Made by a program: the position numbers and the translations under genes
Part shown: positions 1 to 64,000 of the stretch, one piece after another
Layout of the letters: each line of letters starts with the position of its first letter
Position numbering within the stretch: the stretch's first letter is position 1
Assembly (NCBI GenBank): GCA_004794655.1
Contig: SMMW01000575.1
Location: 11,917,001 to 11,981,000, forward strand
Reading direction: 5' to 3'
From: Marisa cornuarietis
Taxonomy: Eukaryota > Mollusca > Gastropoda > Architaenioglossa > Ampullariidae
DNA: 64,000 nucleotides
The notes under the pieces: generated by a model
The model's input: the letters and a program-made list of their open reading frames with translations, nothing else
Databases searched by the model: none
Told to the model about the DNA's origin: nothing

Positions 1-129
1 TTAGGCATATAAAGAAAATGTACTCCAAGACCCTGGTGCACATACTCGTTACAAAGTGAAATAATACCTCAGCAGTGCACAGTTCAATGCACAGCAATGT
101 AGCTGCACTGATACAGTCTTTGTCCTCAC

Positions 130-570
130 AGCTCAGCTAAGTGGCCATTGAATGCACCTTTTCCTTGTAAACCAAGAAAAGGCATTTGACCATGTCAACA
201 GAGCAAATCTCTGAGACATTCTAGAAGATTATTGTGAAGGGAAAGTTGCTCAGCAACATCAGAACTATGTATGCAAACAGCAGAAGTGCAGTGAGAACCT
301 CGGCAGCTGATAGAGACCTTTAAAATAGTATCATGAGTGAGGCAGGAATGTGTTCAATCACTTCTGCTTTTTATCATTGAATCACTACAGAAGCAAACAC
401 TGAACCAGCAATCCTCAAAGAACTCCTCTTTTCCAACAATCAGGGGTTGGTGAATGAAGACACACAGAAGCTGCATGAGTACGTGAACAGTCTGAACAGG
501 GTGTGCAAGTCTTACAACATGCAAATCAGCACATGATCAAAAACAATTCAAATGATGGTTGTAGAGTGGT
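130..570 (+). mobile_element. Decayed non-LTR retrotransposon (LINE) reverse-transcriptase fragment
   Basis: Conceptual translation with several stops and frame changes still shows reverse-transcriptase landmarks: an EKAFDHVNRANL stretch (from the usual DF-KAFD-V motif) near 175-215, and about 250 bases further on a segment like the thumb-side LN-VCKSYNMQI region (490-535). The catalytic YADD region is not recognisable. It is an old, non-functional copy lying upstream of the first visible TRPM exon, presumably in an intron. The clade is uncertain. Confidence 0.55.
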
Positions 571-796
571 GGGGAAAGCCATACCAGTCCACCACCACAT
601 CCACAGAGAGTCAAGTGGCTAGTCAAAGATGGTCTACCATCCAAGCAAGAGGATGATCCCACAGACAATAAACAAGGGTAAAGAGAAAAGAGTGACCCAT
701 ATTCTCTTCCCCCCACCCACCTCAATCATTTTATATTTCTGTCAAAGATGCTTCTTTTTGAACAATGATTTTGTATCTTTTATTTAATTTTTGCAG

Positions 797-3440
797 GAAG
801 GAAAGGCAGTCTGTGAAAACTTCATTGGTGATGCAGACTGCGAGCTAAACAGACTGCTGTTTAAATGCACAGGCCTTCAAAAGTTGGTAGACCCTTATGA
901 ACTCTCCATAAACTCTCTGAGACCTTGTATCAGTGACTGGGCTGCTGCTGAAAGGCAGGTAGGATGTTTTTTAAATCCATATTAGATCTGCTGGCATTTT
1001 CTTTATATTTGACTCATTAACAGCTGGGTTTGGACTCAATTTTGTGTCAAACAGGCTATTGAAGATAATGTTGTAAAGTGATCTTCACAGGTTCCAAGAT
1101 TGTCTTTTAAGGTGGACATACATAGAAATCACATAACCACCTCAAAACCCATTCGAAGGCAATATAGGGAATCCAGTCTATATAAGTGTGTTACATTCAG
1201 GATCATTTTGTACATTTTTTTAATTTGGTCATTCGATTACCATTGTAATCTTAATTTTGATATGAAATAATCATTTATAACCGATTCTATTTCTTCTGTG
1301 AAATATAAAAAAGTAGTAGACAAGGGCAAACATCTACTAGTTTCATACTAAAAAGAAGAATGCTGAAAGTATATGAAATGCTCACAGTTTATGTCTCTAA
1401 TTTCAGGCAGTCAATGCGCTGGTGTTTTGGGCAACGCTGACCTACCGTGAGGAGATGGCCAAGGTGCTTTGGAAGCGTACAGCAGACCCCATAGCTGTGG
1501 CATTACTTATAAGTATGATCTTCAATCGCATAAGTGAGAAATATTGTGAGGATGTTGACATGAAGGTCAAAGTCAAAGCCACAGCTGTGTAAGCTTTTCT
1601 GTAGCATTATTTGTTTTTTTTAAGATGTTAAATTTAGATTAAGTTTGGGAGAAAGTTTTATTTAATGTTCCATTTAACATTTACCTGCACAGTGGAGAAC
1701 ATTAACTTAATTGAGTTAAATCAAGTGAATGATAAAAGGATGATTGTTGATTTTATACTATTAGGACAGCCCTACTTCTAGTCACCTCTGTAGGAGATTA
1801 CTTTTACTATTAAGTCTATTCAAATCATCATTCAATAATATAATGATAATAATAATAATGAGGATTTTTAAAGCGTCTTTCCAAAGATTTGCTAAGAGCA
1901 TTTTACATTAATCAAACACAGAGTAAATCAACAACCATGCACCCATATTCACAATCACACCTAACAGACATGCTCACTTCTACAACATACACCCACTTAT
2001 ACACATAAATTACAGACAGACGTTATACATGCTCATGTCAGGACAGGGTCACTGTTCTGAAGCATTTTAAGTTTAGACTTAGAGGTGGTAAGAGAATCAC
2101 AGTGACAAAGGCTGACAGGTAATTCATTCCAAGCTGATGGGACTTGGTAGGAAGGAGATCTCTGTCCATAGGTCTTTGTCTTAGCTAGTGGGACTCGCAG
2201 AAGCTTGGTGTCAGAAGATGAGCAAAGAAGTCATGCGGGTTTATAGATGGAAGTGAGTTTGGAGAGGTACTGAGGACCAGTGCCAGAAACAGCAGAGTAA
2301 GTCAAAGTGGAAAGTTTGTAGGCTATATGGTCCATGACTGGCAGCCAGTGAAGAGACTGTATGGTAGGTGATATGTGTTCTTATCTAGATGGTCTGCAGA
2401 TGAGGCGAGCAGCATTATTCTGGATCCTTTAAAGTCTGTCTAGAAAATACTCGGGAATTCCAGCTAAAAGAGGGGAAGTATATAACACAAAAAGTATTGG
2501 ACCCAATGCATTAATGATATAGTTTATATGTGGTAACAGAACATCTAGACAATCGACAAGCAGAGAGGAGGGAATAGGATCAAGTTCACATGTTTTCGGG
2601 CTACTACTCAGACAAATTTCCCTAACAAACTGTTCACTAGCTGGTTCAAAACCATATAACTTAGGACCATTGTAAACTGACACAGATGAAGATGGAACAA
2701 CAGCAGAGTCGAGCTTCTGGTGTATCAATACAATCTTATTGCTGAAGAAATAAGCAGATTTCTGTAGGAGTTCTTGTGCAGGAAACACTGATGGAAGTGG
2801 AGTACCAGTGTTTTTTCCAAGCAGACTGTTCCTAGTATTAAATAACTGTTTAGTAGTTTTACAGGCAAGTATTTTTTTAGAGTAGAATGTTGACTTTGCA
2901 TGGTGAGCAATGTCTGTAACACCTGGCCACCTGAAAAATCTGACAGTGCATGTTGAATCTAGCGACTTGCCACTCCTGCTCTGCTCGTCTCTGTTCACGT
3001 TTGATTTCCAGAAGCTCAGGACCCAGCTATATGTTGTATTTGTTAGTTTTAAAAGTGGTGTTAGGAGTCATGTTCTGTGTAGTTCAGCAGTGCTAGATAT
3101 TACTGATTTTTGAAGATGATTTAAAAATGTTTTACCTGTTTTTCAAAGAATTGTTTCATGGTATCTGTCATGGTAATTTTTATTCAGAACATTTGGCAAG
3201 ATAGCAGTTGAGATGCTGAACCTTAGCTATGAAGAATCCAGTACCTTTACATTCCTACTTTTAAACAAGCGCCTAGAGGATTTCAACAATCGTACCCTAA
3301 TGGAACTGGCCAGAATGAGCGAAAATAAACATTTCGTTGCGCATCAGTGCTGCCAGAAATGGCTGGGTCAACAATGGACTGGAAATATATCAATCAGAGA
3401 AGTAGACTGGGGTCCGTTTGCACTGCCAGACTATGTCAAG
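797..3440 (+). CDS. TRPM2: TRPM2-like exons encoding the last TRPM homology region
   Basis: Three exons (797-958, 1407-1588, 3188-3440) encode the helical repeat region before the membrane domain. Diagnostic strings are FWATLTYREEMAKVLWKR in the second exon and LLNKRLEDFNNRTLMELA followed by QCCQKWLGQQWTGNI in the third, which match the conserved TRPM pre-membrane segment. Splice phases are 0, 2 and 0. The first visible exon starts in phase 0 after a TTGCAG acceptor, so at least one further exon must lie left of the window. A CR1-like LINE sits in the intron before the third exon. Confidence 0.93.
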
Positions 3441-6400
3441 GTGGGTGCATTTCATTGTTATATATTTTTATTATAAAATCACATTATTGTAAACCGGGCT
3501 TAAATCGGGAGGTTTAAATATCGGCGGGTAGCGTGTTTATCTTCACCATAAATCACAATCGCTGTTTTCCCCCCAAAATATCTCTTTATTTGCATATACG
3601 GGTGTACACATAGGATCAAAAGAAAAAAAAGGAGAAAGAGGTTGAACGTGTTGCCCTGCAAATCAACAACAAAAGCACATTCAAAATCTCAAATCTTCTA
3701 GACATTCTGCTATATCTTAGCTACCCCCCTATCACGTGGTAAGCATGTGCCATCACTATTCCCATTAAACCATCTTACAAATAAATCATATTACCATATC
3801 AACATTTCTTTCTTCAAAACATCATACCACAAATTAATGATCCCACAATAAAGCATAAAAGAACATTGACATTAAACACAATTCCTACATCGATCTCACA
3901 TCCTCTTCTTTTCCCCACAACCCGCCACATGAGGAAAAATGATCCCCTCATACAGAATCTTCAAACATCGTACACCAATAAATCTAAAATCATACAAGAA
4001 TACTGTGCCCTTGAAGAGCAGCGTTTAAACTATCAAATATCATGCATATTTTTCACAAACCTGATTTAGGACAAACATCCCAGGGTAGGCCCGTCGGCCA
4101 CCCTGGACCACGTCTTCTTCCAAAAGAACGTACAAACGGAAACCCAGAGAGTTGCTTCCCCCTTGTCCAAATCGCAGATGCGAGACTACATAAAAATCAA
4201 TGCGTGAAAATAAAAATACAAAATTACTAAACAAAAATATGTGAATACACATGACAAATGTGCAAATTTGTCATGGGTGTTACATTATGAAGCAGCATAG
4301 GTGTTTTTAATAAAATAAAATAAAGCTGAAAGTTGCTAAGGTGTTAATGGTGCTACCATTTATTTGTCATACTAGAGTTTTGGGGAGTTTTTAAAATTGG
4401 GAAGAAAGCACTTAATTGTTGACTGACATTAATTCAGACCTGATGTCATTGAAGACCACATTTTTGAGCATTTGTAAAAATAGTAAGCATACTTCGATCG
4501 GATCATAGTAAATGAGGCTTTGATTTTTTGTAAATGCAGTTGAGCATTCTAATATTTGAAGGCTTGTATCTTGTGAACAGAACAGAGTTAATTACTCAGG
4601 AGTAAGTACTTTGTAATGAGTGTAACCTACTCATTTAAAAATTATTTTGCATATTTCTTGACTTTTAACATTTCTTTTAGTACTGAGTAATAAAACTGGT
4701 TTCTACATTCATGGATTCCATTTCCATTCATCTTGAACAAGCTGTCTTTTGATCTTAACTGATGTACATTCAGTCTTTTACTTTGCAACTTAAAAACTCA
4801 GTCGGGTTATTAATCATAATTATACGTTATGCACAGATTCAAGTAGTAGAGACAATATAAAAAGATTTTCTATATTTCAATGCTTAAATGCAACCATCTG
4901 TTATCTAATTTCAGTTTACTATTTCTACCTTTATTTATCAATTACTGCAAAATTTCACTCCTGAAATCTTTGGAAGACCTTCATCGAGGTGGAAGATGAA
5001 GAAGACAACAAAGAGCGACCATACTATCATAGCATAAGTTGATGTTGATCAAATTTTGAAAGCTGCAGCTGACCAGAAAAGAGATCAACTTTTGTTAAGC
5101 AGCATTTAAAAAATTGTAAAAAATGAAAAGAATCAGAAAAACCAGAGATCTGTGTGTGTGTGCGTGTGCATGCATGTGTTTGTGGATGTAGAGAGTATAG
5201 GGCCCATAGGCTGTTGAGTGACTTTTTCTGTGTTGCCCATTTAGTATTGTAAGGGGCAGTGAGCATATATATTAAACTGTCCCATAGAAATCTAGTGTAT
5301 AATGATCATGATTTTCGGAAATGCTGTTGTGTCACAACATGGTTTATGCTTCTGGTAGAGCGCCTGTGACGGCACATGTTCTTTCACTCAGTAAAAACAA
5401 AGATCTGTGGGCTTCCCAAAATGCTAAGTCTAAAATGAAATAAGTAAATTTCTCGTTTTCTTTTTTTTCCATTGGAGGGAGCAACTGGCAAGATAGTTAC
5501 AGTACTTATGAAGAGGTGCACCAAAGACAACACAATCATTACAGCAGTACACAAAATGAAACAACTCCATTCTAAATAATGAGTGGCAGTAGCCTGTCTT
5601 ACTAAGAAGTCATTTAATACTTACTGGATATCCAGACACCAAACCAACAGATAAGGGAGTTGATCCATACTGGAGTGGGATATTATACCATCACCAGAGA
5701 TACTACACATCAGAAAGACCACCATACTTTTTTTTTGTGAGCAATCACAACAGTGAGACACTCACTTCTGTCCTACCTTATGAATAGAAATTGAACTACT
5801 ATTATTCAGATTTTCAAATATTCCAGCTGAAAAGTCTCTACATTTTTAATCCTATGCATCTCAGAGTGGAATATATGAATAACAGGAAAGGAAGTTTTTG
5901 TTTGAAGCAGTATAATTGTAGATTGTTTGGAAAATCCCAGTAAAATATTGTTTGTTTTGATTCCTAAACATACAAAGAAACTTTCTTATTAACAGATCTT
6001 CCTGAGTATGTTTTTCATCTTGCCTATGTTTGTGTGGATCTCATTTTTGCCAACTGCGAGTGACAGAATTGGACAGCCAGGAGGTAAAAGAAAAGTCTTG
6101 TATATTTTGATCTATATATATATATATAAAAACGAAAAACAATTTAAAAGTATTTTTCCACACCAGCAGCAAACAGCCAAAGATAACATTTTCATGCAAC
6201 TAAATGATGTACAGGTTGATTGACTTAGAGATCTATATATTTGTTTTTAGTTGTCAGCATCTAGACTCACCTGTGACAAGACTAAAATAGCTATCAGTCT
6301 CAGACATAATGCAGCATCTCTCAGACATGGAGATTTTGGGCCTAGTGTGCATTGGCTGCTCAAATAATTGTTTGGCATTCCATTTAGTATGCATTATCTG

Positions 6401-9400
6401 TCTGTGAAAAGTCAATGTCAGTGGCTCAGCTAGTATAGTTATGTAAAATCTACTACTAAGCTAAAAAATACAAATTTCACAGAGATTTGAGGTTTAGATC
6501 AGTCAGGATAGACAATTACTTCTACACTAATGGTCAAAGTAATGTCAGCCTCATCCACAGAACTTAACTACATGATATTGGAATCATTATATATTCATTA
6601 TTCTTTTGTTATCTGTTACTGTTTACCTGTACCATGTTTCTGTATTTATGTGACATGAGACTCAATATGAAAATACAATTTTTTTAAATTTGTTGTACAA
6701 TTTATATAGCCTTGGCTTTCCTCCCCCACCCCCTGCCTCTGCCCCTTCCCTCATTAACTTTTGGTATTTTTCTAAGTTTCCATGATTTAGTATAAAGATG
6801 AGAAACCATAATACAGCAGCATCAGATAGCTCATCAAATTAACTTTTGGTATTTTTCTAAGTTTCCATGATCGATTTAGTGTAAAGATGACAAACCATAA
6901 TACAGCAGCATCAGATAGCTCATCAAATAAACTACGCCTTGGAGTCCAACCATCAGGAAGAAATACTTAACAAATAATTCCTTTTTTCAGCTGAAAATCA
7001 AGAATTTGCAGATGAAAAAGCAGAGGAGGCACTGTTTCTTCGTATGTCTTCTGTGGAAGATGAAATTGTATGTCACAAAAATTTTAATATTTAAAAATTA
7101 GTGTTTAAGTGAACTCATATAGCACCATATCCCATGGCACTTTACAAAACACACACACAGATAGTCCAGCTCTATAATTGCTCAAACTCTGCATTTATAC
7201 AAGAGAGCTAAATTAATTCAGCAATAGTCATAATGTCAAATACAAGAGTGTAGCATCTACTCATAGAACATTGCATCGTCTTTGTGACTTTCTCATTGGC
7301 AAACTGCACAAAGAAATTGTTATGGTGAGATAAAGGAGGCAGGCAAGGCAATGGTGGGAAGTTGATGGAAAGTGGTGTGTAGGTGAAAATGGTCTGGTGT
7401 AGATAAAGAAAGAACAATCCAGATAAGTGGTAAATGCACTGCAAAAAATACAGATCAAGAGGAGACATAGATTCAAGAACAAGATTAAAAAGAGAGACAG
7501 AAGTCCCCTCCAGTTAGGTGAAGGGAATCCCTCTCCAAGTACCTAATAATAATAATACACATTTTTGTAATTGCAAATTAGTTCTTTTGAAGTCAGAAAG
7601 TGTGGTTTGATATGCTTATATGTCCTTATTAAGGCTGAGGGTTCGGGAAAAAATTGTTTGATGTTTATATTAAAAACTTTTATTTTGGTAAAATAAGCTT
7701 ACATCTGCACAGTCAGTTAAATATCTTTTAGCTTAGTAGATGTGAAAAATAGGAGACTATTTCACTACGCGCGTGTGAGTATGTGTTTGTGCACATGTGC
7801 ATGTGTGAATGCATACATGCAATGTTTGTATCTTATTTTTTTTCTACCTCAGCTCAAGAGGCTGCCAAAGGTATGGTATACATTTTTGGTTTTTATGAGT
7901 GCATTTTATAAAATTCCAAGAGCACTAACTAGAAAGAACGTTAAGAAACAGATAAAGGAGCAACAAGATTCTACCCAGAGACCCTACATCAGGAGTTACA
8001 CAAACTAAGTGCTATACAACAAATCACCCACAGGAACACCAAAGTTAACCACCAAGTTTCATGTAATATTTTTCCTAAGTACAAGGCAACTACTGTAGCA
8101 AATGTAAAAAAGTGGAATGTAATGTAAAGTGAATCACCAGATAAAGAAATGCACAGTATTTGATGTTTATATAACAGGGGAGATGGGGGCTGCTTGCCCA
8201 GTCTCACCACAATAATAAACATAGTCAACACTGATGGGTAGAATGGGCTTTACTCGTAAGCCGGTTGATGTTGCCAGCAAAGGCGAAACGTTCACAAGCA
8301 GTCTAAGCAATCTCTAAACTCCTCGACAACTCTCTCTCCGAATCTTTTCTCCCTTTCTGCTTTGCCCTCTTATGGCTACCCCTTGAATATTCTAGAAAGT
8401 CCCTCATTGCCATGGTGGCCCCCATCTGCCTGGGAAAATCAGAGGTCATTGGGTCGCTGACCAGGAAAAAACCAGCTCCACTCACCCATCTCTTTTTCTC
8501 TGGATAAACTCTAGAAAGTGTTGGACATCGAAGCACATTGGCAGCTCCTGTATGTGTGAAACCAACAAAAGGGTATCAGACTCCTAGAGTTTAAAAAGAG
8601 CCAGAGACTCACCTTAGCCAATGCCTTATATCCCCACAAGAAATCAAGGATGGCAACTTGGCACTCACCAGACGGATTGGTCCATAATCAGATTGACTAT
8701 ATCCTACTGCCGAGACGCTTCAAATCCAGCATCAACAGGGCCAAGACAAGGACGTACCCAGGCGCTGACATAGGCAGGAACCATGACCTTGTTCTAACGA
8801 ACCTAAAGCTGAGGCTAAAAGCGAAGCAACTCTCAAACACTCCCCGAATTCGCTTTGATTTGGAGAAACTGCAAGACCCAAAGGTTGCAGAAGTCTTCAA
8901 GGCCACGGTAGGCGGAAAATTTGGCGCGCTGAACCTGGTGGACTGTGATGTAGACACCCTCGCTGGAAACATCTAAGAGGTGCTACTGTCGACAGCCCAG
9001 GAGGTTCTAGGGCGACAAAGGAATAAGAAACAGCCATGGGTCACAAATGACATCCTAGACCTCTGTGACCAAAGGAGGACCTTGAAGAGAGAAAAGAAAA
9101 GCAAACCAGAAGCAGCCACCAAATAAAAAGAAGTGAACTGTGCCATTAACAAAGGGATGAAGGCAGCTAGGGATAGCTGGATCGAGAATCAGTGCTGGGA
9201 CATAGAGGATGGAATGGCACGAGGTGACAGCAAAAAGGCCTATCAGCTTCTTAAGACCCTCACTAAGACAGACCAGCAGAAGATCTCAGTCATCGAAGAC
9301 AGCAATGGTCACCTTTTCACAGAAGGCAATGTTGTACTCAACCGATGGACAGAATACTGCAAGGACCTGTACAACTACCAGCTGAAGATCGACGCCAACA

Positions 9401-12400
9401 TTCTCCAAAACAACCAGGCTAGAGACAGCAAACCTGCAGACCTACCAGTCCTACAGGAAGAAGTCGAAAGAGCTGTACATAGTTTGAAGGGAGGAAAGTC
9501 ACCAGCTGAGCTGCTCAAGCAGGGTGGAGAAGAAACTACAAAGGCCCTAGCTGTCCTGTCCCAAAGAGTCTGGGAGCGCAAGGAATGGCCCAGAGAATGG
9601 ACGCAGTCACTAATCATACCTCTCCCAAAGAAAGGAAACATCAAACAGTGTCAGAACTACAGAACCATAAGCCTTATCAGTCACCCAAGCAAAGTCATGC
9701 TGAAGGTCATACAGAACCGCATCAGAACCACAGCAGAAGAGCTGCTAGCAGAACAGGCTGGCTTCATACCATGTAGAAGCACAGTTGAGCAGATCTTCAA
9801 CTGTCGTCTTCTTATAGAAAAGCATCTTCAGCATCAGCGGGACCTTTACCACAACTTCATTGACTTTAAAAAGGCATTTGACAGAGTCTGGCATGAGGGA
9901 CTATGGCATGTGAGGCGGAAATTCAACATTGAAGAAGGGCTCATCCAAGTTGTTGAAGCGCTGTATAACAGCTGAATGAGTACAGTACTGCTGAACAACC
10001 AAATAGGAGCTTACTTTCGCACCACCTGTGCTGTTCAATATATTCTTGGAGAACATCATGCTCGAAGCTCTTCATGACCATTATACTTGCATTTCAATCG
10101 GTGGAAGACCAATCTGCAACCTACGCTTTGCAGATGACATAGATCTGTTAGCAGGTACAAACAAGGAACTGCAAGAGCTCACCAACAGACTGACAGACAG
10201 CTCAAACGCATATGGAATGGAGACCAGCACTGAAAAGAGCAAAGTTATGATCACTGGTAACGGCAAGGCAGAGATCTATATGAACAGGGTACAGCTCGAA
10301 GAGGTAAGCAGCTTCAAGTACTTGGGAGCCACCCTCTCCAAGGACGGTAGCTCCACGCTAGATATCCGCATCAGGATCGCAACAGCAACAGCAGCAATGG
10401 CTAGGCTATATAGGATATGGCATAGCCACAAGATAAGGTTCATTACCAAGTACAGGCTGTACAAATCCCCGATAGTACCAATCCTGCTCTACAGATGCGA
10501 CACGTGGACTCTGCTCGCCGAAACGAAATGGAGAATCCAGGCATTCGAGAACAAGTGCCTGAGGAGGCTGCTCCAGATCTCATACAAAGAACACAAATCT
10601 ACGACTTTGTCAGGAACAAGATTGCCACACTCGTTAGACACCAGGAACCTTTACTATCAACAGTCAAGCGACGTAAGCTGGTCTTCTTTGGCCATGTAAC
10701 CCGGCACGACACCCTTTCGAAGACTATCTTTCAAGGCACCTTGGAGGGTGGCCGACGCCATGGTGGCCAGAGAAAGAACTGGCTTACGAAGGTCAAAAAC
10801 TGGACTGGTCGTCCTGTACAGGACCTGCTGACTATCGCCCAAAATAGGCAAGGTTGGCTGGCCCTGTCAGCTGCCGCATCTGTCCATGTGCTCCCCCCAA
10901 CGCCAGGTGGCAGGTAAGGGACGACTGACTGACGTGTGTCAGTCCCTGCCTAACCCCACACTATCATATTTATATTAAAAATATACTTTTGAGAAAAAAA
11001 TGCTATCTTTGTTGCATTAAACCTTTTTTCAGTATTTTAATATCTGTTAGATTTTGTACCATTTGATAACATGCAACAGCAAAATGAGTAACATTTACTT
11101 CGCTAAATAAACAAGACTTAAGACCTCTTATTAGTACACCACTTATAAAGTTAGCTTTAAAACATTACCCACACATTGTTTTTATCGCTGTCCTTGTCCT
11201 GCTTTATAATCTTACCCTATATATACAGGGTTTCCACAAGGTCTCTTTACAATTCAAGATTTTGTTAACAAATGAATAGGCAAAAGTGTGAAAATAATTC
11301 AAAATGAGAAGTAGATATTGAAGGTTTTTTTGCCTCATTTAATACACCATTAGTTGCATGAAGCACCATGATGGTGCATCCTCAGACGTTCGTTCCAGCA
11401 TGTTAACTGCAAACTCTTTTTGTCAAGCTTTATCATTTTGCTCGAGTGCCTGTAAGAGTTGCACATTATAAGCGTACAGTCTCAAGTTCTTGTGTGGACC
11501 TTGTGCATGGTTGAACATGGTAGCTGTAACTGGCAGTAGCATGAATGGATTTTGAGGAAGCAAAAGCACAGGACTGTCTTACACGATTGATGTTTTCCTC
11601 CAGTGTTCTTTGTCGTCCACTCCTTTTTGTATCCAATATTGTCCATGTCTCTATAAATTTCTTGTGCCATTCATGAATTGACTGACATGACGGTGGGTGT
11701 TTTCCATACTTAGTCCTGTAGTTTCGCTGAGTCTGCATATCTAATTTTGTTTCTATAAACCACGATACACATTATTGTGCCTTTTCTTGAGGAGTAGCCA
11801 ACCTAAATTACACAAATGCAATGTGATTACAAACTTTGAGTTCATAGGACAAATTTGATTAACACATCAATTGCCTTTTTAGTAATTTTAGTAATCTAAG
11901 TAGTACAGAATTTTATCTGAATGGTATATTTGAAAACATTTTGAATGATCTACTGCAGATTGAAAACAGAGTTGTTCACTTTGGAAAGTATATCAAAACA
12001 ATGTTGCCTGTGTATGGTGGCGAAATCAGACTACCATTCTGGAAAAAGATTTATTACTTGTGGTCAGCGCCTATCTCCAAATTCTGGCTCTATTTGGTAT
12101 GGCTTTTTAAAAGCTTGTTGGTGTGCTGTTATCAGTTTATTGCAATTTTTTGGTTATATGTAGCCTAACATAGACCTGTAAATGCTTACTTTTGCATCTT
12201 CATTAATACAAGAGCTCAAGTGTCATGAGCACTGCCACTTTCAGACAGTTCAACAGATAACACAAATAATCGATTAGGTGCTGGAGGAGACTGGACAGGT
12301 AAAAATTATTCACTAGGTTAGTTGAAGGTCCTAGGTAAAGATACCTACTTTGGTGAGTGAGTGTACTTAATAGACTCCACTAAAGCCAACACTGCACTAA

Positions 12401-15400
12401 AAAGCCTATCTTTGACGGTATCATGGTGACAGCCTTCACATGCTGCCATCTTTGTATTGATTGTCCACAAACAATCTATTCAACTTTTGATTGGGCTAGC
12501 AGTCTTCCCTCTACCCTCTCCGCCTACCCACACGTTCATGGGAGGCACAAATGTGTACAAGTTGGTTCCTCACATTGGCAAACAATAAAGAGTAGCAGAC
12601 TGTCATTGCTCTTTTTTGTTTTAAGCATTCCTGAGAGCATGTCTATCAGACCTCTTTGCTTTAAGTGATAATGAAGAGGGCCATCCTGTTATATTAGCTT
12701 TGGTGCCTTTGAGTTTTTCTGTCAGTGTGGCTCCATGAAACTACAGCTCTGTCCATGCCTGCTTTGGTAGTGGGTAGAGCTGCAGGACATGCTCACAGGT
12801 CTGTGAGCCCATCTTGCATGGACAGCTGTCAGTGTTTGACAGCCCCATGCATGTATGTGTGTGCAATTGTCAATGTCCAGTGTGCAGACAGAAGTCTGCT
12901 GGTAGCATTTCAGCATATGATGGCAGGTCAATGTGTTTATTTATCCACTGGCTTTTAAAGTGGTGCTTGAGGAGGGCTTTGACTTTGTTGTAGATTGTCA
13001 ATACACAGTGGAAGAGCACACAACTCATGAGCCCTTATATTAATGAAAGTGCAGAAAGTTGACATTACATTGAGGCACCCGGTAGTGGTTAAAACACTTG
13101 CTTGTCACCACTGCAGTGGGAGGCCATAGGTTCAGATCTCATCTTGAGACAATCTCTGCATGTGACACCTGTTCACAGGGCTGGCCATCAGGGTTTTTTT
13201 TCTGGGTGCGAAATCACTCCTATATATATGGAAGCATTTTCCTGCCATATTAGCCAACCAACCAGACCATGACATTACAGGTCTATATTTAGCTGCATTT
13301 TTTTCTCCTTGAGATTGCAATTAATGTCATGTGTATAAAAGTGTATTGTGAACATTTATGTGTGCCTAGGTACACATAAGAGATAAATAGATCAAAAGAG
13401 AGATATTACCTGTTTACCAGTTTTCCTTGGTTTTAACGTCTTTTTTTAATTACTATTGATTTCAGGTGTTCTATGTGGCTTACCTTGTTGTTTACACCCT
13501 TGCTTTATGGTCACCTGATTGTGGTGACATCTTAATGAACACTATTGTCTTCTTTTGGACCTTTTCCATGTGGTTGGAACTTATTTGTACAGTCTATATC
13601 AAGTACAAGGTATGAGCTCTATTTGAATAGAACAGTTCTATTGTTTAATTGCCAGTGCTCCAAACTTACTGTGTCTCTTTATTGGTTCTAGAATTTGTGG
13701 ACACAAAAACAGGCTCAGCTTCATTGCTCTTCATATATGCAACAATAAACAACAGTTATTGGTAGATACTAAGTCGATCTATACTTTGACAAATACTCAG
13801 AATTTAAAAGAAATTGCTGTCTTATACATGATGAAGAATTTATTATTCTGTAAAGTTTCTAAATAAACCTCAAGAAAATTAAAGACATATAAAGTAGAAA
13901 TAATTTTCTTGATTTCTTTTCAGATAACTCTTGATGGAATTTTTAAAAAAGTTGGAAGCTTAATGAGATAGTGAATATATATATATATATATAGAATCTA
14001 GTCAAGCATTAGAATTGTTTCTTAACAGTTTGTGACTTTAATGCTGGTTTTACTAAAATTTGGTAGCTTCATGCAAATGGCTAGAAAGCTTTGGTCTTAT
14101 TAGATTAAGACTTTCTGACAGTTAAAACTTGAAGAACACTTGACCACATGATCTATGTTTTTGCAGAGAAACCCAGAGCTGAAGATAAAATTTCAGCTCT
14201 TAGAGATTGGCATTGTTCTATTGTTTCTTATGGTCTTCTTGGCAATGCGAATCCTTCCCCACTTTATTAACATCATCAACTTTATGACAGCAAAATTCTT
14301 GATAAGCATTGGGCTCCTTTTTTTCTTTTATCGTGGAATGTTCCTCTTCATTCCTGTGAGCTCAGACCTGGGTCCAATGCTTATTAATATCATTTCAATG
14401 GTAAGTATAGTCTTTGAATGAAAAATAATTTTCTTTGAATGCTGCTGCTATGTTATGCATATCAGTCAGTCAGTTATTTTATTGATCATGTTTATTCAAG
14501 ACATTTTAAAATCAAAAATGAATTCTTGTGTTTCTGCTTTTCATATGTGAAACTGAATGCTTAATCTTATGAGAAGTTCATAAGTATTATGTGTGGGTGT
14601 GGGTGGGCAGGTGTGTTCAAATCAGTATGTTGTGGATAATTATTTGATGTCTTGCCTTTTTCAAGCATGCTTGAAATGTGTAATAGATAATAGGTTTGAG
14701 AGTCATTATGGAGCATTTATTGTAGACTGGTATGATTTTTTTGTTTTGTTTTGTTGCTAGCTTAGTATTAGCTCAACCTGGTAGGGTTCTTACCTCCCTT
14801 TAATTTCCAACTAACAATTCAATAATAATAATACAGCGAAATAATATAGTGCCATATCCTGGTCCTCTGGACAGGCTCACGGCACTTTACAGAAAAAATT
14901 TCCCGTAGTGGTAAGAGCTGGCTTTCTGCTATGTGGTTATTGTTATTGTTTTGATCACTTGGTGTACATGCTAAAATGAAATCTTTCCCTGTTTGTGCTG
15001 CAGTCTTCATTTTTGTACGTACATACATACATATACATGTACATGACAGGTGACTTGAAAATTTATCCGTTAACATTCTCAGGCACAAAATCCTTGTAGT
15101 ATTATTCATAACTTTACATATCCAGTTTGAAGTATTGGACAAATGTTAAAAATACTCTCCGGTACAAGTTCATTGTCATTGAAAAAAGTTCACTTAAATT
15201 GTTTCGGATTTTCAGATTGAGAGAGATTTTAGGACCTGGCTTCAGGTCTACTTAATAATAGCAATAGCAGGAGGCATCACTATTCATGCAGTTATCTACC
15301 CCAGTTCAGACATCAGTGAGGAAACATTTCGCAGAGCTTTTAAGCGTGCTGTTTTTGGGGTTTTTCTGACAGATGTCAGTGACTTGGATGGTGAGTTACA

Positions 15401-18400
15401 AATAACATCTCTTTATGTAACGAAGACAGTGACATAGATGCATGCATTGTATTAACCAAGTAAATAAAGTTTATGTCTTTCTTATTTTAATGTAAGGCTT
15501 GTTTGTGATGAAAGTTTGTAGGTAAAATCATCAGTTTTATGTTATCAGAATAAACTGTCTTGTTTTGTTAAAGACATTGTATTGTTTTGCCAGACATTCA
15601 TCATTCCTAACAAGTATTGTCTTTATTTTCCTTAATGTTTACATTAAATCACTGATAAATTCTTTCTTTGCCTTTTTTTTTTTTTACTTATGAGAGTGTA
15701 CTGCTATAAAGTTTGTGTATGTCAGTGGGTTAACGAAATTGAATAGAAAAATTTTGCTACTTTTTTCTTTGCTTGTTGAATTAAAATTTTTTTTTTCAGG
15801 TGCTGAATGTTCAGTCTTGTATGAGAAAGAAGAAATTAAATATTGCAAATGTAAGTACTAAAGGCAAAATATTTATATGAAAGTGACGACTATGTAGTAT
15901 TACAAAATAACAATTTTCTGACATGTCTAATTACAGTGTGTGCAATATTGAGAACAAAAAACATCATCATTTTTGTATACCCTATAAACTATCTTTTACT
16001 TAGTTAATTTAATCACAGAAAAATATATTATTTTTGCAGATAATCAAATGAATGGTGAGGACTCCTTTTTTTCTTTTTCTTTCTTCCTTAATACGTAAAC
16101 AAGTAATAGAAACATAAATATAAATATGAAAGTTAAAAGATTTGGTGCTTAGAAAAGAGTTAACATTATGCAACTTATGGTATAGATATATATTTTATGA
16201 ATTGTTATTTACTTTATTAAACTGCTTTATAGAAGAAAGAGAAGTGAAAAGAATTTAAAGCCAACAGTGCATAATTACCTCAATGGAATATCCAGATATG
16301 GTAGCACAGTAGATAGTGTATAGTTTTAATGCAATTGCAAGCTTTATAATATCTTTTTAAAAGACACTATAGATATAAGATGCCCAAGAAATGGGACAAC
16401 CAAAGTCCACGAAAAGCTGCATAGATGATGAAAATTTTACTTTTTAGTCTAAAGCAGTCTAAAGAGTTTTTCAAAGAAAAATTAAAGAAAATGGATAGAG
16501 AGAGGGTAGTGTGAAACTCAGCTTCAAAATCAATCAGTGCTTTGTGTATTGTTAAACTGAGATGCATCTGTCTGCCAAAAAAATTTTCATATTTACTTCA
16601 GAAAACATGGAACAAAATGTGATGTGTAATTTTCTGCAGCATCTGAAAGGGCATTGCTGGAGACCTGTCCTCACAAAAGCTGGAACAACTATTTTATTGT
16701 TGGGCAGTACCTTTTCCTTGTCCGACTTATCCTCTGGGCCGTCATCTATGCTATGTTTTCGTAAGATGAACCATATTTAAATAAATAAATGATAGTTAAA
16801 TTATCATGTGAAGGAAAAAGTGTAATTGGAAGAGAACCCCTCATCAAATTCTTCAAGAACGTAATGCAACAAAAACATGCCTAGAGTTGCTTTATTCTGC
16901 TTTGAGATTATTGTTTGTGCTAGTTGGATGTAGGATGGCACTTTTGCTTTAACACTGCATTCCCGCATTTTTCTCCATACAGCTCAAGTAAAATGTATGT
17001 AATTTTTAAACAATACAATTTCAGGGCAACAATTGGCAAGATCAGAAGTGAATCTGTTGAATTGTGGAAGTATCAGCGCCATAAGGTGATTCTGGACTTT
17101 GAAAAGAGACCCATTTTCCCCCCTCCCCTGTCACTCATCACACATGCTGTATACCTTGTGAAGGGGGCTGGTCAAATTGTCTGGAGGTGCTTTCGTCGAT
17201 GTGCTACTCTCTGTGGCCTCTGTCGTTCCAAATCAAGTATTTCACAGGTAAGTCTAGACTGTCATAAGTAAGAATTAGAAAATATTAGTTGATAATAAAC
17301 ATGCGTTTATAGTCTATCTAACATGCTGCTTTAATTGAAACATGAATGAACAGGATTGGGATATCACATGGCACACTTGAGCATGCTTCCTGTAAATAAA
17401 CCTGAGCTTTATTGTGCCAACCATTTGCTCATTGCCACATGAAGCACATAATGTCAGCTTTATCCATGATCAAAAACCACAGTTCTGCCTAATATTAGTA
17501 GGTATAATTTTGATACATTACTAGCGCTTGCACTGTTTTACCTATATGCATATGTATGCATATACGCATTGGAATCTAGGGCTGTTTGGTGGCGCAACAG
17601 TTAGCGCCTGTCACCAATACAGTGAAGGTTGGCTGTCCTGGGTTCAGCTCTCGTCTCGGGCATGCTGTTCTTTCTCTGCATGTGGCATCTGTTTACGCCT
17701 TAGTTGCTGGCTCGGCGTAAACACCAATTCTTCCCGCCTCCCCGCATTAGAATCTATATATGACTATTCCATTCTAAACATTTGCATCCATATACCTATT
17801 CTTATGCCTGTTTGAGCCCTGTAGGAAAAAGGGAAGATGAAATTCAGAAGTGTGAAGGATGACTTCTACTGGAAAACCCTGATCAACCGTTTTGTGGAAA
17901 ACAAAGAGAAGGAAAAGATGGAAGACAAAAGAGCAGAAAGTCAAAGTGATAAGTGAGTTGGTTCCTCTGCACCCATTATCTTAAGGAAACTATTGACAGC
18001 CTTTTATGGCTGCACTTTAAAATATAGCGACAGTACAAAGCACTGTAACATTACAACAGATTTGCTTCACTGTCATCAATATACGGCTTTTGTAAATTCT
18101 GTCTCTCCATTTTGTACCTTAGGGCATCAGTTTAAAACAATCTTTTTAGTCTGTTTTTAAAAAAACCCTTAAGTCAAGACTATTAAACCTGAACCTAGTC
18201 AAGAATATTTGACCTGTGTGTTTGTGTTTGTTTAATGCACATGTGCTCATTTATGAGAAAGCCTGAATCGCATCCGGGAAGAAGTGAAACAGCAACAAAT
18301 ACTTGGCCGTGAGTTGAATGACCGCATCATGCAGCTAGAGAATCAATTCACCAACACTTGTCTGCTCCTGGAAGAGATGAAGCACATGATTGAACATCTA

Positions 18401-21400
18401 AGTGAGTACAAAGGAGTTAATTGCTCTAATCCATGATCCTACTTAGTCATTCTTTCACAAATTTAGCTGTGTTTAGATTGTGTCTTTCTGGCACTAATCT
18501 GTGAATTTATTTTACATACCTGCTTTCATTTTTCTTGAAGACTTTCATAGTAATAGGTACATGCACCACACTGCTCCTTAACATTTCTCTTGTCTTCATT
18601 TTTCTGAGGAATTATCATAAAAAAATGACTTGATATTTATGAGATGTTTGTAGAGAATGGCATCACACTCAGCTGAGCATGCATGCAGCCCTTAGTACGC
18701 AGCTTGTCTAGTGAAGCTATATTGACAAAGAATTGTAGAGAATCACTAACAGCGCAAGTCGCTTGGACCAGAAAAGGGTTTGCAGCCACAGAACTGCAGA
18801 TGCTGGTTTGAGAAGATCTTGTATAAAAAGCAGTGCAGAGCTTTTTTTAATCTGTTGAATCCTTTAAAATATACAAAAAGTAGATCAGTCCTTGAAATAA
18901 TTTAATCATCATAATAATTACAGTATTTATGAAGCACCTGTTCTTGAAAGAGTAATTCGAGGCACACACATACAAGCACTCAAACATGCATGTGGCTGCA
19001 TACTCACATACACAGAAAGAAGAGTGGGCCAGAAATAGAAAAGGAGCATGGACCAAATGTACCATGTCTGGTTGGAGGGATGCAGATGTGAAGGGTATTA
19101 AATGAGGTGGTAGATTGATTTGAACTGAGGTGCCCATTGAGAACTTGTATTGAGAACGTTTAGATATAGGGAGCCCTAGACTGCAGCAAAGAGAGAAGTC
19201 ATGTGATTGGTCTTCTGCTTCCTGAAAATGAGGTGAGCAGCATTGAACACATTAAAAAACATAGATGGAAGATTTAAGAAGACAAAAGAGGAAAAAGTTG
19301 CAGTAGTCACTGTGGGAGAGAATGACAACAGCAAAAAAGTTTAATGGTGGCATCAGTAGAAAGATGTCTCCATGTCTGGCTAATGGTGACCCACAGGTCA
19401 GTTGAATAGAGTTGAACTTATGATTGATGGGAACAGTTTATAGTCTATTGAAAAGGCAGAAGAGAACCAAGAGAAAGTCTTTTTCAGTGATGCCAATAGC
19501 ACAAAATCTGGTGAGAAAGATGGTATGGTTCATGGTGTCAAAAGCAGCAGTGAGTTACCTGAATCAGTTGATAGAATAAGTTCATGCAGAATCTGAAGAA
19601 AAGCAGTGTCATTGCTATAGTAGTGTCGACTGAAAGGGGTTCAGCAGATAAACACAGAGGTGAGTATTTTTGCTTAAAGAGTTTCCTTCATATATGAAAA
19701 TGACTAGACAAAACAGTTGAAGCAGATTATGATCATTGCTTTAGATCACATGTAGGATCAAGAATGATTCCAGCATCCATCCAACACGAACAGCTTAACC
19801 AGGAACTTAGACTTTCACAGCTAAGTCAGTGATATACTACAAAAATTCAAACTGATTATCACTTTAGGTCATCAAGTAATTTTAATTTCATAGCTACTAA
19901 GCACATTTTCTTAATCTGAAGAATTTATGGCTTACAGCATCAAGAACAATACCAATTAAACCAAGATGAGGAATAATATCGGGCATCCGTCCACTGACTG
20001 GACACTAAAATACAATACAAAATGACATTTAGTCAGTATTGAACATAGCACAAATGTGTGCCTTGACTGCAGAACAAACCTATCATAAAAAAGCTATAAA
20101 AGCAGGAAAGCTATCATACCAGTCTTATTCTCACTTTCCTTTATACTGACTGTATTCTTGAGCCAACAGACAATATATGTTTGTCCCCTTCTTCCATTGT
20201 TGATGTATTTTTTCCCCCCCACAGACCCCAAAACTGAAGTTCTTCCTCAAGAACCTCAAAAACTGCTTCATACTGCATCTCGGCAGTCTCCATACTCTGG
20301 CACTTTCATCCGCCGGTATCCTGTCTTTGACAAATATGTTCCATGGGAGGTACTTTATTATGTTGCAACACATCTAAAGCATTTAAGATATGGCAGTTAA
20401 AAAAGAAATAGAACAAGTTTTTTAAGCTACTTATTACTTTAGAATGAATACTTTGATAAGCTTTGTCCTTCTTCATAAACACTTTCTGTGGATCATGGGG
20501 AAATATAGTAAAACAGTCATAAAACCTGTTTCTTAATGCTGATGAGGTATAGTTCTCATTTCTGTTATCTACTGATAGTATTTTTAGCATAACTCATTGC
20601 TCTTTTCACAAGCACAATACATGCATGTGTATTTGTGTATGTGTGTGTGTGTATGGGCCTATGTGTATGATAGGTACCATATGAGTCATATGACCCAGTT
20701 GTGTATACAGCACCAGTCAGCGAATTCCCAGAAGACATACAGATGTTTGTTGATCCAGATGTCTTTGAGTAAGTTTTAAAGAACTTTTCCTTGAAAACTA
20801 CTATCCCATCATTTTTTCCATGATAAAAAAATCTGCCATGAAAATTGACCATCCTATAAGCTACAAAAAAAGCATTTGACACTGTAAAAGCCAACTTCAG
20901 CTGTTCTGTTACTATGCTGTTCTTTTAGTCCTCCTTCCTATTTATCTTTATGCTTCTACCCACCTTTCCCTTTTTTTTTTTTTTTAGCTTTGCAACTTTC
21001 CCTTGAGACATACTGAACATAAGATAGGCTGTTGTGCCACATTTTCTGACAAGCCAACTGATCTTATCAGTTGAACCTGGCAATGCAGTCTCCCAGCAAC
21101 ATGCTACACCATATAGTGGTGTGTCATGCTACACCATAAGAATGCTGTGTCCAAAACCATATAAGACATGAGTGATATATCCAACACCATATAAGACATA
21201 AGAGTGATGTCCCTTCACCACAGCTAAGCTTGTCATTTAAATTTTCTGTCTTAGGATAAAGCGACTTGCAGAACAACGCCTACAATTGTCACCAGAAGAA
21301 CAAAGTGATTTGCCACCACTGCCTGAATTTTCACCAGTCTATAATACCACGTGTATCATCTCCATTAATGGTGTCAATGCTGAGTTAGACAGAACTTCCT

Positions 21401-23755
21401 GGATCACAGTTGATGGGCAGCCACTGTATTATAAAGTTGATGCCTCCAACATTCCGCAGTGAGTGCTGCATCTTGGGTTTTCTGTGGTTGCTTCCTGTGC
21501 TGGTAAATTATTGTGTATTCAAATTCTGGGTTTAGAGTACCTGAATTTGTTTTCATTGATTCCCCAAACCCCAGTTTAGAAAAGGCAACAAGTTTTTTTG
21601 GCATATTAAAGGTAGGATGAAAAATGTTTTTAAACAAAGTGGCCTCCATAAGAAAACCCTGCCATTGGAGAATATTTAATGTCATGAGAGAGAGAGAGAA
21701 TTGAGTGTATCTTTCATGCATGCATACCTGTGTGTTCTGTATGTTTGAATACAAAGAAAATGTTTCTATGTAGTATTGCATGCACCTGTACATGTTAAAA
21801 GCACCTTGAGCCCTGATGGCGCTGTGGAAAGATGCTAAATTAATACTTTATTATTATAATACATCTTTGAAAAGATTTGTATGTGTGTGTGTGTATTTTA
21901 AAATCCAGAAATCCATTAGGAAGGACTGGCTTGTGGGGTCGTGGCAAATTTTGGCGCTGGGGCCCCAACCACAAAATTGTAGCAGTCATCAGCCGCTGGC
22001 GACGAAAATACTCTGCAAATGGTCATCCTTTGGGTCACATGGTGGTTGATGGAAAGCGAGTGCTTGAGTTCATTGCTGTCAAGCATCCAGACTTTGGAGA
22101 GCTAACTCTTCCAGGAGTATGTTGACACTGTTGCTTGGCTGTTTTGTTTTTTTTTCATTTCCTTGCATCTTCTCAGATGTTAAGCTGACAGCACTAAAAG
22201 CAAGAAACGTGGGCACTTTAGGAAGAGAGAGAAAATTATCTCTAGCCTTGTTTTATAGTCTGAAAAGCACAAAACCAAGCACATGCTCTCATATGCCAAA
22301 CTACAGAGATTTGAGTGACATAAAAACTTTTCAACATTTATTTGACAGGGTTATTGATACAGTTCTGCAGCATTTCAGCCTGAATTTTTTTTTTCAAAGA
22401 CAATAGCCGGATGTTAGCACTGGTTACACCAAGTGGTGTTTTAAAGAGATGACAAGGTCATTAGTCAGCTGTCAGTTAGGTACACCTACGTTAGGGTAGT
22501 ACCAGTCATTAAACTCTGAAACATTCATTCTTTCTGCTTACTTTTAGGGTGACGTTTATGGTAGAACAACAGCCTACAGTGTCTTATGTGAGGAATTCCT
22601 TAAGAGTGTGTTTTTGGAGGAAGATGTGGAAGGCAGCCTTAAGTTGGATAAGGAGGACATGATTAGGGTAAGCACCTGGGTAAGAGAAGGACCTTTGTCC
22701 ATTAACACCTGTGACATTTCATGCAGTTCTTAAAGGTGAGCCTAGGTTTCACTATTACCAGCTGATCATCTAAGAATCTGTGGAAGCAGGAAATGATTAG
22801 TTCCTAGAAGTAGACAGGTTTAAATGTGTACATGAAGCCATACACCTCAGCTTGAATGAGTCATGTGTTTTTATTGTTTTGCTATTTTTACTTTTACTTA
22901 GTTGTCTTTATTGAAGCTTGCCACTGTGTAATTGACATACATTTTTTGCTTAAATCATCGTTTTTGATATTGTCAGAGAATGCTTAAGTTTGATGGGAAA
23001 AGACACTGTTCAACCTGCAGTCTAAAGAAGATAATTCTAGTGAGCATACAGGTCTTCTTAATAAAGTAAGCTTGCTTTTTACAGTTCTTTGCTCAGTTTG
23101 CTCGCTCATCCAAACCTTCTGATGGGGAGACAAGCCAGTCAAGTGGATTCACTTCATCCATTCTGTACAGAGGTTACATTGATAGCATACTTAACACTGA
23201 TAATGCTTGGCGAGAAGCTGAAGTATGGAACTTTCATTATAACGAGCAGGACATATTTGATGAAAAAATCAAAGAGGTAAGTAGGCTGGCAGGTAGTTTT
23301 TGAGGTTATGACTGATCTCATAGCACTCAGTGCCAGTTAAAGGTATCCAGGATTAGCAATGGAAAAGAAGTCTTGATTGTCAAACAAGTACAAGCATGTA
23401 TTGCTAGTTGTCTTTCTGTTATTCAGTAAGGTCTTCCATATTGAGGCTGCCTCAAAATGTGCTGAAAAAGACTTTTCTATCCCAGCAGAGTAAATCAGAA
23501 AAATGTTTCAAGACAGCTTCTTCAACCAGGAAAAATTAAAAAAAACAGTTAAGAAATCTGATGCTAAAAGTATTTATTTGTATTTCTTTTTTAATTGTAG
23601 ATTAAATGGGTCATCAGGTTTGTTTGTTGTTTTTTGTTTTTTTTTTAATATAGAGAGCAAAGGTATGGCGAGAAGTAACACCTTACATGCATCTTCATGG
23701 CAACCTGGATTCAATTGTCGTGATAGCAGCCCGTATTCATAATGCATATGTGTGA
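797..23755 (+). CDS. TRPM2: TRPM2-like cation channel with C-terminal NUDT9-like domain (3' two thirds of gene)
   Basis: Predicted member of the melastatin TRP channels, which pass cations across plasma or endolysosomal membranes; TRPM2 relatives are gated by ADP-ribose and Ca2+. I join 23 exons: 797-958, 1407-1588, 3188-3440, 5996-6083, 6991-7067, 7853-7870, 11959-12096, 13466-13609, 14167-14400, 15216-15390, 15800-15850, 16040-16054, 16640-16760, 17025-17247, 17825-17952, 18262-18401, 20225-20349, 20674-20768, 21255-21458, 21909-22116, 22548-22667, 23085-23276, 23654-23755. They total 3,195 nt in one frame with GT-AG borders and end in TGA. Visible order: last TRPM homology region (1-199), pre-S1/S1 (200-306), S2 (307-354), S3-S4 (355-432), S5-pore-S6 (433-552), TRP helix (553-600), coiled coil (670-716), NUDT9-like domain (about 735-1064). 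Human TRPM2 has 1,503 residues, so about 440 N-terminal residues lie left of the window. Pore, Ca2+ site and Nudix box are all unusual. The 18-nt exon 7853-7870 is the least certain. Confidence 0.93.
1838..3070 (-). mobile_element. CR1/L2-like LINE remnant, internally deleted
   Basis: The minus-strand reading contains KTCELDPIPSSLLVDCLDVLLPH, typical of the start of CR1-like reverse transcriptases, and a few residues later LGPILFVLYTSPL from the 'P-GS-LGP-LF-LY' motif. The palm between them, including the catalytic Asp region, is deleted. The C-terminal tail follows (AARLICRPSR, then IQSLHWLPV, then a stretch like the conserved SAWNELP), ending in a (TTA)n 3' tail at 1838-1860. It lies in the TRPM intron 1589-3187 and cannot be active. 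Confidence 0.8.
3441..5995 (+). other. TRPM intron with no recognised gene
   Basis: This 2.5-kb intron holds no convincing exon. The part at about 3490-4230 differs in base composition from its surroundings: a GC-richer patch near 3495-3530 and another at 4060-4200 whose minus strand is open for 70 codons (with YVLLEEDVVQGGRRAYPGM). It is probably a fragment of an unidentified repeat, but I cannot assign it. The rest is AT-rich with a short (GT)n run near 5150-5180. Confidence 0.4.
5996..13609 (+). CDS. TRPM2: TRPM2-like exons encoding S1-S2
   Basis: Exons 5996-6083, 6991-7067, 7853-7870, 11959-12096 and 13466-13609. The first encodes a hydrophobic pre-S1 helix (IFLSMFFILPMFVWISFLP). The exon at 11959 carries YLWSAPISKFWLYL, the TRPM 'F--AP---FW' lead-in to S1. 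The exon at 13466 encodes the end of S1 and S2. The 18-nt exon 7853-7870 (LKRLPK) has a good pyrimidine-rich acceptor and is phase-neutral, so the frame holds with or without it; it may be alternative. Aligned by eye on human TRPM2, the two S2 Ca2+-ligand positions are Leu and Thr rather than Glu and Gln. Confidence 0.85.
6754..6927. repeat. Tandem duplication, two copies of about 85-89 bp
   Basis: Copy 1 (6754-6838) and copy 2 (6839-6927) both run from TTAACTTTTGGTATTTTTCT to the segment CAGATAGCTCATCAAA. They differ by a 4-base insertion in copy 2 (CATGATCGATTTAG against CATGATTTAG) and a couple of substitutions. The low divergence points to a recent local duplication inside the intron 6084-6990, just upstream of the 6991 acceptor. 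Confidence 0.95.
7106..7165. repeat. Short LINE 3'-end-like fragment
   Basis: The segment ATATAGCACCATATCCCATG followed by GGCACTTTACAAAA resembles the segment at 14843-14895 (ATATAGTGCCATATCC, then GGCACTTTACAGAAA). Both look like the terminal stretch of one interspersed family. An (AAT)n run is present at 7541-7555 but is not directly attached. Confidence 0.4.
8220..8545. other. Unassigned GC-richer intronic segment, possible older insertion
   Basis: Base composition rises here against the flanking intron, and the segment includes AAGGCGAAACGTTCACAAGC near 8280, a GCGAAACGTT-type string often met in repeats. It abuts the LINE that follows. No coding signal or terminal repeats could be recognised. 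Confidence 0.3.
8550..10990 (+). mobile_element. 5'-truncated non-LTR retrotransposon (endonuclease end plus reverse transcriptase), broken
   Basis: The copy starts in the endonuclease domain (LTLANALYPHKKSRMATWHS then HNQIDYILLPRRFKSSI) and continues through the reverse transcriptase: YRTISLISHPSKVMLKVIQNR; AEQAGFIPCRSTVEQIF; DFKKAFDRVWHEGLW; then LRFADDIDLLAGTNKELQEL with the catalytic A-D-D; the thumb SSFKYLGATLSKDGS; and a C-terminal end near 10917. Breaks: a stop at 8974-8976, another near 9124, missing codons in the 'P--AELLK' motif, a stop at 9973-9975, loss of about ten codons including the RQGC-type motif near 10020, and a frameshift near 10600. The motifs resemble endonuclease-reverse transcriptase elements common in invertebrates, possibly RTE-like. 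It lies in the TRPM intron 7871-11958 and is dead. Confidence 0.9.
11226..11815 (-). mobile_element. Tc1/mariner-type element remnant with internal deletion
   Basis: The minus strand encodes a helix-turn-helix transposase N-terminus: TPQEKAQ, a stop, CVSWFIETK, then QTQRNYRTKYGKHPPSCQSI and HEWHKKFIETWTI, followed by a linker like KRSGR-RT. This matches the DUF4817-type N-terminus found in many invertebrate transposons. The DDE catalytic region is missing; a C-terminal tail follows at once (LQALEQNDK, then MRQKNLQYLLLILNYFHTF). The left border CAGGGTTTCCACAAGGTCTC (from 11228) looks like the family's terminal inverted repeat. No matching right repeat was found, so that end is lost or truncated. 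Confidence 0.75.
12097..13073 (+). other. TRPM intron segment without recognised features
   Basis: Two overlapping open frames of 69-77 codons on opposite strands (around 12722-12958) have no recognisable similarity and no splice context linking them to the gene. Nothing else is visible before the SINE. Confidence 0.3.
13074..13300 (+). mobile_element. tRNA-derived SINE, copy 1
   Basis: The head resembles a tRNA with Pol III boxes: an A-box-like GGTAGTGGTTAAAACACTTG (13081-13100) and a B-box GGTTCAGATCTC (about 13130). A body follows with CTCTGCATGTGACACCTGTT and a T-rich stretch. The head is nearly the same as that of the copy at 35388 (TTGTCACCACTGCAG in both), and the body start matches the copy at 17578 (CTCTGCATGTG). 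It lies in the TRPM intron 12097-13465. Confidence 0.75.
14167..17247 (+). CDS. TRPM2: TRPM2-like exons encoding S3-S6, pore and TRP helix
   Basis: Exons 14167-14400 (S3-S4 and linker, with the LGP--I motif after S4), 15216-15390 (S5 and pore helix), 15800-15850 and a 15-nt micro-exon 16040-16054 (pore turret), 16640-16760 (turret end and S6), 17025-17247 (TRP helix). S6 ends VIYAMFS, matching the family LLIAMF-, and the TRP region reads ELWKYQRHKVILDFEKRP followed by PPPLSLITH, very close to TRPM2/TRPM8. The pore loop reads AVFGVFLTDVSDLDG, where TRPM2/4/5 have an FGQIP-type filter. The S3 Ca2+-ligand positions align to Gln and Glu instead of Asn and Asp. Two turret cysteine pairs are possible. 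Confidence 0.9.
14820..14896 (-). repeat. LINE/SINE 3'-end fragment with (ATT)n tail
   Basis: (AATAATAAT) followed by ATATAGTGCCATATCC and CACGGCACTTTACAG. On the minus strand this ends in a short trinucleotide tail, as expected for the 3' end of a CR1/L2-like insertion. It is similar to 7106-7165. Confidence 0.5.
17578..17760 (+). mobile_element. tRNA-derived SINE, copy 2
   Basis: The best preserved tRNA-like head in the window: A-box TGGTGGCGCAACAGTTAGCG (17589-17608) and B-box GGGTTCAGCTCTC (about 17640-17652), spaced as in a Pol III promoter. The tRNA-unrelated body contains CTCTGCATGTGGCATCTGTT, shared with the copy at 13074. It sits in the TRPM intron 17248-17824. It is not a functional tRNA: no acceptor stem or anticodon arm closes. 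Confidence 0.75.
17825..18401 (+). CDS. TRPM2: TRPM2-like exons encoding the C-terminal coiled coil
   Basis: Exons 17825-17952 and 18262-18401. The first begins with a basic stretch and contains SVKDDFYWKTLINRFVENKE, equivalent to the WE-YLKENYL segment after the TRP helix. The second is rich in heptads (NRIREEVKQQQILGREL, then IMQLENQF) and fits the short tetramer-forming coiled coil of TRPM channels. The acceptor at 18262 follows GAGAAAG; the neighbouring AG three bases upstream would run into a stop, which fixes this choice. Confidence 0.88.
18890..19700 (-). mobile_element. Decayed CR1/L2-like LINE
   Basis: Read on the minus strand with several frameshifts: HDTAFLQILHELILSTDSGN, then LTAAFDTMNHTIFLTRFC (the AAFDT--H--L motif of CR1/L2 reverse transcriptases), and further fragments towards the 3' end, which finishes near an AT-rich stretch with ATAATAATT (about 18905). 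No continuous frame remains. It occupies much of the TRPM intron 18402-20224 and has the same orientation as the copy at 1838-3070. Confidence 0.65.
20225..23755 (+). CDS. TRPM2: NUDT9-homology domain of the TRPM2-like channel (Nudix box degenerate)
   Basis: Exons 20225-20349, 20674-20768, 21255-21458, 21909-22116, 22548-22667, 23085-23276 and 23654-23755. Anchors to NUDT9 and TRPM2: RRYPVFDKYVPWE, then VPYESYDPVVYTAP; NPLGRTGLWGRGKFWRWGPN; ISRWRR; LTLPGG; GYIDSILNTDNAW near the end. The domain ends 33 residues into the last exon. The Nudix signature (G-x5-E-x7-R-E-x2-E-E) is broken: after LPGG the aligned first Glu is Thr, and REFGEE is replaced by EEFLKS. Hydrolysis of ADP-ribose is therefore unlikely, while binding remains possible. 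There is an extra Ser-rich segment (KPSDGETSQSSGF) between the box and the GY-D motif. Confidence 0.92.
21150..21212. repeat. Imperfect tandem repeat, about 30-bp unit, two copies
   Basis: CCAAAACCATATAAGACATG and CCAACACCATATAAGACATA head two adjacent units, each followed by a GAGTGAT string. A third degraded ACACCATA-containing piece occurs just upstream (21105-21140). It lies in the intron before the 21255 exon. Confidence 0.7.
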
Positions 23756-24062
23756 CATTTTACATTATTAGACTTATTAGATAATTATACCCAGAATTTG
23801 TGTTATCCAGACTGACATGATAGACAGTGAAGGACTTTATGCCGTGTTAGATGTTTTTCTGGGTAACATTTTTATTCCAAAATGTGGATTTGAGTGTTAC
23901 AAATCTAAATTAGTCATAATGTTCTTACAAAATCTTGATATAGTTCTCATTCTTGTACAATTTTTTTATCTTGTCAACTTCATGTGCTATGCCCCAGTGT
24001 GAGAACTATTGTTTTTAACATGGTCCTGTTGGTCTTTTATTGTGGTGAATGTTTGTTCACAG

Positions 24063-24068
24063 AATAAA
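24063..24068 (+). terminator. Poly(A) signal AATAAA of the TRPM2-like gene
   Basis: The first canonical AATAAA after the TGA (23753-23755) lies 308 bases downstream, preceded by a T-rich and GT-rich stretch and followed by GT/T-rich sequence. It fits a short 3' untranslated region. Confidence 0.6.
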
Positions 24069-24089
24069 CTAAAAAGGTGATAGAATATT

Positions 24090-26741
24090 TGTGGGTTTGA
24101 TTTCATAATTTTTCTCCTTTAGCCATTATATGAAAAGAATACTTTTAAGATAGTTTGTCCCTTTTGGTCCTTAGCATGCAAATTTATCTGCGTGTATACT
24201 TCTGCATAATGATCTGAATGGATGAAAGAAAAGATTGCATACATGCACTTGCAAACATTTTCACTTCACTGCCTATAATTACTTTATCACAAAAAATATG
24301 TCAAGGAACATCTTTTATTGGCTGGATGTTATTATCATGAAGTTCTTTATTCAGTCTATTAAAACAGTCACAGAAACTACTATAATACATGCCAAAGATG
24401 ATGCAAAACATAGGCAGTTTGTTGCATTTAGTCAAAAACTGGTGCACAAATATGCAACACTCCCATCCAATTTTGAAGAGTGAGAAGTTAATGTAGCCCA
24501 TACATTAGTCTTACAAATAAGTATTTCATTCCAAAAAAAGATACTTAGTCATTCACCCAAAAACGTCTTTAAAAATGTCAAGACACCATGAAGTATATAG
24601 GGTCAATCATTGTCATTAACTGCTTTATACATCCTTAACTGACACTTCTCAACAGTTTTCTCATCTCTGGACAGATTGCTTCCTTCACATGGCTGGAGAG
24701 TACGAATGCCTCTAATTCCAAAAGTTAAGGAGACTAAAGACTTGGCCGCTGACAGTAAAACAGATGGTAAGGCAAAGGCTAAACTATACCCTGACAGGCA
24801 GATGGTCTGCAATAGTGACCCTTGATAAACATCCACTGACTGAATTGGAGAAGCAGGACTCATGTGGTTTCAAAATACATTCAGATTTAGTTCTTGTAGA
24901 CCTTATTTTCCTTTTCTCCCTTTGACACAGCATTATTGGTGATACAGTGAAAAGATGTTAAACAGGGGGAGGATCTTTTGTGTCCTCTTTTTTCCAAAAG
25001 GAGAAATGGATGTTTTTATGATAAGCACCATAAAGGTTACACTCACCTTCATTTAATAACCATCACACTTTGCCCCAAAATAAGAAGGGAAAAACAATAT
25101 ATAGAAGAGAACAAAAAAGAAAATAAACTTTAGTCGCAAAACATTTTGATAGGGTAAATAGTCTGAACAGTAACCAATCAAGCATGCATAATGTATCCTT
25201 TGATAATTTACATGTAAATCTTAAATACAATAGGACAGAATAAGATCTTGCATAAGCGCGTTAAGGAATGTCCCAACATTGTTTGAGTTACACATAATTT
25301 AAGTGGACGGAATGTTAAAAATATAAACATCTCAAATGTGTTGGTTAATATATCTAGAAACAGCTGTATGAAATTACATTAACATTTGTCATCTCACATA
25401 AAAATCTGTACCAAAAAACTTGCAGTCATTTATACATCAAAATAATAAAAATATTACATGAATCATTTTTAAAGACTTGTCTCACATATCATTTTCACCC
25501 CCCTCTCAAACTTGAGAAGTAAATACTTGCATATAAAATGTCATCAGCTATTAGCTGTTAGCTTCAAGCTGAAAGAGCATCAGCATAAAGGTTGTCATAG
25601 AAAAAAAAACTTCACAACAGTGAAATGCAGCTTGCATTTCTAAGCTGGATGCACCTTTACGTATGACTTCCATGCAGAAACAAGATAAATCCTTAAGCAT
25701 ATGCATGTTCCTCACTCCAAGTCCACTATTTCCATGGCATTACTATGAGACCGCTATCATGAAAAACTATTTATCACAGACAAGCTGATCACAATGGCCA
25801 TAGCTTTGCTTCTACTGTGAGACCTGAGGTAGTGTGCATTTCTGTTATTTTTAAATTATTAAAATTCTTTTTTTTATTTCAGGTAAATGTTCCACATAGT
25901 ATGGCAGCTTTCAGTATCAATGGCATTAACCAATATTTAAAGTGTGTAAATCCATATATGAAAAGAGAAAACACTAAATTATTATTAGAAAAACCCAGTG
26001 GTGTAATTATGGCAATACATGAGAATTGTTAGGATAATAATGCCAGAAACCTCACATTCTAGCACATAAGTACACTTTAAATACACTATTTTTACTTACT
26101 ATTTTCTAAGACAATTTACTAAGTTCAAGTTTTTTGCCTGCTGCAGGATTCTACAAAAGGTATGATGATTGGTTCAAATTTGACATCTTTAAGTGTCATG
26201 TACATATTTACTGAGCACGTCTTGTAATCCAGATCTGAGATGAATCTTAGCTTAGAATTTACTCACCATTAACTGAAACTGACTTTATAGACTTTATGAG
26301 AAGCCATGAGTTAATCCTAAGAGCATGAATTTTCCAAAACTGTTGGGTAGATGCCTCAAAGATGACAAATGACATTTTTTTTGGGGGGTGGATCCCAATA
26401 CATAGTGGCAAGCAAAAATTTGGAATAAATGTCAACAATATCTAATAACTATGTGTTTTTCCAAGCAGTGGTCGTACGGAATACACAAACAGAATACTGA
26501 AGGGTGGGAGGGGGATCAAAATCCACAGCAACTGGTAAGAGCATTTAAACTGGTCTACACAGCCGGAAAGGTGCTTCATTCAAATCAAAATGTTAATACC
26601 ATCACTATCCAGCAGAAGCACCCATCCATCATGCAAACAGCTAAAACCAGGTCATTCTACAGGTCGATGCTGCACGTCTCTCTAGGTCATGCGTTATATT
26701 AAAACAACAGCGAGCAAAAGTTACATGACAAATGGTATTGA
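24090..26741. other. Convergent 3' region between TRPM2-like and CEP135
   Basis: The two genes end tail to tail. This AT-rich stretch should hold the CEP135 3' untranslated region on the minus strand. A candidate minus-strand AATAAA is the TTTATT at 25873-25878, which would give a 3' UTR of about 0.9 kb. Open frames here (for example 24235-24483 plus, 24603-24863 minus) show no recognisable protein and are taken as chance. Confidence 0.45.
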
Positions 26742-29700
26742 TCACAGAACATCGTGGCCATAGGTTTTTGGCATGGTGTCTAGGTAATCGGAGTCAAGGT
26801 AGCTGCGGTCTGGGGAGCGCTGACGAACACTTGCAGCAAATGATGTGTTGGGACTGTTGCGATACCTATGAAGCAAGAGACCAACTGCATTCGCAAATTC
26901 AGATTTTATTCAAGTTAAAAGAAATTTTAAAATAGAGGTGAAATGGACACTCCCTAGCAATCTCCCATGCATACATTTAACACCTGTGTGTGAGTGTGTG
27001 CATTTTGCCGTAAACACACTCTGCCATTTAAGAGACAGATACAGGCAGAGCAAGACAACTTACCTAGGTGGAGGACTAAGAGACCTTGATCTTGAACGAG
27101 ATCGTGGAAGAGTCCGTTCGCGGCTCAGCGAGCGAGGTAGATGCTCTCCAGAGTATTCTGATAATGTTAAAGGTGGTGCAATGCCATTACGTCTTAGTTC
27201 TTGGACTGCTCGATCCCTACAAGGAAAATAGAACTGGCATAACCTCCACCATCTGTGGCATTTTCAGTGTTCTGCACATTTTAGTGGCATGAGCCTGCTA
27301 TGATCAGTCAATCTTACTACTGGTCTTAATTCCATGCAGCGATCATTTTCAAGAAATCTTTTCATTTCTTAAATTCTTCCTTTTTCATTTTGAGCATTTT
27401 GATATTCAGCAGAAGGGATGCTCTTTCACATTCTTGCCACAGATTGAAATGAAAGTAGTATTCACGATTTTGTGGATTATTTAGGATTTTACGAACTATG
27501 AAGGCTACATCTCAGGATAGACACAGAAGGAAACAAAAGTGTGCTATTCACTTAGAAGAAAATGGGGTGAGAGAGTAGGCATGGATGATAAAGTTAACAG
27601 ATAAAGTTCAAAGATATTTATCTCAAACACTAATAATACTACAGGTGGGTATGATCCTGTTCTTAGATTGGTTTGTTTGAGAGAACCTCCTCACCTTTCA
27701 AATTTTTCATTTGACAACTGCCGACGAAGCCGCTCTACATCTCCCTCGAGTTCAACATTGCGAGTCCTCAGTGAGGCAATTTCACGACTCTGGCTTTGAC
27801 TGTAATTGTAAGAACAATATATCTTTACCCTTCTGAGTCATCTCATGATAAAAAGTATACAAAAGCTTATTCCAACTTGTAAGGAGTACTAAATCTTCTG
27901 CATGCACAGCAAATCTGCAGCTGTTAATTTATAGCAGTGTCAAACTATTTCTATAAATGTAATGGTAATGTTGCTGTAAAACCCACTGAAGTTGCTAATC
28001 AGGTGACTGACTATCTGCCATCCTCTATCTTAGAGTCAGAAGTGGGTTTAAGAGACATGACAGGACAAAGGGAAAGATAAGGGTAGCCCCAAGACCTTAC
28101 TGTCAAGGTGTTAGAGCAGTCATTTATCTTTCCCTTTGCCTTTCCCTTCTAAACTCTCCAGTCGGGTACCCAGTCCACACCTGGATCAGCTAAAGGAAGC
28201 TTACATCACAAGTAATGAGCTGGCCATCGGATTCACACACTCGGCTATCTGTTGACCTAAAAATCAAGATGGCATTGTTTGAAAGCTAACAGCATCTTAA
28301 CAATGAGTAGCCTTACGTCTTGCTGTCATTAAGAGACAGGCGATCTTTCAGCATCTGAATCTCAGTGTTGCGTTCCTGGGATAGCAGCTGACCCTGGAAC
28401 TCTTTTTCACGGTTGGTCTGCAATAGTGCCTCAAGGTTTTTGACAGTGGCACGCTCCTGACTCAACTGACTTTGTAGCAGCTCACTTTCTTGTCGTAGAT
28501 CCTCCACCAAAGACTGCAACTTTAAAAGCAAGAGAATGTCTGATTAAACAAAAATAAACCCTACAATTTTGATGAAAGAGAATGGTTCTCTATGTGTATG
28601 TTTGTAGACAGGGAAAGGGGAGAAGGAAGTGAAAGAAAAAAAAAACCATGAAAGATCAGGTGAAGATGCAATCTGGTTCCTCATGAAAGGAACAGATGCA
28701 GGTTCCAAGCAAAAGGATGGTGTCCAATGATTAAAGGAGGATAAAGCAAACTTGATGGCAACAAATTCCAGGGTACCTGTTCTTTATCAAGGTGCATGGC
28801 AGTTAGTTTACGCTGCAGCTGCTCTTTCAGAGCATCCAGCTGTGCAGCATTCTCTCGGGCAGCAGTGTAGTCTGCACGCAAAACTGCCTTTTCATCTTCT
28901 GTCTGGCGAAGATTCTCCTCCAGTGTTGTGACAGAGCGTGTAAGGGAGACAACCTGCTGCTCATAGGACTGCTGGGCATGAACATGCTGTGAAGAAGGTA
29001 AAAGGTTAAATACGGCTACCAGAACCACACCAATACTTGCCAATGTCAGCAAGCACCTTACTAATCAAGCACATCTAATTTTCCACCAGGGGGTTGAATA
29101 TATTTATGTTGATGTTATGCAGATCACTTTTTGCACAGCTCGGTGCATACATTTGTGCATTCTCTTTAATAATAAAGTCTGTGTGCACCATATCGAATAA
29201 TTTTTATATAAGAAATGTTAGACCATTTTCAAAAAGAAATGCATCCATTGGCATAGGAACAGGAAGATGCTTAGTCAAAGATTTAAATTCTTCTGTATGC
29301 TCCCTTCTTTCAGAAAAAGATGGTGATAAAAAGGCACACAAGATGGCTCATACCAACAACCACAACTCTATAACTTTTGAAAACCTTGATTCCTCAGAAG
29401 AGTTTGTCAGCTCTTCCAAACTCTTCATCTCTAAATCCAAAACATTTTGCTGTTAATAAGCTGCAAACTTGTCACCTCTTCAATCTCTCGCTCCAAGTTG
29501 TCAATTTTGTCATGCATACGTCGCACTTCTGATTCTTTTGTCATTAACTCCAGCCGTAGATTGGAACCCTCACTCTCCAGCTGGTGAGATGTGGTCTGGT
29601 ATTGCTCAGCCTCCATGGACAGCTTCCGGTACTGGTCAAGAAGATCGGAACGCTCTTGCTCCTGTGCAGGGGGACAGCACTAATGAGCTGGACATTCCTG

Positions 29701-30507
29701 TTTTGTCTTAAGTAACCAGCAGTCATCCTCTTTATACTTTCATAAAGACTCATACATCATGCTATAAATCAACAGTTTGACTTAGGACTCCTGGTAATGA
29801 ACATCACTCTTTGAAGGATCTCTTATAGACTAGCAAAATTCACTAGTATAATTCAAAGGTAAGTATTGCCTTTGTGGCCAGCAGATCCTCCACTCGTCTG
29901 ACTTCCAGAATGTACTGCTGCACTTGAGTTTTAAGAATCTCACGCTCTTCAAGGGTATCCTGCAGCTCTCCATTCAGCTTCTGTTTTTCAGTTCATAAAG
30001 GGGAAAATGTTATGAAAACAGAGGAAAGGAAACACACCATTAACTGTCATCCTTCGCCTGGACATGCACACTGGTGAAGTAGGCTAAACTGCTTATTTGG
30101 CTATATACAGGCAATAAAGTTAGCTCACATTTGATTTGTCTCAACTAAAAATTTTGTTTAAAACATTATGATTAAAAGTGTAAAATTTTAAAGATGTATA
30201 ATGTTCTAATTAGCTCTGTTTTTTCCTCTCTCTCTCTCACAAAACTTCAATTCTCCCCACAATGAATAACAGCTTGAAGTTAAAAACAAAAGAATGCATG
30301 TCTCTCTTATTCTACTGATATTGCTAAAGGATTTGCACCTGATTTTCTTTGCTCATCACTGTCAAGTCATCTTGCAACCGTCGGTTTTCCCGCATAGCTA
30401 TGTCCCTGGAGCGACTTGTTTCCTGTAGATCTTCACTGGTACCATCAAGCTGTCGTCTGAGACTTTTCACTTCTCTGTCCTTTAAACTGAGGTTGTCATT
30501 AGCATGT
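26742..30507 (-). CDS. CEP135: CEP135 exons 17-24: C-terminal SAS-6-binding region and RS-rich tail
   Basis: Exon 17 contains LKDREVKSLRRQLDGTSEDL and SRSRDIAMRENRRLQDDL, the most conserved C-terminal block. Exons 18-22 run through LESEGSNLRLELM, LRQTEDEKAVLRADY and ATVKNLEALLQTNREKEF to SQSREIASLRTRN. The C-terminal region of human CEP135 binds SAS-6. Exon 23 ends with ELRRNGIAPPLTLSEYS and an Arg-Ser run (PRSRSRSRSLSPPPR). Exon 24 adds about 40 residues (YRNSPNTSFAASV to HDVL) longer than the human tail. Exon 18 ends at a GC donor. Confidence 0.95.
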
Positions 30508-33500
30508 CTGAAAATTTTAGAGAAAAATAAAAATTGTATGTACTCAGTAAATGTCCACAGAAAAATTGCAAATGTGAGTATATGACACTGTGACAAAAGT
30601 TTGCTTCTGGCATACTGTCGGACTTAGATTGCTTAAATCTTTATTTTTGCTTTGTTGAACCTGAAACTATATCAGTAGATGAATAAAGGTTTCAGGAGAT
30701 ACATATGATAATACTGGCTTTCTGTGTGTTATTTTTTGTTTGAATGGGTGAATTGTGTATTTGCTGAAGAAAAAAAAATGATTGGTCGAGGTTGCGTCAC
30801 AATTGACATATATTTTATTTGCACTACAAACTGTTGAACATTCGGGGTGCACTGAAACTTTTCACCTAACAAAGTTCTATAATTTCCACACATAAAGTAT
30901 TTTTCAACATATCCCTGCAAAAAATTAATGCAATCTGAAGTTATACTGACGGGCGTCAAGGTATTTTGTCCCTAAATTGGAGAAACTTTGATCAATGAGA
31001 TATCACTTTTGTCAAGCAAATGACAGAAGTCGTGTGTTAAAAAATGGTTGTCCGAACGCTAATTTTATTAAATATCTGCTATCTCTGAAACACTAACAGA
31101 TTGACAGCAATACATAAATTCTGCTTGACACTGAAAGACTTAGTCCAGTTGTGATGACTGTTTGATCCCCCTTTTTTGTAATGAAACTTTGTGCTGTCAA
31201 CATTTTACATGCACGTAACCTTGACAACGTGATCTCACTGAGAAAGGTGCAGGGCTTCACATGAACAATGCCTGAGACAGACAGTGTGGTCAGCGTTTAA
31301 CGCTTTGTCCTTAGCTTTTCACTACTTTGTAGTCATGATGACCGTAACGTTATGATGGGCGTCAGGATAACTGCATTAAATGTCGTCATTTGCGACTGAT
31401 AGTTGGCACACTGTCCGCGTGAACTGGCCAGAATTGCTTCGCTTCACTGTGCTAGTCACTATTAAATTTTGCTCTTGTTCATGGTGTCACTAAGAATGTA
31501 TAAAATGGTAGTCATCCTGGTATGTTAACAGTCACTTGTTTTAAATTTTAATGATTTTTGCATTTGTCTTTTTATCCTGAATATTTTAATCTTTTCTCTG
31601 TGTTTTTTACCTGGCATGTCCAAATGTGTGATTTTGCAAAGGCTGATCAGCTAAATTTCTCAGAAGTGTGTGAAACTTGATTTTATTTCCTATTTTTTTT
31701 AGTAAAGTGCACAATAGGACTTTTATCAAAGCTTTAACTCAGTGCTGTTAAATGTCAGAAGAGCTACTGGTTTTGTTTATTGTTGCCTTGCTGATTGCTG
31801 CAGTTTTTAAAACTGTTGTGTCTTTAGTTGCTCTCACATGTGGAGATTTACATTTGCAACAGGTGACAATATACTCAGCTGTGAACCGTACGCTGTCTGG
31901 TCTCACGGGGACAAAATAATCAACTCTTTTTCGCTTGAAAGTGGTGATGTTGATTTTTTAATTAAAATCATGTCATGCTGTTACACTGTACTTATTTTAT
32001 TTATATCTGATGTTTTCTTCCTGCACTGTGTGGTACTTAAACACTTTAGATACACCATGCAAATGAAACGTTATCAACCACATCCATACATTAACACATA
32101 CAGTACTTTTGTAAAACTACTTTAGTTTCAAATACTAAGCCTGATGGGAGTTGTGGGAAAAAATTCTCTTTTGTTTCTTTTTCTTGGAATATAACACCGT
32201 TAATTATGTGAAAAGAATACAACATAAGTAGCGCTATATCATTTTGATAGGCATCTGTTGTCTTTTTGGTGTTTCCGACCGAGTGGCGCATGAGTGAAAG
32301 ATATAAATTTTGGTATCTGATGGTTGTCACAGGAACAAAAATAAATCCTTCATTAAATATGCTTCCAATCTAATAGGCTGCTGCTAAGTATTTCATTTTT
32401 AAAAGTATGAATAAACAGTATTAATGAACCAGTGCTGTGGGTTTTCTTTGACAGCAGTACTGAGTAATTGCTGTACTTTTTTGTCCTTGCATGATGCCCA
32501 TAGGAAGCTTGGATGACACACTAAAAACATACTGCGTAAGAACCAGATGAGCAGTTATCTTTTTTAACTATATTTATGGACACTTCATGCCACATACTTT
32601 CAACAAATGGTGCCAGAAAAACAAGAATACTGAAATTAGTTTTAACCCTATAGCCCATTTTAGGGGTCGAACTTTTGTCACAGTCTCATAAAAATATATA
32701 TATATATATATGTGTGCAAGAGAAAAAAACCCTAAAGATGAAATATAGCCTTGTTTGTCTATCAACCTTTAAACATTTTTTCCAAGTTATTTGTACACAT
32801 AAAAACTAACATAATTATATAATAGTTTCATTACTGTAAGTCATGGTATATGCCTTCTCTCCATCTGAAATGCAGGTAAGCTCCCTATGATCAGCAATTA
32901 TTTATCGTTAATAAATATATTTTAAATCAATCTTTATCATTATTACTAAGATATAGGCCCTAAATATCTTATACATATTTGAACTTGTACATGCACATTC
33001 ATATCTATGTCCATAACCACACAAAAAACATGCATACGTGCACATCCACAAAAATGTTCATGTGTACACATGCACACCCCCCCCCAGCTAGTCAACCAAT
33101 ATGCAGCGCAAATACTCACTGTAACTGAGCTTCAAGTTCACCAACACGTACTTTCAAATCACTGATTATGCGTTCCTGTAAGTACAATCCCAACTCAGTT
33201 TATCAGGAATAAGGAAGATAATAAGAGATGAGAGAGTGGGTTCTGTCTGATCTTTAAAAAAGAGACAAAATAAATCATTCAATTGAAAAAACCACTAAAA
33301 TTTGAAGATCTTGAGAAAAATATCTAGAAAACAGGAAATTATCTTTAGGACCTTTAGCTTTAATATGGCTTCATTTGCCATATTTTCTTAATCCAAACAA
33401 GTAAGATTTTCATCTGTTCTTTTGTTCTTATAAAGTAGACAATCATAATTCTCAGACTGCCCACAGAATCTATTTCACGAGCTTTTCCTTATTGGCTCTT

Positions 33501-36500
33501 ACCCAATTTATACTTCTTTTTAGCTTGTTGATTATGTTTCAGTCGCTGAGTGTGTTTTATTCATCACAGTGTCATTGTTAGTGCTTTTTTGATATATTTG
33601 ATTGTGTTATTATTCTTAGTCACCACAGAGAGTGCAACCTGTTTCGGTTGTGATGCTGCATGATACAAAAGTTCAACTGAATTAAATTATTGTAAGTTCA
33701 TTATCTTACCTTGTCATGAAGCTCTGCATTGAGATGAGCCCCTTTCTCAGTCTTCTCATCAACAGCGATCTGCAGTGCATCTTTTTCTCTATCGACAGCT
33801 GCTAGAGTTGTTCTCATGGCAGACATTTCATCTCGCTGCACAGCTGCCATGCGCTGTGCACTTGTCAACTGATCTTCCAGACTGATGGCCCTCTCTTCTT
33901 GGGCCTGCAGCTCTTTCTCACGGCGCAACAATCGCTGTTGAGTGTCAGCAAGAGACTTTTCTGTCTCCTCTACAATCATCCTGCCATCACAGGTCAAAAG
34001 TTCAAATCGCCAACATGTCTTGCTTACAGTTTGGTAGGATATGCAATTTAGTGTTTTCACAGACTAAAAATCACAACAATGAAACACAAAGTCCTGATCA
34101 TCAGGCAATAATGTAACCAACAGTATGGCCCAGTGACACACACAAGTTGTAATTAGTTTTGATCTGAGTATTTCAAAGACTTTACTTTTTATCTGACAGT
34201 CTTAATGCTAAGAGAACTGTGCTTTGCCAGCACTAGATATTTGTTGAAACTGAAAGGACACACCTAAAATCAGAGCTGACATTAGACATACTTCAATTGC
34301 ATGGCTGAAGTCTTCTGGCGTGAGGATTCTTCATCCATCTGGTTTAGACGAAGTGCTTGCTCCTTGATCTGGTCCTCCATACACTTGACATCTTCCTTCA
34401 GATTGGCAACACGCACCAAAAGCTCGTCCCTCTCTGCTTGCACCTACAGAATGCCGAGCAGCTTATACATTACACTTTACACCAGCAAACAATTTTGATA
34501 AAACTTTCTCCTATGCATACAAGCAAAATCTAACATAAGGAATTGGTTCTCTTATTTTAACATCATAAATCTTCAATATCTGCATTCCAGCACAGGAGTT
34601 CTCATCAACCGATTTCATAGCTTTATAATACTATCTCTACTTAAAGCTTCAGACCTGTCCAGTCATTTGCATTTAAAAACCAGAAAAAACCCAACTGGTA
34701 ATGACAATAGCTCTACACTTCCAAAGAAGAACACATCATGACAAACTGATGTAAGATGTAAGACAGATTAAGAATGAAAGGCGATGCAAGTTTAACAGCT
34801 CTTTGAAGTCTGTAACAGTAGATAATGGTGTGTGACCAGCTGCTTACTGTATGGAGGGTTGATTCCAGGTCCTCCACTCTCTGTTCCAGTTTGGCACGAT
34901 CCGAAAGAGAAGATTCAGTGGCAATCTGACAAAATCAAGGAAAACCACTGCAGTAAATTAATCGAATTTATATATATATATACACATCAAACTTTCCTTT
35001 TACATGAGCAGTAACTATCATACTTCTAGGCAACTGATAAGCAATTATTCAGTACTGCAGACTCCCACCATTAATGGCTATATTTCTTTTATGTGAGAAG
35101 ACACAACCTACCTTAATACGTTCTCGCAGACTGTCACGCTCTGTTGTCATGCGCCGCAAGTCAGATATTGCATCATCACGCTCATTTTCGACACGCCGAA
35201 GGATGGCCTGGGCTGCCAGAGAAGTTTTGGGGGACTTTGGTGATACTATAAGTTCTCGTCTGACAAGCATTAGCTCTTCTTTGGTCTAAAAAGTAAAAAT
35301 TCAGAGGAACATTCAATTTATATGATGAATGAAACTACAGATATTCAAAATAAACATTTAATTACCCAATGTAGACGACCCTTCTGAAGGGGTGCATGGT
35401 AGTGTGGTGGTTAAAACACTCGTTTGTCACCACTGCAGAAAAAGGCCAAATCTCATCTCAGGAAGTTCTCTGGCAAGGCCACCTGTTAGGGAGTTTCTCC
35501 AGGTACTCCAGTTTTCTCCCCAACTTCCTCTATAGTTCAAAATCACCTCTAGGTGGAAGTACTTTCCCACCATCACAACCAAACATGAACCCCTCTGCCA
35601 GAAATGCCAGTGCATGCCCATTAGCCCATACATATCTCTGTGCGTAAGTGAGATAGGTTGATCTTATCTCACACCCTCCTAGATGATTTACTCATTATTA
35701 CTAAACGTGTACTCACTTCTTCATACATATTGTTAAGTTTGTCTCTTTCTGCAGTCAGCACCTTCACATTGGCTTGGATCTGAAAAATGGCATTAAGATT
35801 GCTAAGCATGGCCTCCAAAACTGCTACTAATAAATTAATAATAAAGCACTTATATTGCAAATTTAATGATGGCAATGAGTTCAACATGCTCAAACAAAAA
35901 AGTTTCACAATAAACAGTTACAGAAGCCCAGCTTGAAAACTACAAAAACCAGAGAAGGAGCTAAAGATGGCAGTCACTCGACCATTAAGGCAATAGGGGC
36001 AAGGTATTTTGAATGTGGGAGAAGAAAAAGAAAAAAAATCCAGTAAAGAATAACACAAGCTGCACTTGTAAGAATGAACTGGGTCATTCTGACAAACAGT
36101 GGTCACTTTCTTCATGGACAAAAAGGAAAACATAGGTGTCCAATAAAAAGAAATAAAAAATCATCCAAAGTCACAAGGTAATGTATTTTGAGATCACAAA
36201 TCTTAGCTACCTCTGCCATGTGGCGCTCAAACTTATCCAGCAAATTCTTCAATTCATCCCTTTCTCGTGTTAAGCGCAGCAATTCTGACTCTTCAGCTAC
36301 ACTCTGTGCATCAAAGACAAATATTTTCCTTACTGGCACATGCAAGAATCTTTTTTTTAAAAGATGCTCCTGCATGATTCTTTATTGACAAAGAAGTCAC
36401 TATTGTTTTATTGTTTTCTATCATGCATATATCAGGTTGCAAGAACAAGATAACTTCTATAAGGATGAAAACAATTATAAGGATCATGAAAACAATTTGC

Positions 36501-39500
36501 CACATGAAATCATATCAAACCTCTCTATCACAAGGAAAATAAGCCAGATTTTCTTATTTTGAACAATGAGGTGCTTGGAAAAATTTATGTTAAGTATTGA
36601 CCAAGAAACAAACTAAATAAAAAATATAAATGAAAAACTTAAAATGATAAAAGTTTCTTTAAAAAAAAGAAAATCAATAAGCCAAAAACATGTAACCTGA
36701 CAATTTAACATTCTGCAACTGAAAAATTACAACAAAATTAAGGAAAGTTAAAATTGTATCGAACATTTGCTGAGAGAAGGAAGAAACAAAAGGTGGGGGA
36801 AAAAAGGGAAAGTGTAACTGAGATACCTTGGTTGGAGTGAGTCGTGATGGCGTTACAGATCGTTTCAGAGCCTTCAATGCCTCATACTCCTTCTTATAAT
36901 ATTCCTTTTCTTCTTCCAAAACTCTCACAATAGCTTCATGCTGAGCCACCATCTTTTCACACACACACACACAAATAGGTGAATTCTTTCTTTTCTTTAG
37001 TACTTAATAAAAATCTAAAACTTTCTTTATGTTTGCAGAAAAGTGTGCTTCTATTTATCCAAGTATCAGAGAGAGAGAGAGAGTGTGCGTGCCTGCCTGC
37101 ACATGCATAAGCTGGCCTGTATATGCTCAATAAAGTGGGACGAAATGCGGTGACAATAAAGTTGTACACAAAATGGTGATAATAAAGTGGTACACAAAAT
37201 GGTGACAGTAAATGTAAAAATGTGCAGTTATACAGTTGGTGATACTTGACATTATGCAATGAAGTAAGGACATCCCAAGTATATAGCCAGAAGATTGTGA
37301 GCTTTTCAGAAGTGAACAAACCTTTTTGTCAGGCCTTTCCCTCACAGGACTCCCTGACCTTGAAGAAGGTCGAGAACGGATGGGACTAGCACTGCGTGGA
37401 GGCTCCCCCCGAAGCATTCTTTGCAGGGCATCAGCTTGCTGCCGATAATACTCACGCTCTTCCTCAATGCCACGGATGAAAGCATCCAGCTTACTGGGTA
37501 TCTTACCCTTCTTAGTACTGGGCCCATTCTTACGCTTTAGCCGTTCTATTTCTAGCACCAGTTCTTTTTCTGTAAAAAAAAAGAGAAATTTTCCTTGTTA
37601 ATTTGCTGAAAGCTCCACTGGACCCAGGTGTTTCTGCCCTTGATCTCTATGCGAAAAGAGATATGCAGTCTTTTTGCAAATCAATCATACAGGGGGGCCA
37701 AAGCTCAAATCATACACAAGGTTGCGGACCAAATGTTATTATTTAAGTCCGATAACTTTTTATTGAGCAGTGGAAAACTAAACCTCTTTTTTTTTATTAA
37801 TTTTATTTAAACAAAATCATACATTAAAACAAGAAAGTTAAAGTAACAAACCAAGGCTTAGCAATTTTTGATCTTAATTTACTTTGTCAGAAGCGGACGT
37901 TTGGCATCTTTTCTTGGCAACAAGTTCGTTTATGTTTGGAGTTTCTGTGTTGTGGAGATTCTCAGAATGGACTGCAAGTGTAAATCAGTGAGATGACTCT
38001 TGTGTGATGTTTTGCTGATCTTCCTCACACAGAAAAGTTACTCACACAGATATGTGCTGCCAAACATGCTCAAGATTCAAGCCGCATGTAGACAAAGCTG
38101 GGGTATTGCTTCTGGAATGGAATGAGTGAACTGTGCAGGCCCCTTGGTGTCGTACTTTGCCTTCAGTGACTCATTACACTGCAGTTGTATGAGCTCCATC
38201 AGCAAATGCACAGGGGCATTTTCCACGTCAATGGCAAATGGGTTGTGAAAGAGTTGGAAATTGTTTGGTGCATCTCAAAGTCACTGAAATGGCGTTTAAA
38301 CTCAGCACGCAGTAAGCTTAGTTTTCAGGAAAATGTTCATTTGGGAACACCTTGACGCTGATTTCGTCCCTCATTGTTTTGCAGCAAGGAAAGCAAAACA
38401 AGTTGCATTGGTTCATTTGTGTTTCCCATAAGAACAACTTTACTTGAAATACCTTCACTGCGTCATGCATGTCAGTTATCAAGTGATCCTGCCCCTGGAG
38501 CTGCAGGTCCAAGGCGTTGAGATGAGTGGTTATGTCAGACAGAAATGCCAACTCACATTTCCACTTTTCATTCTGCAAGACTGTGGAGTCTTTTCCTTTG
38601 CTGTCCACAAACTGACAGATTTCCCCAATCAGCTGAAAAACTTGAGTGAGAACTTCCCCCCAGCTTAGCCACTGCCTGCACTTCTGTGTGATATAACTAG
38701 GTCTAAAAGATGACTGCAAGAGCATGTTTCCACAGCATATCAGCTTTTAAGCACTCAGACAGGTAAAGAAGCCTGGGCAAGGGAGACCAGCTAATCACCT
38801 GGTACACCAAAACGTCCGAATTAAAATGCAGGGCTAGAAATATTCTTTGCTTTAAAAAACAAATTGCCCAAGACTATAAGAAAGGACTCAACTAAAGGTC
38901 ACAGCTAGGACCAGAGAGAAAACTCAAATCGGTTAAGTTCTGATGCTTTACCAGATCAAAAAAACAAACAAACAAAAAAGTTGATGCACAAAATGGGAGG
39001 CAGAGTGCAAGATGAAAAAAAAACAGCTGACACAAAAACATGTGCATTTTGTTCCTCTCAAAAGACGCTCAGTGGTCTCTTTTTTTCTTTTTTGACATTT
39101 TCCATTGAAAAAAATTCCAAGGTGGTTCAGTAGTCCATTGTAAAAGAAAATATCACATCATCTTTGTAATGACTCCAAAGGCATAGAATGGTTTCATGTG
39201 TATTGTAGGTGTTTGAGGTCAGGGTGCGTAAGGACTGAAAGCAGCATGGAAGGCAGGTGAGGGGGAGGAGAACTCACAAGAGCAGTGCCAAGGGCGATTC
39301 ATTTGTAAAAACAAGAATAAGCAGGTGCAGCATGCTAATGGCTGTATTTACCCACAGGACAGGTAAAGTGTGCATGCAGTGTAGCTGATATACTCAATGA
39401 GACAACTGCTATCTTACGTTTTTGTTAAGATTAGAAGGGAAAAAAGTCTCTACCATTAGGCGATTTTGCACTTTGAGGGGATGGGGTCCAGAGCTATATG

Positions 39501-42500
39501 GGGGATGGGCTGAAAGGGGTAAGGAGAAAAGGTGGCTTGGGTAGGTGGAGGTTGGTGCTCTGTTATACCAAAGGACTTGGTTACTGTAGGTGGTGTCCTC
39601 TTTCTATCTGCTGGTTTTTGCTGCTGGGTAGAGGAGGCCTGCCAAGTCTGCAGCAGTGACATTCAAAGCTGGTTGCCAGATCCCTATACAGTGTTCATTC
39701 GCTACTTTGCACTTCGTTTATCGTGGACTCGCTGTTTCGTGTGTTTTCAAAAAGCATTAATGTGAAATATTTATCGCGATATTTTTACTGTCGTGGGCTT
39801 TTGCGGTACTCCATCTAAAGTATTTTTGCACATGCATAGTAAGTATTGTATGGTAATGTATCCCAGTCGCTGACTGGCTCTGTAACTGTCGCATCTTGTT
39901 TTCTTTTGCTGTGCACAGCTACCCCCTCTCAGCTCTTCCATTTCCCATTAGCATCTGACTGTTGCATGTACGTAGTTTTTTTTATGAACATTTAAGTTGA
40001 AGTTTTTTTAAAAGGTACATGTACAGTATGGGAAAAGTTATTATGGGAAAGGGTTATGTATAAGAGTGTGGGGAGGGTTTATAAAGATTTAAAGTAATGT
40101 ATAACTACTAAAATAAGTACAGCCTCCCTACTTCCCCTACTTCGCGAAAATTCACTTATCACGGGTGGGCCTGGAATGGAACACCCGCAATAAGTGAGGG
40201 AACACTGCATTACATAGTTCTTATTTTCTAACCTGAGGTTTTTGCTTCTGGTTTGCTGTTTTATCAGTCTGCATAGTTTATGATGCCAATACACTTCTTG
40301 TGTATTTTGAGACTTTATTTACCCATACCTTATTACTAGAGTTAAGCTTGTTTATAATTTTGTTAATAATAATAATAATAATACATTTATAATGAGTACT
40401 GAAAGAAGCTCTTTATATTTATCATTTTCAGAAATTAATGGTTAGAATGCTGTTTTTTTTAACAGCCTTATATAGAGACTGAGAACAGATGCACCTGACC
40501 AGGGATGCTAACCTCCCTGACCTGGAGAGTAATTTGGCTAAAAAGCAGTTGTAGCCCCAAAGCTCCTAACAGATGGGTCCTCTGGTAATATTGGGGAAGA
40601 AATGTCTCCAAAAAAGTTGGCAATGGAAGCAGATTAATCAAAAAGTTTTGACTGTGTAGAAGAGATACATAATAATTTGCCCTTTTGCATCTTTTTTTTT
40701 ATTTAGAGCCCTAAGTAACATAATAAACAAATAAGCATGCTCTGGAGTCAAATGCACCAGTTAAACATGGGCCATGACCTAATCATAGGCATTAAGAGCA
40801 TTCCTGCTAAATTTGTTGAAGATCTGACAACTGGTGTATTTTGGCATAATTATCAAGCGCTGAGACACACACACCTCCCTCCACACTCTGATTTACATCT
40901 GTTTCGCATGCCGCTTCTTATTTCTTTTAGATGAAATATGGGCATTTACCCCCTCCCTCAACAAAATTGAAAAAGAAGTTATGTAAAAGTTATGTTATGT
41001 TTTTCATAAAACTTATATTTATGATGTAAAATTATCACAGTAAGTGTCATTATTTATAATGGAGCTGAACTAATAAATCAGTGTGTCATTATGTAGGTGA
41101 TATATTTCTAATCAGGAGCTAGCCAAATGAATATTTAACAAAGACTACAAAAACTGCTAAAGCATCAAGAATATAATGCAAATAAGTATTCTGAAATTAT
41201 ACACATAAAGAAAAGGTTTTATAACCATTGGCAGTTAGTTTGTTGGCACGTTGTATCAGGCGCTTTTTTTCTTCCTGAAGTCTGTCCAGAAGGTCTTCCA
41301 GCTTTAAAGTGTCTGCTTCTCGAACTGTCAATCGTGCTTTCATGTCAGCATAGTCCTTGGCTAATTGACTATTCTCCTATACAGAAGTAATGGTAAAAGC
41401 ACTTTTACATGCTTAATAGCAGTAATGATTAATGAACAGTCCACTTTTTTCTTTTTTGGCAGTGAGTTTAGGACTGCCAAAAGTTTTCAGATATGAAAGT
41501 CTTTCCTGCTATAACATTTAGCACTTTTAGACTTTACTAAGAAAGCCTAAACCAATACTAAACATAAATATCAGATTATTTACATAGTGCTATTCCACAT
41601 CCAAAACCATGCTTACTGCACTTTTCACACCAGCTTACGATTTTACAAAATGAAAAATGTTCAGGCACCAACTCTCTCTCTCTCATTCAATCCCTCTACA
41701 CTCCTTTCCAGCCCTTTCTGTCAGATAAACACACAGGAATGAACCCCTAGAAGGACAGTACTGACACCATCAGAAGAAAAGAAAGAGTGGATGGAATAAG
41801 AAAGTTAAGCTATGAAGAACAAAATAACAAAGATAAATATATCATAGACAGACTGACAAACAAAATCAGATCAGTAAATCCTTTCCACATACACATGAAC
41901 AGTGTGGAATCATACATTAATGTGACTAAGGTCATGTCCTATATCAAAATAATAATACAATTTGTAACGCACATCTCCCCTTGTGGATGCAAGCTCAAGG
42001 TGCTGTACACTTAATTTGGAGTACAAACAAACCAACAGTCAACCAAACAAGGAACACAGGTGTCAGCAAACAGGTGAATAAAGCATGAACTAACTGCATG
42101 GATGAAGAATTGAGGAAGAGAGTGGAACAGTACTCTTGGTTACACAAGACATATATATATATATAGCCTTGTTTCTGAAAAACTTACAAAACACTGTCGA
42201 CAATTGACATCAAGGAAACAAATGATGAAGAGGGTGTTCAATTAACTCTAATTATATTTGTCTCAATCTGTTTAGAAACTTTTACAGGTAACTCATTTAA
42301 CATGGACGAATCGACACAAATTGAGCTATGAAGATGTTTGCATTTGCAGGTGTGAACTGTATAGCAAGAGTTAAGAAGACAACTTATAGCTGTCAGCCAT
42401 CTGGTGACAACAATGCTTGCATAAGTAAGGTATGTGGTATAGGCACAGCTACAGGTATCAAATATGTGTGAAGAAGACTGATGATAATGTAAAGGTTTAC

Positions 42501-45500
42501 TAAATACACAAAAAACAGTAACACATACAAAGTAACTCTTCAACTTGCCACTACTGAAGAGGTACCAAAAAAATCATCAATCACTCATACTTAACACACA
42601 ACCACTCACTGCTTTCAGCTGAGCTATTTGCATATCAAGGTCTTCAAGTTCATGTCGAGATTTTTCCAGCTCTTCCTGCAAAGAATATAATAAAAAAATT
42701 AATGTACATATCTGTAATTTCCTTTTCTGCAGGTATGTCAGTGAAATACAAGCACATTAAATCAACACACGCTGACACTAGGTTAAGATGTTTAGATGAT
42801 ACTGTATTTTCTTCAGGAAGTCTCTGAAAACTGATTTAGCACAACAGCTTCAATGTCACTCTCTCTCAAGACATTTTGTGGGAAAAAAAGAACTGTGGAT
42901 ATTTTACCTTGGCTTCACCCATTTCCCTGTCAGCTGCTCGAACAACCACATCCTTGTCTGTCTGCAGCTTCTTGGCCATCCTGTCTACGCCTTTGAGCTC
43001 CATCTCCAGCTCCCGGTTCCTGGCCACTGACTTGACAAGTCGAGATTCTGCATCCTCGGCCGAAAGGCGGTAGTCTGAAAGCTTCCTTTCAAGATCTCTG
43101 TTCTTTTGTTGTAAAAAGTCTACCTATCAAAACAGTCACCAAGAGTACAATTTAAAAAAAGCTAATAAGTTTCTGTAAGCATCAGTATGTGTACGAGTGC
43201 TAAATTTATACCAAAATTGGATATATGCCAAAGTAAGAGCTATCTTACTGATAATTTCATGAAAAAAAAAAGAAATATGCACAAACATGAATAAATTTTT
43301 ATGAATGAACGATCTAACAGAAAATAAAAACTATGTTATCTTGATGCACATCTGCACAAAATTCGAAAATCATGAAAAAAATAATAGCACCTCAACAAAA
43401 CAACAATAGCAGCAGCAGCAGCTGACCTGTATATTGAGATGTGAGATCATGCGCTCATTGGCACGGTTCTTGGCATCCAGTGACACCACATCTGATGGCC
43501 GTCCTCCGTCCAACATTTTGGTCAATCTGTCTATCTCTTCATCACGAGCTTCAACCTGCAAACACAAAATAAAAATGGCCCATAACCTGACAAAAGCTGG
43601 CCAATGTTTAACTATTATGATGATGTGCATGCAAGCAGCCTGTAAGGATAAATCATTAAATTGAATGCATTAATCATCATTTTTCTTTTTTAAATTCTGT
43701 GATAGGTGGTATTTTTTCCATACAATTATGATTTTTTAAAAAATATACTTTCCTATAAAACTGATTTTGTCATACTGTTTTTTACAGGGTTAAACATTAA
43801 CTGGGGTTAACCAGAGCTGGCGCTAGAGGAATGTGGGGTCTTGGGCAAATAGAATTGCGGAGCTTTTGGAAGCCGGCACAACATACCTAGCAGGTCTCAT
43901 CTTGACGGTTAGCCCGGAGCCCCATGAGGTGCGGGTCCTTGGGCGGTTGCCCCTGCTAGGCCCCCACCCCACCCCACCCCTAGCGCCGGCTCTGGGTTAA
44001 CTCTAGCAAGTGTGATGGTCTGTGCTCTTTAAAATTAAGATGTTGGGAAGAGGTTAAAAAGTTGTTTTTTTTTAAAGAGGAAATGGTCGCGATCTTCAAT
44101 CTGCCACACAAAGCACCCATGCCCTTCCCTAACAACAAAGACGGCAAAGTCAAATCGGGTGAACACTGCAGAGTTAGAAGTGATTTTACCTAGTGCCACA
44201 TAAACAGGGTTTGGAGTCGAGCAGGCTTGGCCTGCCGCTATGATTTGGTAGGCCGGCAAAGTAGGAACAAGTCACAACAAGGCCTTAACGGCGAAGTAGC
44301 CGTTCTGCTGTTAATCTAACCCCCGTCTCCCACCACGTCCCACTCCCACTGCGTTGTGCCACCGCTCTTTGTAATCAGCCGAGCATTTACTTGCGACCCG
44401 CCCCTTTACTGCCTAACCTCTGGGACCAACTCTATTCTGACAATGGCGCCGGAATACAGTTTTCGCTCTTATCCGCTCTTTCCCGGCGTAGTCTTGGTGA
44501 GGTCAATGTTAGTATGCTGCAATCTGTAAAGCATTCTAACGCGGTTCGTGAGTTTTAAAGTCCGACAGTCGCCTGAATAAAATCTGGCAATCCAACGGCT
44601 ATCAAACATGACTCCCCCCTCCTTCCAGTCACCCACCCACACTCACCCCACGCACAAAAAAAAACCACACACACACACGCAGGCACAAACACTCGCTCGA
44701 GACCCATTCTAGGTATGCACAAGAAAAAAAAATCCTACAGCTTTACCAAAAGAGCATACATTCCCAAATCCTTCTCACTCTGAATGCTTGGCTACAATAA
44801 GGGCAACAAAACAATAATAAATAAAAAAAGGAAGAATGTAAAGGAGGCGAAAATCTCAGTATTCTGCATTTCTTCACCCACCTACCAGCAAACTTCTTTC
44901 GTGTTCCCATGAAGCCTAGCAGACAGACGGAGGAGTGCGCACTATACATGTAGTCTCCACCAGAAAGCGGCCCAACTTTTTCCGACTACCGAATGCACAG
45001 ACGCGCTAGCTGGATGCTAACCTTAGCTGTCAGCTAAATTACTAATAAAATATTAGCAGTTTAGCTGACTGTGCGTGCACCCCGCCCCTGATTGATAATG
45101 GCTAGCACGACAGTCAGACCTTTTTCTGTTCCCCATCTCCTTCACACCATGTCCAGCATTTGCCCTGGCTTGTGATGGTTGACATGGCAGTCATGGACTC
45201 GCTCAAAGCGACTACCTACAACTTGCAGCTTTTAATTAAGTCTGTTTCTTTTCAAGCGCTTTAACTGGCTGAAATGCCCCGGGACTGTCTGTCGACTTAA
45301 TTATATATAAAAAGTTAACGAGTTTCAAAGAATGCCCATGCGCTCAAGTTACACTTCATTCTGAAAGCAACAGTGAACGAACGACATTGGGAATAAATAA
45401 AGGTTGACAGGGGTGGGGGTAAGCTACGGGGCGACCGCAGATTTAAAAAAATGCATTTTGCTAAAGAACAAAAATGTTATTAACATTTAAACGGAAGAAG

Positions 45501-48500
45501 CGTGGAAGAATAAATGAATTAACTAACCTGCACAAACCCCTAAATCGGTCTGAGGATCTGCAGTTCAAAACTCATACAAGTCGTCCCATTTGGCCACTTT
45601 TTAAATATAGAAAATACTTATGTCTCACAAAAATATAACTTCAAATTATTTTTTTTATCAGATATAAAAGAAATTACGTTCTTATCTTCATGCGTACCTT
45701 ATTCTTTCACAAAAATCCACATATATCAGCTTACCAAAAACTGATTTTAAAATGTTTTTTTCTGAAGTAGAGCCACTGTAAAAATTTGATATGTATGTAA
45801 AGTGATAATATCAGCTATTAAATCATTCAAGTAAACGGAAATAATCCTAAGGTTATTCAGAAAGAAAATAAGCACACGATACAAAGTAATTCTATTGACT
45901 GCACCAAACTGTCAAGAAACATGACGGTCATATCTCCGTGTGGACATGTTTTCCTCGCTTCCCTACAATAAATGTACATTTCAAAACATCGGATACCTCT
46001 TACGTTTATTCCAAAGGACGAAGCTTGCAGAGAAATGATTCAGCTTTTAAATGTAGCATTTAATTTCCCCAAGAGCGAATGAAAAAAATTTAAAAAACAT
46101 ATTATACATTTGTCAGATGCGTCAAAAAAACGACATGCCAGGACGTGAGAATAATCTGCTGAGAAATTGACAACAGGATTAAACTATAATTAACATTATA
46201 AGGGCGACCTGAAGTATGGTAAAAAATAGATAGTGAATTTCTTGTCAGCTTCTCCGGTGGCCACCAGCGGGCTTGCAGTGCGGAGCAGTAGGGCTCCCTC
46301 CAGAGTGAAGATAAAATAGAAATCAGGTGAGGAGAAATATAAGGAAGGTCAATAAGGTTCAAAAAACAAAAAAGGAGGAAACGAAGAACCTCAGGAAATA
46401 AAAAAGAGAAAAGACTAAAAGCAAAGAGTCCGGTTTATCAATGACATTGCTGTGGGTCCAACCCTTTTTACAGGTACATACATAGTGTAAGCGTTGCCAC
46501 CAATCTTTGTCGCAGTCAGAAAAAACGGTTGTCATGCGCATGCATCACTTAAATAGTCGGATGGTGATGATTCGCAAGGCAAACTTATCAGCACGGAACT
46601 ACCTCTCAGCCCTCTGACGTTATTTCGTGACGTCATGATAACACGAAACAGATGGAAGAGAGACAGAAAGTGTGTGTGTGTGTGTGTGTAAAACTGTTGC
46701 ATTCAAGTGACTCCTTCCCTTGTACTTGCGCATCAACCCATGTGCATGTATTTTGGAGACGTGCACTCTCAGTTTACCATCTGTTTCATGTCCAGTGACC
46801 TTTCATCCTGTCTTTTTAACACTAAATGGTAAATGAACCAGCAGCGGGGATACAGAGAGGCATACAAGATTAATACTTCGCTTGAATTAAAAGAAAAACT
46901 TTCTGGAAGGTCGCAGCGTAAGTTCAAACAAAGCCGTCTGCAATAACCTTCCTAACTACCCACGCGAATGACATGTCTGAGCTCGCGATAACCGACTGAG
47001 TGTACTGTAGTGTACAAACGGGGGACTGCCTATGATAAAATTGTAAAAGGGACTGCCTGTCTCCGAGAGGCGGTCAACACAGCCCTATATTTACATCTTT
47101 ATTGTCTACTTCTTTCCACAGAAAATTTTCCTTTGTTTATGAGCTCTCATAAGTAATAAACAAAATACAGTCACATCCTACACACCCATACAATTACTAC
47201 ACTCAAACGTAAGCCCTCCACCTAGCAATAATTATCAGAGGCGCGCATTTGCTACTTCTGTTCAAAAGTGATATTGCGGTTGGTATTTAGGGGGTCCCGT
47301 CCTCTATCCTACTATTTTGAAGTGGAGCTAGTAAAATACCTATAACTGAATATTCTCTCAACTCGACTCTCTTAAACCAAAGTGAGGGGTAGGGGACTGA
47401 CTGACCCCATCAGCACTGCTGATCTGATTGGCAATGCGTGCTTCGACCCTTTCGAGTGACACGCTACCCCCAGCTAAGGCAGTTGCCTTGAAACGCCAAC
47501 GGGCTGGCTAACCGACGAGGATCGTTGACAGAGCCGCACAGGGTCGCGCCGCTATTTTATGGCTGCCACAGTTCAATGCAGCTTTTGACTGCTATTGAGC
47601 AGCACTCCCGTTTTCCAAGGACAGTCTTCTGTGTTTCATTGACTCTCTGCTTCGTTCTGAGCTGTCTTTCCAACCTCATAAAACAGCAGTAATCCTTCAG
47701 GTAGGTTTCATTATCCTCCGGGATCCCAAAAGGAGACTGGTGATGTCGCTGTTGCGCTGGCACAATGACAATGACCGGAGGATGGCGGTGCTATGGTGGA
47801 GACCACAAACAAGCTTTGCCACTACGAGCATGAGCAACTTCCAAAGAGGATGGGAGCATGTCAACATTTAAAAAATCAAACAATCTGCACCAATTTGTTA
47901 GCAAGAAAATCGTCTGCGCCGAGCAGCAGTTTACTTAAATCCTTTATCTGGCAGGTCGCTCGGTGGGTGGATGAAACTGGTAGAGACATGATCAACACAT
48001 TTCTTAAATGTGAAGGGAAAGAGAGGGGGTAACCCCACTACTGAGCTACAATGTGATGACGTCACTGTCTGCAAAAGTTCCTTTGCTACTTCTCAAGAAA
48101 AGGAATAATTGAAAAAAAAGCAACCGTCTCATAAGCTACCCAGTAGTTCGTTTATCAGAGTCCAGTAAATGTAAGGTGCGTGAACTCCACAAGGTTTTAA
48201 AAAAAATCGAAAACATACCTAACTGTACTACAAATAGTAAAGAATACACCTGCACACAATAAGGACAAAGAAAACAACGAATGGTGAATAACAGACGTGA
48301 CAATCAGCGAGACAATGTGAGGGTGGAGACAGAGGCTAATGACAGGACATGAAAGAACTGATGACAAGGACAGAAAAAAACAACAATCAGCGGTGCGTCC
48401 AATGGTAGACCCCACATTATAAAAGAACAGGTCCACAGACAACCGAAATAACAAAGCCAGGATGCACAGTCACACATGAGTTGTAGTTTCGAGACAGATC

Positions 48501-51500
48501 GCCCACAAGACGGAATGGCCACACTTTCCTGGACAGCCAATGGACCTTTTCGGAGAAGCATGCATGCATGTGACCTTCACCGCAAGGGCCGGTCTGACGT
48601 TTCAGTTTTGAAGTAGACACATTGCTGTGTGCATTATCGGTACCATGTCGGTGCTTACTATTTAAAAAAAAAGTTGTCGAAATATTGTTAGTAAGCTACA
48701 TTCAACCTCCGTTTCAAACACCCAACCTTAAGAATATAAACATTGACATTTTGTAGAACAAAGCTCTCAGAAAGGGAAAGGAATGGCATGTTAAAGCTGA
48801 TGAAGTATCGCTCTTCGCTAATACCAGAGGCGCCCATCATCATCTACGGATTTTCACAGTAATCATACCAGTTTTGTTTCCTCTGTTTAGAACAATAGCG
48901 AGATTTAATCATTCTATTACTGCACGTGTGCCCAAACTACGGCCCGCAGACCAAATCCGGCCCGCGAAGGTGCCTCATGCGGCCCCCCCCCCTTATTTTA
49001 ACCGGAAGACTTATGATTTCTTTCTTTCCAATCGAATTTTACGCTTTGGTATATCGCTGCATATTTTCATTTTCAACGTCGGCATGATTCTGGAAAAAAC
49101 GCCACATTCTGGCCCGCGAGATTTTGTATCATGTCGAGTGCGGCCCTCGGGCGAGAAAAGGTTGTGCACCACTGTAATTACTGAATATTCAAGTGCCTAA
49201 AACTGGTTTAGTTTGCATTCTTAATTACCAATGGGTCCACACTGTGACACTAAAACGCAGTCTTTTCTCAAATGGCGAAAACTGGCTGTTTCGCGGCTAC
49301 TCTCTTCCCACACTCGATGTGGTGATAAAGCATGCTGCTATTCCTGTGCTTTGCCTTTCTTCTAGCATTGAGAGCTTATGTCCAAGACCTCTATTTCTCC
49401 ATCCACCATTCTTGGTTCTAAATCTCTGTTACCCAACATGATCGTAAAAAACATGTAGAAAGTTCCTGAAAACGACCTTACACATGTTAGGGCTCAGGTG
49501 GAAGCCATTAATCCTTGTCCTACCGTAACTAGCACAAAGTATTGCGGAGACAGGCTGCGGCAGATTGGCCATTTGGTGCCTTTTGTCGATCGTTTCCTAG
49601 AGATAAACGACACACTAATGGTTGTGTCGGCTCGCGGGGATGGAGAAGGATCAATAATGTACAAGGGTCGCGGTCCCTGGCTACAACAAGCAAGAATACA
49701 CCGTGATCCAACCCACTGAGGGCGTAGGAACCTCTGTGATTTACGGGCAATATCAGGCATGGAAACTTTTTCTGAAACAATTGTTCGCGTCTTGGCATAT
49801 GTCACAACATGTTTCGAAAACTGACTAGTGCTTAGCCCTTTATCATATTCTCTCTCTTATTTCAGGAATGGTGTTTATTTAGTTATTCAGTTTCGCACCT
49901 CTTGCCCAGAACATTTCCCAAAGACCACCTTCGTCCATCTGACATTGGAAACTAGTTCAAGCTTTCAACATTGTAGTCTTGTGGTTAGTCCGCACGCTGC
50001 TCGGCCGGCGGACGTCTTGATTTATCAAGAAAGGTAAAAGCTGGAAAGACAAGAGTGAGATTCGCCTGCTACATGCCGTTCCCTAGACAAGGTGAACCAC
50101 TTACAGTTCACTGCTCCTACTGTTACCTCCCAAGCTTTTTATTTCAATCACGGACGTGTATAGGTGGATTGCTGTCTGCCGAGACCAACGCTGAGCCTCT
50201 TGCGAAGTTCTCCGCTGTTAGTCTCGGCGAGCCTTAACAATGAATGTGAATAAACCGGAAGCTATTTCGTAACCAGCCTCGTTCTATGACTTCACTGGAA
50301 AAAAAAATCGTCTGTAAGCAGTCCAGTAATACAAGTCCGTGATTTCAATGTTTTCCTTCACCTAGTGACGCACAAAAATGTTTGTGAAAAGCGCTTTTCG
50401 CATGACACTGCCTTCAGTGATGCCGATGTACGGTTCATGAATGATTGATGCACAAAGCGCCGCAGCACTCAGACGACAGAAAGAACTATTGTTCAACCTC
50501 AAATATTTATTACTGCTCGTGCCATCGTCAGCGCCACTGAAGTGCGCTAAGAGCTGCCTGTGAAACGTATGAAATATGTATGGTATTGATTTATAATGTA
50601 GCGTATAATGGATGTACGCAATATTACTGTGATCATTGTCTGAAGCTTACGGTGATTATGTTTAGTCGTCTAAATAACAAATTCTGAAATTCTGCAAGTG
50701 AGTTGACAATTGATTAAGTAGATGGACAATTAGTGGGAGAAATACGAACGCTGTATAAGTTGGCTGCTCCTCATTTTCGTCCCGATATGTCGGCAAAACA
50801 ATAAAAGAACTACCTAACAACACTGGTTGCCTTTACCCTCTTTTCTTGAGCCCAAAGTGTTCGCAGGATGTCGAATCAAGTACTCTCGATTATATTCAAT
50901 CCCGTCACATAAGCTACCCTTATGGACTAAATCAGGGGAGAGAATCGAGCGAGGTAAGGGAGTGGAGTGGCCAAACGTGCGCTTAACTTGAAAAGCAGCT
51001 TATAGTCTTTGCTCTGGGCATCACATACGCACTTGTTTCGAGTGACAGAAGTAGGATGTACATACTTATTGTCAATGTCAACAGTTGTTCATCCTTTCGA
51101 CCCACCTTCACATCCCCATCTCCAAATAACACCAGAAAACAAATGGGGAGTGGGAGTACACTCACAAAAGGGGCAGGAAGGAGAGAAAATGAAGGAGGCA
51201 ACAACCAAAATGTTGTATTCAGATACACTGCAGTAATATGAGACAAAACTCTTTGATGAGCTACAGCTCAGATATTTACGATAAATAAGAACTGTTAAGT
51301 TTTAACAAGCTTCTTTCCTGACAATTTATGCAGCTGGACAAAGTGGCGTCACACACAACATAAAGGTGCACAACACAGCAAAGAGCTGTAATTACGTGAG
51401 AGCAAATAAGAAAAAAAAATAAAATATCAATTTGCAGTTATCTGTCCGAAAACGCACACACACACACACACACGTTAATGCGTGCAACCATCACCATACT

Positions 51501-54500
51501 TAGCAGCAGCTTAAGTGGGTGGTGTCACCCTTGTCCTTTCCCGCCCGCTTAAGACCGCGGTGCTTTCAGTGTCTCCGTGACATGCATGGGCATGCGCTGA
51601 CGAGTGCCCACCTAATGTGTGCCTTGACACCAACCACTGACCTCTACACACTTCAACGCCTTTTTGCGTGGTTTGGCCAGTACAAAGCAATAGGCACAGC
51701 AAGACGAACATATTAGCGGCAGTCATGCAAACGTACATTATAGACGTCTGTGTGTACATTTACTACTACCACTTGCGTACACTAATAACTTGTTGTTGCA
51801 CGTTCTAACCCTGTTATTTTGGCTCTTGAACGGTTACGAAAAAAAATATCTTCAAACTTTTCGCGTCGATCTTCACAAGACAAGACAAGGAAAAACTCAC
51901 CTTCGATCAAAAATAAAACTTGTTTTGCTGTCCGAAAGTACCGATACTGAATCCTGTGCCTGCACGCACGAGCAGCACTACAGAGGTACGCCTATCGATA
52001 AAAGGCAACCCCAGCCACTCTTGACGTCGGCACCCACCACCCCGACTATTCCCGCGACAAGGCTCAAAGCGGTTGCACACAAACAGGAGAATCGACCGCT
52101 AACTGAATTTTATCGAAATCGTTGGCAAAGCTCAGTTGTAGCTGCCAGCTCTGTTCCGGTCGGTGTAGCTCTGTGGCATCCACCCGGTACCTGGGACAAA
52201 AGCTCTGCACTCTCTACAAACCCTCGTCCCTGGTAAAGACTCAACACCCCCGCTTCCATTGCTCCCCTCATACCTACCCCTGGAGACATCACGCAAGCCC
52301 CGCCTTTCCGACATCTTAGCCAATCGCGTGCAACGTCTCGCTGCATGAATATCTAGATTAGACCTCCTTAGCAACGGTACGACGCACGTGTTGTACTCGC
52401 GCTAATGCGAAAGGCATTTGCTGTCTCGCGATAAACTAATAAAATTCCAGCACCCCCACTTCACCCCCCACCTGTGCACCTGCGGCGTAACTTTAACCCT
52501 TTACAAGTAGGCATTGGTCAAGGCAAACTGAAGTCACACGAAGCTAATGTCTAGGGCACTCTAGGCAGCCCATACAAGTCTGCGACGATCTAGTTACACC
52601 TGCGATTGAAAAAAAAAATCCTCTGCAACGGTGCGTCAAGACATTTAATCACAACCATGCAATCACGCCTTTCAACTGAATACCACAACGGGTAATTATG
52701 TTGGGGCTTGATCTGTAAGTATTCCAAATGGGCTGTGCTCCTGTGTGCTTTAGATTAGGATTCAATCTTGAAAACGTACGGGGGATTTGGCACTCGGTGT
52801 GGAGAATAAGCGAAATGTGTCAGAAGGGAAGGCCTTTTCACACTAGGAATTCGTTCCTGCTGTTTTCAATGGTCATTATGGGAAAAAGTAACTGCTGTTT
52901 TAGCAAAAGCTTGAATTCTTAAAGTTATTGGGGAAACAAACTGAAATAACTGTTGGGAAATTTACTGCGGAAATGTACAGCAGCACGGTGACTCTTTTAC
53001 CTATATAAAAACAGAGATGTTGCCTACCATCACCTATATTCTCTCTTGCAAATAAAGGGGAAGATGAGAGAGAGGGGGAGTTGATTTTAATATTGGTTAT
53101 GACAAAGTACAAAACCAGCTCACAAACTTGTCAGCAAAATCTGGCATATCTTAAATACGTTTTTTAAAGCAGCAAAAACCACAAATATTAACATTATATT
53201 AAATATTCATTGAATTATAAACTTGTTTTTAAGTCTATATTAATGTAAATATTTGCCTTACAGCACACATTTTCAGAACACCATATGCAGATTTTCATGC
53301 ACCAAGGTGAAACTTTGCATGGTGCTGCTGAAATCTAGCTTGGAGACAGACAAGGAAACAGGTACTAGCAGCACACTGGATCCACTGAAGTAGCTATGTC
53401 TTGATCCTGTTAGTGGCTTTCAGTTCCTAAGCAATGGAGAATTAATTACTTCAGACCCCAATGTTATCTGCACTCATGAAACAGCTCTGCTCACTCTAGA
53501 AAAAAAGTGCCTATGTGTGAACCACTTGTGCCTGGAAGCAGTTGTCGACAGTATTTAAAAGACAAGGAATACCATACAATTTGTTGTCAGATAAACCAAT
53601 CCCTTTAGCAGTAACAAATAAAGCTTGCAGATGTCAAGTCATTAGGGAGCCATTTATCAAGTAAAATACACCAAAACTTTCTGTTTACAGTGAATCCTTT
53701 TTTCAAGTGGGTTTCACCTTACAGTGAGTCCTTTTTAAAGGGGTCAGCTAAGTAAAAATGTAGACATAACTTTTAGCTACAGTCTGAACTGTAGGTCTGA
53801 CCAGAGTTTCTTCATCTTGGCTGCTTTTAACAGGTATTAGGGTACAATTGAACAATGGAATATTCTAGACTGTGATAGTGCATACATGAACACCCTCTCT
53901 CTCAAACACTCCTACACTAAACATACTTACAGAAACACATAATGACAATATTCCAAGTGCAGTCAGCAGTTGTTAGCAAAATCTGTTTGCAGTGTGCATG
54001 CTGGCTAGTGTGGAAGCAACAATTAAAGTTACTGCTATATACCTCCCCAACTTGGGAACTAAACAGATTGGACAGCATAAAAAGATTCATACTTTTGCAT
54101 GCAAGACATATCTAAACACTCTTTTAATAAACTGATGTTTGAAAGTTAGGTCGTACTAATGTTCATTGTTAGCTTAAGTTACTAACAATACTAACAATAA
54201 ATGTATACCCAAACAGACACATCAACTGCTGGTACAGATAATGCAAGAAAATGATGTTGGACTTCAGAAGTAAGAAAGACTCTACCAAAGCTTGGTTTTA
54301 GCTAGGCCTGGCTTAGCCAAGATGTGAAAAGCCATTTACTTCTCTTCTCAGTAAGAGGTTAACACCTCTTCCTTAAGCATTACTCTTAACTACAATCCAC
54401 ACAAAGCTAGTCCTTTTTCAAACCCATACCCCCTTTTCCGCTTATTGCGACTACCCTGTTTGTCTTCCTTTTGCTAAATCATGATACTTTCAGTCCTTGT

Positions 54501-57395
54501 TATTTGAATCCTCTTTACGTATTTAGATTTGTCCTTTATTCATTATCAGTACTGTTGCTTATCCTTCCATCATTCATATTATGTTTGCTTGTTTTTCTGT
54601 CCCTTGTATGTTGCCCATATCTCATTCTTGTTCTTAAGCGCTAAGAGCACACTCCTTAGGAGTGTGAGTATGTGTTATATAAATTTTGCATCTATTATTA
54701 TTATTAACACTAAATTGGAATATTTATCCAAGAATGTAATGGCTCATTAGAAGTTTTTTTATGTTTTTTAGATGATATACATTTTAATTTTTTCTCTAAG
54801 CCTTATTTAGAAGTAATAGATAATAAAATACTTGACATTTTTTTGGAAAATTGACCCTTAAATGGTGCTTTAATAAAAAGTATAACTCATTCAATGCAGA
54901 AGAAAAGCAATACAACTGAGCATTTAAAACGGTAGTGGTGGCACAAAGTACGATGTGTTCCAACATTTACACCCATTTACCTACAACAAAGACAACCATC
55001 ATTGACACACCATTTTAAAGAGCATTTTTTAAACATTTAATTGATAGGATATGCAAGAAATATAGAAATGAAAGATGATGGTAACTGTATGGAACAAAGA
55101 GAGCTCCTGTCATGAAAGTAAGTTGCTAGGCAGAAATTAAACAAAATTATTCACACAATATATACAAACATGAAGTGCCAAACAATGAAATATTCTATTA
55201 GTATATACATTAGAGTTCAAACATTACTTACTATATTATTTTTGGCTGTTGAAGTACAAATCCATGTCAAACTGATTAACCGTCTCAAACATAGCTCTTG
55301 ACCAACTGACTCATTACCTTCTTTCCAATACAGCAACATATCAGATTGGTTGACTAGTTTAGCTTCTATAGGGAAGTAATTCGTAGTAAAACAATCCCTG
55401 AAGAAACCAACAGTTTCTTTCCTTATATTTTCATTTATTTACACACAGCATAACGTGTTTTGTTACACTACCAAGTTCACATTACAATGTGCGAAACACA
55501 CTATAGTTGTGAAGACGTTCATTGCTGTGGAAGCAAATCATATGGTAAAAGTTAAACAGGAATATTATTATAAAGGAAACTGCCTGCACTCTGCTTTACT
55601 TACATGATATGCATATGTATGCAAGCAAGCATGCATACACCTATGTGTGCACACATGCACACACACATATGTATGAACACATTCAGATAAACATTTGAAA
55701 ATGCATATTATAACCTTACCTGCTGACGGAAGTTTTTCAGCTTGCGGTCCATTATATCTTTTTCGTCCTCAATTCTTGAGACTTCTGCTTCCAGCTGTGC
55801 TATCTTAGAATCAGCAACTTGTAGGAGATCAGCAACATATGGATCTTCAGGTGGTGGTACACGGAAAGAGGATCCTGAGTAGGTCTCAGGAACTGTGGCA
55901 TCAATCTCCATACGTTGTCGTCTGAAGGGGATGGTCTTTTTCCTGCCACCTGTACCAGAATTTTGTAAACCCCTCAGTTGTGCTCCATGTTTTACATGAA
56001 AATAATTATATTTTACATCATCGTTAATTATTTTTAGTAGGTGCCTTTTTACAAATATGTGACAAAGAGATGAAAAAAGTAATGGAAGTGTCCCCATGTA
56101 CTCTTGTAAGCTCTGATCAACATCACAGGTGAGGGAGAGGAGGTAAGTACCCTGCTCAGAAATAAGCTGGTCCTAAGATAAATGAGTGCTATAGTACCTT
56201 CACAATGACCATAACCTTTTCCAAAGGACAAATCTAAATGCTAGCCTTCCTGTGTGGAATCTAAGAAGAACAGTATGATTAAGAAATATGTGTTCTAAGA
56301 CAATATCACTTTTTTATTGCTATGGTACAAACATTATTAAACTATCATAGCCCAAAGAAACAACAACAAAAAAAAAAGAAAAAAAGTTCTCATGACAGTT
56401 TCAATCTCTAAATTTTTAGCTCACAGTCTTTTCTTACCTGGTGTTTGCACAACAGCCTGGAAATTTTTCTCCTGTAGCTGTAAAATACGCTCTGATTTCT
56501 CTTTTGACTCACGCTCGAGCTGACGAACTTTGTGTACATACTGGTTATTCAGAAATTTAAGATCTGCATTTTCATGTTCCAGTTTCCTTAGTGATGCTTT
56601 CAGTTCTGCAAGACAAGAAATTTTTTTTTTTAACTTGTAGCCTCATAACACAGTGTTAATAAAAAGCTAAAAACAGTAAATATCAATAACTACACGACTG
56701 GTCATGGGATACAGCTGTTACTACATTCTGTCAATGATCTCAGTATTTACATAGGTTACTGTGCTATGTACAAATATATATATATATATATAGGTCATGC
56801 TACAATACCAAATCGAATTCTGAGCATTGCAAAGAAGCATCATGCAGAAGATTTAAAACAAACAGACTCTAAGCAAAAAGACGCATAAACATATCCCCCT
56901 CCCCAACCAATAAATTTAGCATTCGTCCATCAGAAGGTTTTCATTATTTTTAAATTTGTCAAGTAGTTTTTGGTGTTGAACACAAGTCTGATGTGATTCC
57001 TGACAGCTCTTGTAGTCTACATAATGTATTCTCTCTCCTCTCTTTCTCTCTCTCTCACACACACACATAATTATCCCACCTCTGATAACAGCATCAGCAT
57101 CTTCTTTCTGCTTGATTACTTGCATATGCAAGTCATTGTTTTCTTTTATAAGCCTGGCATTGTCACTCTGATAAGGTGCAACAGCTGACTCCAGATCAAG
57201 AGATTCTGTTTGCTTTTGGCCTAGCTGTTGCTTTGCATTTTTCAAGCTCTCAGTGGTATGGATAAGGTCAGCAAAAAGTTTTTCCACAAGTGGGAGCGAC
57301 TCAATCCCAAGTGGCTGCTGATAGCCAAGCTGGTCCAAGCGACGTCGAAGATTTGTAAATTTCTGCTGAGCCTGAGCAGTGGCAGTAGTTGCCAT
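26742..57395 (-). CDS. CEP135: CEP135/Bld10 centrosomal protein, complete
   Basis: Coiled-coil scaffold of the centriole cartwheel and pinhead, needed for centriole assembly and microtubule anchoring. Coding exons in transcript order: 57395-57080, 56605-56438, 55949-55720, 43555-43427, 43123-42908, 42675-42610, 41376-41226, 37569-37322, 36952-36827, 36303-36211, 35779-35717, 35285-35112, 34925-34848, 34443-34292, 33980-33710, 33175-33120, 30507-30339, 29980-29870, 29661-29476, 28986-28777, 28519-28317, 27799-27695, 27216-27064, 26865-26742. The 24 exons sum to 3,798 nt, a whole number of codons, giving 1,265 residues against 1,140 in human. Similarity is continuous from the N-terminal RRRLDQLGYQQPLGIESLPL to the tail. 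I chose the Met at 57395 because it best fits the short vertebrate N-terminus; an in-frame Met at 57413 adds six residues. One intron has a GC donor (29869-29868). Intron 3 spans 12.2 kb. Confidence 0.97.
28066..28138. repeat. Perfect 15-bp inverted repeat (hairpin)
   Basis: CAAAGGGAAAGATAA at 28066-28080 is the exact reverse complement of TTATCTTTCCCTTTG at 28124-28138, with a 43-base spacer. It lies in a CEP135 intron (27800-28316). It could be the ends of a tiny inverted-repeat element or a transcribed hairpin. Confidence 0.85.
30508..33119 (-). other. CEP135 intron 16 without recognised gene
   Basis: This 2.6-kb intron contains no exon-like segment fitting the CEP135 frame. The stretch at about 30,770-32,340 is somewhat different in composition (GATTGGTCGAGGTTGCGTCA near its left side, TTTCCGACCGAGTGGCGCAT near its right side) and may be an unidentified insertion, but no terminal repeats could be matched. 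An (AT)n run lies at 32,693-32,710. Confidence 0.35.
33120..36952 (-). CDS. CEP135: CEP135 exons 9-16: central and C-terminal coiled coils
   Basis: Exon 9 repeats the 'EEEKEYYKKEYEAL' theme of exon 8, followed by a short SVTPSRLTPTK linker. Exons 10-12 contain LTRERDELKNLLDKFERHM, ANVKVLTAERDKLNNMYEE and SDLRRMTTERDSLRERIK, all with clear vertebrate counterparts. Exons 13-16 are long heptad helices, including VDREKDALQIAVDEKTEK. The exon 9 acceptor follows a (GT)n tract instead of a polypyrimidine tract. Confidence 0.95.
35388..35690 (+). mobile_element. tRNA-derived SINE, copy 3
   Basis: The head GTGGTGGTTAAAACACTCGT followed by TTGTCACCACTGCAG is nearly identical to copy 1 at 13074. The body is longer, with a TACTCCAGTTTTCTCCCC string and TGGAAGTACTTTCCCACCAT, equivalent to the TGGAAGCATTTTCCTGCCAT of copy 1. 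It lies antisense to CEP135 in the intron between exons 11 and 12. The open frames seen here on both strands are artefacts of the repeat. Confidence 0.75.
37322..43555 (-). CDS. CEP135: CEP135 exons 4-8: central coiled coil and Ser/Pro/Arg-rich linker
   Basis: Exon 4 carries RLTKMLDGGRPSDVVSLDAK and NERMISHLNIQ, a strongly conserved CEP135 block. Exons 5-7 are continuous heptad coiled coil. Exon 8 holds the conserved SKLDAFIRGIEEEREYYRQQ followed by a basic Ser/Pro/Arg-rich linker (SPIRSRPSSRSGSPVRERP) that could be phosphorylated. Exon 7 has a weak donor, GTTATA, but the Asn-Glu junction codon and the frame support it. Confidence 0.95.
37690..38770 (-). mobile_element. Decayed hAT-type transposon (ZBED5/GTF2IRD2-like transposase)
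   Basis: The minus strand encodes SLSECLKADMLWKHALAV-type sequence, then CRQWLSWGEVLTQVFQLIGE, NEKWKCELAFLSDITTHLNA and LQLQGQDHLITDMHDAVKVF, strings typical of the 'zinc finger BED / SCAN' hAT transposases. Further down (38320-37880) broken frames read NPFAIDVENAPVHLLMELIQ, PAQFTHSIPE and FGSTYLCE-LF, the C-terminal hAT dimerisation region. Several stops interrupt it. The left edge CAGGGGGGCCAAAGC at 37690 looks like a hAT terminal repeat. It is dead and lies in CEP135 intron 7 in the same orientation as the gene. Confidence 0.8.
39689..40207. mobile_element. Short inverted-repeat DNA element (pogo/Tigger-like ends), non-autonomous
   Basis: The left end reads CAGTGTTCATTCGCTACTTT and the reverse complement of the right end reads CAGTGTTCCCTCACTTATTG, giving 519 bp with imperfect terminal repeats and inner 'ATCGCG'/'GCGGG' strings. 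A TA precedes the left end; the right flank is CA, possibly a mutated TA. No coding sequence is present. Assignment to pogo/Tigger is by resemblance only. Confidence 0.6.
41945..42012 (-). repeat. LINE 3'-end-like fragment
   Basis: AATAATAATACAATTTGTAA followed by CAAGCTCAAGGTGCTGTACA. On the minus strand this is a terminal stretch ending in a trinucleotide tail, similar in layout to 14820-14896 but from a different family. It lies in CEP135 intron 6 (41377-42609). Confidence 0.4.
43812..43993. mobile_element. hAT-like MITE, 182 bp with 8-bp target duplication
   Basis: Terminal inverted repeats CAGAGCTGGCGCTAG (left) and CTAGCGCCGGCTCT (right) enclose a GC-rich interior. The 8-bp sequence GGGTTAAC is repeated at both borders (43804-43811 and 43994-44001), as expected for hAT transposition. 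It lies at the edge of the CpG-rich block in CEP135 intron 3. Confidence 0.85.
46628..46635. promoter_or_regulatory. Perfect CRE palindrome TGACGTCA
   Basis: This is the full 8-bp CREB/ATF site, in the CpG-rich block and shortly upstream of a (GT)n run (46670-46690). A second identical site occurs at 48057. Confidence 0.45.
48057..48064. promoter_or_regulatory. Perfect CRE palindrome TGACGTCA, second copy
   Basis: Same octamer as at 46628, 1.4 kb away, in the same CpG-rich block. A near match (TGACGTCG) lies at 52022. Confidence 0.45.
48923..49175. mobile_element. MITE with 'GGCCCGC' interior, 253 bp
   Basis: The left end CACGTGTGCCCAAACTACGG and the reverse complement of the right end (CAGTGGTGCACAACCTTTTC, two bases in) are imperfect inverted repeats. 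Flanks TATTACTG and AATTACTG (48915-48922, 49176-49183) match at 7 of 8 positions, as for a hAT target duplication. The interior repeats GGCCCGC-type strings. The 108-codon open frame across it is an artefact. Confidence 0.7.
52191..52380 (-). promoter_or_regulatory. Candidate internal promoter with RFX half-site, CCAAT and GC boxes
   Basis: Reading towards CEP135 exon 4 on the minus strand: an RFX-type half-site GTTGCTAAGG (52375-52366), an inverted CCAAT box (ATTGG, 52324-52320), a GC box GGCGGGGC (52304-52297), then about 105 bases ending in a consensus donor, CCCAG|GTACC (exon end 52191). This could drive an alternative first exon of CEP135 or a nested non-coding transcript. An ATG at 52314 would enter the donor in phase 1, which does not fit exon 4 (phase 0), so an alternative exon would be non-coding. 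Confidence 0.4.
52481..54429 (-). other. CEP135 intron 3 distal part, nothing recognised
   Basis: AT-rich and CpG-poor, with no exon-like segment and no repeat with recognisable ends. Confidence 0.3.
54430..54710 (+). repeat. LINE 3' end with (ATT)n tail
   Basis: The core CATTCTTGTTCTTAAGCGCT continuing into AAGAGCACACTCC, then TATATAAATTTTGCATC and a (TATTAT)n tail at 54692-54706. The same core, inverted, is found at 60390-60530, which shows a dispersed family. On the plus strand it is antisense to CEP135. Confidence 0.6.
55720..57395 (-). CDS. CEP135: CEP135 exons 1-3: microtubule-binding N-terminal region
   Basis: Exon 1 encodes the conserved N-terminal module (QQKFTNLRRRLDQLGYQQPL, then PLVEKLFADLIHTTESL), the dimeric coiled coil that binds microtubules in human CEP135. 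Exon 2 contains ENADLKFLNNQYVHKVRQLE and ends in QAVVQTPG. Exon 3 contains KKTIPFRRQRMEIDATVPE and PEDPYVADLLQVADSKI, matched almost residue for residue in vertebrates. Phases 1/1/0 agree at each junction. The exon 1 donor is followed by a (GT)n(GA)n tract. Confidence 0.97.
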
Positions 57396-58199
57396 TGCAG
57401 CTTTCCAGGTCATGTTAACAAATATATGTATATATTACAATAGCATAAACAAATTTGTTCTTTCTTAAATGTAGTCATACACATGATTTGTAAGCATGAC
57501 TAAACAAAACATGTACTAATATAAGTACCTACATCAATGAAGGTTAAGAATAAGATGTTTGTATTCGTAACTCTGAACAAGTTCATGAGTATTTAGCATA
57601 TGAAAGTGCTAAAAGTGCGTTCTTTACTGTGATTTATTTCATGTTGAAGCTGTGTAATAATGTTTAATTGAGTAGTTTAAGCCCTTTTACGAATCTTCCC
57701 CACATCTCATGGACAATGGAATATCATCACATACGTGTGGCGATGGTAGCATTTGAAGAATGCATACTATTAGTACTACTTCTTGAGGGAGCAGACGATG
57801 CATGTTTGTCTGCCAGTCACTAAAATATTTTATGAATTTTAAAAGCGAAATCGGCCAGCTGCTATTCTTAAATTCACCGAACCCACTAAACTATCATTTT
57901 CCATGAATGACATGTTAGATCAATGAATAGGCGTCACATTAGGATGAGCTCTTGTTTACGTTTACTTCTCCCAACCCCCCCACAACAGATCGGTTTTATT
58001 TTCATGACTGCTGCGGTTTACTCGCTGCCCTACAGATTCTGCACTGATCGACAATCTGAAGGGGACAATCAAAAACACCTACCAATTCTTCCCTAAATAT
58101 TCCAATTGGATTTGTCAGTGAATTGTCTATCAAATCATTCTGTCGCTGGCGACAAACATGATAAAGTTATTGGCATGTCACAACAAGCACAAAACCTTT

Positions 58200-58320
58200 T
58201 GAATATGGCGGAAAAACAGTTCTTCCTCTACGCAGTGAAGAGCTTACACAGCACAGTTCCATCCCTTGCAAAAGCGTTCCTCGCGACATCGCCTCCTCCA
58301 ATCACGGACGTGTAATACAA
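58200..58320 (-). promoter_or_regulatory. Candidate CEP135 promoter / 5' untranslated exon
   Basis: A CpG-rich patch lies 0.8-0.9 kb upstream of the start codon. On the minus strand it has an inverted CCAAT box (GTGATTGGAGG near 58304-58294), then about 45 bases ending in a possible donor, CTGTGCT|GTAAGC-like (CTGTGTAAGC near 58255-58246). That would splice into the AG preceding CTGCAATGG at about 57402. The acceptor there lacks a good pyrimidine tract, so an unspliced leader starting nearer the gene is also possible. Confidence 0.4.
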
Positions 58321-60384
58321 ATTCGTGCTCTAACAGTATCACGGCAAAGCAACTGGCCCTATAAACATGCAGAGAGAGAGAGAGAGGAAAAAAAAGTCTG
58401 CTCGGTCTGAGATTTGAACACTTGATCTGATCTTCATCGTACTGGGGACAAAAGTGTAATCGTTGCTGTTCAAAAGGTTGGCTCATCCACATGATCCTGG
58501 AGTGTAGGGTAAAAGAAACCCTTATATACTGAATAAAAACTCACAGTGGGATAAGTTGCTGTTTACAATATATGAAGATGAAGCTACAGACTTGCAGAGT
58601 TTCCTCCTTTGGGCTTATGTAGTGTCTGACATGTCTTGACATATTCACACATACTGACCATTTTCGAAGACGCATGTCTCGTAAATATCTCCATGGGGAG
58701 GGGGAATTAAAGTTGTAATTTTGCCCCCAAACTATATATCAGCCCACCACCTGAGTCAAATCGTCCCAGTATGACCATATTACCCCAAGTAAGACCATAT
58801 ATCTTCCCAACACTGAAGACCGGATCATTCCAGGCCCAAAAGATATAATAACAAAACTAACAAATAATGTTGATTTATATATCAATTTCTCAACTGTGCA
58901 GAGTAAATAAACTAAAAACGTCAAAATACAAATTCAAAATGAATAGCACATTTTTAAATGCTGACAAAACACTTATACAGAAACAAAGCAACAGGCAGAA
59001 ATAATTCAAGGCAAAAGAAAAAAATGTTTAAAATGTTAAAAATGTGTAAAAGAAAAAAATGCTCAGCTTTGATGAGGCGGGGTGGGGCAAACTCCGTGCT
59101 GACAGTAAACGACATTCGTACTCATACATCAGAAAAAAAGGAGGTATGTCATCTGAGTGCACACTTGCCCTCACATGTGTACAGGGTGGTACCATCACGA
59201 CATGTACTGCTTTCAGTGTTAAATGACAAAGCAACACTTAAAAAGAAACAAAACTCATTTAAAAGTGACTCACCCAGTTGTTGGAATCACATGAAAAAAT
59301 TATGTAACATTCAGAAGATAAACTTTATAATCATATTAATCACATTCAAGATTTGCAAGTGAGTGTACCAAAAAAAAACCCCTTCTTTTATGCCTTTGTT
59401 TTGTAGTAGTGTTTCTTTTTTCCTTTCTTTAGAGCAAGGGCTAAATGTAAAAAAAAACATAACTTTTGCTCATTCTGTTATCCTCATAAAGATTTGTCAT
59501 TTGTCTCTCTCTCCCAGTTTCTCTACCTTTTTTTGTACTTTGTGACAAATCACATCCCTAACAATGGGCCGGTGGGTTGTTGGGGGCAAAAAAGATATTC
59601 TTGCCCCCCCTCAGAATCTTCTTTGAGTGGATGGCTGCTACCCCCCACCCCCCACCCAACGCCACTGTAATATGAACCTCCAAATTTAAGAATAAATGAT
59701 GACAAAAACTTGAAGTGAAAAAACTTGTTTAAAGAGAAAATCACATTTATATGCTATTGTGAGATATGTTCTGTGGATGTGTATTGCCATGCAGCCATTT
59801 TTATTTTGTAAAATGGTGGCTGAACTTGTTCACATGGCTCTATTTAAAAAAGGTGGCTGAGCTTGCATCTTCAAACAACATATGGCTTGATACAACTGTG
59901 ATATATATAGGAAGAGTTGACAGCCATTACAAAAATGGCATACCTAGGCAGAGCTATGCAAATACTGGGACATCACTCCCCTTCTGTAATGTGCTTAACC
60001 TAGTCAAACACTCATTTAAACCAATGTAAAATTTATCCCTATCACACAGTCCCTTAAAGGCAGTTCATTAACGGTACACAACTCCACACCTGCTGCTAAT
60101 ATAAACCAATGCAAAAACACTAAATATTTATATCACCCAGTTCTATAAAGGCACACAGCTCCAGACTCTCCTGTGAACAATTAACCTTGCTCTTCTCTGT
60201 TCAGTAGCATCATATCTATTAAATCCTACTATTACTGTATAATAAACTTCTGCATCGCTTGGTAATGTCTAAGGTTAATAGCTACTTAATATCATCAGTG
60301 ATTGATTCATCTTTTGAGCCTAGGATGATTTGGTTTAAGGTGGTATTACTTGCAATGATATGGTCATGGCTAGGAAGATTTGAC
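58321..60384. other. Intergenic DNA between CEP135 and NAXD
   Basis: No gene is recognised. It holds a GA-repeat (58372-58385), a C-rich run at 59640-59660 and several short open frames (for example 58958-59362 plus, Lys-rich and low complexity) without similarity. Confidence 0.35.
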
Positions 60385-60530
60385 TCAGGCTTGTAAGGAG
60401 CATACTCTTAGCGCTTCAGACAAGAACGAGACATGGACAACAAAGGAACAGAGAAACGAACAACAGTGCTGATGACTGATAAAAGACAAAGGTAGAAAAC
60501 GCAAAGAAGAAAAAGGTATGAGTATACGAT
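60385..60530 (-). repeat. LINE 3'-end-like repeat, inverted copy of the 54430 family
   Basis: The minus strand reads CGTTCTTGTCTGAAGCGCTA followed by AGAGTATGCTCCTTAC, matching the plus-strand core at about 54620-54662 with a few substitutions. Upstream, CAGCACTGTTGTTCGTTTCT parallels CAGTACTGTTGCTTATCCTT. Confidence 0.6.
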
Positions 60531-60591
60531 CATCAGACGAGGAGCATAGTTGTTTGGCTATATTAACAATGAACACTTTCATAAAAGATAA

Positions 60592-60597
60592 TTTATT
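60592..60597 (-). terminator. Candidate poly(A) signal of NAXD
   Basis: Minus-strand AATAAA, 410 bases past the NAXD stop codon. It would place the NAXD 3' end just before the inverted LINE fragment. Confidence 0.45.
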
Positions 60598-61006
60598 GGC
60601 ATATAAAACTTAGGAACAGATGAAATCTGTCAACAGTTTGAAGACAAATCTATACAATTCATCTTTTGTCCAAAACATTTTATGATATGTATTCACCATA
60701 ATCAACTAAAGCATACACATTTATGTTTTGGCTAAAATTCAAACTGGTAGAGTGTCTTTAACAAAAGTAGAATGCATAATACTTTAAAAATGTTCATGTT
60801 CATTTTTAAGAAGATAACAAATTGCAATGTCACAATAATATAAAGATAATCAAGAATACATACATGCAGATAACTAATCCATCTTCACTTTTTTACTCCA
60901 TCTAACAAAACATTGACTCATAAAATTAATAGGAATTACAGAATTTACTGCTTATGCACACACCAATATAAGAAACAATGCAGAATGAGTTAATTTTATA
61001 AAAACA

Positions 61007-64000
61007 TTAGTTCAAGAAAACCCCCTCAAATGCAGCATGGATGTTGACCAGCATGTCTGTGGCAGTCATTGATCGACCATGCACAGCAAAAGCAAGCCTG
61101 CTGCATTCTCTTGTCAGTCGGCATGCCATGAAAGCAGCAAGGACACCAGGCCCAAGAACAACATCTGGCCTATCATGAGAACATGATCAAGGTTCATCCT
61201 ATAGTCAAAATATGCCTTAAGTACACACAGGTGAAAAAAACTCATAATCTATGATTTCTGATGATGGTGATACAAAGTGAACTAAATTGTGAGTTACCAC
61301 AATCTAATCAGAAAAAGTAATTTAAATAAAGCCTTCGGTGTAAGCAAATCATCACATCTTTCACAAGATATTTTTCCTATACTGGTTTAACGGTATGACA
61401 GGAAACTTCTAATTTAGAATTCAAGGAATGGTCTTTTCAAAACCTTAAAACTATAAATAACAGGACATATTCTCACTACAGAATGATTCAGAGAAAACAA
61501 ATTCATGAGCTTTCAAGGTCTCCATGCAGCACATGTCAAAACCAAATACAGCTATACAGAAACCATAAGCTTAAGATTAATGGCAGTGGAAATTTTAATA
61601 CAGAATGAAAGGTGCTCAGTTGTCCATAAACAACCAAACAAATCAAAGGTATACAAAAAAAACACAAGCACCAACATAACATACCTTTGCTGGATGAGTT
61701 TTGTTTTGGAGTTATGGTAACTAAGAGCCCAGTTAAAGAAAACACCAGTAACTCCTGACAACACATCACCCTGACCCCCACATCGCCGAGGACTCCCCTC
61801 TGTGCTACACATGATGACTGCAACATGAATTCCATCATTAAAATTAGATAATGTCTCTAAAATAATCATTTAAAATCATATAAGCTTTCCTCTATAGCAG
61901 AAAGGGGAATCTGATGAGTATAGTGTTCAAAAGCTGGAGTTCAAAGAATTATGCCTTCCACTTCCTAGATATGGAAACTGCATATAGGGTCTGTTGTGTA
62001 TAGGTTTTGTGTGCTTGCAGACACTTACTGGACTCGAGAAATGTAATGTGAAGCCTCACCACAGTTATAGTGTTAGGGTGAAAAGTCATATGTTTGTCAT
62101 ACACAGACTGAGCACCCTTTTAGTGTCTAGTAATAACTAATGCCCATGTTGAATGTATAACTCTTATTTTCATGTCTCCTGCCCACTGTGCATTGCATCT
62201 TACTGCATAAATTCATCATACTTTTATCATAAAATATCACTTAATCAGCAGCAGTATCAAAGAATTATGCTATTAAACGAATCACAACATAGATAAATCT
62301 AGAGAAAGAAACTCCTACCTGTACTTCCATCTGAGATAATATCATCACTGCCTTTTCGAAGAATAGTGACATTTCCAAGACATTGTGCAAGGAGTTTCAC
62401 ATTAGATGGCTCATCAGTCTGACATGGTCTGTCCCCTACCTGTTTCAACAGCAATGGAATAATTAAGGAATCAAGTAGAAGCATAAATGAAACTGAAAAA
62501 TCAAAATTACTCCTTATAGTGACCACAAAAGAGTGTTAACAAGAATGCACAAAAGTAAGGCATCCCCCATCAATACAGAATGCCTTTTGATGTGGTTATT
62601 GAAATAACCTTCAAAGCACGCATCTCTCACAGCACTCGTGTTCAAATTTGAAATTCATGCTTAAATGTGACTTTCTGATAAGAATTGACGAACTTAGTAC
62701 AAATTGCTAAGTCACAAAAACACTCACCATCTTCTCAAAAAGTGTCTGGAATTCTATGATATTTGGGGTAAGCAGTGTATTCTGATAGTTTGTAATCAAC
62801 TCTGGGCTCTCTGTTATAAGAAACAAGCCATCCTGTCAGAGAAGAATGAGGGATGACAAATTGGATCACATAAAGACAAATCAATGACAAAGGAAACAAA
62901 ATTTACCTATGGTAAAATAATTACAAAGCTGAATAGCATATATTGGCAGAGAACATGTGGTTAACCATCCCAAAGGTCCAGTAAGTGGAAGGGGAAAACC
63001 CAATCTCTGCTACCTTATATGCACTAGGCTATGGTGTCTCTTACAGTGTATGATGCTTAATGGTGGGAAGCAAATGAACAAATGCAGTTGTCCTGAACTT
63101 TCCTGTCAGTCTAAATTTTGTACTTTTAAGACTGGGGACCTAGTTTGATTGTTACATGCATATCTACACACATGTGCACTTATTTACTGTAGCATGAACC
63201 TCTCTCACAATATTTTTGAAAATTAATACTTACTGCATCTATTACCAGTGGTATTCCCCTTGACTTGGCTTTAAGAATCACTGACTTAAAATAAAATGCA
63301 AAGTCTCCAATTAGATTTCACAATATGGCCATAGGCAACTTGAAATTACCATGCACACTTAAACTGTACTAGTTTAGATATATGTTGATATCTGGATAAC
63401 TTTTACACATTTAAATACATGAGATTTGTCATCATAAAACCTAAACAAAGTGAACATCAAGACCAGAGTTGATCAGCAAGAAAAAAAACAACGAGCATCC
63501 ACAAGACAATTAGCTAAAATATAGCATAACAATAATAACAGATATGAACACAGGTAGCTTACGGTAACTGTCTCAAGGACTTGCTGATCTCGTCCCAGTC
63601 CAGGACCAACCACAAGTGTATGTAGTTTTGGTAGCCATTTTTCAAACTCTGTCAAAGCTGTAGAATGATCTCTGTACATAATAATGCAGACTAATTCTTT
63701 AACTGAAACATTAAAATCACTGCAGATTCTGCATATTAGATCAGTAAATATATAGTTAAGTCTAGATAAGGTCTAACATACCAACAAGCCACTGACAAGT
63801 AAACAGTGGTAAATATGATGCTATATTACAGTTAATTTCTTTGCTTATCAAAAACAATATCATGAGATTATTTTCTTTATACAGTCTTACAAAATCCTTA
63901 CCTTGAAAACTTTCTAAATAACAATAATTTCTACTTACAATATAGGCAGAACAATGAGATCTGGACTATAACATTTGATGATGATTCCTGCATCTTTTGT
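61007..64000 (-). CDS. NAXD: ATP-dependent (S)-NAD(P)H-hydrate dehydratase, C-terminal part
   Basis: A metabolite-repair enzyme of the ribokinase-like fold that uses ATP to turn hydrated NADH or NADPH (NAD(P)HX) back into the normal cofactor, together with the epimerase NAXE. Exons in transcript order: 64000-63939 (cut by the window edge), 63671-63563, 63284-63234, 62832-62728, 62439-62319, 61817-61685, 61169-61007. All junctions keep frame, giving 247 residues to TAA; human NAXD has about 350-390, so roughly the first 100 lie to the right. Landmarks: [77 protein letters not shown], the ATP/anion-hole motif [20 protein letters not shown] with the catalytic Asp, and the C-terminal [10 protein letters not shown]. 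All key residues are kept, so the enzyme should be active. The window cannot show whether a mitochondrial signal is present. Confidence 0.97.

What the first reader, a model, noticed from the sequence alone, without database searches (positions are those of the whole stretch)
22548..22667. NUDT9-like domain of a TRPM2-like channel with a Nudix box broken in its own way
After LPGG the box reads with Thr at the first Glu position and EEFLKS where the active NUDT9 enzyme has REFGEE, so the catalytic Glu pair is Lys-Ser. Human TRPM2 also lost activity but by other changes (an RILRQE-type sequence). Invertebrate and pre-vertebrate TRPM2 channels studied so far are reported to keep ADP-ribose hydrolase activity, so this looks like an independent loss in this lineage or paralogue. 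The rest of the domain (NPLGRTGLWGRG, GYIDSILNTDNAW) is well conserved, which argues for a kept ligand-binding role rather than decay.
Basis: partly seen in the sequence, partly recalled or inferred. Interest (0 to 1): 0.75.

Follow-up and report, generated by a model that had tools for sequence, protein, structure and literature searches.

The report
Snail TRPS channel, dead Nudix domain
The sequence is the end of a snail ion-channel gene of the TRPS family (the worm ced-11 family), whose built-in ADP-ribose-cutting domain lost its cutting residues long ago in the family rather than recently in this snail, as was already reported for TRPS.

Summary
In detail: exon 22548-22667 encodes GDVYGRTTAYSVLCEEFLKSVFLE after LPG, so the box has Thr at GX5E and EEFLKS for REFGEE. 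The modelled gene (29 exons, 21 in the window) reads open.

The interpretation needs correcting. By trees of the channel part alone the gene is TRPS (soromelastatin, ced-11 family), not TRPM2 (support 100). None of 40 TRPS relatives keeps the three box glutamates; Morini et al. 2026 already reported this for TRPS, Pomacea included, so the loss is ancient. The argument for kept ADP-ribose binding is weak: GYIDSILNTDNAW has Ser and Leu at the human contact residues D1431 and R1433. Simple decay is also unlikely: against the tandem copy the box exon has pN/pS 0.13, and TRPS boxes share a motif of their own.

Not found in the papers searched: (1) TRPS have no Arg at R358 and no Tyr/Phe at Y295 of the N-terminal ADP-ribose site; (2) a Lys/Arg in S6 where TRPM2 has Asn; (3) gastropod TRPM2 boxes, this snail's included, are mostly non-canonical, against the published "canonical in all invertebrates".

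The parts
797..958 (+). TRPS exon (MHR3 region); 8 earlier modelled exons lie upstream of the window
   Evidence: homology to tandem copy and P0006
1407..1588 (+). TRPS exon (MHR4 region)
   Evidence: (PF25508)
3188..3440 (+). TRPS exon (MHR4 region)
   Evidence: (PF25508, just below cut-off)
5996..6083 (+). TRPS exon, S1 region; 3' boundary weakly supported
6991..7052 (+). TRPS exon, weakly supported boundaries
   Evidence: E 0.078; low scores 132 and 166
11959..12096 (+). TRPS exon; 5' boundary weakly supported
13466..13609 (+). TRPS exon, transmembrane region
14167..14400 (+). TRPS exon, transmembrane region
15216..15390 (+). TRPS exon with pore helix and filter region FGVFLTDVSDLDG
15800..15850 (+). 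TRPS exon, pore loop with two cysteines (AECSVLYEKEEIKYCK)
   Evidence: (score 46, next best 10)
16640..16760 (+). TRPS exon with S6 (YLFLVRLILWAVIYAMF: Arg and Ala where TRPM2 has Asn)
17025..17247 (+). TRPS exon, TRP helix (ELWKYQRHKVILDFEKRP)
17825..17952 (+). TRPS exon, C-terminal linker
18262..18401 (+). TRPS exon, probable coiled coil
20225..20349 (+). NUDT9-H cap exon (RQSPYSGTFIRRYPVFDKYVPWE)
20674..20768 (+). NUDT9-H cap exon
21255..21458 (+). NUDT9-H cap exon
21909..22116 (+). NUDT9-H core exon (NPLGRTGLWGRG ... LTLPG)
22548..22667 (+). Nudix-box exon, non-canonical; Thr at 22566-22568, EEFLKS at 22590-22607
23085..23276 (+). NUDT9-H core exon; GYIDSILNTDNAW with Ser 23184-23186 (D1431 site) and Leu 23190-23192 (R1433 site)
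23654..23756 (+). last exon with stop codon TGA

Best explanation
The region is about the last two thirds of an intact TRPS (soromelastatin, ced-11 family) channel gene of a snail, probably an apple snail. Its C-terminal NUDT9-H domain keeps the fold (shown by a model of a relative) but very probably cannot hydrolyse ADP-ribose, because the last two glutamates of the box are Lys and Ser (shown in sequence; inactivity inferred from the known inactive REFGKK mutant of NUDT9). The loss happened in an ancestor of TRPS, not in this lineage. The box helix was not simply left to decay but re-made: TRPS boxes share their own motif (G..YS..C..F), and against the tandem copy this exon has a lower pN/pS than the rest of the domain. 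I infer that the domain now works as a structural or regulatory C-terminal part of the channel. I also infer that the channel is not gated by ADP-ribose in the TRPM2 manner, because contact residues of both ADP-ribose sites are changed in this gene.
Against: No assay and no transcript: the gene model is from homology, the junction search demanded GT or GC donors and AG acceptors, and the junctions between 6083 and 11959 are weak. The first box Glu is kept, so residual metal binding is not excluded. R302 of the N-terminal site is kept here and in 33 of 39 TRPS, and R1433 in 22 of 39 TRPS, so ADP-ribose binding is not excluded for the family. The Y295 loop is gapped and its alignment is uncertain. 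Synonymous sites are saturated (pS 0.94 in the box exon), and across all 42 TRPS sequences the box exon is less conserved than NUDT9-H as a whole (0.355 against 0.473). The window copy evolves fast (259 against 78 changes), which fits partial relaxation.
Confidence: 0.85

Rival explanations
1. It is a TRPM2 orthologue whose hydrolase was lost recently in this snail or paralogue and whose NUDT9-H still senses ADP-ribose.
For: Best solved-structure match is nvTRPM2; several source names for relatives say 'TRPM member-like 2'.
Against: Channel-only trees put it in TRPS; the snail's true TRPM2 is at C467; 40 of 40 TRPS share a non-canonical box; two human ADP-ribose contact residues are changed.
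Confidence: 0.03
2. This tandem copy is on its way to a pseudogene or a non-conducting subunit.
For: It took 259 of 337 copy-specific changes with outgroup P0008; its branch is 0.551 against 0.142 (0.133 + 0.009) for the sister copy; Ala at the S6 Asn site, where TRPV1 N676A is listed as non-functional (PMC9242649 passages); D1431 is lost here and in only 2 of 39 relatives, R1433 here and in 17 of 39.
Against: 1503 codons without a stop over 29 modelled exons; pN/pS 0.295 overall and 0.127 in the box exon; pore cysteines kept; no excess of changes in the box exon with any of three outgroups (5:4, 3:5, 4:3). In NUDT9-H as a whole the excess is absent with P0007 (35:28) but present with P0008 (51:21) and P0009 (51:18).
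Confidence: 0.1
3. The domain is still a hydrolase with another metal geometry or another substrate.
For: First box Glu kept in the window gene; Nudix enzymes vary in catalytic base (PMC8145809 passage); acidic residues remain near the catalytic-base loop in many TRPS.
Against: Last two box Glu are Lys-Ser; the loop GDDAxxVxW, which I take to hold the base (D1460 in srTRPM2), is one or two residues shorter in most TRPS rows and here; in the tandem copy the first Glu is Gln.
Confidence: 0.04
4. TRPS NUDT9-H is a ligand sensor, as in vertebrate TRPM2, for ADP-ribose or another nucleotide.
For: Fold and NPxGRTG are kept (40 of 40 Asn at the N1326 site); R1433 is kept in 22 of 39 TRPS; purifying selection.
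Against: R1433, D1431, R358 and Y295 equivalents are all changed in this gene; the D1330/Y1349 site is Val here and rarely Asp in TRPS.
Confidence: 0.15

Closest known systems
TRPS (TRP soromelastatin; C. elegans ced-11; Himmel et al. 2020, not read, cited through Morini et al. 2026)
   Same: Melastatin/SLOG N-terminus, divergent pore, NUDT9-H with lost catalytic residues; S6 fingerprint Asn replaced (TRPS consensus T in PMC9242649 Table 1). Morini et al. include Pomacea and Aplysia.
   Different: This copy is one of a tandem pair, evolves faster, has Arg and Ala instead of Lys and Thr in S6 and has lost both the D1431 and R1433 equivalents.
TRPM2 / TRPM-beta chanzymes (nvTRPM2, srTRPM2)
   Same: Domain order and NUDT9-H fold.
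   Different: nv and sr have AEFGEE- and REFMEE-type boxes and are active. TRPM2-like proteins mostly keep Tyr/Phe at Y295, Arg or Lys at R358, Gly-Glu/Gln in the filter, and Asn at both S6 sites in 50 of 50 with a residue.
Vertebrate TRPM2
   Same: Inactive NUDT9-H.
   Different: Different changes (RILRQE in human) and a separate event; D1431 and R1433 kept in 12 of 12.
NUDT9 enzyme (human; own genome C57)
   Same: Cap plus Nudix core.
   Different: Canonical GX5E and REFGEE and a GDDAxxVKW loop; three TRPM queries gave no channel match at E 0.01 in the 40 kb fetched around C57.

Membership tests
TRPS (soromelastatin) | Groups with ced-11-type proteins outside TRPM in phylogeny | tested here: met
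   channel part only; the other side was nearly all TRPM2-type, TRPM-alpha, beta-like and gamma were not sampled on purpose
TRPS (soromelastatin) | SLOG/melastatin N-terminus plus NUDT9-H C-terminus | tested here: met
   Pfam SLOG and TRPM2-like domain on relatives P0006, P0007, P0012
TRPS (soromelastatin) | No conserved ADP-ribose hydrolysis residues | tested here: met
   GTEEFKS; 0 of 40 TRPS with the three box Glu
TRPS (soromelastatin) | S6 fingerprint Asn replaced (TRPS consensus Thr) | tested here: met
   Asn replaced: Ala in the window gene, Thr in 38 of 40 TRPS
TRPS (soromelastatin) | No N-terminal Cys-rich segment | not tested
   first exon lies outside the window and is poorly conserved
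TRPM2 (TRPM-beta) chanzyme | Groups with TRPM2 in phylogeny | tested here: not met
TRPM2 (TRPM-beta) chanzyme | Y295/F268, R302/R275 and R358 in the MHR1/2 ADP-ribose site | tested here: not met
   T, R, L, so one of three kept; the Y295 column is gapped and less certain
TRPM2 (TRPM-beta) chanzyme | Gating by ADP-ribose | not testable with these tools
   needs patch clamp
Active Nudix hydrolase | GX5EX7REUXEEXGU | tested here: not met
NUDT9-homology fold | Cap plus Nudix core fold | tested here: met

The most novel reading that the evidence does not exclude
TRPS channels as a family are blind to ADP-ribose and have a rebuilt pore: no Arg at the phosphate-binding R358 of the N-terminal site in 39 with a residue there (1 has Lys), no hydrolase box in 40 of 40, and a Lys (39) or Arg (1) in mid-S6 where TRPM2 has Asn, with Thr at the filter E/Q site in 39 of 40. 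The family would then be a melastatin-type channel that dropped ADP-ribose both as agonist and as substrate and may conduct something other than the usual cations, in keeping with the reported role of C. elegans CED-11 in shrinking dying cells. In the same snail TRPM2 itself has also lost its box, so no TRPM-linked hydrolase was found in this genome.
Probability: 0.3. Interest if true: 0.65.

Novelty: new member of a known kind. Interest (0 to 1): 0.35.

Why it matters
The finding itself adds one more TRPS gene to a published rule. What would matter beyond it: the statement that TRPM2 Nudix boxes are canonical in all invertebrates (PMC6461439; supported for non-vertebrate TRPM in PMC13143021) does not hold for gastropods, where 8 of 9 TRPM2-type proteins and the snail's own gene fail the three-glutamate test (one of the eight, Gigantopelta, only by Glu to Asp). 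The nine came from a search seeded with the snail's own broken domain, so they are not an unbiased sample of molluscs. If ADP-ribose hydrolysis is the brake on invertebrate TRPM2, as those authors suggest, these snails must use another brake. TRPS, with contact residues of both ADP-ribose sites altered, is also a natural test of what a melastatin channel does without ADP-ribose.

Tried and rejected
Rejected: TRPM2 orthology (trees); recent lineage-specific loss (family-wide; in print); alternative exon restoring REFGEE; outright pseudogene, kept only as a rival for slow degeneration of this copy. An early worry that the pore-loop exon was missing was wrong: it is at 15800-15850.

Led nowhere: Pfam on the spliced NUDT9-H found no family in the held release, and PF25969, named in the homolog tables, is not in that library. 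The CED-11 literature search gave one paper that only cites Driscoll et al. 2017. A first dN/dS run held one block in the wrong register (14% identity); one search replaces it. dS is near or beyond saturation, so only pN/pS is quoted. A second structure job was not used. Morini's supplementary figure S6 could not be read (no look-ups in supplements allowed).

Not done: no RNA evidence, no deliberate TRPM-alpha, beta-like or gamma outgroup, no C. elegans CED-11 sequence in the alignment. The trees and residue counts used homology-bounded drafts of the window gene, its copy and C467, not the spliced model.


Full report
What is there. The exon 22548-22667 on the + strand reads GDVYGRTTAYSVLCEEFLKSVFLEEDVEGSLKLDKEDMIR and follows an exon ending in ELTLPG. 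Seven 3' exons from 20225 to 23756 join into an open 347-residue NUDT9-H region; each starts after AG, and the first six end before GT. It matches nvTRPM2 (6co7, 1.1e-31) and human NUDT9 (1q33, 4.2e-30). The box has Thr for the GX5E glutamate and EEFLKS for REFGEE. Relative to NUDT9 the first box Glu is kept, R is Glu, and the last two Glu are Lys and Ser.

The whole gene. The window is C449:11917001-11981000 of a held 534 Mb genome. The gene starts upstream: 8 of 29 modelled exons lie before the window and 21 in it, from 797 to 23756. The junction search required GT or GC donors and AG acceptors and chose GT-AG for all 28; the 1503-codon reading is open to the final stop. The junctions around 6083-11959 are weakly supported; a first, poorly conserved exon (near -16857 to -16369) is not in the model, and the start codon is not placed. 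The pore-loop exon with the two cysteines is at 15800-15850. A tandem copy (PAR1) lies about 50 kb upstream at C449:11859897-11890955 with the box LPGGNVYGKTTAYSVMCEQFLKG. The organism is probably an apple snail: its TRPM2 gene on C467 matches a Pomacea canaliculata protein at 88% in NUDT9-H. That is an inference.

What family. Two database searches with this gene returned 5 shorter proteins and 43 longer ones. Of the latter, P0006-P0045 (40 proteins of 1044 to 1932 residues) group as TRPS; the named ones are from gastropods, bivalves, Octopus, a chiton, a priapulid, a rotifer and arachnids, two with the name ced-11. None of the 40 has a precomputed Pfam Ion_trans match, while P0046-P0048 have one. 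I built a tree from 1001 columns of the channel part only, so that NUDT9-H could not drive it. The 42 TRPS-side sequences (40 plus the window gene and its copy) separate from 51 others, nearly all TRPM2-type, with support 1.0 and a branch of 1.26. IQ-TREE on 35 of them gives UFBoot 100 for the same split, 97 for window gene + copy + P0006, and 100 for PAR1 + P0006. Morini et al. 2026 (PMC13143021; abstract, passages and section 29 read) describe exactly this: TRPS is the sister of TRPM, is C. elegans ced-11, keeps NUDT9-H, and its hydrolysis residues are not conserved in any species they examined, Pomacea and Aplysia included. They conclude an early loss. Himmel et al. 2020 is cited through them; I did not read it.

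The box across families. With E1, E2 and E3 the three glutamates of REUXEE, all three are Glu in 0 of 40 TRPS, 0 of 12 vertebrate TRPM2, 1 of 9 gastropod TRPM2 and 20 of 31 other TRPM2-like proteins. The snail's free NUDT9 on C57 reads GEREFEE, which shows the method can see a canonical box in this genome. Published mutants support inactivity: NUDT9 RILGEE and REFGKK are inactive, and human TRPM2 has RILRQE (PMC6461439 passages). The window's EEFLKS resembles REFGKK.

Not plain decay. Between the window gene and its copy pN/pS is 0.295 (0.267-0.327) over 1307 codons and 0.127 (0.058-0.215) over the 40 codons of the box exon; synonymous sites are saturated. Among TRPS the box has its own motif: G 36, Y 38, S 30, C 33 and F 38 of 40. 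Against that, across all 42 TRPS sequences the box exon is less conserved than NUDT9-H as a whole (mean pairwise identity 0.355 against 0.473), though not among 8 gastropod ones (0.690 against 0.665). The window copy is the fast one: 259 against 78 copy-specific changes with outgroup P0008, 245 against 85 with P0007, 216 against 85 with P0009. In the box exon alone there is no excess (5:4, 3:5, 4:3). So the gene is kept but evolves faster than its twin.

Ligand sites. In human TRPM2 the NUDT9-H contacts include D1431, R1433 and Y1485, and the MHR1/2 contacts are Y295, R302 and R358 (PMC6759353 passages); srTRPM2 needs F268 and R275 (PMC11479946 section 7). The window gene has Ser and Leu at D1431 and R1433; its copy has Asp and Ala. 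R1433 is kept in 22 of 39 TRPS with a residue there, D1431 in 37 of 39. At R358, TRPS have no Arg in 39 (1 Lys), and at Y295 no Tyr or Phe in 34 (2 His); the window gene has Leu and Thr. R302 is kept in 33 of 39 and in the window gene. The Y295 loop is gapped, so that column is less safe.

Pore. In a gap-free 17-column block of S6 (18 rows shown), TRPS have Lys (39) or Arg (1) at the first Asn of TRPM2 and Thr in 38 of 40 at the second; TRPM2-like proteins have Asn at both in 50 of 50 with a residue. The window gene has Arg and Ala. At the aligned filter Gly no TRPS of 40 has Gly, and the E/Q site is Thr in 39; this stretch holds gaps, so a shift is possible. The Asn to Thr change is already in Table 1 of the fingerprint paper, which gives TRPS 7 of 12 fingerprint residues (PMC9242649 section 6); that paper also lists TRPV1 N676A as non-functional. 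Whether the S6 Lys faces the pore was not tested.

TRPM2 in snails. The C467 gene is a TRPM2 by tree, has Phe, Arg and Lys at Y295, R302 and R358, Gly-Glu in the filter and both S6 Asn, yet its box is GVMESTKIPWQVLEKYLHFE, in an exon flanked by AG and GT. Eight of nine other gastropod TRPM2-type proteins also fail the three-glutamate test; one of the eight (Gigantopelta) differs only by Glu to Asp, and the ninth (Elysia marginata) passes it but lacks other box residues. Eleven of the 31 other TRPM2-like proteins fail too, among them several clams and a chiton, often by one conservative change. This is against the published 'canonical in all invertebrates' and 'conservation ... in non-vertebrate TRPM'. 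I found no paper on it in searches (listings; passages of PMC13143021, PMC8145809 and PMC9242649 read). The genome searches with the window domain and with nvTRPM2 found NUDT9-H only at C449 (two), C467 and C57; a third search with a bivalve TRPM2 did not complete.

How it works. Most likely the domain is a folded, non-catalytic C-terminal part of a TRPS channel, acting structurally or by a contact other than ADP-ribose. Shown: family, box, fold of a relative, constraint. Inferred: inactivity, lack of ADP-ribose gating. For the role of the channel only the title of Driscoll et al. [quoted passage not shown] elegans.

Noticed in passing
C467:1066000-1098000 (-), loci L016-L019: The snail's TRPM2 (TRPM-beta) gene has a broken Nudix box (VMESTKIPWQVLEKYLHFE) although its N-terminal ADP-ribose site and pore residues look kept; most gastropod TRPM2 proteins found share non-canonical boxes.
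   Followed up: partly
C467:1078653-1078495 and C467:1076399-1076097 (-), locus L017: Two different TRP-helix exons (SYTFEMMQQNTDNIWRFMQLQ and SYTFEKVQQNTDIHWKFQRF) in one TRPM2 gene, possibly mutually exclusive exons.
   Followed up: no
C449:11859897-11890955 (+), loci L009-L012: Tandem TRPS copy, slow-evolving twin of the window gene; a protein 88-100% identical to it exon by exon (P0006) comes from an unnamed source.
   Followed up: yes
window 28300-57450 (-): Many coiled-coil-like open frames on the minus strand, resembling CEP135 (recalled; the three ORFs tested gave no Pfam match above cut-off).
   Followed up: partly
window 63476-63772 (-): Open frame resembling NAD(P)H-hydrate dehydratase (Carb_kinase, E 0.067, below cut-off).
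   Followed up: partly
window 9127-10696 (+): Remains of a LINE-type reverse transcriptase (RVT_1, 3.7e-16 and 8.6e-10) in a large intron of the modelled TRPS gene.
   Followed up: partly
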